Under the pieces are notes generated by a model. It had not been told where the DNA came from. It worked only from the letters and a program-made list of their open reading frames with translations, and did not search any database. The translations under genes and the position numbers were made by a program. From NCBI GenBank assembly GCA_001692895.1, contig KV748199.1, positions 1 to 64,000 on the forward strand: DNA of 64,000 nt. Direction: 5' to 3'. The stretch's first letter is position 1. Every line of letters starts with the position of its first letter. Of the stretch, positions 1-64,000 are shown in pieces. The DNA comes from Cenococcum geophilum 1.58 (Eukaryota > Ascomycota > Dothideomycetes > Gloniales > Gloniaceae).

Positions 1-1950
1 AGACTTTTATAATTAAGGCAGGTATTTTATATCTTAAAGAGGTCTTTATAAATAAAGGTAATTTCTAGTAGTTTCTATTAAGGTTCTATTCTTAGGGTCC
101 TATAAATAGTGTTTTAGTCTAATTTTAGATTCCTATTCTATTTATAGTTTATTAATTAATTAATATAGCTTTATATAAATAAAATATAGTTAAAGAAATT
201 TAAAACTTTTAGTTAAGTAATTCTCTAAATTTTAAGAGACTACTTAGGCACTATATAAGTGCTATAAACCAGAGGTTTATTAGAATATCCGAGAAAATGA
301 AAGGGGGTATTAAAATTTTTGATAACCACTAACGCCGGGGAAAGAACCCCGATTTTGCAGATTATATAGGAAAATCCTCTAGGAATCTTAGAAAATCTAA
401 GAAATCCTCCTTGAATAAACCAAGGCAAATTATGACTAAATAAAAAAGACAAAAAACCCCTATGATCTCGGTATATCTGAGAATTTAAGCCAAAAATGCA
501 GAAATATCCGGCTACTAATTAGAATCAGAATTTTCTAGAAATTTATAAGGAGCTAGCAAGATTTGTTAGTAAATTCTAAGAAAAAAAAGCTATTTTACGT
601 ACCTAGTTGAAGACCACCTCTAGATTTAATTTTAGAAACCTTCTTTAATGCAGCCACGCGCGCACCATTAATATTGAGCATCTTAATGGAAAATCCAAGA
701 AATTAGCTAATTTTACTTATAAAAGAATGTGTTGGAAAAAACGAGAATTAAATACCTTTTTAACGGAGAAAGTACCAAAAAGAATCTTAAAAAAGGAAAG
801 TAGGTAAGATCTATATCTCCCGAATGCCTTAGACATTTTTTCATTTTTATTTAAGACGGAATTACCCTAAAAAAAGTTAGTTTTATTAAAATATATAAAA
901 AATAAACTAGATTTCTTATATCCTAAAGACCCTTCTTTACATACTATAGCTCCAGAATTAATTCCTAGGTAAAGTAAGAAATTAAATTACTAATATTAGA
1001 ATTTTTAATAATATACTTCGTAATTATAGCTATAAGGAAGTTTCTTAACCTCCTTAGTGCCATTAATCTCACCGTTAGCAGGCATTTTCTAAAAAAATGT
1101 TAAATTAGTTTTATTTATCGGAAAAATGGTAAAATTATACGGCATTCTGGATGCGATAGGTATAGCACCTAGGATCTGCGTCTTTGTGCCCCCAGAAACC
1201 AGCCCTAAAATATTAGAAAAACTAAGAAAAAATAGAATATTTCTTACCTTAATTTCTCCTTAAGGTCTTTGTCTTGTTCTTTTTAAATAGAATTAGTATA
1301 TTTTTAGAACTACCAAGAAAAATACATACCTTTGACGGCTTTCCGGACAACCATCTTTTCTAATATGCTGCCTTTTTGGTAGCGAGGACGGCAGTAGCAC
1401 TGGCAGATCTAATACCCAAAATTTAAAATAATTCTCGGAAAAAATAAGAAAAAATAAAAAGAAAATAGGAAAAACTATAAGTCTATTAAGCAAGAGGCTG
1501 TATATAGAATAATTCTTCCCAGCAAGAAAGAAAGCCTAAGATATCGGAAAATCCGATAATTGAGTTATCGCTATAGTAAAAAACCGAGAAAAATTTTCCC
1601 AAAAAAATTAAAGTTATTAATTTGAAGCCAATATGTTAGAATAATCGAGAAACTGGTAAGCGATATGATATAAAACCGAGAAAGGAAAAAAGAGATCTCC
1701 GTAAATTTAAAAATATAGTTCTAAAGGACTTATTTTTCTGAAAATATATGAAAATTACATAACCTTAAAACTACTTACTTGGGAGGCATTTTTGAAGCTC
1801 TAGAAGAGCTGGTGGATTGGAAATCTAGTATATAAGTTAGTATATGACGTATATAGCTAATATAGAGCTCTAGCTTACTTGATTTTTGCTCATTGATTAA
1901 GCGTTAAGGTGTTTGAGATTGAAGAGCTTAATTGAGAGTGAAGTTATCTG
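1..1950. other. AT-rich stretch without a gene
   Basis: This stretch is strongly AT-rich, with stops in all frames and only short open frames that look like chance. I see no coding signature, LTR or tandem array. The composition resembles the RIP-type AT-rich compartment further right. GC content rises abruptly near 1950. Confidence 0.6.
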
Positions 1951-2338
1951 GGGCGCCAAGACCTCGCGTGTGCTAGGCCGTTTCGGGTCTGGCGCCCCCG
2001 ACCGTCCGCGCCTGGACGGTTACCATCCGAGAAGAAGTACCGATTTAACACAAATTATGTACCTTTTCGCCCAAAATCGCGTGCGAAAGTACTCGGGGGC
2101 GGTCGCTGCGCGACCTCGTGCGGGGTTCGGGCGCGTTATCAGCAGGGGTGGCCCTAACCTCGTATTAACCCGGGTCGTAACCGCGCTAAATCAGCCCCCC
2201 CGATATGTGATAGGTATCCTGCAGGCAGACTTCAGCTCTGCGCCACAATTTCTGCCTTGAATCTTGTCCACTACCATTGCCCTATTCTATGTGATAGATA
2301 TTTGAGGCATATGCGGCCCAGTCATAGAGCCATTCCAA

Positions 2339-3630
2339 ATGCCCAAAGGCCCCGTCAAAAATTTTAGCACTTTTATCACCGTAAACATGTCATGCGATTT
2401 TTCAGCTAACACCACCATCGTCCATGATCTACAATATTCGCTCTTTGAGGAATCCTTTTCGTTGAAGCTCAATTGCATGGAGACATATTTGCGACCAGAT
2501 CCAGGAGGTGCATTGATCCCCTGGTTATATGCCCTCTTCCTCTTACTCTTCCACCTCCCTGCATGCATCATCCGTGCAGTCCGATGGGAATCCGCTCAAT
2601 ATCTAGCTCTTGGGCTCGCGGTGTTGGGTATCGCCTTGACTATCCAATCGTATGAGGGCACTTCTCTCAAGGCTGAGACGGTACTGGTGTGGATGCCATT
2701 AACGCTCATATTGGATGTTGGAGCTATGCTGCAGATGGTTGTCCTTATTATTGAAAAACATGGTTTTCGAAATCTTGTCCAAGCATTTAGCAATGCTGTA
2801 TTGAAGCTCGGAAGGAAAAGGAGGTCCAGGCCACCATTAGCCGCCGCAGTCCAGATAGGTAAGCCTTTCCTTCCTTGATTTGGGGCACATAGCTAATTAA
2901 AATCAAAGATTTGGACCTACCAGCACACCCGGAACCAAATTCTACGAAAGGTGGGAATGTGGCGGTCTCAAGGGACGTCGAAGCAATTCCGCAGAAGCCT
3001 CACGATGATGTTCTCAGACACACAATCGTCGCTTTGTTCGCTTTTATCTTCCTCCTGATCATGATTATCCTACAAATCATGGCACTAGTCTTTGCAGTTA
3101 AGGGTAGAAATGGGCCAGACAAGAAAGTGAAGTGGTGTTCACCAGCATTCAGAGATTTCGCTGTAGCTGTTGTCGTGCCTGGCACTTGCGACATCTATCC
3201 CGTTACCAATAGTAGCAGCTACGGCATCGGCTGCATCGAACTTCCCGCTCGTCAACAAGCAGATTGGCTTTCGGGCACAATTGTCTGCCTCTCGGCTAGT
3301 CTAATTGTTCAGGCGATGGACATGGCACTCTTAAGGTGCGCTCATGGACGGAGATTCCGTGGGGTGAAGATGCAAAGACCTTGGTTGACGATGTTTAGTG
3401 GGGTACTGATACTTATAGTTCTTATTACTTTTAGTGTTTTCAATGCCGGAAGACTGCCTCCTGGGATTTCAAATATTGTTTGGGTATTTCGGAAGTCGGC
3501 AAAAGAAACACATGGTTCGGTATGTCGGGGAACGCTGAATTCACCGGGGCTTCGAGGAATGATTATCGGGTGGACCGATGGACTCTTTGATAGTTGGGGA
3601 AGTGTGTATCATGGGTCCACTCTCAGCTAG
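2339..3630 (+). CDS. multi-span membrane protein of unknown function, two exons
   Basis: Two exons join cleanly: 2339-2858 and 2909-3630. The 50-bp intron has donor GTAAGC, a gctaat branch-like motif and acceptor aaag, and gives a 413-aa product in phase. Hydrophobic segments that look like membrane spans occur at about residues 60-80 (PWLYALFLLLFHLPACII), 90-105 and 120-145. Three more are encoded in exon 2: a long one just after TIVALFAF, one around SGTIVCLSASLIV and one around FSGVLILIVLI. The N-terminal half holds possible N-glycosylation sequons. A downstream in-frame Met at residue 17 (MSCDFSAN) could be the real start. I do not recognise the family and assign no function. Normal GC content and intact frames set it apart from the decayed DNA on both sides, so it looks like a surviving host gene in an isolated island. 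Confidence 0.65.
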
Positions 3631-4740
3631 CCACGATCACCGAGCGTTACGGGAGCGAGACCTAGTAAAGGATCAATTCTACCCTCTAAGTTCTCTAAGA
3701 CTCGAAGTAATTGTTAGAGCTTTTTAGATGCACGTATTATGTTTCGATTAGCATACCCCAAGTCAGCCTCGTGATGAAGAAGCAGCATATCGTAGAAACT
3801 CACCTGCCCGGTCTCTATGTCTTTTCGTTACATATAATCCCCCGGAAAATTGAAAGCATTGTAATATCCCGCTAGTAAATGCTTTTGTAAGGCAGAGAGT
3901 CTTCGTATTATTTACGCGCAAGAAGACACGGATAAGCAATGAATATTGTGGAACGACATAGTTCATATTCGGACTCAGCGGATTAGTTATAAACTTGGGG
4001 GGCATCCAAATACGCTAACCAGCGAACGACCTCGCATTTACGATAGGGTTCTAAAGCAGCAACGAGGCTATCTCACTGATAAAGAAATGCTCGCAGCCAC
4101 GGACATGGATTTCTAGCGCTCAGCATCCTCATACTACATCATCATTTAAAGCTCTGAATGAATGGCGGATAGAGAGTTTAGTAAAACGACACTTTGAAGC
4201 GACTTTTATTTAGTGGTTTATACATTTAAGTTTTCTAGATATAGGCTGAAGAAAATTAGATAGTATATAGAAGCTAGTACAAATAGGAAACAGTCAAGCT
4301 GTATAAGTATGCTTTTAAGTAATATATAACGGTATTCTAAGCGGTTTAGTACTAAATATTGCCACCATCAGGCAGGGAGGGCGGCCGACCCGCTCCGGCC
4401 ATAGGGTTGTTAAGGGTGTACTTTTCGAGATTAAGAAATAGAGAATGTAGAGTAAACGGGCAGCCAGTTGGCGTAACACTCTCAAATATAGCGTGGTAGC
4501 GGTAAGGCACTACTACAGTCACCGCCAACGCTATTGCGTGCTACTCAGCTGTTTAGCGTGGCGCAGTTACTAAGTCAATAGAAGCCTGTCGAACCTCAAC
4601 CAGTTCTCGCGACTACTACTACCCAACTTTATAATGCGGACCTTCCCATGGCACGATATATGGCTATATCTACTATAGATTCTACTAGCAGGAAGGAAGC
4701 TTACTCGTAGTCGTAGATACTAAAATTACTATTAGTTAGG
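3631..4740. other. intergenic, partly GC-balanced, no supported gene
   Basis: Up to about 4130 the composition stays near that of the preceding gene. No open frame longer than 80 codons is convincing and no splice model suggests itself. It may hold 3' UTR and remnants of an old gene. AT content rises again after about 4150. A short GC-rich patch near 4375-4400 has no recognisable identity. Confidence 0.4.
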
Positions 4741-4889
4741 ACTAAAAGTCAGGGTGGTTTTGGATAATGCGAATAAGCGAGCATAAAATATCCTTATCCA
4801 ATAGAAAATGCATAAAATATCGCAATCGATAAGGATAAAAGTGCCCTGTGCGGGGCTTTTCTACCCCAACCAAGCTGAATAGAATAGAA

Positions 4890-5120
4890 CCGTCGTACGC
4901 AGAGCCGTCGTGCAGAGCCTCCGTACGCGGAGCTTCGTGCAGAGCTTCGTGTAGAGCTTCGTGCAGAGCTTCGCGCAGAGCTTCGCGTAGAGCTTCGTGC
5001 GGAGCCTCGTGCAGAGCTTCCGCAGAGCTTCGTACAGAGCTTCGCACGGAGCTTCGTGTAGAACTTCGTGCGGAGCTTCGTGCGGAACTTCGTGCAAAGC
5101 TTCGTGCAGAGCTTCCATAC
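4890..5120. repeat. 12-bp minisatellite, GAGCTTCGTGCA-type unit
   Basis: About 18-20 imperfect head-to-tail copies of GAGCTTCGTGCA lie inside the hAT-like element. Because the unit is a multiple of three, all frames stay open and give repetitive ELRA/SCRA/ALHE-type translations. These are not genes. The same unit recurs near 29690 and 49976. Confidence 0.85.
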
Positions 5121-5484
5121 GTAGAGCTAAATGTAGAGCTATATATAGAGCCACCTACTAAAATTTAGAAAAAAAGGATAATATAACTTTATTTACTAGG
5201 TTTAAATTAGTTATTTTTATATAATAATAATAAAGAAGGCGACTAAAAATTTATTTAGGGTATGCTAAGACTTATCGCGATAAGATTTATCTAAAACTAT
5301 ATACCATAGTGGACGGGTATGCTCCCATATTAAAAGAGCTGAGCAACCTTATATTTTTAATTTAGAGGCATTAACAGGGTTAAGAGTTTCTAATTCCACT
5401 TCTAAAGCCATATTTTGTATAATAATAAAGAAGAAGGCAACTAAAAATTTATTTGGGGTATGCCAAGACTTATCGCGATAAAAC

Positions 5485-5522
5485 GCAATGGATATCCTTA
5501 TCGCGATAAGGATATCCATTGC
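5485..5522. repeat. perfect 38-bp palindrome within TTATCGCGATAA cluster
   Basis: The sequence reads identically on both strands over 38 bp, centred on TCGCGA at 5501-5506. It is followed at once by another perfect palindrome of 18 bp (5524-5541), and further TTATCGCGATA copies lie near 5270 and 5470. All fall in the right-hand part of the hAT-like element, as subterminal repeats. Confidence 0.85.
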
Positions 5523-6239
5523 ATCTTATCGCGATAAGATTTATCCAAAACCACCCTGACTAAAAGTAAGGATACCAGTGCCTTTTAGGGTGGTTAGTCG
5601 CTTATTATACTTAACTATATACCTTATATATCGTCTAAAGCGCAGAAAGTAGCCCGGCCGCAATAGTTTAATTCTAATATTTGCTCTTTATTTCGCCGAC
5701 GTCCAGTCTACTAGACCAGTTAAAGCTAGTAATTTTATTTTAGCTATATACAAGCTTCTACTAATCCAATTAGGTAGAATCGCTTTATAATAAAAGCTAT
5801 AGTAAGTAAGATATCTAATTAATCTAGAGACTCTATATTTGCAGATACTATATTACCAGAAAAAAGAGTTTCTAAAAGTTAAATAGCCGTTAAGCTGCTC
5901 CTAATTAATAACGGCAGGAAGATAATTTTAAATATCTAGGTAATCGCAACTATTCTTCCAGAAGGGATTCTTAAGTCTTACTATATTTCCCTCGTCCTTT
6001 TTGTATATAAGGTGCAGTATTTTAAGATCAATACTAGCAGTACCTCTATTCTTAATCCTCCTCTCCGCTATAAATCTTTGTTTGTACTTAAGGAATTATG
6101 CCTTTTATATATCTATATAGCCTATTTAATAATATTTGCTACGGGAGAACAGGTTATTTATTATAACTTATATAAGTTTTTACTAGGCTTTAAATATTAT
6201 CCTTAAAACCCAATTCTAGGACCCTCTATTTTTAGCTAA

Positions 6240-6640
6240 CTGTAGTTAGGGGATCTTAGTCACGTTTAGAGAATAGCTATATTTAAAGAATTATTAAATG
6301 CCTAATTGGCCTAAAATAACTAGTCCTCTTAGCAGCGCTAAATAGGAGAACTATATTTAGGGAATAGCTATGTTTAGAGAATAGCTATATCTAGAGAACA
6401 GCCACGTCTAGAGAATAGCTATATAAAGGGCAGCTACGTCTAGAGAATAGCTACGTAGAGGGCAGCCACGTTTAAAAAACGGCTATATGGAGGGTAGCCA
6501 CTTCTAGAGAATAGCTACTAAAGAATAGCCAACAGCTATATTTAGAGAACAGCTATATTTAGAGAATAGTTACGTCTAAAGAGCAAGAACGCTACGTTTA
6601 ATAGCTATATCTAGAATAGCCATATCTAAAGTTTATAAAG
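6240..6640. repeat. degenerate tandem array, ~20-bp AGAATAGCTATATCTAG-like unit
   Basis: Recurrent blocks such as agaatagctatatctag and agagggcagccacg follow one another with many substitutions, mainly C/T and G/A. It looks like an old minisatellite eroded by transitions. No coding frame is present. The region 5570-6240 just left of it is AT-rich and holds nothing I can support. Confidence 0.6.
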
Positions 6641-7404
6641 CGCCTCTAAAGGTAAGTATAAAATCTATAATCTAATATAATTAAAATAGTAAATGTTTTA
6701 TATAGAATATAATTAGCGATTTAAAACGCCTATAAATAAAACCTTTATGGCATCTAGAGCTGCTTTGGCACTCTTCTCTTTTATAGTTAAGCTCTATTAA
6801 GAAGTAAGTATAAGGATACTTTGTATATAAGATATAAGGGCGTTACTTACAAGATATAATCTATAGTTTAGCGCCAAACTTCTAGAGAAAGGACTTCTGC
6901 GGCTGCTAGGACTTAGTTGTCTTCTATTCTAAATAGAAATTAGCTAGAAAATTTAGCTCTAGGTAACCATTATGTAGATCTAACAGCTTACCTTAGTAAG
7001 CTTAGACCATAGAATTAATTAGCAGATATTACTAACCTTTTTAGTTAAAAAGTTAATTCTATAGTGTGGAAACTGTAAAGCTTATTAACCCAAGTTTATA
7101 AGTAGTCTATTACTTTTAGGTCCTAAATTTTCAAACTCTAATTACAATTAACTACTCCATTATATTTTAAGCAGAGGGCTCTATATTAAAGCTCTATAGT
7201 CTAAGTATACACTATTTATAACTAATATAATCTTAATTACAAACTATAAAAGCTATATTAAAAGTCTTTAACCTAAAAGCCTCTATATTAAAAGCCTTTA
7301 AGTAAGGGCCTATTAAGTATAAACTTAGGTCAAAAATTTTATTAGCGGACCCCCGACGATCCACATATTGCTTTTAGTTTACTCCATATATAAGGGCAGA
7401 TTTA

Positions 7405-7535
7405 AGTAAGCTAAGAGGAGACGAAGCCCTAGGGGAATAGAGCCCTAGGGGAGTAAAGCCTTAAAGGAACAATCCCCTAGGGGAATAAAGCCCTAGGGAA
7501 ATAGAACCGTAAGGGAGTAGAAACGCAAGGGCTTT
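7405..7535. repeat. short tandem array, ~18-bp AAGCCCTAGGGGAATAG-like unit
   Basis: About six or seven copies of a CCCTAGGGG-centred unit occur in a row. Each unit is itself partly palindromic. The flanks (6660-7400) are AT-rich without features. Confidence 0.65.
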
Positions 7536-7679
7536 TATAAATAGGCGAATCGCTAGGATTTATTTTTATCCTTAGCTTCTTAGCTTTTAATTAGTTAGCA
7601 CGCTTTAATAAGTTACCCTACGCCGTTTTATATAAGTTATATTTAAGGCTACTACCTAGACTTAGAAAGAAAGAAAGAG

Positions 7680-7822
7680 GGGGATTAAGTAGGCTCTAAA
7701 AATTAAGTATTTAGTTTTAGATATAAATAAAGGGCTATTTTTAGCTTTTAAGAGGGTCCTAATTTTAGATGTTTCGAGAGCCTAAAATTAGGTCCTCTAT
7801 TTTTAGGGTCTACTTAATCCCC
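7680..7822. repeat. 143-bp inverted-repeat element (MITE-like hairpin)
   Basis: The left arm at 7680-7703 (GGGGATTAAGTAGGCTCTAAAAAT without its first G's) pairs with the right arm at 7799-7822 with two mismatches. A second inner pair, ctaattttag / ctaaaattag, lies near 7757 and 7781. This gives a long imperfect hairpin of the size of a small MITE. I could not define a target duplication with confidence. Confidence 0.5.
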
Positions 7823-8794
7823 TAAACCTCCTTACTCCTATCTTTAACCTTTACTTTTCCTTTTAAGCAAATAGCGTAAAAAATCCTAATTAAGTAATAA
7901 AATTTCCGTATAGCTTTCCTATCCCACTAGTAAAGTTATTAAGAAAACGCCAAGCATCTATATAATGCATCTCTTAGCTAAGACGAGACGCCACGCTAAA
8001 TTTATAAGGCTAGTACTAATCTCTATAAAAGATCCGCCTACGGGAGCGCCTAAGTCTTTAAGTATGTAAAACTAGCGTACTAATTAGCGTATACGTGACC
8101 TGGAGGGTAAGCAGGGATATAACCGTAATAATAATTATCCTACTTTCCAGATCCACAGTTCTTAAGTTTATTTAATATCTAGAGATAAGATATATATATA
8201 GAAATTAACTAGATGTATTAATATCTGCTATATAGCTAAAACAAAAACCTCTCTAGATTCTATTGCGTATTTATTACGGTCGCCTTTTAACGCAATCTTG
8301 TCCTCCTTTAGCTCTACCTTAATAATGTCTTTAATCTCACTTTAGAGATACCTTGGCCTATTATATATACCTAGGTACCTATAAGCCTAAAACCCGGATA
8401 AAACGTAAAACCCTAATAGCACTTTATAAACCCTTTCTAGAAACCGTCCTACCTTTAATATTTAAGTTATCGCAGACGTTAATGGAGGTTGCTGCTATAC
8501 TAGTAAAAAGACTAGCAGCACTTAGGAAATATAGCTCTTAGGTAAAGATATACTTAGTAAAGTGTTTATATAGACTACTGTTACTATATAGCTAATATTA
8601 ACCGCTAAGCGTATAACTATTCTAGATTTACGTCTACTAGAATAGGCCTAACCTATATAAGAGTAAAATAAAATATAAATCTTAAAATTATAAGCTAATA
8701 TAAAAACTTGTAGAAATTAACAAGGGTAAAATAAATAAGGATAATAAGTTTACTAAGGAAGTTAATTGGAATTTTACGGCCTACTATATAGTTA

Positions 8795-9225
8795 GCCTAT
8801 TTACCAGTTAAACCTAATAACTAGTTAGCCCCTTTACTAGTTAAACCTATTAACTAGTTAGCCCCTTTACTAGTTAAACCTATTAACTAGTTAGTCCCTT
8901 TACTATTAAACCTATTAACCCTTTACTAGTTAAACCTATTAACTAGTTAGTCCCTTTACTAGTTAAACCTATTAACTAGTTAGCCTATTTACTAGTAACC
9001 CCAATAAATAGTTAACCTATTTACTAGTTAAACCTATTAACTAGTTAAACCTATTTACTAGTTAAACCTATTAACTAGTTAAACCTAATAACTAGTCTGC
9101 CTATTTACCAGTTAAACCCAATAACTAGTTAGCCTATTAGTTAAACCCGTTAACTAGTTAACCTAATTAACTAAGCCTAATTAACAGCCCTATTTACCAG
9201 TCAACCCCATTTAAATAATTAAACT
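8795..9225. repeat. ~33-bp satellite array with ACTAGTTAAACC motif
   Basis: At least ten tandem units of about 33 bp contain actagttaaacctattaa and ctagttagcccctt, with small deletions. The array is AT-rich and non-coding. The interval 7823-8794 and the interval 9226-10690 show no gene; they are eroded AT-rich DNA. Confidence 0.75.
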
Positions 9226-10689
9226 CTACTTAACCTAATTGTAGAATTATGGATTAAAAATATCCTGTATATAGTATTTGCTAGTTATTATAGTACTACA
9301 AATATAGAATTTTATTATAATTTTATAGGAGGAGGTCAGTTTAATAATTTGCAGTCCTACACTTAGCTCTATAGAATGTACGCCCTTTTAGTATATAGGT
9401 AGATATATGTTTAGAATTTAGCTACCCTTTCTCTTTCTTTATATTTATTCTTATTAATAGTTAGTGGCGGTACGTTGCTTAACTACACTATCGATTAGCT
9501 AGTAATATATATACATTCTAATAAATTTGCGTTATGTAGCTTTAGTATAATATAAATATATAGAATACTTATATTATTAGGGGTATATAGATATATATAA
9601 GCGACCTTAAATTTAAATATATACTGGGATACTGTCTTATCCGCTATAAATAATAGGGTATAGCGCTAAGCAGGCTATTCTACTATGGGTTTAGTTAGTA
9701 AGTATTTTAAGAGGATATTTCCCCTCCGGATGCCCTGGCTAAGAGCTTAAATACTATTAAATATTTTTCTAAAAATAACAGGGCTATATAATAGGAAAGG
9801 CCACTAGAAATAAATTACTCTTAGGGTAACTTAATACTCCTAGGCCATAAGTTGCTCCTAGGCGCTGCGGCTGTACACTTTCTATAAGCAGTATATTTCT
9901 TTAGCCGTATAATTTTTATAGGCTGCTATTACTAGCACTTAGCTCCTAGTTATCTAGGTAGAGCTTTTAGGAGGGCTTAATGTCTAAGAGATTTAATTTT
10001 GGGAGAGCTCTTAGTTTAAAAGAGCTAATTTTAGAAAGGATGCGATTCTAGGAGAAATAATTATTCTATTATAGGGTGCTGTAGAACTTTTAAAAATATA
10101 TTCCCTAGAAACCTAAGACTCTTAAAAGACTAATTTTCCTAAAAGCCTTAGGTTTTTAAGAGCTTAATCCTAGGTCTAAGACTACTAGGAGACTATTACT
10201 AAGACTTAGCTACTTGGACTCTATTTACTAAGGTATTTATTAAGTAAGCCTAGGCTAATTAGGACCTAGTTTTTAGTTCTATTTCTATGGGGTTCCGCTT
10301 AATTCCGGGCCCCTTAAGGCTACTAGGCTCTAGGTTCTCTTAAGTAAACTTACCCTTTATTATAACTAAAGGTAATAGCTCGTCGGCGTTTCTAGTGCTT
10401 ATACTACCCACCCTATTATAAATAGTTAGCGCCGTACGGTCCTTATAGTTCTTAGCAAGCCTTATAAAACTTTATACTATACTTCTATATAATCTCTTCT
10501 AGGACCCTATATTAGTCGTCAGCCTAAAGTACAAAAATCTGCTATAGTATGCATAAAAATCGGAGTCCAATTCGCAAGTAATTGTAATCTCTTTTAGACG
10601 GGGTGGTTCCTTTAAAACTTATAGCTAGTTTAGCTATACTAGCCCTCCTAATAGGGGGTATAGACTAATACACAGCTATATAGCGTTAT

Positions 10690-10790
10690 ATTATTACTCC
10701 ACTCCGCTTTACTTTACTTTACTTTATATACTTACCTACTTTACCTCACTTTATCTACCTTACTTTACTTTACTTACTTTTCTTCTCCCT
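10690..10790. repeat. TTTACTTTAC microsatellite, inverted relative to 12300-12455
   Basis: Repeats of CTTTA/CTTTAC occupy about 100 bp. The reverse complement (AAAGT)n lies at about 12300-12455, so the two tracts form an imperfect inverted pair that brackets the decayed frame at 10820-12290. Confidence 0.6.
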
Positions 10791-10819
10791 ACTATTTAAG
10801 CCTTTCTATAAATAGCTCT

Positions 10820-11125
10820 ATGGCTCCTACCCTTACGCTTATAGACTACACTAGCCTTATCGCAGTGCTTAATAATAGGATTTAGAGGGTTTTAAGCGGA
10901 TTCTCCCCTCTAGAAGATCTTAAGGAAAATAGGCTATTAAAGGTAGTAGCCGTCGTTAGGGAGGACCCAGATACAATTATTAGCAATAATTACCGTAAAA
11001 AAGCTAGGGTAATTCTTGTTAAGCTCTTATCTATTTCCCTTAAAGTCTTCTTCCTATACGCTATCGGCACTACCCTAGATACGCTTAATATAAGAACCTA
11101 CGCGGCAAACGGGCACGCGCTATAA
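10820..11125 (+). pseudogene. decayed open frame, unknown protein
   Basis: An ATG at 10820 opens a frame of 101 codons that is interrupted by only one TAG, near codon 22 and consistent with a former TGG or CAG. It begins MAPTLTLIDYTSLIAVLNNR and ends at 11125. A second, shifted frame with several TAG codons in Trp-like positions continues to about 11480. I recognise no family. The few stops, given the AT-rich surroundings, suggest a former gene damaged by C-to-T changes. Confidence 0.4.
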
Positions 11126-12299
11126 CTACTAATATCTACGCCAATGTTATCTTTAATTAGTGGCGCACCGTAGCTAAGCCAGAGGGCTTAGCTTAGGCGA
11201 TTAAGCACTATACCGCTCGGCTCCCTATACCGCTAGACCGGCTAAAGAGCCTAAACTAGGAGATAGAACGCTATAACAATCTACCCTATAGGGCGATACC
11301 GTAGGGAGGGGTATTTCTAATAATGCCCCTATATAACCTACTAGATTTTTTAAAGGACAAATACTTGGACACACTAGTGTAGATTAACTGCCTATTTAAC
11401 GAGTGCTTTCTACCCTTATTAAGTTTAGACTAGCGGAATAGGATATAAGGATAGAGTTTGGCCAAGGTATTATAAAGGTAGTTATAGAGCACGGTATATA
11501 GAAGGAGGTTACCTATATTTAGCTAGCGGAATAAAGCTAGTAGTATATTTTATTACATTAATATAAGACAATACATCGGCCTGCCTATTATGCACTAGTT
11601 ACTAGCGTCTATAATAAGAAGGAAATGCTCGTCCTTAAATGCCGCCTTATCTCTACGTTTTCCGTTTTAATATTACTATATATCTCGCCGCCTACCTATA
11701 CCGCGCCGTTCTTACTATATACCCTAACTACTACGCTATAGAGCTTCCGCCCCTACGGTAGGCTCTTTTAAAGAGAAGAAAACTAACCTATTCTAACCTT
11801 TTAGTCTTTAAGTATTATAGGGTCGGTAGATGGGAACTAGTGTATTAATTATTAGTGCTCTTATAAGGGGGAGGGGTATATAGGGAATAGGGGTTTAAGA
11901 TAAAACTTACCTTATCTTAAATTAGCTGCTAAAGCGCCGTATTATCCTGCGTAACGTTATTTATAACTAACGTCTTTCTATCTATACTAGGACGTAAAAA
12001 CGAATCTTATTAATAGAGGTTTAATAGCTATCGCTGTAGGTCTATAGCCCTAAAGTAACTTAGTTAGTTAGTAGTATTTTATACATAGAGGTAAACCCCA
12101 AAGTAACTACAATTTCGTAAAGATTAAAAGTTTTAGATATGGTTTTACTAGTAAGATAAACACTTTTTAAAAAGTCCTAATAGAAAGGTAACCACTTATA
12201 TAGCTGCCTACAGTAAACTTTTACTCTATTAAGTAGGGCGATATATATACTAGATAGGCGCGATGCTAAAGGTATAATTAGGTCGGTTAGGCAAAGTAA

Positions 12300-12455
12300 A
12301 GTAAAGTAAAGTAGAGTAGAGTATGTATAGGAGAAGGAAAGTAATAATATAGGAGGGAGGGGGGGTATATACTGTACTGTAGGGGATAGGAGAAGTAAAG
12401 TAAAGTACAAGTATATAAAGTAAAGTGAAGTAAAGCAAAAGTAAAGTAAGGTGGG
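12300..12455. repeat. AAAGT microsatellite, inverted partner of 10690-10790
   Basis: Runs of agtaaagtaaag and variants are interrupted by a purine-rich patch (aggagggaggggggg). The plus-strand purine bias yields long but meaningless minus-strand frames. Together with the tract at 10690-10790 it forms an inverted pair about 1.5 kb apart. Confidence 0.65.
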
Positions 12456-13279
12456 GACCTATATTATTAACGAATTAGTGACGTCCAGCTTTAGCCTTAT
12501 ACGTTTTAGCTATAATAATAGGCTAAAAAGCCAGCTAGCGAAGGCCCTAAGGATTTAAAGATCTTTCTCTGCTAGGTAGATCCTAAATTATTAAGCTTAA
12601 ACCCTACCTTTTATAGTACCTAGGGTAGGGTATATCCCTAGTATTAGCTTACCTTACTTTAGTAGGAGGTAAGACAACTATAATACGCTAAAGATACTAT
12701 ATATAGATGTTCTATATCTTATACCTACTAGAGAAAGTAAGATTAAGTAGTTACAGTTTAGCTATCTCTACGTTATAGAACTACTAAAAAGGGGTTCTAT
12801 AATTAGCAGTTGCATTTAAAAAGGTATATATTTCCTATAGTATTTTAAAGCTTATATCCCTTATTGGAGTCTACTATAAGTACCCTATCTATTATTAAAT
12901 ATTGGACTACACCTTTACGTCCCTTATACCCGCAAATACCCTTACTAGGCTAGCATTTAGCGACGTCTATAACGCCCTTATATCTTAGCGCTAGAATAAC
13001 TAGGCAGATAGCGCTTAAGCCACCCACTATTATATACTTATTAAGCCTAAGCAGATATATAATAATAAAATAGTTTACTTTTAATATAAGATAAAACGCA
13101 CTAAGTATAATACTAATAGCGAAGCGAGCAAAACCCTTATAGAGCTAGATATTAACACTAAGGAGTAGCTTTAAAAGCTCGGTATAGTCTAGGTCGGCTA
13201 TTATCTACTAGGGCTATAATCTCCGCTAGCCGTACTAGAGAGGGGATAGGCGGCGGGAAAAAGCCCCTTAGAAAATATA

Positions 13280-14880
13280 TCTATTAACTTACTCCTTTAC
13301 ACTAGGTCTTTTATAAAGTCGTATAACATTAACCTCTAGAACCCCTATATACGGTTTAACTTCTTTTTTAAAAGTAAGGGCCTTTATATTATAGGCTACT
13401 TTAGGTCTTTATTAGCGTAGCTAACAGTGAATAGCAATATAGCCACGCGGCGGCCGTATTACTTAAACTAGTATAGTATAAAGATACTACTTAATAAGCT
13501 TAAATACCACTTCTAGTAGACAGAATTTGCTGCTAAAGATAACTTTAAGAAAGCGCGTAGACGCTATATAGCTTACGCTTTTAGTGGGCCGGCGGCCGCC
13601 AATATTAATATTAAGATACTAACCCTACTCCCTAATAAGAGAACGATGGGTAGGTAGATACTAGAAGATACTCTAGGTGCGGGCGGTTATAGAAGAGTAT
13701 TCTTTACCTTAGATTAGTTAGCTAACATAACCGCTATTAAAGTAGTAGAGCGGACTTCCTAAAATTGTTATAATATAGATAAAGAGATTAAGATACTTTA
13801 GGAAGTAACTAATCTTGTATAAAAGTTAGATAACGGTAAGTAAATTCTATACATAGCAGAGGTAATCTACTTTAATAGTAAGGAGTTCTCCTCTAAGACG
13901 GCCTTTAATAATATTACTATTGTCCTAAAGCCGATAACGCCCTAGACCTTTAGCGACTTAGTAGGGACTTAGAGTAAGGGGTAAGCCTCTTATATTCTTA
14001 AAATTATAGTTTAAGAGAATATAGCTAATATATAAGCTTAATAGAGGGTATAAGGGCATAATAATAGAGGCAGCGACTGCATTCCACGCCGTATTGCTAG
14101 GTATTAAAGTTATATATAACGGACGCTGGCTATACTGCGACCTAAAGCTAACTAATATTAGCCTTATTGGTAAGCCGCTCCGTTCCGTCCTACTAGACAT
14201 TAATATATCTAGGCATATCTAGGCAGGTAGGTCGTTACGGCCTAAACTAGGCATAGTCGGTATAATCGGCTATTTCGCTCCTAAGCTTAAGCTAAAGGAC
14301 TATAACTACTTTATTAATATCTAGTTTATAGGCATTATCTTATTTAAGCTAACGTATAACTACTACCCGTAGAAGTTCTCTATTAACTTATAGCGCGATA
14401 GTAAGGATAATAAGAAGCTACGCCTTTCCTTCTAGAAGAGTTATTAGAATACTATTAATAAAATGGCTAGGGATTATAAGAGTGCGTATACGTCGCTGGC
14501 TAGAGGCTATATATATTGTAAGTATTCTATATTATAGAGCTTTAATAGCTTTTAGTGGCAGATAGGCTGATTTAAACTTGTAGTTGGCGACCTCTTTATT
14601 AAAATAGTAAGATACTAGTGGGCAGCGAATAACTATATGCAGCGCCCTAATATTAATAAGGTTCTCTAGTACCTAGCTTAAAGCCCACTACTACCTAAAT
14701 CTCTATAGGCGAAGAGATAATAGTTAGAGTATAGCCTTAAAGATAGGGAGGTATAAGCGGGTGTTATTTAGAAGGCCGCCTAGCTAGTATATTATAGTTA
14801 TATAAAAAAGAGACTGGTAGTACTAGTATATATATTATATCTAGTGCCTATAGCAATTAAATTCCCATTTCTCTTAATAA
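13280..14880 (+). pseudogene. RIP-decayed protein-kinase gene
   Basis: Kinase landmarks can be followed in order. A glycine-rich loop (GAGGYRRVF) starts at 13676. A TAIKVVERT segment has its lysine codon at 13739-13741. A catalytic-loop remnant YCDLKLTN lies at 14133-14156. A DINISRH segment follows in the DFG position, then TIGYFAPKLKLKDY in the APE region, and then ILFKLTYNY of the F-helix region. Many in-frame TAG/TAA codons sit at expected Trp/Gln/Arg sites. The frame changes between the lysine and catalytic-loop segments. A GTAAGC at about 13979 could be an old donor that explains the shift. In this family the lysine and aspartate are needed for phosphotransfer, but no intact enzyme can be made here. 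The upstream part (13280-13675) is also fairly open and may be an N-terminal extension. Confidence 0.6.
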
Positions 14881-16165
14881 TAATACTACTGCCCTATATT
14901 TTATTGCTTCTAACTATAGTTAGGCCTAGGGTTTGTGCTACCCCCTTATTATGCCCCATATATTAGATTACATAATAACGCCTCCTTGCGCCTATGCTAA
15001 CTTATAGATTTCCGACCTTATTTAAAGGCTTACTTCTCTAACCTCCACCTAAAACAGCTTAACTCGTAACGTCCTATACACAGCTATTATTAGCTATAAT
15101 ATTATGGCTAGATAGCCTACCTACTACTACAGCTAGCTAAGATCTGCTTATTATAAGCCTATATCCTTTTAATTTAGTTTTATATTACGGCCTATTAAAC
15201 TAATAGTAGCGCGAACTTACAGGACTGCCTTAATATTATTACTACTTAAGGTACCTACTTTGTTTCTTACGTGGGTATACTAGTATCCTAAAAAGCCTAT
15301 AATAACCAATTTACTACCGTACTTAAATAGTACCTTAATACAGTTATCACCAAATAGATATATAGAAGTGTTATATATTATAGCGCCGTTAATAAATAGC
15401 CTATAGGGCATATGCTACTAGAGGTTAAAGAAAAGCGTAAAGCTAAATTAAAGGCGTAGGAAGAGCTTAAGGGGGCCACCTCTAATAATAGTAGCGATAA
15501 TAATAATAACGATAAAGATAAAGGCGGTAATAATATTAACGCCAGAGTTAGTCTAGGAAAACTAGTAGTAGTACTAAACCGGCCCTAAAGGCCGCGGAGG
15601 CTATACTAAGTAGACTAGCTCCTAATACCACCGCTATCTACTAAAAGCCCTCTAGCTACACTATATAGGAGGAAGCGGTAGAGAATATCTAGGGAAAATA
15701 AAGAGGAGAAAGGGCGCCCTATTAAGAAGTATGTTAGCTTTACCTAAAAAGTCTCTACTACTATAGAAGATATTATACCTAATATAGCACAGCAGAAGGG
15801 CCGGAAGCGGCAACGGACTCTTAACGTAGGGGATAAAAAGGAGGGGGATAAAAAGCGGCTAAGTAAGGTATAAATTACTACTACTCGCCCTAGCGGTATA
15901 TAGCTATACATCGGCAAAATATGGTACCCTACCAATGGCCTCAATGGTTGGTGGTTGACGTAATTGGCGCGTAGTTGAGGGCATTTAGCAACTCGACCGA
16001 CTGGCCTATGTCGTGTTTTTTTGACACGCAGCCTGCGCGCAGCCTACGCGCAACCTGCCAGCAATCTGCGCATTTGGAGCATATAGCTCGGCCAGTGTTG
16101 CCGAAAGCTCCGGGAGTGTGGAAATACGCCACGTTACAAAATCTTACACTAGATGAACTTTAATA
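14881..16165. other. decayed coding-like DNA plus a small GC-normal patch
   Basis: From 14881 to about 15900 there are stretches rich in Thr/Ile codons with many TAG stops, possibly more of the gene block that holds the kinase remnant. From 15920 to 16165 GC content is normal and open frames exist on both strands, but they overlap each other and resemble nothing known to me. I do not call a gene. Confidence 0.4.
16087..16118 (-). repeat. short dispersed fragment, inverted copy at 28791-28823
   Basis: On the minus strand this reads ACTCCCGGAGCTTTCGGCAA followed by CACTGGCCGAG. The plus strand at 28794-28823 is nearly identical. The AT-rich block holding the satellite and the gypsy element lies between them. 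Confidence 0.55.
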
Positions 16166-16309
16166 CCGTGCGCGTATACTTAATAAGGTTTTAATATAAA
16201 ATTATTTAAAATTATCGCTATTTATATACTTAATTATATAATATTATAACTATATCTTATCTTTAGATTAGAAATAACTAATAATATATAACTACTTTAA
16301 ATTATATAA

Positions 16310-16544
16310 AGATATATCTAGGATATAACCTAAGATATAACCTAGGATATAATTAAGAATATATCTAGAATATAACTTAGGATATAATTTAATATATATT
16401 TAGGATATAACTTAGGATATAATTAAGAATATATCTAGGATATAATCTAGGATATAATTAAGAATATATCTAGGATATAACCTAGGATATAATTAAGAAT
16501 ATATTTAGGATATAACCTAGAATATAATTAAAAATATATCTAGG
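16310..16544. repeat. ~35-bp AT satellite, left part
   Basis: Tandem units of about 35 bp are built from ggatataattaagaatat and atctaggatataaccta. The array was cut by the copia element at 16545-19023, whose 5-bp target duplication ctagg is part of the satellite unit (16540-16544). Confidence 0.85.
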
Positions 16545-16723
16545 TGTTGGACTCACAAGGGGATATCACGTAGCTACGGTTCGTAGATAGTATGATGGTT
16601 GTTGTTCTTGTATGTATTCTTCTGTAAAGAAAGGGGGAGGGCGAGGAACCTAAGGTTCCTCGCTACGGTAGTGCCGCGGCGATACGTGATGACACGTGAC
16701 GACCGCTTGCCTTATTCCCGACA
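16545..16723 (-). repeat. LTR of element F (3' LTR on the minus strand)
   Basis: It is 179 bp long, with TGTCGGG at its 5' end on the minus strand and CCAACA at the other. It contains the hairpin GCGAGGAACC-TAAGG-TTCCTCGC region at 16641-16663. Confidence 0.9.
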
Positions 16724-17025
16724 CTGGCAACTCTTCTTTTGTGGTTACCATCTATATACACTTATAGATTGCCACTATACAAAGATACAAAGCTAAGGAG
16801 AAGAAGGAGAGGAAGGACGTTAGGTTAACGCGAATACAAAGGGGCCACTAAGGCGCTAGTGGTAAGCGAGCCAATAGCAATTTTTCATGCCGGGCATAGA
16901 AAATCCTAATTGGTTGGCGGAAGTTGGGGTCGGCAGAATATGGCAGAATTTGGTAGGTAGCACGCCCTAGGAAACTGCGTCATTGAAATAGGGTTACGGA
17001 GCTAGCGGAGCGTAACTGGATACGG

Positions 17026-17142
17026 CTAGCTTGAGCAAATGGGAACGATAGTTGACCAATAGGAATGCTCTTGAATTGCCTTTGTCATCGCATCTGCCGG
17101 GTTATCTTGGCTGCTAATCCATCGAATCCCAAAGAGTTCTTG
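17026..17142 (-). pseudogene. copia RNase H C-terminal remnant
   Basis: The minus-strand frame contains LFGIRWISSQDNPADAMTKA, which matches the end of fungal Ty1/copia RNase H domains (typically RW-I-GQDNPADAMTKA). Only about 36 residues remain. They are joined to the 12-bp minisatellite, so nearly all of pol has been replaced or deleted. Confidence 0.75.
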
Positions 17143-17143
17143 A

Positions 17144-17470
17144 TGCTCCGCGAGGACCTCTACGAGGACCTCTGCGAGAGCTTCCACGAGGACCTCCACG
17201 AGGACCTCTGCGAGAGCCTCCACGAGGACCTCCATGAGGACCTCTATGAGAACTTCCACGAGGACCTCCATGAGGACCTCTACAAGAACCTCCATGAGGA
17301 CCTCCACAAGGACCTCCACGAGGACCTCCATGAGGACCTCCACGAGGACCTCCACGAGGACCTCCATGAGGACCTCTACCAGGACCTCTACCAGGACCTC
17401 CACGAGGACCTCCACGAGGACCTCCACGAGAACCTCTATAAGGGTCTCCACGAGAACCTCCATCAGTGCT
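17144..17470. repeat. 12-bp minisatellite GAGGACCTCCAC
   Basis: About 26 tandem copies of a 12-bp unit lie inside element F. On the minus strand in the gag frame they encode RGGP/HGGP repeats; in another frame they encode VEVL repeats. The plus-strand translations (HEDL, RTST) are shadows. Confidence 0.9.
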
Positions 17471-17544
17471 TTGTAGCCGATATTGATCGTACCCTCTGCC
17501 GTATTCCAATTCCCTGCTAAACTTCTCCTGATCTTGCGGTGGTA

Positions 17545-17935
17545 ACGTAGATCTGGGTTGTTGCGGAGGTTGTTGCGGAGATTGCTGCGGAGGTTGCTGC
17601 GGAGATTGCTGCGGAGGCTGCTGCGAATATTGCTGCGGAGGTTGCTGCGGAGATTGCTGCGGAGGTTGCTGCGGAGATTGCTGCGGAGGCTGCTGCGATG
17701 GATACAGAACTAAAGACAGAGGTGGATACTGGGGAACTGAAGACGAAGGTGGAAGCGATGGCTGCGGAACTAAAGACGGAGGTTGATACTGGGGAACTGA
17801 AGACGAAGGTGGAAGCGATGGCTGCGGAACTAAAGACGGAGGTTGTTGCGGATATTGCTGCGGAGGTTGTGGTTGCTGTGGAGGTTGCTTCGGAGCTTGT
17901 TGCGGAGCTTGATGCGGAGCTTGTTGCGGAGCTTG
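17545..17935. repeat. compound minisatellite GGAGGTTGCTGC plus a 66-bp higher-order unit
   Basis: It comprises 12- and 15-bp units (ttgctgcgga-type) and a longer unit seen twice between about 17695 and 17845, containing gaactaaagacggagg and tggatactggggaac. On the minus strand it encodes the PQQ-rich and [18 protein letters not shown] repeats of the gag-like frame. Confidence 0.85.
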
Positions 17936-18844
17936 AGGCACGGGTTGAGATACGGCAGCCTGAGGAACTTGAGGTGTTTGATAGCCTAAGGTTGTCTGTA
18001 GTGTTGCTTGTGGCTGTCCGTTATTAGGATTCCCTCGAGAGTTAAACTTCTTTTGGTGCTCAATCTCTTGTGGAGTCCATTCGTGCTCTTCTTCTGCGTC
18101 AAGGACTTGCTGAATATTGTCTCTAATAGTACCCCCGTTTATAGGGACAAATACTCCTTTCTCCCGAAGGAAGTCTCAAAAATCTCGAATAATATAAATA
18201 TTACTAAGTGCCCAGGTGTTGGCAGTCCATCCCATAAAATCCTCCCTAAAATATTCCTATAGCTGTGAATCGGCGTAGTATCTACTTCGGTAAAATAGAA
18301 TACGGTATAGGAGAAAGCCGTTAACTTGTTTTGCGGTATAAGTTGTTGTATTAAGGGTAAATTCGTCCCAATTTTCGTCGATGAGTTTCGCGTATGTAGC
18401 TACCCCTGGTGGTAAGAAGTCTCTCCAGTTGTTTGGAATAGCCATAGTTATGTCTTCGGAGGGAGGGAGATGTTGTTGGTATAGGGATTGTCGTTTGGTA
18501 TAGGGATTGTCGTTTGGTGTAGGGGTTGTCGTTTGGTACGCGTTCGTGACGTGTATTTGCGATTACAGGGCTCAGGACCAGTTCTGGCCTTGAATCGCGA
18601 AGACTCGTAAAGCGTGTTGTTCTGCGTGATGGACGCAAGAATCTGTAATCTGGGGAAGGCTCAGGACCAGTTCTGGCCTTTAGATCCTTGGATTCGTGGA
18701 AGAGTTCTATTTAAGGTTTAGGACCAGTTCTAACCTTAAAAGACAGCTTCCCTTAGCACGAGTAGCACTAGTACAGTGGCTCGTCTCTTCTTGGTGAAGA
18801 CCTTGCTGTTCTATGGTATAACAGTGAAGTTAACCACTGATCAG

Positions 18845-19023
18845 TGTTGGACTCATAAGGGGATATCACGTAGCTACGGTTCGTAGATAGTATGATGGTT
18901 GTTGTTCTTGTATGTATTCTTCTGTAAAGAAAGGGGGAGGGCGAGGAACCTAAGGTTCCTCGCTACGGTAGTGCCGCGGCGATACGTGATGACACGTGAC
19001 GACCGCTTGCCTTATTCCCGACA
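18845..19023 (-). repeat. LTR of element F (5' LTR on the minus strand)
   Basis: It is 179 bp long and nearly identical to the partner at 16545-16723. The minus-strand sequence just inside it (CTGATCAGTGGTTAACTTCA) matches the same position in elements A and C, so it is probably the primer-binding and leader region. Confidence 0.9.
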
Positions 19024-19250
19024 CTAGGATATAATTAAAAATATATCTAGGATATAACTTAGGATATAATTAAGAATATATCTAGGATATAACTTAGAAT
19101 ATAATTAAAAATATATCTAGGATATACCTAGGATATAATTAAAAATATATCTAGGATATAACCTAAAATATAATTTAAGAATATATCTAGGATATAACCT
19201 GGGATAATAATCTAAAATATAAATCTAGAATATATCTAGAATATAATCTA
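19024..19250. repeat. ~35-bp AT satellite, right part
   Basis: The array left of element F continues here. It starts with the duplicated ctagg (19024-19028) and has the same ggatataattaaraatata unit. Confidence 0.85.
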
Positions 19251-21026
19251 GGCACCCCTACGCACTTACCTATCTTAGATAGGTCTTTTATACTATTACT
19301 AATAAAAGCAACTTAGTTTTTAATTAACGATTTAAATAATTATAAGATACTTCTTTATAAAGGGTATAAGTATAAGAGATATATATATATAATATTAAAA
19401 ATAGTAACTAGATATATCTAGGCTTATATTAGAGTATTATAAAAATATATAATCCTAAATACTAGCTATAATAATCTACTAATGCCTTTTCTTTAATGCT
19501 AGTAATAAGTAGAATTCTATAATATAACTAAGGTTAATATTAATTATATAAACTAGATCTCTAGTAATAAAAAGACTTATATTTAGTTAAAAGATATTAG
19601 AATATTTTATATCCTCTAAGTATAGAATTAAATATATTATAGATTTATCTAATCTAGAGATATATAATAAGAATATTACTAAGATATATAAAAATATATA
19701 AAGACTATATCCTAGATATATCCTAGATATATCTTATATATAACTTAGTTCTAATATTAATAGATATAATATTTATATATATTAAAGGATAAAATAGGTA
19801 TAATATATACTCTTTTTAGCCTNTAAAGTGCTTTAGGAAATAGATACTCTATATAGGCGTATTTTATTATAAATATTTATACTCTTAGCTATAAATTTTT
19901 TACTATAAGGAAATTATAGAGNAAGATAAGAAAAGGATATATAAATATTATATTTATATTATTATATCTATTATATTAGATATATTNGGTATATTATCTT
20001 CTAAAACTAGTATATACCTATAGTTTTAATTATAAAGTTTATAAGGCGTATAATTAAAATCTTACTTATAATCTATAGCCTCTATTTACTCTAGTATATT
20101 ATATTNTAGATCTTACTAAATTCTATAAAGCTAATATATTTTAGTCTCCTNTATTATAATATTAAATAATAGTTANGTTTTACTATATTCTAGGTCTATT
20201 TTACTATTAGGTAAGATTATNTAGATATATCCTTAATATATCTAGCTTATAAGCNAATTATATTTAGTATATAAGAGTANCTTATAGTCTTTACTTTATA
20301 TAACTATTACTTAATAAGCTTAATTCTTATATTAGTTAATATTATAATAATCTTAATTAAATATTTATAAATAAGAAGCCTAGGTTCTATATATAAAAGC
20401 TATAGTAAAAGTAATTAAACTATAAAATTAAAAGATAGAGTTAGAGCTTAGAAAATTATAATAAAAACTTAGTTAATATAAATTTTTATACTTATAAGTA
20501 TAAGGAGTANAGGTTATATTAAGGTAATTACCTAAATATAAAGATATTATAATATCTAAGAAAAAGCCGATTTTAAATACTCCTACTATACTCTATACTT
20601 AATACTTAGTAGTAAAGAATAGAACTAGGATAGAACTAGAATAAAACTAAGATAGAACTATACTATATTTAAAATCTAACCTATCCTAGATACTTAGTAT
20701 AGCTCTTAACTATATTAAAAGGCTTATTACCCTTAAGGTTATCTATAATATCTAATAGCGTTATATTTAGTAAAATTAAGTTCTATTTTTAATTAGATTA
20801 TTAATATATTATTAATATATTCTAAATAGAAGAGTAATAGTTTATATTATTATAAATTCTAGCCTTTTTAACTACCTTATTAATAGGGTATATAATATTT
20901 AGTTCTACCTCTATCTAGATAGCTTTATAAAGGGTCTACTAAGCTACTATAATAGGTTAGATTTAGGATATAATATAAATATATAGATAAATATACTAGC
21001 TAAATTACTAAATTATAGTTCTTTTT
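19251..21026. other. AT-rich DNA with ambiguous bases, no feature
   Basis: It is almost pure A/T-biased sequence with single N bases at about ten places between 19800 and 20520. No coding frame or LTR is seen. It may hold older elements mutated beyond recognition. Confidence 0.6.
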
Positions 21027-21031
21027 AACCT

Positions 21032-21223
21032 TGTCACGGGACGGGGCAGTGGCTATAAGACGTATGTATTTAAGGAGTCTACAAGACGTTACACGATCGA
21101 TCGTAAGGGTCGAGGGCGTAAGGAGGTGATATACCTACGCGTAGCTGATATAAGCTGTACGTGAGGTATACGCGAGAGCACGGGGCTCTCCTATGGAGGC
21201 CCCTACAGTAGGGTTCCGTAATA
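21032..21223 (-). repeat. LTR of element E (3' LTR on the minus strand)
   Basis: 192 bp. It differs from the right copy mostly by transitions, as expected from RIP after insertion. Its final bases GTAATA correspond to GTGACA in the partner. Confidence 0.9.
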
Positions 21224-21245
21224 CTACCCCCCCTCCTATAGAGGC
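21224..21245 (-). promoter_or_regulatory. polypurine tract of element E
   Basis: On the minus strand, AGGAGGGGGGGTAG lies directly next to the 3' LTR. This is where plus-strand DNA synthesis starts in LTR retrotransposons, and it confirms the minus orientation. Confidence 0.7.
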
Positions 21246-21369
21246 GGAGCTCCGGCGACGCTGTAGTTACTATATATATATAGAAGGGACACTTAGGGTA
21301 TAGAAAAGAAGAAAAGGGGGGTATCGCTAAAGGCTTAAAACAACGTCATGTAATAAGGCTTAGCATCTA

Positions 21370-21425
21370 AGAATCCGACCAATTAGATAACTTTGACCGC
21401 CGGTCGAAGTTCCTGGACATCTTAA
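21370..21425 (-). repeat. hairpin module shared with copia elements B and C
   Basis: On the minus strand this runs from TTAAGATGTCCAGGAACTTC to AATTGGTCGGATTCT and contains an inverted repeat around GACCGGCGGTC. Nearly the same ~55 bp occur, in the same orientation relative to the element, in copia C (46610-46665) and in mutated form in copia B (about 32120-32172). Confidence 0.75.
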
Positions 21426-21599
21426 CGATATTCCGGTCACGTAATCGCACTTTGCCGCAATCTAACGGCAATCTGACGGCAATTTGCCCCTATGTGGCAA
21501 TGTATAACGGTTTAACTCTATAAGGGCTCCTATAGAGGATTAGGTATAAAATCTCTGCTTAGGCCCAGTTTCTGTAGATTCGCGTAGTAAAAGTCGCTG

Positions 21600-24500
21600 A
21601 TTAGATCCTTTGCATTTTCGAAGTCTTCCTATAGTTGCTATTCTGGCTAGTCTATGTCAAATCCTATATATATAGCTCTGTAGTAGAGCCGTTGTCCTCT
21701 GCCTTTACCAAAGTATTTAGAGTCGATAATTCGTTTAACGGTCTACTCCTTATAGTTCTTATCTTCGTTCTCGTCTTAAATTAGTACTAGTAGGGGTTCG
21801 GGCTATATCTGCCCTGGTAAGGGGTTAGGCTAGTAAAGGTGTAGTAGTTATGGGTAAAATACAGGCTATATCCCGCGGGTGGCTAGGGCAGGTAGGAGCT
21901 CTAGCTTATATACGGCTCCCCTATTAATAACTCGTTTAATTAGGTAGGGGCCGAGGTTCTTATAATCGAGTGACTTTATAGGCCTCTGTGTAGAGATATT
22001 GCGTATATCTAGCTATACCTAGTCGCCAACACGCATCTCCGGTGGTGGCGTTCTATAATAGTCGGCGAAGTAGGCCTACTTTGCTTAAGCCTAGGCCATT
22101 TCTCCCTTACAGTAGTCAAGTAGATTTTTTATGCGGTCTGTATGCTAGTCAGCAAGTAGCATCTTAAGGCGTTTTCTATATAGCAGTTTCTTATTAATAG
22201 GTTCTGGTAGTTCTATGCTAGATTGGGGGTAATATCCCTTGTTCGCGAAGAACGGGGTAAGTCCTGTAGTAGTTAAGACGTAATTATTCGCTGCGAATTC
22301 ACCTAATAGGAGGTAATCTACCCAGTTATCTTAACTATAGGCGACTACCTGTTGTAGGTACGCTTTTATACTAGCATTAGCGTTTTCTAGTTACCTAGCA
22401 GTTTCGTGGTAAAAGGATATAGATATCTTAATAGAGATGCTAAGGCGTTGGCAGATTCGTCTCTATATATTAGAGCTGAACTATATACCTTAGTCGGACG
22501 TAATTAAGTTAGGTAACCTATATAATCGGTAGATTTCGCAAAGGAAGGCGTTAGTGACGTCGCTAACGGCTACGCCTTCGGTTAGGACGTAGTGGCGCTC
22601 TTTTATAAGTCGGCATATTATTATAAGGATGTTCTTATAGGTACGGCCATGTCGCTTATAGGGTGGTAGGTTAATAATAAAATCTATGGCGATATCTGCC
22701 CATCGTTATATAGGTACTAGTAGAGGGTATAGTAGTCCTTAGTACTTTATATTAAAGGCCTTAGCGCGCTTATAACTGTAGTAGGCGCCTATAAAGCGTT
22801 TAACTAAGTCTATTATTTTAGGCTAGAAGTAGTATCGGCTAAGAAGCTTATAGGTTTCTCCTTTGCCTAGGTGGCCGCTTAATCGGAGGTCGTGGGCCAT
22901 TTAAATTAGTTGCCGTTGTAAATTTTCTAAGTTAAGGATAAATAGACGGCCTCTATAATAGAGCCTATTCTCTTTTACTTTTAAGGCTGCTATATTAATC
23001 TAGCCTAAGCTTTAGAGTTTAGTTAGCAGCGTATAGGCGCCGGCGGTCTTTGCGGCAATAAGTTAATATAGTAATAGGTTAATAGAGGTATTATATGCCG
23101 TGGTGATAAGCTTATTAATTTTAGGAGGTAATTTTAGTTCTATAGTGTGGAGCTAAGGTACAGTTGGCTCTATTATAGGTAGCATACCTAGGGCCAAATT
23201 CCGTGCTTTTAGAATCGTCTATTGTTGGAACTGGTTATAGGGGTTATCTTTAGACTAAGGAAGGTCTTATAAGCGGCGTATTAGGCTATTAGGCTTAGTA
23301 CCTTATACTCCTAGCCTATATGCAATTTTAAAGTTAAAACTAGAGAGGAACTTGTTTTAGCGTGCTTGGTATTAGTTTAGCTATTTTATAGTTATAAAGT
23401 ACTTAAGGTTGCGATAATCCATAAGGACTTTAGTTAGCTGGTTAGGTTTTGCTAAGGAGAGTTCCGGTTGAAATTCCTTAAACGCTTATATAATCGCGAG
23501 AAGTTTCTTATTATAGATCTTATAGTTATATTCTTATAGTATAAGCTTAGATAAATAGAATGTAACTAGGTAGAGGAGACCGTTATTACCTATCTAGGAG
23601 AGGACGCCTGCGTTAATATAGTCTAAGAAGTTAGTCTTGAGATAGAGTTGTTATCCTAATATGAAGTAAGCTAGGATAAGTGCTTTAGTAAAAGCATCTT
23701 TAAGGTCTTAAAACGCCTTCTTGCATTTAGGCGTCTAGATAAAACGTAAATATGTTTTTCTTCCTTTTACGGAAAGGCCCTTTATTTGCATTATTGCTGT
23801 AAGTGGTACTATAACACCCGAGAAGTTATATATAAATTTTTAATAGAAGTTGGCGAAACTAAGGAAAGCTTATACGTCTTTAATACAGTTAGGGGTTTGC
23901 TATTTAGTAATTATACGTACTTTCTTGGGGTCTATACGGACACCCTTAGTAGTGACGATTAGTCTAAGGTATTTTACTTCTATGACTAAGAATTCGCACT
24001 TCTTTAAATTAATGTAAAATCCTGCGTCCCTAAGGCGCTATAGGACCTTTCAAACATGCTTAGTATGCTTAAAAGGGTTATCGCTGTAAATAAGTATATC
24101 GTCCAGGTACGCAGAGCAGAAGTTGTCGAGGTAGTCCTATAAGGCGTTATTAATATAGCTTTAGAAGCTGCCTAGGCCGTTATATACGCTAAAGGGCATG
24201 ACGGTATATTTGAATTAGCTAAAGCGTAATGCGAATGCGGTTTTCCATTCGTTACCTTTTCGTATTTGGAGGCGGTTAAAGGCAGCGATAATATTAAGCT
24301 TAGTATAGATTTTAGCTTAGCTAAGCCGCTTAAGAGTCTTATGTATAAGCGGTATAGGGTATCAGTTCTTAATCGTAATAGCGTTAAGTCCTCTATAGTT
24401 AACGCAGAATTAAATACCTCCTCCTAGCTTCTTAGTAAGGAGGATAGGGGCGGCTGCTAGGGATATGCTGGGGCGAATAAACCCTTTGTTAAGGTGTTCG

Positions 24501-27100
24501 TTGATATACTTTTTAATAACTAGAAGTTCGTCTTTTAATATTAGGTAGGGTCTCTTATAGGGTAGCGTTTTTCCTTATTTAATATTAATGGCATAGTTAT
24601 TAGGTCAATATGGGGGGAGTATATCTACGCTCTTTTATAAGCACACGTTAATAAAGTTATAGTACCTTTTAGGGAGGAGCTTACGGAGTTCCTTATTGGT
24701 AAGTCCTTTTTTAAGCTTTATAAACTTCTTAAAGTCTAAAGGTAAAAGTCTATAGAGTTCTGTGGGGGCATCGTTTTCTAGGAGGTTAACTATATCTATC
24801 CTATTACTATAGAGGACGTGGTCCTATTCTTTATTAAGCTTATATAGTTATAATTAGGAGGCTGCGGTAACAGTCCAGCCTTTCCTACGTGCTATATAGT
24901 AGAAGGCTGCGGCACTTATATAGTAGCAGTTAGTCGTAGGTAAGGTAATAAGGGGTTCCTTAGGTTGGTATCCTGGGGAGTAAATAGAGGCGGCTAGGCT
25001 ATGTCCTAGGCAGGTCTCTCTACAGTATTTAGAGTTAAAGGTTGCTTTTCTCTTTTTCCAGTTAATGGTGGGGTTGTGTTATTTAAGCTAGTTTATTCTA
25101 AGGATAATAGGGTAGTTAGCAAGTGGTATAATATAGGCCTAGAGTTCTTCCTGGTGCCCATTTATATCTAGGTGGAGTTATGCTATATAGGTAATCTTCT
25201 ATACAGTATAACTATTGTTGGCGAGTTATAGGGCGCGGGCTTTAGTAAGGGGTAAGGTAGGTAGGTTATAAGTGCGTACGAATTAAGTATCTATAAATTT
25301 ATTAGTAGCTCCGCAATTAATTATAGAACGGCTTTTATATTATTTTTTAGCAGTAGTTCCTATTACGGGTAAAACTATCTATTTCCGTCTATTTATCTTT
25401 ACTAAGTTATCTATTAAGCAGGCCGATATATAGATCCCCTTATCATTAGGGCGTCCCAACCTGCGACTTAGGGCTGGGACTTGGCGTTTTCTATTTCCGT
25501 ATTTAACTCTACCGCTATTACTGTGTCTTTATCTTATACGGTAGTAGTACGTAGCGACGTATTTAGTATTTAAGGTACTAGGTTAGGTATTAGGCGGCGG
25601 CTGCTAAACCTAGCTATTAGGTAGTTTGGGCTATAACTATAATAGCCTTTTTAACAATATCTATAGCAACGCTTTAGCTTCTAGAGTAGCTCGCGTTCTC
25701 TATCTAATAGCTTCTGCGGGAAGGTTGGTATAGAAAGGTCGATATTAGGACTAGTAGTATTACTTAGGGTAGTAGGCGTTAGTAGTTTAGTAGGTCCGGA
25801 GGGCTTCTATAAGGAGGTCTTTGGGTAGGGGTTTATAGTAGCGATCTAATTTAGTCGTCGTTTAATCTTCTGTATGGCTGCTATTATATTATAAACATTA
25901 TTATAGTTGTGGCTAGCGGCTGCGTAACTAAGGCGATAAGTGACTTTTTTAAGAAGATCTTCTTAGTCTTTAGTATTATCTTAGGCGAGGGCTCTAGTAT
26001 ATTCCTGGAATTTAATATAGAACTTATTAAATAATTCAGTAGGGCTTATCTTTAGGGCACGTAGTTTAGCTTAGTTAGTGGCTAGTAGGTCATAGTCGCG
26101 GTATATTAGGTTAAGATCATTAAGGACTTCTTAGTGGGACTGCCACTTTTAGGGGCTATTGGTCTCCCATCGGACGAAGAGTCTGTTAAATGGTGTACCC
26201 TTTATTCGCCCAATAATATAGCCAATCTTAGTGTCTTCCGTAGGAAAAAGGTAGGCGCTCTAAATTAGTTTCTCGCGGATTTGCATCTTTTAGTGGCTGT
26301 ATTCTTTACAGTCTTCCTAGAAAACTAGGGGATTAGGGTAACATACATTAGACCCTATAGTAGCAGCTTGGGTTCAGTTATTATAGCTTTTATCGTCGCT
26401 TTAGTAGGGGTTCCTGTTAGGTAAGGCTGCTTGGCGCTAACTCTCCGTTAAGCGTTAAGTAGGTAAAGTTGCCGGGGGCGTAGAGACTTAAGTGGCGTTA
26501 TATGCAGTAGAGAGGTGTCTAGCGTTGTTATAAATGTGCTTATTAAGCTAAGATTATAGGTATTTAATTATGCCTTCTCTTTTAGTAACTGTAGCAATAA
26601 GTACAATCTTAGCCTTCTTTAACTATTAGACGTTGCGTTTAGACACGCGGAGGTTATCTTCGGTTTCTTAACGCGTGTTGTTAGCGAGCGCCTCGCGAGC
26701 TTATAGGTCTTAGATAATATTATAATCTTAGGCAGCACGCATCTTAGCTCGTGTAAGCTTTAGGTAGTAGTTCTATAGAAGGCGGTAGTATTTATTAGGT
26801 TCTTATGCTACTATTTTTATAAACGTCTTAGCGTCTCGTATTTTAATTTTAATAGGTAGTAGCCCTTCCGCTTACTTATCCGTAGTTATATAGTTAATAA
26901 AAGATAAGACATTATCGGTATCTATCTCCTTAGGGGTTAAGGCTAGGGCTAATAAATTGAATTCTCCTAGGATTAATTGGCGTCGTAGGTTAAGTGTAGG
27001 TATTGGATTGTTCTTTGGGTTTAATATAGTGGCTAGTAAGGAATATTGTCTTACTATTGTGGGTTCCTTAGAAGTATAAAGTGAGGTAACTCGTAGGTAC
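21600..27100 (-). pseudogene. RIP-damaged gag-pol of element E
   Basis: The minus strand shows these parts in order. A zinc-knuckle remnant (CYRYC...GYYSYSPN) lies near 25640-25690. A protease motif with Asp changed to Asn (INCGATNKFI) lies near 25281-25325. Reverse transcriptase has [15 protein letters not shown] and the catalytic YLDDILIYS near 24085-24109, followed by KKCEFLVIEVKYLRLIV. An RNase H remnant (DYINAGVLSQ) lies near 23600. Integrase has SDxGIQFSS and AFLCEIYRLYRLPNLI near 22480-22560. A chromodomain-like end (RIIDSKYFGKGRGQRLYYRA) lies near 21680-21740. Stops interrupt every domain. In this family the polyprotein copies RNA into DNA and integrates it, and the chromodomain biases targeting. 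Confidence 0.85.
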
Positions 27101-27184
27101 GCTACTTCTGGCAGCGCCTGTAGTATTATAGAGATGTAGAATTAGTTATAGGCTAGGTGTTAGTGGTAAAAAGGCGTAACGTAA

Positions 27185-27376
27185 TGTCATGGGACGGGGT
27201 AGTGGCTACAAGACGTATGTATTCGAGGAGTCTACAAGACGTTGCGCGATCAATCGTAAGGGTCGAGGGCGTAAGGAGGTGATATACCTACGCGTAGCTG
27301 ACATAAGCTGTACGCGAGGTGTACGCGAGAGCACGGGGCTCTCCTATGGAGGCCCCTGCGGTAGGGTTCCGTGACA
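27185..27376 (-). repeat. LTR of element E (5' LTR on the minus strand)
   Basis: 192 bp, less mutated than the left copy, flanked on the right by the duplication aacct. Confidence 0.9.
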
Positions 27377-27381
27377 AACCT

Positions 27382-28720
27382 CTAGGCTTTATACTATAAA
27401 TTATATAGCCTATATTTTTCTTTATTTTTTAGGTTAAAAGCTAGTTATAATATAGATATATTTAGGTTTTTACCTAGAAATATAATTTAATATACTTAAT
27501 TAATCCTCTATAACTATTAGTAAAATTTATTCCCTAAGTATAAATATTATACTTAGTATTTAGATCTTATTATAGTTAGATTTAGGATAAAATAGAGATA
27601 TATAGCATTTATAACTATAATCTTCCTAATAGTATAATCCTATTTAGAGAAAATATCCTTTAGTAGAATATAGATAAAGGGATGTTTACTATAGTACTAT
27701 ATTAAAGTTAGATCCTAGATATAAGCTAGATATATACTAGATATTACCTTAATATAAAAGAATAGTACCTATATTAGGCGCTTACTAAGTCTAATATACT
27801 ATACCTTAGTATATAGAGCTAAGGCGCTAGAAATGTGCCTTATTATAGTATTTAGCTATAAAGTAGTATTAGGAGTACTAGAACCCTTACTTCTACTATT
27901 ATCTAAGTTTAAAGAGCTTAGATTATCCTAGGAAATAAGTTCTTTAAGATATAACCTAAAAGTTACTCTAAAGTACTACGTATAGCTATTATACTAATAT
28001 TTAGACCTTAAATAGGGCTATAAAGAACCTTATTAATAATATATTAAGGTTAAATTATAGATATAATATAGTTTTATCTAAAATATAATTTATATCTTAT
28101 ACTTATACTATCCTTATAAAAAGATTTACATACCTATTTTAGAGAAAGTTCTTATTCTATATCCTAATTAGATCCTTATTATATAATTATATATTTAGGC
28201 TATTAGGCGGTATCTATTTCTATATTAAATTATANATATAACCTAAATATATACTTACGCTNCTTATAATAGAGCTATCNNTTAGGTAANNAAGTCGCCT
28301 TACCTATATATATTGTTCTATATAGCTATACTTAGCATTAAGCTAGTTACTTACTTACCTTTTATAGTAGTTTAGGTAATATAGAGCCTATTACCTTATA
28401 CTATCGTTATTATTCTATAGAGGCTAAAAGGGATTTAGTAAGAACTAATATAGTCTAATTAAATTTAAATATTAATATAAATAGAATATTAATAAATACC
28501 TTTTCTACTCTAATTTGCCTCTACTTCTCTAGAATTTATACCTATATTAGATCCTTAATATAACCTTAATATAACCTNAATATAACCTACTATAACTTAC
28601 TTNNTCTATAAGCTNTTCTTNTATTATANAAANNTAATAAATTATTAAAACTACCTTTAAAAACGTTAAAATTAAAAAATAATTAAATTATAGCGTCTTA
28701 ATATAGTATAGTAAAAGTTA
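27382..28720. other. AT-rich DNA with ambiguous bases, no feature
   Basis: The composition is like 19251-21026 and N bases occur between 28230 and 28640. It is probably the right half of whatever old sequence the gypsy element entered. No gene is seen. Confidence 0.6.
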
Positions 28721-28790
28721 GATTGTGTACCTAGTGAAGTTGGGCCGGAGCTAAAATATCTACACTAGCCGAGGTTTTAGGGCCTTGGCC

Positions 28791-28823
28791 AGTACTCCCG
28801 GAGCTTTCGGCAACATAGGCCGA
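28791..28823 (+). repeat. short dispersed fragment, inverted copy of 16087-16118
   Basis: It reads ACTCCCGGAGCTTTCGGCAA then CATAGGCCGAC, nearly matching the minus strand at 16087-16118. The GC-richer patch around it (28720-28850) is otherwise unidentified. Confidence 0.55.
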
Positions 28824-28984
28824 CCTTTAGACTCGCGCATTTGGTAACTACAATTATATTTACATCTTTTTTTATACTAATAGCATATTTTAAATAAACA
28901 AAAGCTACTTTAAAGCTATTTATAAGGCTAGCAAAATAAATATTATTATTTTAGATAATTTAATATATAGCGATGATTCTCTTC

Positions 28985-29260
28985 TACCTATCTACCTATT
29001 GACTTACCTACCTGCCTATCTACCTACCTATCTGCATTGCCTACCTGTCTGCATTGCCTACCTATTTGCATCTGCCTACCTGTCTATATCTGCCTACCCG
29101 TTAGCATCTGCCTACCTGTCTACATCTGCTGCTTACCTGTCTGCATCTGCCTACCTGTCTGCATCTGCCTACCTGTCTGCATCTGCCTACCTGTCTGCAT
29201 CTGCCTACCTGTCTGCATCTGCCTACCCGTCAGCATCTCCCTGTTTGTGCCTACCTGTCT
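28985..29260. repeat. 18-bp tandem array TGCCTACCTGTCTGCATC
   Basis: It starts with a CTAC/CTGC-type microsatellite and becomes a regular 18-bp array of about ten copies. The plus-strand open frames (ASAYLS, CICLPV repeats) are a by-product of the unit length. Confidence 0.85.
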
Positions 29261-29319
29261 ATGCTACCTTGATTCGATCGATCGATCGAATCGTTTATAG
29301 TGTTCGCTGGCTAGTCGTT

Positions 29320-29545
29320 GTCGTCTGGCCCTGGCGACGGTCATCTGGCTGGCGACGGTCGTCTGGTTCTGGTAACGGTCGTCTGGCTCTAGCGACGGCC
29401 GTCTGGCTCTGGCGACGGTCGTCTGGTTCTGGTAACGGTCGTCTGGTTCTGGCGACGGTCGTCTGGCTCTGGCGACGGTCGTCTGGCTCTNGCGACGGTC
29501 GTCTGGTTCTAGCGATAGTCATCTAGTTCTAGCAACGGTCCTCTG
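29320..29545. repeat. 20-bp tandem array GGCGACGGTCGTCTGGTTCT
   Basis: About eleven copies occur with T/C variation and one N at 29491. A GATC tetranucleotide run (about 29275-29292) separates it from the 18-bp array. The array is GC-rich and not RIP-mutated, although it lies within AT-rich DNA. Confidence 0.85.
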
Positions 29546-29585
29546 CTAGCTGCCGTTCTAGTGCCTCCCTAGGTAGGGAGGATGT

Positions 29586-29620
29586 AAGGAAGGAAGGAAG
29601 GAAGGAAGGAAGGAAGGGTA
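29586..29620. repeat. GGAA tetranucleotide microsatellite
   Basis: Eight or so ggaa units follow the 20-bp array. Confidence 0.9.
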
Positions 29621-29687
29621 AAAAATAAGGCGGCTACATAGGCAGAGACATGTGTAGAGGCTATCGGGAATATAGCGGGGACCCGAT

Positions 29688-29922
29688 GCAGAGCTTCGTG
29701 TAGAGCCTCCGTATGCAGAGCTTCGCGCAGAGCCTCGTGCAGAGCTTCGTGTAGAGCCTCTGTACGCAGAGCTTCGTGCAGAGCTTCGTGCAGAGCCTCC
29801 GTACGCAGAGCTTCGCGCAGAGCCTCGTGCAGAGCCTCTGTACGTAGAGCTTCGTGTAGAGCTTCGTGTAGAGCTTCGTGTAGAGCCTTGTGCAGAGCCT
29901 TATATAGAGCCTCTAAGTAATA
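29688..29922. repeat. 12-bp minisatellite, GAGCTTCGTGCA-type, second locus
   Basis: About 18 copies of the unit also seen at 4890-5120 and 49976-50095, with some 15-bp variants (gagcctccgtacgca). It ends about 60 bp left of the copia nest. Confidence 0.85.
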
Positions 29923-29988
29923 AGACTATATAAGATTGTATAAGATTGCGTAATTGGCATATAACTTTACCTTAATTGCATGTCAAGG

Positions 29989-30137
29989 TGTCGGGAATGA
30001 GGCAAGCGGTCGTCACGTGTCGCCGCGGCACTAGCGTGGCGGCTCCTCGCCCTCCCTCATTCCAACAATCAATCAAATTACAATCATCATACTATCTACA
30101 AACCGTAGCTACGTGATATCACCTTATGTAACCAACA
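29989..30137 (+). repeat. 5' LTR of element A
   Basis: 149 bp. Relative to the right LTR it lacks 11 bp that make up one arm of the conserved LTR hairpin. Confidence 0.88.
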
Positions 30138-30524
30138 CTAATCAGTGGTTAACTTCACTGTTATACCACAGAATAGCAAGGTATTCCACCAAGAAGAGAC
30201 GAGCCACTGTACCAGTGCTAATCGTGCTAGAGGAAGCTATCTTTTAAGGTTAGAACTAGTCCTAAACCTTAAATAGAACTCTTCCACGAATCTAAAGATC
30301 TAAAGGCCAGAACTGGTCCTAAGCCTTTCCCAGATTATAGATTCTTGCGTCTATTACGCAGAACAACACGCTTTATAAGTCTTTATAATTTAAGGCCAGA
30401 ACTAGTCCTAAGCCCTATAATTGCAAATATATATTATAAACGCGTACTAAATAATAAATATATATTACAAACGCGTACTAAATAATAATCCCTACGCTAA
30501 TAACACTTCCCTCCCTCTAAAAAT

Positions 30525-31678
30525 ATGGCTACGCCTACTTTAAACGACTAGGAAGACTCCTTACTACTAGGGGTAGCTTTATATACAAAACTCATTAATA
30601 AAAATTAGGATAAATTTACTTTTAATATAATAACTTATACCGCAAAATAAGTTAATAGCTTTCTCCTATACTATATTATATTCTACTAAAGTAAATACTA
30701 TACCAATTTATAGCTATAGGAATATTTTAGGGAGGATTTTATAAGATAGACCACTAACACCTAGGTACTTAGCAATGTTAATATTATTTAGGATTTTTAA
30801 AACTTCCTCTATAGGAATAGGGTATATATTACTAAAAACAGTAACCTAATTACTAGTAATATTTAGGCCGTTATTACTAGTATAAAAGAACTAGTATAGA
30901 CAGAAGCTAAGATTATACGTTAACTACGGAAACCTAAAACCAACCTATATTCTTTAAAAGGTAACTTTAATTTAGAATAAAACCCCTAAAACACTACCCT
31001 TTTACCTAGAGGTACTCTCCTATCTAGAGGTACTCTCCTACTTAAAGGTACTCTTCCTCTACCTTTACCGCCTTTAGCTCCTCTACTTTAGCTAACTAGT
31101 AAGCCTTTATTATAAGAAGTTACAAATCTAATAAAGGTATATTTAGATAAAGAGAAGAAGTTTAGGGGAGAATTATATAATATACTTAGAGCAAAACTAT
31201 AGGTCTTCTATAACTGTTATAATAAGATTAGAATTTAATACCACTAATACTACTATACTTTCTCCATTATATTAAAGGGATAGATAGTAATATTTTATTA
31301 TAACTATATTATGGGAAGAAACTATAGCTTTAATATAATACTTTAGCTTATTAGAGCCCACTTTAAGACCAATAAGAATTACTAACTTTATATATCTAAA
31401 TGGCGAGAAACTACGTTTTAAAGAGTTATTACTTCTAACTTAATAAAGACTTATTTAAAGTGCCTTTAACTACTCTTTAATAAACTCTAGAAAATCTAAT
31501 ATGGCCTTACTAAAACTTACTAAAATAAGAACAGTTTAAGGGACTAGGTTATCTTAGCCTGCTATAACGTTCCTAAGTATAATTTAGCGCTATATAAACC
31601 TATAAATACGTTTAAAGGAGTATATACCGAGCTACGCTTCGCTATAGGTACTGTAATACAAATATAAAAACCTTAATA
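30525..31678 (+). pseudogene. gag remnant of element A
   Basis: An ATG at 30525 opens MATPTLND, followed after a stop by EDSLLLGVALYTKLI and TYTAK, the same start as in element C and similar to element F. TAG replaces Trp and Gln codons throughout. Gag would form the particle shell. The frame is cut off by insertion of element B and continues at 37732. Confidence 0.75.
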
Positions 31679-31683
31679 GTTTT

Positions 31684-31849
31684 TGTTGGTCATATAGGGT
31701 GACTCACTAATAACGACTACTTAAGTAGGTTATAGTGATATTGGTTAATAAAGCTTGTTTATTGAAATAAGGGAGGGCGAGGAGCTTAAGACTCCTCGCT
31801 ACGCTAGTACCGCGGCGTTACGTAATAACCGCTTGCCTTATTCCCGACA
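31684..31849 (-). repeat. 3' LTR of element B
   Basis: 166 bp. It includes the conserved LTR hairpin (about 31776-31799). Confidence 0.9.
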
Positions 31850-32229
31850 CTAGCAACTCTTCTTTTATAGTTGCCATCTATATATAAATACTACTTAACT
31901 AGCGTAATAAATACTATTCCTCTTTACTTACTATTGCTATTATAATATAAGTCTTACTATTTTAAATTTGCCTCTTAGCACATGGTGCTTTCTTGCTTGG
32001 AGTTATAAGTGTATATTATATTAGGGCCGCCAAGGCGCTAGTTATAAGCAAGCTAATAGCAATTTTCTATCCCGGGGATAGAAAATCCTAATTGGCTAGG
32101 TTAAGTTAGGGTCTGCAAAATCTGGCTAATTAGACAACTTTAACCGGCGGTTAAAGTTCCTAGATATCTTAAGACCTTACGTAACTAAGAAATTTCTAGG
32201 GACTCCTTTTTAACCTAACCTTTAACTCG

Positions 32230-35200
32230 TATATATAGAGTATTTATATTAACAAATATCTCTAATACCTTATTTAGGCCTTTATTATTATATCTGCCGG
32301 GTTATCTTAGCTATTAATCTATTAAATCTTAAAGAGTTTTTAACACTTATAGGATTGCTAAAGTGCTATAATATTAATTATAAGGCGCTTCTTCTTTATA
32401 GTACCGAGCTTAATTAAATACTTATAAAGGGAATATAAGTCGGTGTATATAATTATAGGGATAACAGGAAGTTTAAGTCGATCTATAATTATCTTTAGAG
32501 TAGTTCCAATTATAATTGCTATATTAACTCTACTAACCATTCTATATATCTCTAATGCTAAAACGCTTTAAGTAATACGCTTACTCTTAGTTAAGCTCTA
32601 ATAGATAAAGTTGCCGTGGATTATAAAGTTATTCTCTTTAGTAGATTCGTTTGCAATAATAATTTTATATCCTAACTAGGAGCTAAAATCTTTATTATTT
32701 ATAAACGATCTATTAATAAATACAAAGAGCTTAGCGGTAGGAAGATTAATAGGTATGTAGAGTAATCCCTAATTAAGATGGTTTATTTGCTAGGAAAGAC
32801 GTTTATTTAGGGTAAGAGCGTTATCCTTAGTTAGTTCCTAGTATTAAGTGGTAATAGAGAAATTAAATAAAGCTTTAGGTTAATAGATAGAAGTAATATA
32901 AGCTTTATAAGCGCGTTGCTCCACATATCCTTACTTTAGAGAATTAACGTTAATAATATTAATCCTCTTACCTTAACCCTTCTAGCGCAAAGCAATAGAA
33001 TTCTCATTTAGGGAGAGGATGTATCTATTAAAGAGTAATAGTATTATTAAATTAAGCTTTTCCTTTGGCTTTGCTATAAGATTTACCTTTATTAGCTTAT
33101 CTTCTTTAAGAGCTAAGAACTAGTTATCTCCTAAGATAATTATATTATTAGTTTATATGCTAATAATTCTAAATAGAGTTCCTATAGTTATAATAAGGAA
33201 GTAGGAGTCGAATATAGAAGTAGTTATTAAAAGCTTCTCTTTATAGTGCTTACTGTAGGTAGCCCATTAGTAAGTTCCTGCCTCTGCAATTCTATATAAT
33301 GGCTTAAGTATAACTATAATCATATCTTTAGGATACTAGTAGCGAATTTGCTCTAAAAGGTATACTAATATTAAGCGCTAAAGGTATATCTTTAATTAGG
33401 TATAGGCTTAAGTAATATCTTATAAATAAACCACCATTCTATTCTTTATTAAGGAGGGAGCTAGCGCAATAATAACTTACTAACTAGCTTGTTAAATTAT
33501 AGGAGATTACGTAAGAATTACCTCCTTATTATTATTGTTATAACCTTAAATAATAAGCCTTAATTTCTTAAATAGGGCGTTAGTAGCCTTGCCCTTAATC
33601 TTATTAACTATTCTTAACTTAAAGATGCAAACTCCATCAAACTTAGTAGGGTTATACTTCTTAAATTTAAAGACTCCTCTTATAATAAGACTATCAATTT
33701 TTTACTTATTAGATGCTTAAAAAGGAGCTTCTAGAGTTATAATATAATCTTCCTTTTAGAGCTATTTTACGAGTTTAAAGTTAGCCTTCTCCTTAGCTGT
33801 TATAAAGGCTATTAATAGCTTAACTCTATTCTTAATAGCGGTAATAAATTGCTCTTTAAAATTAATAAGATATTAGCGATTTTATAATCCCTTTAGGCGG
33901 CCTTTACCGCGTTATAGTTGCGGTATATCTACTATAATTATATTAGAATTGTGGTTGCCTTCTAAAGTATATTAATTATAGTTCTCCTTTAGGGTATTTT
34001 TTATAGTATCCTATAAAGGCTTAGAACTATTATCTTTATAATAAGGCTTAATAATAGTTAAATAGAATTAAGTAGGTCTGTAAGGCATTTAAATAGTATA
34101 AGTTTAACTATTAATTATAATAAGTTAATATAGGCCTAACTATCCTCCCTTTTTACGCTATACGCGTACCTTAAACTAGAGTAGTAGATTAAGCGTAGTT
34201 AAGGTATTTAAACCATTTCTTATTTCTAGTATATTATTAACCTAGCGTATAGTATAGAGATATTATACCTCCTTTATTGCCTTATAAATAGCCTTAGCTT
34301 ATTATATAATAAAGGGGGATAATAGAGAATTATTAGTTATTTAAGGGTAGGCGCTAAAGACTAGTAATATAGGTATAAGTTTATTTAGGCTAGCGGAATT
34401 ATTAATGGCTTTAACAGCTATTTATAAAGTAAGTTTTTTACTAGCGTCCTTTAGTTCTAAAGAAATAATCTTATATACGCGGCGTAATGGCGCGTAATAT
34501 TACTCTACTTTTTTAATACTGTTATATACCTTAATAGGGACTTCCTTAACCTTAATTACTATTACTTTTATTTGTTATTAAAACTCTATAGATAAGAAGT
34601 TCTTTCCTATATTATAGACGATTTAATTAGGGGGTCCTAGGTAGATATTAATCTAGTATAATTAAAGGGTATCCTATGCGTTTTTAGCTAATATATCCTT
34701 TAAAAATCGTGCGGCTTAGAAGGAGGTTAAGAAGTTAATAACTTAGAGTACTAGTTTTCCGCTAAGATATATAATGTTAACAATAATATAGAAGTTAAAG
34801 TTATAGTTATTTTTAAGAATAAACTTAAATCGGCCAGGGGACTTCTAGTTTATTTAGTAGTGGTAATAGTACTTTATAAAATACTTAATTGCCTTAACTT
34901 TAACTTTATAGCCTACTCGCTAAAGAACCCTAAGTAGTTAGTAAATAAATAGGTGGCTAAAGCAACGGTGTAGTTAACGTAACTCTAACTTAGTTAAGTG
35001 GCTTTAAGTAATACTCTTTTCTAGTTAATAAAGGAGTAACTAGGGGTAACCCTATTTGCGCATAATAGGCACCTAATTATTTCCCTAAATAAGTATATTC
35101 TTAAGGTTATTAAGCTTAACACCTAATTTATTTATATCTCTAATATAAAATAGAAATGGGGAATAATATAGAAAGTAATATACCCTAAGGGGGTTTAGAC

Positions 35201-37150
35201 CCTAATTATGCTAAGAGAGATTATAGTACCCTTGCTAAAACAAATCGTATGTTAGCCTACTATTAAATAGTTAATCTAAATAGAGCTATTAAGCTACTAA
35301 AGGGCTTAAACTTAAGGTTCTCCTACTATAAATACTTCTACGGCTTTAGTGTTTGGTATAATACTATAGAAGACGTTTACTAAGTATCTATTATTAAAGG
35401 AGAACGTAGAACTCTCCTATAGCTTATTAAAGATATCTAACTTTATAATAGAGTGGAGCGTAGATTAGTTATTAAAAATAGTAATAGTTTATATACCATC
35501 TACCTTACCATACTTAGTGAAGTATTAGTTAGGTAAGTAGTTTTTAGTTTCTATATCTATAAGGAGCTATTCGACCTTATTAACCTTACCCTTAAGATCT
35601 TTTACGCCTTTATATTAAACTAGGAAGCTTTAGAAGTAGGCTATAGTAGCCTTATAATTTCTAATATTTCTTATACTTTAGCGAAACTTATTATATACCT
35701 CCTTTCGCTTATTAAGAGAATGCCTAATTAACTAGTAATTTAGTTTCTTATAAATATAGCACTTTTTCTAGTAATTACTTTAAAATGAACCTCTATAAGG
35801 GCCTCTACCTTTACCTTATAGTCGTTAATTATACCCTTTACCGTATTATCTACCCCGGCTACTATATATTTAATTAGTCTAGTTATAATTATATTAGTTA
35901 GGCGGGTTAATTAAAGTAGGTTAGAGTTAGACGTTAAATTGCTATACTTTTTAAGAGCGTAGAGCGGTGCTAATAGAAGATCTTAATTAAGTATATACTC
36001 CTTTGTAAGTATTTACAGAATTAAAGAGTATAAGGTTATATTCTTTAACGCCTTAGTATACATTAATAACTTAATTACATAGGCTAAAATCCTCTTAATA
36101 TAATTCGGATAAACTACGCTGAATTATCTAAAGTTAATTAAAGAGCTTTTAAAGATAATTAAGCCGAGGGATACCTAGGTTTATAGTAATAATCTTTAAA
36201 AAGGTAGTCTCTCTCCATTCTAATATATACTGCTACTTATTCTCTTCTNTTTTAAAGTAGTATCTTAACTTATATATTATNCGGTTAAAATTATATCCTT
36301 TTNCTNCTAAATNNTTATAATAGAAGGTACTAGCTCGGCCCTTAAGCATAACGGAATAGGCGTTATGGTATTAATTAGACTCTATTCCTACTTTTTAGCA
36401 ATAGTTATAGAAGATACGTAGTTTCGAATTAAGGATATTATATAGTTCCCTACTAAACTTCTTCTCCTAATCTAAATAGAGCTTCGCGAGCTCTATAAGT
36501 AATTTTAAACCGCCTCTAATTTAAGATTAAGATAGAGGAGGTAGGAGTTGTATTATAGGCTATAGTGGGGACGTAAGTCTAATCAGTAGAGTCTAAAGGT
36601 TATTAAATCGCGGAGTAATAGGATCCTATACCTGCTCTTATTAGGGGGTAGTATCTAACGTTAAAGCTATAGGTTGAATTAGATATAAAGGAGTTAAGGG
36701 TAGAGATAGATTCGTCTCTAGAGGTATATTGCTTAGATTCTATTATAAGTTAAGCTTCCTTATAGTGCGTAGTTAGTGCTTAATCTCTTATAGAGTCTAT
36801 TTATGCTCTTCTTTTGCGTTAATAACCTGCTCTTAAATATTATCTTTAATAGTACCCCCGTCCATAGGTATAAATACTCTATACTCCTATAAGAAGTTAC
36901 AGAAGTCTTATATAATATCCTTCTTTATAGGAGTCTATGTTTCCTTTATCTATTTAATAAAGTTCTCCCTTATATAGTACTATAGCATAGTGTCGTTATA
37001 TTTGCTGTCTTTATAGTATACTATACGGTATAATAAGAATCCATTTAGGTCCTGTTGCTTAGCGTTTACAAAGTTAATTATATTAGTATTCTATGTTTCT
37101 AGGTTAATGTCCTTCTCGTACTTCTTTAGATAGGTTAACGCTATAGTAGG
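32230..37150 (-). pseudogene. RIP-damaged gag-pol of element B
   Basis: On the minus strand the gag blocks QQDLNGFLLYRIVYYKDSKY and EYRVFIPMDGGTIKDNI lie at about 37110-36840. Near the other end, TTLKIIIDRLKLPVIPIII and SLYKYLIKLGTIKKKRLI (32358-32540) are the copia RNase H region. Stops and Asp/Glu to Asn/Lys changes are common. The 36230-36320 part contains several N bases. The order matches Ty1/copia (gag-protease-integrase-RT-RNase H). Confidence 0.8.
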
Positions 37151-37560
37151 TGCAGAATCGACGGGGTGTCGTACGTTAAAGGTAGGTAGGATTTTCGGTT
37201 TTATAGGATCTCGTAGGTTTACTATTAAGAGGTAGGCAATTTAAGATGTTATTTAACGCGTTTTAGACGTCATTTAACGCGTTTCGGACATTAACTTAGG
37301 ACCGTAGGTTTAGTAATACTTCTGACCTAAAGTACTCGACCAAATCTTTGTAAACGTAGTTGTTCTATATAATAGACGTAACTTAGTATCTCCTAGTACT
37401 TAGTAATACTTTTATTACTAGTTTTCCGTAAGTCTAAGGTAGTATAGTATTGCCGGGATCTATTCTATATAAGCGCATATAGCACCCCTATATAAGACTA
37501 TCTCTTCTATTTAAAAACCTAGCTGCTCTATAGTTAACTGTGTATTTAACTACTAATTAG

Positions 37561-37726
37561 TGTTGGTTATATAGGGTGACTTACTAATAACGACTACTCG
37601 AGTAGGTTATAGTGATGTTGGTTAATAAAGCTTGTTTATTAGAATGAGGGAGGGCGAGGAGCTTAAGACTCCTCGCTACGCTAGTGCCGCGGCGTTACGT
37701 AATGACCGCTTGCCTTATTCCCGACA
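37561..37726 (-). repeat. 5' LTR of element B
   Basis: 166 bp, flanked on the right by the duplication gtttt at 37727-37731, after which element A resumes. Confidence 0.9.
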
Positions 37727-37731
37727 GTTTT

Positions 37732-40700
37732 ATACCAAAAACCCTACCTAACTAAGTATTTCTAACTAATATAATTATAACTAGACTAACCAAATATATA
37801 GTAGCCGTAGTAGGGAATACGATAAAGGGTATAATTAATATTAACTATAAGGTAATTATAGAGGTCCTTATAGAGGTTTATTTTAAAGTAATTACTAAAA
37901 AAAGTACTATATTTATAAAAAGCCAAATTGCTAGTTAACTAGACACTCCCTTAATAAGCGAAAGGAGGTATATAATAAGTTCCGTTAAAGTATAAAAAAC
38001 GTTAAAAATTATAAGATTATTATAGCCTACTTTTAAAGCTTCCTAGTTTAATATAAAGGCGTAAAAGACCTTAAAGGTAAGGTTAATAAGACTAAACAGC
38101 TCCTTATAGATATAAAAATTAAGGACTACTCTCCTAACTAATACTTTACTAAGTATAGTAAGGTAGATAGTATATAAACTGTTACTATTCTTAATAACTA
38201 ATATACGCTCCATTCTATTACGAAGTTAGATATCTTTAATAAGCTAAAGAAGAGTTCCGCGTTTTCCTTTAATAACAGATACTTAGCGAATATCTTTTAT
38301 AATATTATACCAGATACAGGAGCCGTAGGAGTATTTATAGTAGGAGAACCTTAAGTTTGAGCTCTTTAGCAGCTTAATAGCTTTATTTAGATTAACTAAT
38401 TAACGGTAAGCTAATATATAATTTATTTTAGCAAAGGTACTATAATTTCTCTTAGCACAATTAGGGTCTAAACCCCCTTAGGATATATTACCTTCCATAT
38501 TATTCCCGTAAATACTCCGTTTCTATTCTATATTAAAGATATAAATAAATTAGGCGTTAAGCTTAATAACCTTAAGAATATACTTATATAGGGAGATAAT
38601 TAGGTGCCTGTTATACGTAAGTAGGGTTACCCTTAATTACTCCTTTAATAACTAGAAAAGAGCGTTACTTAAAGCTATTTAACTAAGTTAGAGTTACGCT
38701 AACTATACCGTTGTTTTAGTTACCTATTAGTTTACTAATTACTTAGGGTTCTCTAATAAGTAGGCTATAAGGTTAAAATTAAGGCGATTAAACATCTTAT
38801 AAAGTACTACTATTACTACTAAATAAACCAGAAATCCCCTAGCCGATTTAAGTTTACCCTTAAAAATAACTATAACTTTAACTTCTATATTATTGTTAAT
38901 ATTATATATCTTAGCGGTAAGCCAGTACTCTAAGTTATTAACTTCTTAACCTTCTTCTAAGCCGTATAATTCTTAAAGGATATATTAGCTAGGAATATAT
39001 AGGATACCCTTTAATTATGCTAGATTAATATCTACCTAGGACCCCCTAATTAAATTGTCTATAATATAAAAAAGAACTTTTTATCTATAGAGTTTTAATA
39101 ATAGATAAAGGTAATAGTAATTAAGGTTAAGGAAGTCCCTATTAAGGCATATAATAGTATTAAAAAAGTAAAGTAATATTATATACCATTACGCCGCGTA
39201 TATAAGATTATCTCTTTAAAACTAAAGGACGCTAGTAAAAAACTTACCCTATAAATAGCTATTAAAGCTGTTAATAATTCCACTAGCCCGGATAGGCTTA
39301 TACTTATATTACTAGTCTTTAGCACCTACCTTTAAATAACTAATAATTTTCTACTATCTTCCTCTATTATATAATAAGTTAAGGCTATTTATAAGGTAAT
39401 AAAGGAGGTATAATAGCTCTACGCTATATACTAGGTTAATAACGTATTAGGAATAAAAAATAGCCTAAATACCTTAACTATACTTAATCTACTACTCTAG
39501 TCTAAGGTACGCGTATAGCGTAAAAAGGGAGGATAGTTAGGCCTATATTAACTTATTATAATAAATAGTTAGCCTTATACTATTTAGATACCTTATAAAC
39601 CCACTTAATTCCATTTAACTATTATTAAGCCTTACTATAAAGATAATAGTTCTAAGCCTTTATAGAATACTATAGAAAATACCCTAAAGGAGAGCTATAA
39701 TTAATATGCTCTAAAAGGCGACTATAATTCTAATATAATTATAGTAGATACGCCGTAACTATAACGCGGTAGAGGTTGCCTAAAGGGATTATAAAATCGC
39801 TAACATCTTATTAATTTTAAAGAGTAATTTATTACCGCTATTAAGAATAGAGTTAAGCTATTAATAGCCTTTATAATAGCTAAGGAGAAGGCTAACTTTA
39901 AGCTTATAAAACAGCTTTAAAAGGAAGGTTATATTATAACTCCTAGAGCTCCTTTCTAAGCATCTAATAAGTAAGAGATTGATAGTCTTATTATAAGAGA
40001 AGTCTTTAAATTTAAGAAGTATAACCCTATTAAGTTTAATAAAGTTCGTATCTTTAAATTAAGAATAGTTAACGAGATTATAGGCAAAGCTATTAACACC
40101 CTATTTAAGAAATTAAGGCTTATTATTTAAGCCTACAATAATAATAGTAAGGAGATAATTCTTATGCAATCTCCTATAATTTAACGAGCTAGTTAGTAAG
40201 TTATTATTGCACTAGCTCCCTCCCTAATAAAGAATAAAATAGCGGTCTATTTATAAGATATTACTTAGGCTTATACCCAATTAGAGACGTACCTTTAGCG
40301 CTTAATATTAGCATACCTTTTAGAGTAAATTCGCCACTAATATCCTAAAGATACAATTATAGTTATACTTAAGCTATTATATAGAATCGTAGAGGTAGGG
40401 ACCTATTAATAGGCTACCTATAGTAAGCACCATAAAGAGAAGCTTTTAATAACTACTTCTATATTTAACCCCTACTTCCTTATTATAACTATAGGAACTC
40501 TATTTAGAATTGTTAGTATATAAACTAATAATATAATTATCTTAGGAGACAATTAATTCTTAGCTCTTAAAGAAGATAAGCTAGTAAAGGTAAATCTTAT
40601 AGTAAAGCTAAAAGAAAAGCTTAATTTAACAACACTATTACTCTTTAATAGATGCATCCTCTCCCTAAATAAAGATTCTATTACCTTACGCCAAAAGGGT

Positions 40701-41060
40701 TAAGGTAAGAAAATTAACGTTATTAATATTAATTCTCTAAAGGATATATAGAGTAACGTGCTTATAAAGCTTATATTACTTCTATCTATTAACCTAAGGC
40801 TTTATTTAATTTCTTTATTACCACTTAACACTAGGAACTAACTAAGGATAATATCCTTACCCTAAATAAGCGTCTTTTTTAGTAAATAAACCATCTTAAT
40901 TAGGGACTACTCTATATACCTATTAATCTTCCTACCGCTAAGCTCTTTATATTTATTAATAGATTATTTATAAATAATAAAAAATTTTGCTCCTAGTTAG
41001 GATATAAGATTATTATTATAAATAAATCTACTAGAGAGAATAACTTTATAATCTATAGTA
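37732..41060 (+). pseudogene. gag end, protease, integrase and RT remnant of element A
   Basis: A protease motif (PDTGAVGVFI) is seen with its GAT at 38313. An integrase region follows, with FKFTLKNNYNFN and SGKPVL blocks and NIYLGPPN near 39030. The reverse-transcriptase region lies at about 39900-40700 and the start of RNase H at about 40880-41060. Every block has TAG/TAA stops. It aligns along its whole length with element C at 42850-46165. Confidence 0.78.
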
Positions 41061-41065
41061 ACCTT

Positions 41066-41282
41066 TATTGGGAATAAAGGCAAGTGGTTATAATATAAGG
41101 CATATTGCCGTCACGTATGGCAAGTTGCCGTTACGTGCGGCAAGTTGCCATCACGTGCCGCCGCGGCACTAGCGTGGTAAGGAACCTTAAGTTTCTTATC
41201 CCTTTCTTTAAGATAAATATAGAACAATTATTATACTATCTACGAACCGTAGCTACGTAATATCCCCCTTATGTAACTAATA
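41066..41282 (+). repeat. 5' LTR of element C
   Basis: 217 bp. It is followed by CTAATTAGTGGTTAACTTCA, the same leader or primer-binding stretch as in A and F. The extra length compared with A comes from a three-copy internal repeat. Confidence 0.9.
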
Positions 41283-41696
41283 CTAATTAGTGGTTAACTT
41301 CACTGTTATACTATAGAGCAGCTAGGTATTCCACTAAGAAGAGACAAGCCACTATACCAGTGCTACTCGTGCTAAAGGGAGCTGTTTTTTAAGGTTAGAA
41401 CTAGTCCTAAATCTTAAATAGAACTCTTTTATAAATTTAAGGATTTAAAGGCTAGAACTGGTCCTAAGCCTTTCTAAGATTACAGATTCTTGCGTCTATT
41501 ACGCAGAATAACACGCTTTATAAGTCTTTACGATTTAAGGCCAGAACTAGTCCTAAGCCCTATAATCACAAATATACGTCTAAACGCGTACTAAATGACA
41601 AACGCGTACTAAATAACAAATATATATCACGAACGCGTACTAAATAACAATCCTTATACTAATAACACTTCCCTCCCTTTAAAAACATGGCTACGC

Positions 41697-44600
41697 CTAC
41701 TTTAAACAACTAGGAAGACTCCTTACTACTAGGGGTAGCTTTATACGCGAAACTTATTAATGAAAATTAGGATGGATTTACCTTTAATATAATAACTTAT
41801 ACCGCAAAACAAGTTAATAGCTTTCTCCTATACTGTATTATATTCTACTAAAGTAGATACTACGCTGATGTATAGCTATAGGAATATTTTAGAGAGGATT
41901 TTATAGGATGGACCGCTAATACCTAGGTACTTGGTAATGTTGATATTATTTAGGATTTTTAAGACTTCCTTTATAGGAATGGGGTATATGTTACTAAGAA
42001 TAGTAACCTAATTGCTAGTAATATTTAGGCTGTTATTACTAGTATAGAAGAACCAATATAGACGGAAGCTAAGATTATACGTTAACTATGGAAACCTAAA
42101 ACTAACCTATATTCTTTAAAAGGCAACTTTAATTTGGAATAAAACCCCTAGAACGCTACTCTCCCACCTAGAGGTGCTCTCCTACCTGGAGGTGCTCTTC
42201 TACCAAGAGGTACTTTTTCTTTACCTCCGCCGCCTCTAGCTTCTTTACTCTAGCTAACTGGTAACCCTTTATTATAAGAAGTTACGAATCTAATAAAGGT
42301 ATATTTAGACGAAGAGAAGAAGTTTAAAGGAGAACTGTATAATATGCTCGGAGTAAAACTATAGGTCTTCTATAACTGTTGCAATAAGGTTAAAATTTAA
42401 CGCCACTAGTACTACTACGCTTTCTCCATTATATTAAAAGGACGGGCGGCAATATTCTATTACGACTATATTATAGGTAAAAACTATAACTTTAATATAA
42501 TGCTTTAGCTTACTAGAGCCTACTTTAAAACTAATAAGAATCGCTAACTTTATATATCTAAATGGCGGGAGACTATGTTTTAGAGAGTTATTACTTCTAA
42601 CCTAATAAAGACTTATTTAGAGTGCCTTTAACTACTCTTTAATAAACTCTAGAAAATCTAATGTGGCCTTATTAAAACTTACTAAAATAAAAACAGCCTA
42701 AGGGACCAGGTTATCTTAGTATGCTATAATATTCCTAAGTGTAACTTGGCGCTATATAAACCTATAAATATATTTAAAGGAGTATATACTAAGCTACGCT
42801 TTGCCATAGGTACTACAATGCGAATATAAGAATCTTAATAGCTCTATACCAAAAACCCTACCTAACTAAGCGTTCCTAACTAATATAATTATAACTAGAC
42901 TGATTAAATATATAGCGGCCATAGTAGGGAATACGGCAAAGGGTACGATTAACGTCGACTATAAGGTAATTATGGAGGTTTATTTTAAAGTAATTGCTAA
43001 AAGAAGTGCTACGTTTATAAGAAGCTAAATTACTAGTTAACTAGACACTCCCTTAATAAGCGAAAAGAGGTATATAATAAGTTCCGTTAAAGTATAAGAA
43101 ATATTAGAAATTATAAGGTTACTACGGCCTACTTCTAAAGCTTTCTAGTTTAATATAAAGGCGTAAAAGACCTTAAGGGTAAGGTTAATAAGACCGAATA
43201 GCTCCTTATGGATATGGAAATTAAGGACTATTTACCTAACCAATACTTTACTAAGTATGGTGAGGTAAATAGCATATAAACTATTGCTGTTCTTAATAAC
43301 TAATCTACGCTCCATTTTATTATAAAGTTAGATATCTTTAATAAGCTAAAGGAGAGCTCCGCGTTTTCCTTTAATAATAGATACTTAGTAAACGTCTTTT
43401 ATAGTATTATACCGGATACTAGAGCCGTAGGAGTATTTATAGTAAAAGAACCTTAAGTTCGAGCCCTTTAGCAGCTTAATAGCTCTATTTAGATTAACTA
43501 TTTAACGGTAGGCTAATATATAATTTGTTTTAGTAAAGGTACTGCAATCTCTTTTAGCACAATTAGGGTTTAAACCCCCTTAGGGTATATTACTTTTTAC
43601 GTTATTCCCACAAATACCCTATTTCTATTTTGCATTAGAGATATAAATAAACTAGGCGTTAAGCTTAATAACCTTAAGAATATACTTATATAGGGAGATA
43701 ATTGGGTGCCTATTATACGTAAGTAGGGTTACCCTTAGCTACTTCTTTAATAACTAGAAAAGAGTGTTGCTTAGAGCTATTTAACTAAGTTAGAGTTACG
43801 CCAACTATACCGTTGTTTTGGTTACCTATTAGTTTACTAATTACTTAGGGTTCTTTAGCGAGTAGGCTATAAAGTTAAGGTTAAGGCAATTAAGCATCTT
43901 ATAAAATACTGCTACTACTGCTAAATAAACCAGAGGTCCCCTAGCCAATTTAAGTTTACCCTTAAAAATAACTATGACTTTAACTTTTATATTATTGTTA
44001 ACGTTATATATCTTAGCGGCAAGCTAGTACTCTAAGTTATTAACTTCTTAACCTCCTTCTAAGCTGTATAATTTTTAAAGGATATATTAGCTAGGAACGT
44101 ATAGGATACCCTTTAGTTATACTAGATTAATATCTACCTAGGACCCCCTAATTAAATTATCCATAATATAAAAAAGAATTTCTTATTTATAGAGTTCCGA
44201 TAATAGATAAAGGCAATAGCAATTAAGGTTAAGGAAGTCCCCGTTAAGGCATATAATAGTATTAAAAAAGTGGAGTAATATTACGTGCTATTACGCCGCG
44301 TATATAAAATTATCTCTTTAGAACTAAAGAACGTTAGTAAAGAACTTACCTTATAAATGGCTATTAAAGCTATTAATAATTTCGCTAGCCCGGATAAACT
44401 CGTACCTACGTTACTAGTCTTTAGCGCCTACCTTTAAATAACTAATAATTCTCCACTATTTCCCTTTGTTGTATAATAAGCCCAGGCTATTTATAAGGCA
44501 ATAAAGGAGGTGCGACGTCTCTATACTATACGCTAGGTTAATAATATACTAAGAATAAGAAATAGCCTAAATACCTTAATTACGCTCGATCTGCTACTTT

Positions 44601-46560
44601 AGTCTAAAGTATATATATAGCGTAAAAAGGGAGGATAGTTAGGCCTATACTAACTTATTATAATTAATAGTTAAACTTATACTATTTAGATGCCTTACGG
44701 ACCTACTTAATTCTATTTAACTGTCATTAAGCCTTATTATAAAGATAATAATTTTAAGCCTTTATAGGATGCCCTAGAAGATACCCTAGAAGAGAACTAC
44801 AATTAATATACTTTAGAAGGCGACTACAATCCCAATATAATTATAGTAGATACGCTATAACTATAACACGGTAGAGGTCACCCGAAGGGATTACAAAATC
44901 GCTAACATCTTATTAATTTTAAAGAATAATTTATTACCGCTATTAAGAATAGAGTTAAGTTATTAATGGCCTTTATAATAGCTAAAGAGAAGGCTAATTT
45001 TAAGCTTATAAAATAGCTCTAAAAGGAAGGTTATATTATAACCCTAGGAGCTCCTTTCTAAGCATCTAATAAGCAGGAGATTGACGGTCTTATTGTAAGA
45101 GGAGTCTTTAAATTTAAGAAGTATGACCCTACTAAATTCAATAGAGTTCGCATCTTTAAGTTAAGAATGGTTAATAAGATTAAGGGTAAAGCTATTAACG
45201 CCCTATTTAAGAAATTAAGGCTTATTATCTAAGGTTATAACAACAATAGTAAGGAAATAATTTTTACGTAATTTCCTATAATTTAACGAGCTAGTTAACA
45301 AGTTATTGTTATATTAGCTCCCTCCTTAATAAAGAATAGAATGGCGGTCTATTTATAAGATATTACCTAGGCCTACACCTAATTAGAGACGCACCTTTAG
45401 CGCTTAATATTGGCACACCTTTTAGAGCAAATTCGCCACTAGTATCCTAAAGATATAATTATAGTTATGCTTAAGCCATTATATAGAATCGCAGAGGTAG
45501 AAACTTACTAGTGGGCTACCTACAGTAAGCACTATAAAGAGAAGCTTTTAATGACTACTTCTATATTTAATCCCTGCTTCCTTATTATAACTACAGGAAC
45601 CCTATTTAGAATTATTAGTATATAAACTAATAATATAATTATCTTAGGAGACGACTAATTCTTAGCTCTTAAAGAGGATAAGCTAGTAAAGGTAAATCTT
45701 ATAGCAAAGCTAAAGGAAAAGCTTAATTTAATAACACTATTACTCTTTAATAGATATATCCTCTTCCTAAATAAGGATTCTATTGCTTTACGCCAGAAGG
45801 GTTAAGGTAAAAAGATTAACGTTATTAACGTTAATTCTCTAAAGTAAGGATATATGGAGCAACGCGCTTGCGGAGCTTATATTACTTCTATCTATTAACC
45901 TAAGGCTTTATTTAATCTCTTTATTGCCGCCTAATACTAGGAACTAACTAAGGATAACGTTCTTGCCCTAAATAAACGTCTTTTTTAGTAAATAAACTAT
46001 CTTAATCGGGGACTACTCTATATACCTATTAATCTTCCTACTACTAAGCTCTTTATATTTATTAATAGATCGTTTATAAATAATAAAGATTTTAGCTCCT
46101 AGTTAGGATATAAGATTATTATCGCAAATAAATTTACTAGAGAAAATGACTTTATAATCTATAGCAATCTTATTTATTAGAGCTTAACTAAAAGCAAGCA
46201 CGTTACCCGAAGTGTTTTAGCGTTAAAGATATATAGAATAGTTAGCGGAGTTAATATAGTAATTGCAATTAGAACTACCCTAAAGATAATTATAGATTAA
46301 CTCGCACTTTCCGTTATCCCTATAATTATATGCACCGACTTATATTCCCTCTATAAGTATTTAATTAAGCTTAGTACCATAAAGGAGAAGCGCCTTATAA
46401 TTAATATTATGGCACTTTAATAATCCTACAAGCGTTAAGAACTCTTTAAGATTTAATAGATTAATGGCTAAGATAACCCGGTAGATATAATAACAAAGGC
46501 AAACCTAAATAAGGCACTAGAGACGTTTGTTAACATAAATACTCTACGTATATAAGTTAA
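41697..46560 (+). pseudogene. RIP-damaged gag-pol of element C
   Basis: It starts with MATPTLNN at the ATG at 41697. A protease DTR variant of DTG lies near 43415. Integrase blocks FKFTLKNNYDFN and INIYLGPPN follow. The reverse-transcriptase active site reads TNN where copia elements have TDD (45626-45634), so both aspartates became asparagine by G-to-A change. RNase H ends with TTLKIIID, AVIP-type and SLYKYLIKLSTIKEKRLI blocks near 46260-46420. Multiple TAG/TAA stops are present. The family makes its own particle, integrase and RT, but this copy cannot. Confidence 0.82.
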
Positions 46561-46609
46561 AGGTTAGGTTAAAAGGGAGTCCCTAGAAATTTCTTAGTCA
46601 TATAAGGTC

Positions 46610-46665
46610 TTAAGATGTCCAGGAACTTCAACCGGCGGTCGAAGTTATCTAATTGGTCAGATTCT
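46610..46665 (+). repeat. 3' hairpin module of element C shared with gypsy element E
   Basis: It runs from TTAAGATGTCCAGGAACTTC to AATTGGTCAGATTCT with an inverted repeat AACTTCaACCGgCGGTcGAAGTT. A second hairpin (TTTTCCATCC/GGATGAAAA) follows at about 46698-46720. It lies between the end of pol and the 3' LTR. Confidence 0.75.
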
Positions 46666-46939
46666 ACGGACCCTGACTTAACCCAGCCAATTAGGATTTT
46701 CCATCCCCGGGATGAAAAATCGCTATTGGCCCGCTTACTACTAGCGCCTTGGCGGCCCTCCGAATAAGATATCTACCTGCGACTCCTAAGTAAGAAAGTA
46801 CCGCGTGCTAAGAGGCAAATTTTAGGACAGCGAGACTTATATTGCAATAGCAATAGTAAGTAAGGAGGATTAATATTTGTTCCGCTAGTTAAGCGGTATC
46901 TGTATATATAGATAGCAACCGTAAAAGAAGAGTTGCTAG

Positions 46940-47156
46940 TGTTGGGAATAAAGGCAAGTGGTCACAATATGAGGCATATTGCCGTCACGTATGGCAAGTT
47001 GCCGTTACGTGCGGCAAGTTGCCATCACGTGCCGCCGCGGCACTAGCGTGGTGAGGAACCTTAAGTTCCTTACCCCTTTCTTTAAGATGAATACAGAACA
47101 ATCATCATACTATCTACGAACCGTAGCTACGTGATATCCCCCTTGTGTAACCAATA
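46940..47156 (+). repeat. 3' LTR of element C
   Basis: 217 bp. It holds three ~20-bp units of the type TGCCGTCACGTATGGCAAGT between about 46980 and 47035. The purine-rich GTAAAAGAAGAG lies just upstream (46921-46932) in the polypurine-tract position. Confidence 0.9.
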
Positions 47157-47161
47157 ACCTT

Positions 47162-47560
47162 ATCTATTAGAGCTTAACTAAGAGTAAATACGTTACTTAA
47201 AGCGTTCTAGCGTTAGAGATATATAGAATAGTTAGCGGAGTTAATATGGCAATTATAATTAGAACTACCCTAAAGATAATTATAGATTAACTTAAAATTC
47301 CTATTATCCCTATAATCGTATATACCGACTTATACTCCCTCTATAAGTATTTGGTTAAGCTTAGTACTATAAAGGAGAAGCGCCTTATAATTAATATTAT
47401 AGCACTTTAGCAATCCTATAAACGGTAAGAACTCTTTAAGATTTAATAAATTAACGGCTAAGATAACCCAGTAGATATAATAACAAAGGTAAACCCAAAT
47501 AAGGCTCTAGATATTTATTAACACAAACACTCTACATATACGAGTTAACGGTTAGGTTAA
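47162..47560 (+). pseudogene. RNase H remnant of element A
   Basis: Element A's pol resumes after C. The blocks match 46165-46570 of C nearly base for base, apart from transitions, including the SLYKYLVKL region. The frame is broken by stops. Confidence 0.75.
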
Positions 47561-47624
47561 AAGGGAGTAGAAGCAAGACTTATATTATAATAGCAATAGT
47601 TAACAGGCATGTGCTATGCGCTGT

Positions 47625-47775
47625 TACGGTTCTGGCAGAATTTGGCAGAATTCTATGGCCTGGTAGAATTTGGCAGAAGTCTATGGCCTGGCAGAATTTG
47701 GCAGAAGTCTATGGCTTAGCAGAATTCGGCAGAATTCCATAGTATGGCAGAATATAGCAGATTGCGGCAGATTGC
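47625..47775. repeat. ~34-bp tandem array TGGCAGAATTTGGCAGAA in the tail of element A
   Basis: About four units of tggcagaatttggcagaa plus gtctatggcc lie between pol and the 3' LTR of A. Element F carries a single related unit (about 16930-16960). Confidence 0.8.
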
Positions 47776-47895
47776 GGTCTTATAGCTAGCCTTAATCGGT
47801 GGGCGTGTGTAAGGTATTACGAGGTAGACCTATGGCACTACGCTAGTTAAGCAGTATTTGTATATAGATGGCAACCACAAAAGAAGAGTTGCCAG

Positions 47896-48055
47896 TGTCG
47901 GGAATGAGGCAAGCGGTCGTCACGTGTCGCCGCGGCACTAGCGTGGCGAGGAGCTTAAGGCTCCTCGCCCTCCCTCATTCCAACAATCAATCGAATTACA
48001 ATCATCATACTATCTACGAACCGTAGCTACGTGATATTACCTTGTGTAACCAACA
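47896..48055 (+). repeat. 3' LTR of element A
   Basis: 160 bp. The complete hairpin (47946-47968) is present. It is preceded by the purine-rich AAAAGAAGAG and followed by the duplication caagg (48056-48060). Confidence 0.9.
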
Positions 48056-48084
48056 CAAGGAATATACAGTTAGCTTTTAAAGTT

Positions 48085-48235
48085 GTTAAGTAGGTTAACT
48101 GCGTGTTATTTAACTTTTAAATATATTAAGTTGGTTAATTGCATGTCGAGTTGGTCTAATTGCGTGTTAAGTTAGTTAATTGCATGTCAAGTTGGTCCAA
48201 TTGCGTGTTAAGTTAGTAAAACTAAAGCTTTAGAA
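48085..48235. repeat. ~40-bp tandem repeat with TTAATTGCATGTC
   Basis: Three or four imperfect copies of aagttggtctaattgcgtgtt and aagttagttaattgcatgtc are seen. The left flank of element A (29960-29988) has the same kind of sequence, so A entered this array. Confidence 0.6.
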
Positions 48236-48257
48236 TATTAAATTATTTAAGCCTTTA

Positions 48258-48660
48258 GCTAAAGGGGGGGGGTAGTATAATGGGACTAGCCCAGTTATAG
48301 TAAGAATGTCTTAGTAAAATACTTAATAGATAAATTCTGCCAAGTTTTACTAAATTCTACCAAAACGAACGTTTTAGTAAAAATCGACGCTTAACTAAAT
48401 TCTGCCGAATTCTACTAGCTTAATCGACTTTTGCTAAGTTCTACTAGTTCTATTAAATTTTACTAAAGTCTGTTAAAGACCGCGTGCGTATATATATATG
48501 TATTAACCACTAAGACCTCTAACTATTTAATTATAAGTTTCTCTTATTATTCCTTTCTCTTCTTTACGCAACATCTCGTTTTTAGCAAGAGCTATATACC
48601 CTTAGATTTAGATAGAATTTATACTGTCTGAATAAGGTTCTGTAATATAGTAGACACGGT
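48258..48660 (+). mobile_element. probable retroelement 3' end: polypurine tract and LTR remnant
   Basis: An AAA plus nine-G run (48261-48272) is followed by TAGTATAATGGGACTAGCCC. This resembles a polypurine tract joined to the start of a copia-type LTR. The following ~380 bp are AT-rich, with repeated TTCTGCC/TTCTACC motifs and a CTCTTCTTTACGCAACA stretch, as in LTR ends. No partner LTR is in the window. Confidence 0.35.
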
Positions 48661-49975
48661 TGCTTGTAACCAATTAGGTTAACCACGTGAGCTAAGCGAG
48701 CTCAGGAGATCCATCAAATTCCACCTGTAGAAGTAGAAAGAGAAAAGAAGAAAATCGATTGAAACCAAAACCCCCCCCCACCGTGACCCGAACATATACT
48801 ATTCCTTTAAATCTTCCCTAAAGTCTCTTCGCGCCCTTACAATTTGTTATATATATTCTACCATAACTTACTATACGCGCTTTTTTTCTAACCAATTAGA
48901 AGCCGGCTTAGTACTTTTTTTAACTAATTAAAAGCCGGCTTAGCAAAGTTTAAAAATTAAGATAGGAAAGTAATAGACCACTTATACCTCAGGTTAATAA
49001 ATACTAGAGTACGCTTATAGGGGTAGCTAGAGTATAGCTTAGCTTAATATATTCTAGTAGTTTAAATAACAGTACTTCTGTTATTTTCTATATCTAAACA
49101 CTAAAAGGAAGATTTATTAATAAAAAGAAAACCTCCTGGCTATACTTAGCAAATTACCTCAGCGAGCTTAGACGTGATTTTTTAGCTAGCGTTAGAATAA
49201 CCTACGCCGTCTTCTAAATTGCAAAATTACGTCTAAGAGCCTACCTTGGCAAGCTCGGACGTAATTCTATTGGTGCGGATTTTCAATTAGTCCGCAAGCT
49301 GACTAACTACGTTTGTACGAAACTACCAGAATCACCACATTTACAACGTTTATTACACGCTCCGACAATATCCGCATTGCGGAAGTTACGGATATTGAAA
49401 TAACTCAACACTAGTATTTTATATCCTTTCCTAAAGTTTATTGATTATACAACAGAACCTAGGCTTTTAGGCTATATTATTTTTATCACTCAGGTATTCT
49501 TAGGTCTTATACTTATTTTCGCCAAAAAAAAAACGCGTTATTAAGGATTGTAGAACTCTATATAATTTTATTAAACGCTAGCTATCCCTTAACCTGCTAA
49601 GATGGGCTTATCGATAACGTTAAGCCCATCTTAGCGGGTTAAGGGATAATATATAAAACCTATATAGATCTACAATAGGTACCTTAAGGCACCTACTATA
49701 GCCAGGCGGATATATAATATCCACGTTATGCTAGATAATCTCCCTCTAAACCTTATTATATACCGACTACTAAGTAATAGATATTTAAGCTAACCTATAG
49801 TATGCCGCTATAAAAATGCGTTACATAGAGAGGTAGAAGGTTAAATAAGATACTAGAACAGCTGCTACCGTATTAGATGCCGGATACTTAAAATTGAAGA
49901 AGTTATAAGATGGAGCGGGAGCGACGGCTCCGAATGGATACCCGCAACGTCCTCAATCGCACTGCGAGTCTCTTC
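48661..49975. other. AT-rich transition region without a gene
   Basis: Remnants of repeats and the hairpin at 49583-49648 lie here. Two TATCCGC-containing inverted motifs occur near 49360-49395 and near 50395-50425, but I could not assemble them into an element. GC content rises from about 49900. Confidence 0.45.
49583..49648. repeat. 66-bp near-perfect hairpin
   Basis: The arms are TATCCCTTAACC-t-GCTAAGATGGGCTTA and its complement, with one mismatch, around a short loop (tcgataacg). It could be a mini-MITE or a palindromic insertion footprint. Confidence 0.75.
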
Positions 49976-50095
49976 GTGCAGAGCTTCGAGCAGAGCTTCG
50001 TGTAGAGCTTTTGCAGAGCTTTGGTAGAGCTCCGTGCAGAGCTCCGTGCAGGTCTCCCCCTGAGCTTCGTTCCGCAGAGCTCTCGCAAAGCTCCA
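49976..50095. repeat. 12-bp minisatellite, GAGCTTCGTGCA-type, third locus
   Basis: About nine degenerate copies (gagcttcgtgca, gagctccgtgca, gagcttttgca). It sits at the boundary between the repeat-rich and gene-rich parts. Confidence 0.75.
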
Positions 50096-50219
50096 CAGCT
50101 CTACGAAGAGGGCTGGCGGCGTGGGCGTAAGCGTTCAGCGTTGGTGTTTACTGAGCAGCTCAGCGGTGCAGAGGTAGAATTAGGGCCTCTACAGCTCAAC
50201 GTCGCGCGCGTATAAGGAG

Positions 50220-50775
50220 CTGAAGATCTTATAACTTATAGAGTAGGCTTTTCTCTATAATTTAGTGTAGTTTTTATGTTGATAGGTACTGTGGGAGGGT
50301 AGATTAATTTCGTTAAAGTTAATAAGGTCTTCTCATGTAAATCGTGTTTAGGTTTTCCCATAAATCTTCGCCAAAGTCCTAAATCAGCTTAGCGGACGGT
50401 GCGGATATTCCTATATCCGCAATCGATTTCTTGGTCTGAGCTTTTGAGGTAACTTGGCAAAGTCCGCCTATTGTGATGACTAATGAAACTGTAATGATAC
50501 CTTTACTTCCCAACTTGGTAACTGCCAACAACGTGTGGTGCATCAACCTTCGAGGGTATAAGCTTCATGCTTGGATAGGCTTGTGAATGAAGACAACGAA
50601 GTGATGTAATACGGCTAAGTCCTTTTTGCCATTCCCTGGGAATGCATCTCTTTCGCTGTTAAGAAATTCGAGAGCGTGGAATTTCTTTCAATACACTGAG
50701 AACCAAACTTTTTCGTTGACGTCTTTCAGAAACGTCTGCCTTCCACTAATCTATATTTCCATCTTATCCTTCAAT
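50220..50775. other. 5' region of the RecQ gene
   Basis: The composition is balanced. Upstream Mets in frame with the helicase (for example 50626) exist, but the stretch before 50776 reads as low-conservation sequence, so I take it as promoter and 5' UTR. No other gene is seen. Confidence 0.5.
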
Positions 50776-52408
50776 ATGCCCGGAAAGAAGAAAGCCCAAC
50801 AGGATCTTGATTTCACGTTGCGTCGAGTATTCGGAAAGCAAAGTTTTCGGTTAGTGCGTGTTAAGAGATTCTCCTCATGCAATGCGCTTATACTTCCATC
50901 CAGTCCACTTCAACGAGAGGTTATCACGGCCGCACTTGATAGAGAAGATGTATTCTTGCAAGCTGCAACATCGTTTGGCAAAAGCTTGTGCTTTCAACTG
51001 CCAGCTATTGTCGATTATGGCAGTACGTTTTCCTCGCTGAAAAGGTAAACCTGGAAACTGAAGGCTTTGTCTGTAGTCACTATAGTCATATCCCCTCTTC
51101 TAGCATTGATGGTAAGATGATTATATTCCTACTTTAAAGTGTGGCTCGTCTCATCTTCTGTCACAGAATAATCAAGTGGCATCAATGCGAGCCGCCAACG
51201 TCAAAGTCGCCACAATCAATAGCACTACACCTCCGTCTGCCAAAAACGCTATCCTGGAGGATCTCCAGTGTGGACACCCCTTAACCCGTCTTCTATACGT
51301 AACCCCAGAATTCTGTACACTCGACCATTTCCGCAAAATCCTCCGTGTTATCCACTCTCAACGCGAACTCTCCCGTATCGCCATCGATGAAGCTCACTGC
51401 ATCAGCGAATGGGGCCACGACTTTCGTCCCTCATTCAAATCCCTTTCCTTCTTCAAACGTGAATTCCCCGATGTGCCCATGATGTGTCTCACAGCAACAG
51501 CCACAGCACGCGTCCGTGAGGACATCATCACCACACTAGCTCTCGACCCAGCCAAGCTCAAGCTTTTCACGATGACAACAAGCCGCCCGAACCTGCACTA
51601 TGAAGTCCGATTTAAATCAGACGAAGAGGACCACTACTCCGATTTCCTCGCCTGGCTCCGCGCAGCACACGCCCGCCGCACCACCAACCCAGCCCGCGCG
51701 GACCAACTCGCAGCCCTCAACCAGCGCGCCGACAACGTTCCAGGCATCATCTACACGCTCTTCCGGCGCGACTGCGAAAGCCTCGCCGCACGCCTACGTG
51801 CGGACGGCATCGGCGCAAAGCCGTACCACGCAGGGCTCCCGCACACGGAACGCGCGGACGCGCTCGCGGGCTGGGTGGAGAACCGGGCAGGCTACGACGT
51901 GATCGTGGCCACGACGGCGTTCGGTATGGGCATCGACAAGGAGAACGTCCGCTTCGTCGTACACTGGCAGATCCCCAAGTCGTTGGAGGGCTTCTACCAG
52001 GAGGCCGGCCGCGCGGGCCGCGACGGCAAGGCCGGCGTCTGCATCCTGTACTACGGCCGCGAGGACCGCGATCGCGCGGCTAACATGATGGCGCGAGATA
52101 ATGCGCGGCGCGAGCCGGCGTTTCGCGAGTCAGTGGGTGCGGGTGCCGTGGTGCAGCAGGCACAGGTGATGGGTCGTGCGAAGAGTCTGCAAGCGCTGGT
52201 GGCTTACTGTGAGAACACAGCTGGGTGCAGGCATGAGGCCATTGCGAAGTATTTTGGGGAGCAGGCTAAGCCGCCTTGTGAATGGGCATGTGACTGGTGT
52301 AAGGATGCGGTGGGGCTGGTCAGGAGGAAGGAAAAGGGGTTGGCGAGTGAGGAGTGGTGTTCGACGCAAAGGGAGATGGGGACGTATACTGTCAACGAGT
52401 ATGACTAA
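50776..52408 (+). CDS. RecQ-family ATP-dependent DNA helicase, short form
   Basis: Four exons (50776-50849, 50904-51022, 51077-51111, 51167-52408) are separated by introns of 54, 54 and 55 bp and give 489 aa in frame. RecQ enzymes unwind DNA 3' to 5' with ATP in recombination and replication repair, in the nucleus. Visible motifs are motif 0/I with ATSFGKS (Lys51), motif II DEAH (150-153) in IAIDEAHCISEWGHDFRPSF, motif III TATAT (185-189), DVIVATTAFGMGIDKENVRF (motif V, 320-339) and QEAGRAGRDG (motif VI, 354-363). A zinc-binding set follows, with Cys430, Cys447, Cys451 and Cys454. No winged-helix or HRDC domain follows, so it is shorter than Sgs1/BLM-type proteins. The start MPGKKKAQQDLDF is chosen because it directly precedes the conserved fold; an in-frame ATG at 50626 would add 50 residues. 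Exon 4 is markedly GC-rich. It converges on the UBX gene. Confidence 0.9.
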
Positions 52409-52814
52409 GGGTCATGCTGTTTTGCAAGTAGATCTCTTTGGCGCAACAGATAGCAATCCGCGTTAGCTTGTTTATTAATGTGTTACATCTATACGGGCAT
52501 GGCCGTTACGGTGTTGATTTCCAGATATTGAATTTTCGTAGCAAAAAATCAAACGTGGACATTGGCAAGACAATTCCGATATGTCTAGTTTTTATTTACC
52601 ATCAACGCTCACTTTATGATGGGTATTTATTTGACAAGAGCATCTGTATGTCTTTGGTTAAGAGTCAGAGTCTTGTATAAATCTTAGGCTTAGCTCAATC
52701 GTTATCATCCATTGTATTCGTGTTACTTCATACCTACCCATAGTGCCGTCGTCCGCACCAAGACTACCGAGAACTCCAGATATGCAATAAATATGTCGAC
52801 CGGGAAAGAGCCGT
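52409..52814. other. convergent intergenic region, RecQ and UBX genes
   Basis: It holds the 3' UTRs of two tail-to-tail genes. The open frame inside it lacks any conserved signature. It is AT-richer than the exons. Confidence 0.6.
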
Positions 52815-53841
52815 CTATTTCACAATGAGAGCAGCGCTTGGAACCATACCAGCTTCCTTCAAGGTCTGGCCAAAATCAGTACGATCGAATACCTTTTTCG
52901 GGAAGGTTTGCGTGAAAGTTGAGACTTCGATGCCTTGTTCCGAGAGGGCATGTGCAACTTCAAAGAGGGTGGTTTCCGCGGGAAAGTTCTTCATAATGCG
53001 TCCGCTCGGGGTCTGGAGCGCAAGTCTAGCTTCGGTATACGCAGATGCAGGCTTTGATGTTGTGGGGCCAGAAGAAGTCACATGGGAGGATTCAGCAATG
53101 GTAGGAGGGGCTTGTCCGGCCCTGGCAGCCTTCTCCTGCTCAGCCTTCCTCCGCCTTTCCGCCTTGTCGGCTTCAATCTTGGCTAAAGCGCGTTTGCGAG
53201 CATCAATCTCATCCTGTTTCTCACGCTTCTTGGCAGCCGCTTCCTTTAGACGTTCCTTTTTCTGCAACTCCTCTTTGATGTCCTGGGATTCCTTTGTATT
53301 TTTCATCCGAATTTGTTCATTCTTCTTCCGATCAATCTTGTCCTGTTCAGCTTGCCTCGCTTTCTTCTCCACCATCTTTACTCTCAGCTCCTCAAGCTTA
53401 GCTTTTTTCTCCTCTTCCGTGAGCGGCTTGATCTCTTCTGTCGATTCGGAGAAATTCTCATGTTGACTGCGGTAACCATGTATTAGAAACTGGCTGTATA
53501 GAGCTTGGCAAGGCCATCTTACGTTTTAGAGGCGTGAAACTCAGCTTGTGCTGTGCTGCGAAATCGTTTCCCACAGTCGTCACATACAAGGCTACGAGCT
53601 TCCTCGCCAGGGTTGAGAGCAGCGGGTTCCGCGGTGGCATCTTCCTCCTTGATCTGGTCCAGCGGCTTTTCCTGGTTCTTGTCTAACCAGTCGATGGCGT
53701 CTTGTACTGAGCTGGGGTTAGTTGCAATCAGGCAAAAAATAGAACAGAGAGCTTACATCCGCCAGTTTTCTTGACGGCCATCTCTGCTCGCTCCCGCTCG
53801 AAGCCCATGTCGATGAGCTGATCTAAATCTGAAGTCGACAT
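52815..53841 (-). CDS. UBA / C2H2-type zinc finger / UBX domain protein
   Basis: Three exons on the minus strand (53841-53757, 53706-53523, 53466-52815) with introns of 50 and 56 bp give 306 aa. The first intron has the branch motif aactaac and uses the acceptor gctcag. The N-terminus LDQLIDMGFERERAEMAVKK with LQDAIDWL is a UBA domain that binds ubiquitin. C70-D-D-C73...H86...H92 forms a C2H2-like finger. Residues ~105-200 form a long charged Lys/Glu coiled coil. Residues ~225-306 (from LALQTPSGRIMKNF to the end) are a UBX domain, which docks on the Cdc48/p97 ATPase. The protein therefore probably brings ubiquitylated clients to Cdc48, like the SAKS1/UBXN1 class. It shares its upstream region with the divergent MSP-domain gene. 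Confidence 0.88.
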
Positions 53842-54338
53842 ATCAGGGTGACAAATGCGACAATTTTAGGGTTTGGTGATGTAGTTGAGGTGGGGTGTTC
53901 CGATGTGGGAGAACGATGGAGTGACGAGGATAGAAGGAACTTTTAGCAGTATATTCAGGTTAGTGATTCGTTAGATGAATATTAGGCTATTTCTGTGTGA
54001 AGTAAGATGGTTATTGAGGTGTATCCCAGGTGTGATTTAGGAGGTAGCAGATGTTGCGCAAGGCACCTGCAAGTGACGTTCTTCACCACACACAGGGCAA
54101 ACAACCGAACCAAGACCCGCGAGGCTCGCTCCAGCCTCCAGTCCTCCAAGGTCCATCCACCGAGACAACGACATATTGATCTCACACGAAACACCATTTG
54201 TCTACCTACTTATATTGTATAAACCCTGTCCCGCCCTCAGAGCTAGAGTCTTGCTTCCATCTTAGAACACTCCTCTAGAACGGCACAGGAACCTCCGCTT
54301 GACGCTGTACTCTCGTCCCCAACGCCAACGTCGTCATC
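53842..54338. promoter_or_regulatory. bidirectional promoter region, UBX and VAP genes
   Basis: 497 bp separate the two divergent start codons. It is partly CT-rich near the plus-strand gene (tcgtccccaacgccaac just before its ATG). I see no individual binding site that I would name. Confidence 0.5.
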
Positions 54339-55519
54339 ATGTCGGTCGAATTAGAACCAGCAGAGCTCGGCTTTAAGCGTACGGCCCTCTATTATTTGGC
54401 TGGAAGTTGGACATGAAGGTGCTAAGGTGTCCAGGTCCCTTTCAGCATGAAGTATCGCAGGTTCTGAGGCTCAAGAATCCGCACAGTGATCCCGTGGCTT
54501 TCAAAGTAAGTGAATAACACCACCTGATGCGCTGTCATAATCCCACAGATTGACTGACTGATGCTATGCGAAAGGTTAAAACCACAGCTCCGAAGCAGTA
54601 CGTATTTCCACAACCGCGCGGCATCCCACACGAAGTTGACAATGTGATGCAGATACTGCGTGAGACCTAACTCTGGGCGCATAGAGGCGGGAAAAGAAGT
54701 CGAAGTTCAGGGNATGGAATTTCCTCAGTGCTCTGTGGGGGTCACGAACTGCTGACATGTGCATACAGTTTTACTGCAGGCCATGAAGGAAGATCCACCA
54801 CTAGATGCAAAATGTCGTGATAAATTCCTCGTACAATCAGTTGCAGTAACTGCAGATAAGGAGTTCAGTAACGTTGCATCAATTGTATGCCACGCTTGTA
54901 GCATAAGTGGGATACAATTTACTTACTCTTTCTGCAGTGGGCGCACATTGAACAGACCGCCAAGTCGTCAATCAAAGAGAGAAAGATTCGAGTGGTATTC
55001 TTACCTCCCGATGATGCTACTGCAACCCCTTCTAGGATGAACGGTGCTACCCATCTTAATGATTCGACTATGCTACCATCACCATCTCCGGAAGCTGTCA
55101 CCCCTCAACGCGTCTCTACCGCAACGCCGGTTGGATCTGTCTCACGGCCGGAATCCCGTCCTGCAGAGAGCAAGCATCTTGGAGACACAGTGGAGTCCGC
55201 GCATAACCCTGCCACTTCCGGTCAGCAATCTACAGTTGCTGCAGCTGCATCAGGAGTAGCTAATGCCATACCCACGTCATCTGCCGAGCTTAAGGCGCAA
55301 CTTGCTGAAGCAAAGGCCACTATATCAAAGCTAAGGCAGCAAGCCGAGCAGGGGCTAAGGCAGAGGAAGAGTGACGCAGTGAACCAGGATTCCAAAGAGA
55401 GGATCACCATGGGAACTACGGACATGGGGGTACAGCAAGCTCCTGCAGTTGGTGTGCCGGTCCAGATCGTAGCGGGCCTATGTCTGCTGAGCTTTCTCCT
55501 CGCGTACTTTTTCTTTTGA
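54339..55519 (+). CDS. scs2: VAP/Scs2-type MSP-domain ER membrane protein
   Basis: Six exons (54339-54378, 54435-54505, 54575-54597, 54653-54711, 54769-54884, 54938-55519) with five introns of 53-69 bp give 296 aa. Residues 1-125 are a major-sperm-protein fold: MSVELEPAELGFKR, then PFQHEVSQVLRLKNPHSDPV, FKVKTTAPKQY and CVRPNSGRI. A Ser/Thr/Pro-rich linker, a coiled coil (AELKAQLAEAKATISKLRQQ) and a C-terminal membrane anchor (VQIVAGLCLLSFLLAYFFF) follow. Such proteins sit in the ER membrane, bind FFAT motifs of lipid-transfer proteins and hold ER-plasma membrane contacts. Several exons are very small (23 bp for exon 3). The donor of intron 4 contains an N at 54713 (G-N-ATGG), almost certainly a GT. 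Confidence 0.9.
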
Positions 55520-56317
55520 TCGCCCCCGCAATTCGAAATTCATCTTTCCGCCTGCCAAGGCCCCCTACCGTGCGCCAAGCGCGGCCCCGGATTTTCAGAC
55601 GTTGCACGATGGGTGGGGTGTCGGGTAGTGATCTCTCGATCATATTACGAGGAAATGGGTCAAATGGGTCGGAGAGGGTATTTGAGATGAAGAGGGGTTT
55701 CTTTTTGCCGTTAACCGGTGTCTCTGCGTGATCATTGTCTGCTGTGCTTCCGGAGCTGGTGGTGGGCTGTATCCATTGGGTCTATGAGGTTTTGGTTTTA
55801 CTAGCACATTGGAGAGCTGGAGAGTTTAATGAGTTAGCATGTTCGCTGCAAAGCGCCACTCTGTACCAACAGTCCACAAATACGACTTGTTTCGCTGCCA
55901 CCTGCACGCGCTACACATCTCTGAAAGGTCACGGGAGACCTAAGGTGTTATTACTCCGTGTGGGGGAACAGCGCATGCCAAAGTTAGTTTCTCACGAAGC
56001 ACCTATTAGCCCGTGCAAGCCCCGTTCCGTCCCCATTCCTCGCCATTCTCCCCATTCCTCCCGCACCCTCCCCACTCGACATTCCTATTTGCGTCGTGTA
56101 GACGAAGCCATCACAAAGAGAGATGATGGCTATCCACGGGTACTTGCAAGGACTGGCTTTCTTAGCGCGGGGCAATACTTGGCTGATCCACGTGCAGGTG
56201 AGTCAAGAATTTCTGGTGGGTGTCCCTTCGTCGCATGCTCACTACTTAAATATCCCCCAATTCCAGACTCTCTCCCTTCACTCCTCACCTCTTTGAGTCC
56301 TTTCTCCAGTCACCAGC
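55520..56317. other. upstream region of the asparagine synthetase gene
   Basis: It has a CT-rich tract around 56010-56090 and a TGAGTCA site at 56199-56205. A 227-codon plus-strand open frame (55735-56418) runs into the synthetase start in another frame and has no conserved features, so I do not call it. Confidence 0.6.
56199..56205 (+). promoter_or_regulatory. Gcn4/CPC1-type binding site TGAGTCA
   Basis: The exact 7-bp AP-1-like sequence bound by Gcn4 in yeast and CPC-1 in filamentous fungi lies 113 bp before the start codon of an amino-acid biosynthesis gene. That fits cross-pathway control induced by amino-acid starvation. Confidence 0.55.
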
Positions 56318-58576
56318 ATGTGCGGCATCTTCGCTTGCCATTGGTACGTCTACAGTCCTTCCACCGCCCGCGCAGCCGCTGCGAAATTCCCCTCGTGCTC
56401 GGCTTGACAAGTAACTAATGCTCTTGCAGCCACCCCAATGTCCAAAAATTCAAGCCCACAGCGTTGCGTATGGGCAAAGCGTAAGTTCTCTCTTTCGCGA
56501 CCTCACCGAATTTCTACTGACTGTCTGCGATAGCGTCCGACATCGGGGACCGGATTGGAGTGAGCATAACCCTCAGAAATGACTCCTGGAGCATAATACT
56601 AAGCCAATACAGGTGGAAATTGGATCGCGAACAATACCAGTAAGAGCACAGAAATTTGGAGAGCCTAGCAGTGAAAACTGACCGAATGCGTAGTTCTCGT
56701 CCACGAGCGCCTAAGTATCGTTGGTCTTGGTACAGTCATACGAGCCCTGAAACCCAACCTCCCACTTACGATGAGGCAGATTCTGGCGCGCAGCCCCTGG
56801 TCAGTGATGATGGCAATGTATCACTGGCTGTCAATGGCGAGATCTACAACCACCGTGTTCTTCGCAAGTCTTTCAAGACACCCTACAATTTCAAGACAAA
56901 ATCAGATTGCGAGGTTATAATACCGCTGGTATGTGGGCAAGGCAGACTACACTTTGGATATTGATTCTGACCTTTTGGCTAGTATCTCGAACATGGAATT
57001 GATGCACCGAAGCACTTAGATGGCATGTTCTCCTGGGTACTTCATGATAAGGCTCAGGACCGAGTCATCGCAGCCCGAGACCCTATCGGAATCACTACGT
57101 TTTATATGGGCAGATCGAGTGCAACTCCGGGAGCCGTTTACTTTGCATCAGAGCTGAAATGCTTACATCCGGTCTGCGATAACATCATCTCTTTCCCCCC
57201 GGGTCATGTATACGACTCAAAAACGGACGCGTTGACACGGTATTTCGTTCCAAAATGGCTCATGGAGCCGACCAACATTCCAACCGCTCCGGTTGATTAC
57301 AAACTACTGAGGACAACCTTTGAGAAATCTGTTCGAAAACGGTTGATGGCTGAAGTGCCTTATGGAGTGTTGCTTTCTGGTGGTCTTGATTCCAGCTTGG
57401 TGGCCTCGATTGCCCAGCGGGAGACTCTCAGACTGAACGAGCTTGCCAAGAAGAACACCAATGGTGTGAATGGAGTTAACGGAACCAATGGAGTCAATGG
57501 AACCAACGGAGTCCACCATAACGGTGTTCAGAACGGTGATAGTACGTCTCATTTGGTTGGTATTGATGACGGAGATGAGCTGTCCACTGTTCAGATCTTA
57601 CCTCAGCTACATTCATTCTCTATCGGGCTTCCAGGCGCTCCAGACGGCGTGGCTGCCCAGGAGGTAGCCAAATTCCTCGGCACTAAACATCACACCTTCA
57701 CCTTCACCATTGAGGATGGCCTCAACGCGCTGTCAGACGTCATCTATCATTTGGAGACCTTCGATGTTACCACTATCCGTGCTTCCACTCCCATGTTCCT
57801 CCTGAGCCGGAAGATCAAGGCCCTCGGGGTGAAGATGGTGCTTAGTGGAGAAGGAAGTGACGAGATTTTTGGAGGCTACCTCTACTTCCATGCTGCACCG
57901 GATAAGGCTGCGTTCCATCAAGAGACCATTCGAAGAGTCAATAACCTGCACTTGGCGGATTGTTTGAGAGCCAATAAGTCGACCTCAGCATGGGGTGTTG
58001 AGGCTCGTGTGCCATTCTTGGACAAGCAGTTCCTTGAGGTTGCAATGAACATCGACCCAACGGAGAAAATGATCACGAAAGAGAGAATTGAGAAGTACAT
58101 TCTCCGAAAGGCTTTCGACACTTCAGATGAACCAGATGAGAAACCATATCTTCCAGACAAGATTCTCTGGAGACAAAAGGAACAATTCAGTGATGGTGTC
58201 GGGTATGGCTGGATCGATGCACTCAAAGACAATGCCGAGATTCATGTCAGCGATGAAGACATGAAGAACCCCAAGCCAGAGTGGGGCAATGATATCCCAG
58301 ACTCCAAGGAAGCGTAAGTGCATCGTCTGCAGTGATATGGCATTATTTGCTAACAATCTCTAGATACTGGTATCGGACAATGTTCGATGAACACTTCCCC
58401 TCCTATTGTGCTTCAACTGTCATGCGCTGGACCCCAACGTGGTCAAAACAGACCGACCCCAGCGGACGGTACGCTTGCTCCCATTGGCTAATCTTCAATT
58501 ATGGAAATAGATCGACTAACTGGCTTACTATAGTGCAATTGCAATCCACGAAAACAAATACGATGAAACAAAATGA
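56318..58576 (+). CDS. asn2: asparagine synthetase (glutamine-hydrolysing)
   Basis: Nine exons (56318-56343, 56430-56480, 56534-56559, 56613-56639, 56694-56729, 56780-56928, 56983-58313, 58364-58468, 58534-58576) give 597 aa in frame. The enzyme makes asparagine from aspartate, glutamine and ATP in the cytosol. MCGIFACH at the start supplies the catalytic Cys2 of the glutaminase domain. Further glutaminase landmarks are [16 protein letters not shown] and SDCEVI. The synthetase domain has the ATP-binding SGGLDSS (about residue 237-243), [15 protein letters not shown] and EARVPFLDK. It resembles yeast ASN1/ASN2. Five very small 5' exons are typical of fungal orthologues. An Asn/Gly-rich insertion of about 30 residues (about 262-291, [13 protein letters not shown]) separates SGGLDSS from the following conserved part. 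A Gcn4-type site lies upstream. Confidence 0.95.
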
Positions 58577-59298
58577 GAATTTTCGACTACCTAGACTGTC
58601 ACGTTCCTTTATGAGAGCATGAGAATTTCCTTGGAGTTTTCAATTCTTACGGTGCTTAGGTTACGGAACCATTTCTCATGGCTCGTATCTGGAGGATCGC
58701 TTTGGTAGATTGTTCATGGGGTGGCTGCACTGCATGATTTCTTTTGTTTCTAGGGTCTCCTTGTAAATAAAACGCATCATGAGACATCATTTGGGTGGGA
58801 TCCTTGTGACACGTGGGATATGTGACATTTATTGAGTAATCAGCACCCACGAGCTATCTCCGAACTTGGCATCCAATCTCCATTGGACAACTCTATTTGA
58901 ACGCAGAACCGTACCCTGTTCTTTTATCAACCAATCGTTTGATAGATACTTTGGTACCATGAAAACTGCCGAACTAGGCTGAAAATATTTTCTGTATCAA
59001 GCGATGACGTTGTCGGCCCTTGCAGCATGCAGGAGACTCCGGCAGAGTTGCTGCGGGGTCCAATCGATAATCTTGAACGCCTCCAGGCAGCTTTGATGGA
59101 ATCTAGTTATTTAGGAAAGCTAATATTTTGCTAGGAAATTATATTTATCGAATTTCCATATTAGAAGTTGTGCTTGCGTTCCCAATCTGTTATGTACTAG
59201 GTCAAATCTCATTTTTCTCCCGTCTTTCTTAAAAGAACCCTTGAAAGCCTTGCAGTACGCAATCATTCCTATAATCCTCGCGGCTGAAGTGCCTCGCT
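58577..59298. other. intergenic, asparagine synthetase and gasdermin-like genes
   Basis: About 720 bp hold the 3' UTR of the synthetase and the promoter of the next gene. GC falls to a moderate level. No conserved frame or known motif is seen. Confidence 0.55.
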
Positions 59299-60135
59299 AT
59301 GGCCAACAAAGTGAAAACCTACTTCCTAGTCCCAGGCTGGGACTTCCCCGTCGGCTCGATCCAGCTGGGCGCCGTGATCACCGACCCAGCATTCCCACAC
59401 CGAGCGCTCAACGAGGACGACCTGGTACCCATCGACACCAAGATCCACCCGTCGGACAAGTACGACTTCAGCTCGACGATCGACAAGTCGCGGAGCAACA
59501 AGTTCGGGCTGTGGGCGCAGTTCCTGCAGATCTTCGGGCTGGGCGGCGAGCTCAGCGTCGCGTTCGACAAGGGCGCCATCGACAAGTACTCCTTCAAGCA
59601 CATGCACACCGAGTGGTTCCTGCCGAGCGCCGCGTTCGCGAAGGCATGCGTCAAGGTGCCGAATGTGGCGGACTTCCTCGAGCAGACGGAGTACAAGAAG
59701 CCTGTGTATGTCATTACGGGCCTAAAGACGGTCGAGGGTGCGAGCGTCACGACGGCTAAGAGTAAGGGCCGTGGACTCAAGGCGAAGTTGGGGTTTGATG
59801 GCACGCCGCCGGCGGTGCCGATTACGGTGAGTCCGGAGGCGGAGCATCAGAATAACGAGTCGGAGACTGATGGGTTTGAGAACTCGTCAGCGATTGTATT
59901 TGCGTTTCAGCTGAGCAAGGTGGCGTCTAAGGAGGGCGGCCAGAATGTGTCGGTCAAGGAGCATACGAAGGGCGCGCTGTATGGGGTTAGGGAGAAGAAG
60001 AAAGTGGATTTAGAGACGGAGGTTGCGGCAAGCGTAAAGTTGGAGGGGAGAGAGATTGTGCCGGTGGTTGACGAGGATGGCGAGGAGGTTTGTAATTGTG
60101 TCTTGCCTGATATGGCTGCAATAGACGATCCTTGA
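59299..60135 (+). CDS. fungal gasdermin-like protein (RCD-1/HET-Q1 type)
   Basis: A single exon encodes 278 aa. The start KTYFLVPGWDFPVGSIQLG followed by ITDP-FPHRALN, the block KKPVYVITGLKTVEGASV, then GFDGTPPAVPI, then IVFAFQLSKV and KGALYG near the C-terminus resemble the fungal gasdermin-like family. Members form membrane pores and trigger cell death after activation, in N. crassa by meeting of incompatible alleles and in Podospora by cleavage of a short C-terminal tail. The neighbouring convergent gene (stop codons about 112 bp apart) encodes an S8 protease, as for HET-Q1/HET-Q2, which is strong support. A basic stretch VREKKKVDLE at about residue 230-240 precedes the acidic C-terminal tail and could be a processing region (inference). 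The third-codon GC bias is high in the 5' half, more than in neighbouring genes. The family call is by recognition, not by search. Confidence 0.72.
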   Translation: MANKVKTYFLVPGWDFPVGSIQLGAVITDPAFPHRALNEDDLVPIDTKIHPSDKYDFSSTIDKSRSNKFGLWAQFLQIFGLGGELSVAFDKGAIDKYSFKHMHTEWFLPSAAFAKACVKVPNVADFLEQTEYKKPVYVITGLKTVEGASVTTAKSKGRGLKAKLGFDGTPPAVPITVSPEAEHQNNESETDGFENSSAIVFAFQLSKVASKEGGQNVSVKEHTKGALYGVREKKKVDLETEVAASVKLEGREIVPVVDEDGEEVCNCVLPDMAAIDDP

Positions 60136-60247
60136 TCGGAAAGTCTAGGGTTCTTCTAGCCATCATAGTAACTTTAGGGCAGTTTATGGACTTGTGGTCA
60201 AGTATCAGCTTTCACACGAATATTTAAGCGCCTTTGTGATGAAACAT
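60136..60247. other. 112-bp convergent spacer, gasdermin-like and protease genes
   Basis: This is the short AT-richer spacer between two stop codons. The transcripts probably overlap in their 3' ends. Confidence 0.7.
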
Positions 60248-63200
60248 CTACACTTTCTTTAATTTATCTAGTATAGATCCATATACATTCGTCATATCTT
60301 TATCAAATAACTTCCCTGGATCTATGTAGAGATAATTGCCTCTATTCCTAGTCATGAACCTGAAAACCTCTAACATTCCCTTTCGCTTCTTCAATTGTGA
60401 AACGTAGAACTTCTCATCTTCCGACTGGGCGTGATGCCGCGCATAGTCCAGCACGACGGCCGCCAGTGCCGCAGCGATCGGCGTTGCAAAGGACGTCCCG
60501 GACTTTCGTTGCTGGCCTAGCTTGAACTTAGTCGGCCAAGATGATCTCACGTCTTCGCCTAGAGCGCAGAGATTTCGCCCCACTGCTGGCTCATCTGGGT
60601 TGAAAGTTGACGGAGTCCCCTGATCATTAGCGGAGTTGATACAAATAACTTCGTCTTGATTAGCCGGATATGCAATGTCGTCATTGCCGCCACCGTTACT
60701 AGCGGCGCAGAAAATGAGGATTTTGGCTTTGAAGGCTTCATCAATGGCGTCTTGTATACCTTTAAGGCACTTTTTAAACGAGGGAAGCCGAAGGACATGC
60801 TTATGATATCGACTTTCCAGTCTCTTGTGGCGTGGAGGATTGCCTTTCTAATGTCAGCTCGTATTACCAATACTAGCGAATGATATAATAAAGGAGAGAG
60901 GGGATGATTCCAGGGCAGACGACAGGCCGCTGGTTAGGAATTGCGAAGTGCTCTAGCGGGTCTTTGCAAAATGTCTAATACCCCCAATCAAGAATTGTGG
61001 ACTCCTTCGTCTAATCTAGGGAGTTTGGATAGCCTTACATCTTCTATAGTCTTAGGGTCTGATAATTCGTCATCTTCGGTAATACGAGCAACAAAGATGT
61101 CTGCATTTCGTGCCACTCGCAGGAGCAGTGCTGCTGCGTGCGTGCCATGCCCATGTGTATCTTCAACTTTGCTATCTTTCAGCAAAAAGCTTTGGGTAGT
61201 AATTCTTGCTCGGTTCATAGAAATGAAGCTCTCGGTCATGTCAATGCCCGTATCGAGGATAGCAATTTTAACGCGATTCTCCTGTTTGGGGGTCTTCGGC
61301 AGAAGTGGAAAAACGTCCTCGCGAAGGGATTTGAACCACTGGTCTGCATGGCCTGCCGCACCCACGCGTGGATCCTTATCGTCAAAAAGAGCAAACTCAT
61401 TCCTGTTAGATCTTGGCTGGGCTGCTTTTTTCCGTCTCCGACGCCTAGTGGACGGTGACCGACTCCCGGCGTTAGTAGCGGACTCTGCTACTTGGTGGTC
61501 GATTTCGGGTAAGCCCTGAGACGATTCTTGGTGCGGCTCCTGATTTGACTCATCCAGACTACTTACACAATTACCTCCTCTTCTCTTACGATTTCGAGCC
61601 TTCGAGACTTTTTGCTCTACGGCTTCAGTTCTAGAAGCCATGGCGACCGAGAACTCAGGCTGAATCAAAACCCCAGCACTTGCCCCCGTGGTGGCCCCTT
61701 TGCTTAACTTACAGTTCGTTTGCCGCGATATGGAGGAGTCTGATATGCTGGCCGAGCTCATCGGAGATAATGTTCTATCATCAGATACAATATGCTCCCC
61801 GTCGTGAGCCTCATGGACGGTGGGATACCTCTCTGATAGATCAAGTGGGTGAAGTGGAGTATCTCTGCTATGTGTATCCTGTATCTTATCGCTAACCGCT
61901 GCACCCGTTCTGAACTTTGGGAGAGCTGAGTGATGCTTGGTCTGATTAGACTCAAGTAAAAGCTTATCCAATTCAGTGACAGATAGTTGGTAGCCTCTTA
62001 GCTCCTTCTCTAACGGCCATGCAACGTTCCTGTAGAAGGATTGGTATAGGGTTGAGCCGTCAAAATCATTGGCATAGCCTTGGAGATTCCAATTTAGACA
62101 AAATTTAACAGCCTGGCGGTAATCATCGTGTACATCCCAATCAGCATCATCGCAAAGCCTGACTGCAGCCCAATAATCTGTATTCACATCAACTTTCCCC
62201 TCGGGGGTTAGATCTTCCTCCAATCTATACTCCTCTATGGGTTTCCCAAAGAAAAGCTCCAAGAGGACAATTCCCAAGGCAAGGACGTCCGGATTCGGGT
62301 GGACAGACTGTTCTTCTTCTGGGAATGGATGGTTTCCGAGGTTCGAGTCAAATTGAGTGGATATGACTGGTCGTGGAAGAATTTCGTCCTGGATAGTTTG
62401 CATGAACCGGATACTGTCTTTGCTCCATCCCTTTGGAAGCCATGGAGTGCCACAAAGTTGTAGAGCAGAGTTTGCTATGACGACAGCCAATACGTGGTTC
62501 AATCCAGACTGTTGCAAACTAGACTTAAGCCGCAAAGATTTCTGGATGACTTCGCTTAAAGGTATTTGGTGACGAACCTTCTTGGCGAAAGATTGGCGGG
62601 GAGGGGGTGGGTTTCTCCAAATCTTATCGTTCTCGATCACAAGATTGAGAGACAGATTGTTGTTGCGTGGAGCAGCTAGACAGATGGACTTTATCGGAGG
62701 ATCAGAACGGGGAGCCAGATTTTCCATTGTGCCATCTGTCGAGTGGACTACTATGGGTATTGATGAAGGGGCGATATCACTATCGTCTGGTCAGCTGAAA
62801 GGAAAAAAAGATGAAACTGCGGTATTGCCTGCTTACTCTGCGGCTGTTACACAGACATTGCTCTCCTGCCATATTTGTGGAGTAGTATTCGGCCTATTTA
62901 TGAGTAAGTCAAACGTAAGTTTTGACCGGTGGTTTTCCGCGCTTCGATGCGTTGCCAAGTACAGTATACCCTCGTGCGTAGAATGACAATTACATGNCCA
63001 GTGATTCGACACTATTTCGTACAGAACCTTCGCAAATCTCCGAACATCCTGTGCGGGCGCTTTGTCTGGCGGCTTCGACAGATCAACTGGGACCAGTTTG
63101 GAACAAATACGGCTCAACTCTTTTTCATACTGAGTTATTTGTTTTGATATTTCGCTGCGGCAATTATGTGGTGGCCCAAACAAGAAATCGGTACATAATA

Positions 63201-63629
63201 GGTTTCCATATCCTAGGGCTGAGAGTCTGGGGTATGCCGGAACGGTGGCATAGCTCTGTTGAATTGACACAGCTATCAGCTAATTTACCAACGCTCTAGA
63301 AAGGATAGTCATACAGTTTGGTGGAAAAGCTCCGATAAATCTACCAGTAAACTCTCAAATAACCCGAGCAAGCCCTCGATCTGGCTTACACAATCCTCTT
63401 GCAATTGCGCCCACGCCTGGCTCCTAAGAATGTAACCGAGCTTTTGCTGAAGCTGATTCAATATCATCACCTCTGAATAGAAGATGTGGTACGGCATCCA
63501 GACGTCGTCGTCGCCACTGCTTTCTTCAGCGCGATATTGCGCAGCGACTGCAAACTTTGGGAGAATCGCGCTCAACAACTCGAAGAGTTCAATCGCAGAG
63601 TTCCTAAACTTAGGAGATGCGGATGCCAT
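60248..63629 (-). CDS. subtilisin-like (S8) protease with N-terminal fungal regulatory domain, frame disturbed
   Basis: Minus-strand exons are 63629-63315, 63255-62837, 62779-61039 and about 60847-60248, about 1024 aa. Introns 1 and 2 are canonical (59 and 57 bp, the second with a CTGAC branch). The N-terminal ~480 residues, including LALGIVLLELFFGKPIEEYR, look like the fungal DUF7580 region found in death-related proteins. A Ser-rich linker with a basic RRRRRRKK stretch follows. The S8 core has Asp754 in AILDTGID (61252-61254), His in HGHGTHAAALLL (about 61144-61152) and the Ser in SGTSFATP (60491-60493). The expected role is cleavage and activation of the adjacent gasdermin-like protein. 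One oddity is that the conserved segment WKVDIISMSFGF (60780-60830) lies out of frame with both sides. A formally valid splice (donor GTAAGG at 61038, acceptor TTAG at 60848, 191 bp) would read through in another frame. An N lies at 62998. It may be a sequencing error, a compensated double shift, or an early pseudogene. Confidence 0.75.
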
Positions 63630-64000
63630 TTTTGAAGCATGGCGACTGGAGTGAAGGGACGTTGCCTCTCTCGGATTTAGAAAACTCAAGGACGGCGAGC
63701 GTACAAGGCTCGCGGTTCACTTCAAGGTGTTGTTCAGCCCTCCGCTCCGCCATCCATCCCCAGTTTCTTTAGCGTCGTGCGGCGCTAGCCGGGCCAAGGC
63801 GGCCCCCACGCGGAAGCTACATCGTCTAGTCAGTCCTTGACGATAGCACTTCTAGGAGCGCAACGAAATCCTTCAGGGCAGGAGCTCAGGAGCAATTTTT
63901 ACACTTTTTCTAAAACAAATGCCCCCTTTCAAGGTTTTTGCAGTGTCGGTTTGATACTATCATAAAGTACCAAAGTGGTCGAAGCCATCCAAGAGGTCTG
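63630..64000. other. 5' region of the S8 protease gene
   Basis: GC-balanced sequence with no gene of its own. The first in-frame ATG of the protease is at 63629; upstream codons in the frame have only a TTG. Nothing else is recognised before the window end. Confidence 0.55.

Follow-up and report, generated by a model that had tools for sequence, protein, structure and literature searches.

A gasdermin gene and a DUF7580–S8 protease gene in Cenococcum geophilum 1.58: a probable regulated-cell-death module of the HET-Q1/HET-Q2 type

The window, by which we mean the whole analysed stretch of 64,000 nucleotides, carries two convergent genes towards its end. The first, an intact single exon with an ATG start, occupies 59299..60135 on the plus strand and encodes a protein of 278 aa. 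The second lies on the minus strand, with its ATG at 63629 and its stop codon ending at 60248. The stop codons are 112 bp apart (60136..60247), which confirms the tail-to-tail layout described in the original prediction.

The 278-aa protein gave no match in Pfam; its identification as a gasdermin comes from PDB matches at the levels of sequence, profile and fold. A PDB sequence search found the HET-Q1 pore (9uv9, E 9e-4), a 46-row profile matched RCD-1-1 (8e-8), and a fold search with the predicted model recovered the gasdermin pore-forming fold. RCD-1 was the best match by both fold and profile. The product had been proposed to be gasdermin-like, with an unrelated fold named as the contrary outcome; the predicted fold is that of a gasdermin.

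In the model, the pore-forming part (residues 1 to about 222) is followed by a low-confidence linker (223–245) and a confident, conserved C-terminal segment (about 246–270); a second low-confidence stretch spans 154–188. Conservation of the tail is strong: D258 and E259 are kept in 43 of 46 rows and C265 in 41. The nearest named gasdermin is that of Acephala (69%). Diverged copies (P0013, P0052 and P0059) were seen in a comparison that covered cluster representatives; P0013, from another assembly, is a more diverged gasdermin (85% over 75% of the length).

The protease gene requires three introns, and its modelled exons sum to about 1000 aa. Exon 1 (63315..63629) encodes an N-terminal region without a Pfam match and is followed by intron 1 (63256..63314, GTATGA...ACAG), placed by frame reading. 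Exon 2 (62837..63255, with one N at 62997) contains the start of DUF7580 (PF24476; 1.3e-6, 28.7 bits), and intron 2 (62780..62836, GTAAGC...ATAG) is the best join against P0053. Exon 3 (61039..62779) encodes the main part of DUF7580 (2.7e-21, 77 bits; both pieces exceed the Pfam cut-off of 27), followed by a variable linker and by the beginning of the S8 domain, where the catalytic Asp (AILDTG) and His (HGHGTH) lie. This first portion of Peptidase_S8 scores 3.4e-4 and 20.4 bits, below the cut-off of 21.8. Beyond intron 3 (60844..61038, GTAAGG...AAAG; best join against P0061 and P0066), exon 4 (60248..60843) holds the S8 core with the oxyanion Asn (AASN) and the catalytic Ser (GTSFATP), and matches the remainder of Peptidase_S8 at 1.5e-13 (51.2 bits). 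DUF7580 and S8 were the only Pfam domains above cut-off in the window pieces and in P0053; neither NB-ARC nor NACHT was found in them, in agreement with the earlier remark that the N-terminal domain is unlike that of NLRs.

All four S8 motifs are thus present, but no open frame connects them and keeps the intervening core strand. The reading frame shifts near 60780, within the S8 domain, and joins that keep it open lose the conserved core strand. As a result, the assembled gene has no single open frame holding a complete S8 core. Of the large protease gene originally predicted, the start at 63629 and the domain order, DUF7580 and then S8, were recovered; a continuous frame was not. Open S8 joins exist in the paralogues at C65, C92 and C5, and at C65 and C92 splice joins give an open S8 frame with all four motifs.

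A third gene, starting at 64006, adjoins the protease gene head to head. It contains Cys/His pairs that can be read as zinc-finger-like, or C2H2-like; the family gave no zinc-finger Pfam match above cut-off. The C-terminal part of the family is variable (NB-ARC with TPR, TPR, ZZ or annexin). The gene is apparently split by an inversion in the assembly, with query residues 27–161 at 64419–64832 on the plus strand and residues 184–284 at 66632–66318 on the minus strand. Frames judged by eye to be transposase-like lie at 67.1–69.9 kb.

The frame shift, the complementary halves on opposite strands and the transposase-like frames would all be expected of a decaying relic, consisting of a protease pseudogene, a broken third gene and a gasdermin that alone is intact, perhaps retained for another partner or with its loss still pending. 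We nevertheless find this rather unlikely. The frame of P0059, a 95%-identical relative, is continuous across the position of the break, and the window contains 33 unresolved bases, so that a single indel may be an assembly error. Additionally, the gasdermin reads through cleanly, and its cluster represents 16 sequences on 37 contigs. The broken protease frame and the split third gene do mean that this particular copy may not work in C. geophilum 1.58.

Reviews, PMC12881547 among them, describe about 80% of fungal gasdermins as protease-linked. In the genome studied here, six of seven gasdermin matches have an S8 match no more than 2 kb away; the seven come from a single-query search whose count may be too low. 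If 15 S8 loci (merged from 17 matches) are placed at random, the chance of at least six gasdermins within 3 kb is about 5e-19. The solo gasdermin, at C24:1.66 Mb, has no S8 protease nearby; the linkage counts cover S8 proteases, and it may have a CHAT protease instead. A DUF7580–S8 gene adjoins a gasdermin at three loci (the window on C24, C65 and C92), and ankyrin–S8 and TPR–S8 forms are also present.

Pairing extends to other fungi. In Venustampulla, a gasdermin (BP5553_05671, 55%) and a DUF7580–S8 protein (BP5553_05672) carry adjacent tags. By indirect co-location, eight contigs are apparently common to 49 gasdermin and 106 S8/DUF7580 matches, against about 0.3 expected (P0001 was omitted from this comparison), and 41 of the 49 share no apparent contig with a protease match. 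For the Acephala gasdermin, a weak, length-limited search found no matching protease. Two further DUF7580–S8 proteins come from Aspergillus (P0057 and P0058); the gasdermin-neighbour tests leave them out. Overall, the proteases that had been anticipated beside homologues of the gasdermin were found.

S8 proteases are common, and with 17 matches in the genome an ordinary intracellular subtilase might come to lie beside a gasdermin with no functional link between the two. Given the random-placement figure and the equivalent pair in Venustampulla, we consider such a coincidence highly improbable, and chance hardly accounts for the pairing. The correlation between gasdermin and S8 identities (r 0.85 over six pairs, with 19 of 720 permutations as high) was discarded as a sign of co-divergence, as it is due to one duplicated pair only and falls to -0.06 without it.

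It is also conceivable that the gasdermin acts uncleaved, when cell fusion brings it together with an incompatible allelic form, and that the protease is employed elsewhere. RCD-1 of Neurospora crassa is described as working without cleavage (in passages of PMC12881547), and both its rank as the best match and the diverged copy P0013 in another assembly would suit this reading. However, RCD-1 differs from the present case, where a protease gene is adjacent. The linkage of six of seven gasdermins to a protease, the strongly conserved tail and a length identical to the 278 aa given for HET-Q1 (in part of PMC10989679) make uncleaved action improbable.

The DUF7580 domain can be connected to kinases in two steps. 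In hhalign, it matched seven kinase-like C-lobes encoded in the same genome with a probability of 99.3% (E 9.5e-21), a step that is partly by construction, since these C-lobes were picked by the DUF7580 profile. A six-row set (window, C65, C92 and P0054–P0056) matched them at 98.1% (1.2e-13). The C-lobes in turn match kinases in the PDB as well as the pseudokinase MLKL (8e-10 to 2e-9). A negative control against the gasdermin profile gave 0.2%; the DUF7580 profile alone found no kinase in the PDB. At the level of profiles, this strong two-step link suggests that DUF7580 is kinase-like. The structural model of the Venustampulla protease P0053 (11 rows) has a pLDDT of 46.9, too poor for judging the kinase part, and its best 50 listed matches (Foldseek, VIA) consisted of S8 proteases and related proteins.

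The DUF7580 tree does not unite the S8 rows in one clade; its long branches and weak forks are compatible with a single or a repeated origin, and it treats P0054 and P0055 as unlinked, while an S8 piece and a gasdermin apparently lie on the same contig as P0055. We rejected a "defanged HeLo" start of the S8-type proteins, in which a HeLo-like beginning would have been retained minus its hydrophobic helix. The profile match was not significant (probability 1.2% and 0.5%), the hydropathy of the window protein is barely lower (1.56 versus 1.65–2.25), and Pfam detected no HeLo in three other N-termini (L047, L048 and L049).

In this one genome, the third family is closely associated with DUF7580. 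Its matches, merged by hand at E limits of 0.001 and 0.01, give 15 rows, 13 of which have a DUF7580 match at most 10 kb away (chance 0.4% each); two rows are the halves of the window neighbour, which makes 12 of 14 by gene. Eleven of the 13 are divergent, and the remaining two matches are 15 and 34 kb away. The 33 DUF7580 matches merge into 32 loci, and counts of such large families should be read as "at least". Nine of the ten top-ranked DUF7580 loci have a third-family match, and 20 of the 32 lack one within 10 kb; at 29 of the listed 32 there is no S8 match within 9 kb.

These numbers bear on whether two genes suffice. Passages of the reviews describe clusters of two genes, with the protease protein itself as the sensor, sometimes with kinase-like domains (PMC12881547), and give HET-Q2 just 388 aa (PMC10989679). 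Together with the 20 loci that lack the third family, this would allow the DUF7580–S8 protein to be a complete sensor and the third gene a mere neighbour, a sizeable possibility that we do not favour. Against it stands the association itself, which holds although the third-family copies are only 25–44% identical to the queries. The gasdermin/protease pair of the original prediction thus stands, but two genes may be too few, as a third, receptor-like gene accompanies the DUF7580–S8/gasdermin loci of this genome.

We consider it probable that the locus is a regulated-cell-death module of the HET-Q1/HET-Q2 type, in which a DUF7580-switched S8 protease cuts the gasdermin and the product of a third gene probably relays the trigger. 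The gasdermin would be made inactive, its pore-forming part restrained by the conserved C-terminal tail of about 40–50 residues behind a flexible linker. The neighbouring protein would carry a dead kinase-like domain, DUF7580, with the subtilisin-like protease behind it. Once DUF7580 was engaged, probably through the receptor-like protein encoded next door, the S8 domain would cut the gasdermin within the linker, and release of the tail would let it form pores in the membrane of its own cell. A candidate site is the conserved GAL[F/Y] (residues 225–228) or a position after it. The five other protease-linked paralogues do not preserve this motif, yet the solo gasdermin at C24:1.66 Mb does, which argues against it as the cut site.

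The sense, cut and permeabilise logic of the original prediction is consistent with the fold, the homology and the linkage, including the proteases beside its homologues; on the other hand, the protease copy is frame-broken and the module type is already established rather than new. Our account of the HET-Q system is drawn from passages of the reviews PMC12881547, PMC10989679 and PMC10197012. In Podospora anserina, HET-Q1 likewise pairs with a linked S8 protease, and HET-Q2 cuts it at F238 of 278, which removes 40 residues (PMC10989679, PMC12881547). In contrast to HET-Q2, the protease described here is far longer and has DUF7580 in front, and its cleavage of the gasdermin is a candidate activity. 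The other HET-Q2-like (Q2L) protease–gasdermin clusters of fungi are closer in having a multidomain S8 protein beside a gasdermin, and fusions of gasdermin-linked proteases to predicted kinase-like domains are named in parts of PMC12881547. They differ in that a head-to-head receptor-like gene is seen at the C. geophilum loci; none was found at Q2L clusters among the literature matches listed, mostly the best-ranked ones. Bacterial gasdermin–protease systems belong to different hosts, and the comparison with them covered the gasdermin fold only.

MLKL and the fungal HELL-pseudokinase proteins also combine a dead kinase-like domain with a role in cell death (MLKL 2.1e-9 through the intermediate C-lobes). 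Here, however, the putative kinase-like part belongs to a protease protein, and killing would be left to a gasdermin encoded separately. More tentatively, the head-to-head pair of receptor-like and DUF7580 pseudokinase genes might be a recurrent chassis with an exchangeable killing arm, an idea we hold to be doubtful. At three loci DUF7580 and an S8 protease are combined in one protein, with a gasdermin gene beside it; the variable C-terminal part of the receptor would read the trigger, and the kinase-like domain would act as the switch, relaying the receptor's signal to the protease.

The stimuli that activate fungal gasdermin pathways are named as a major open question in the 2025 review, in the passages drawn on here (PMC12881547). 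Should DUF7580 prove to be a pseudokinase switch served by its own adjacent receptor gene, the sensing step would gain a named candidate, one open to deletion and exchange. If this is true, fungi would couple pyroptosis-like killing by a gasdermin to a necroptosis-like part, the dead kinase domain.

The gasdermin gene is an intronless open reading frame at 59299–60135 on the plus strand, which begins with ATG and encodes 278 amino acids. The S8 protease gene runs on the minus strand from an ATG at 63629 to a stop codon ending at 60248, and splice-site modelling against its relatives divided it into four exons (63629–63315, 63255–62837, 62779–61039 and 60843–60248). The third intron is backed by two relatives, P0061 and P0066, both continuous there. 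The ORF coordinates bear out the 112 bp that the original prediction had placed between the two stop codons. Per 2 kb, GC content is 48–51% around the gene pair (50001–64000) versus 31–38% at 40001–50000; we would guess that the low-GC left part of the window is repeat-rich sequence.

In the protease, Pfam recognized DUF7580 in exons 2 and 3 (1.3e-6 and 2.7e-21); the S8 domain starts in exon 3, with the remainder in exon 4 (1.5e-13). All four S8 motifs were found, with a change of frame near 60780: the stretch ...DIISMSFGFP and the next one, SFKK..., lie in different frames there, and any splice join that preserves an open frame omits the conserved core strand. P0059, a relative that represents 7 sequences and shares 95% identity over 90% of the query, is continuous through this place, so intact copies of the protease exist. 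The window contains 33 N, one of them within protease exon 2. The frame change may be either a lesion or an assembly error. Additionally, other assemblies hold diverged close relatives of the protease (P0052, 90%, as well as P0059) and of the gasdermin (P0013, 85% over 75% of its length), possibly alleles or cryptic lineages.

Gasdermin and S8 genes are also linked outside the window. In the whole genome (177.2 Mb, 162 contigs), the window gasdermin as query gave seven matches, and 17 S8 matches merged into 15 loci. Six of the seven gasdermins lie 284–1973 bp from an S8 match (at least six by chance, ~5e-19). Three of these six proteases carry DUF7580, namely those of the window, C65 and C92. 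Ahead of S8, Pfam found a TPR frame on C1 and an ankyrin frame on C5, where gasdermin and protease are convergent (C5:914001–924000). On C102 the corresponding frame has no significant Pfam match, and we call it putatively TPR-like purely by position and C1/C102 kinship. C1:5646001–5656000 and C102:284001–294000 each hold a HET-domain gene, a gasdermin and an S8 protease; identity between the two sets is 52% for the HET proteins and 50% for the gasdermins, a pattern that would suit duplication of all three genes together. The seventh gasdermin (C24:1664574–1665461, near 1.66 Mb; 34% identity to that of the window) has no S8 match nearby, in a search that covered proteases of the S8 type.

The linkage also appears outside this genome. 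In Venustampulla, the gasdermin BP5553_05671 (55%) and the DUF7580-S8 protein BP5553_05672 have adjacent tags and a contig of the same size. Equal-sized contigs were common to the 49 gasdermin and 106 S8/DUF7580 matches in 8 cases, Venustampulla's included, versus an average of 0.3 for jittered sizes. For the gasdermin of Acephala, the nearest named one (69%), protease searches limited by protein length returned no matching protease.

When 16 DUF7580 stretches were used in a PDB profile search, no chain matched. Their profile did align with seven kinase-like C-lobes of this genome (99.3%, E 9.5e-21), partly by construction, because these C-lobes were found by the Pfam DUF7580 profile. Six stretches alone (those of the window, C65 and C92, which have S8 domains, and the relatives P0054–P0056) gave 98.1% and 1.2e-13, and a control gasdermin profile 0.2%. 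In turn, the C-lobes matched LIMK1, IRAK4 and the pseudokinase MLKL in a PDB profile search of their own (8e-10 to 2e-9). At the catalytic-loop place, the window DUF7580 reads WLPKGWSKDSIRF, without the usual kinase catalytic residues. Given this two-step link and the catalytic-loop place, DUF7580 may be read as a degenerate, inactive kinase-like domain. DUF7580 is not mentioned by name in the literature examined. A review (PMC12881547) names predicted kinase-like domains fused to gasdermin-linked S8 proteases, and DUF7580-S8 may therefore be that class.

A third gene, receptor-like but without a Pfam name, starts just to the right of the window, head to head with the protease (C24:64006–66698, plus strand at its start). 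Searched with the N-terminal stretch of this gene, the genome gave seven matches, the gene's own among them, and each has a DUF7580 match no more than 3 kb away. Adding as queries its middle part and segments of its relatives on C6 and C65 brought the family to 15 matches. For 13 of these a DUF7580 match lies no farther than 10 kb away (0.4% by chance for each), and 11 of those 13 are divergent. Such a neighbour is present at 12 of 32 DUF7580 loci and at 9 of the 10 best-scoring ones. Copies found in two of these searches share just 25–44% identity with the query, so recent duplication does not explain the linkage. A family gene lies no more than 6 kb from the gasdermin at all three DUF7580-S8/gasdermin loci and at 0 of the 4 other gasdermins. 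By eye, the family has Cys and His pairs resembling zinc fingers; Pfam found no zinc finger over the cut-off in this region. The C-terminal part differs by copy (Pfam): NB-ARC followed by a TPR frame on C6, NB-ARC on C46, TPR on C65, a ZZ finger in the next frame on C92, and annexin plus a PHD finger below the cut-off on C3. The best-ranked literature matches, whose coverage did not extend to the primary HET-Q paper, contain no description of this pairing.

The copy beside the window is split: query residues 27–161 match 64419–64832 (plus strand) and 184–284 match 66632–66318 (minus strand). An inversion apparently divided the gene. Transposase-like frames at 67.1–69.9 kb, noted by eye and which we take to be of hAT type, adjoin it (within C24:67096–71980), and a protein-kinase frame lies at C24:70457–71980 (Pkinase, 4.9e-29, Pfam).

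The pairing of the gasdermin with its S8 partner is genuine and belongs to a kind that is already known. The route from trigger to pore would be that of HET-Q1/HET-Q2, from which we infer it by analogy. The DUF7580-S8 architecture with its recurrent third-gene neighbour is a variant worth testing.
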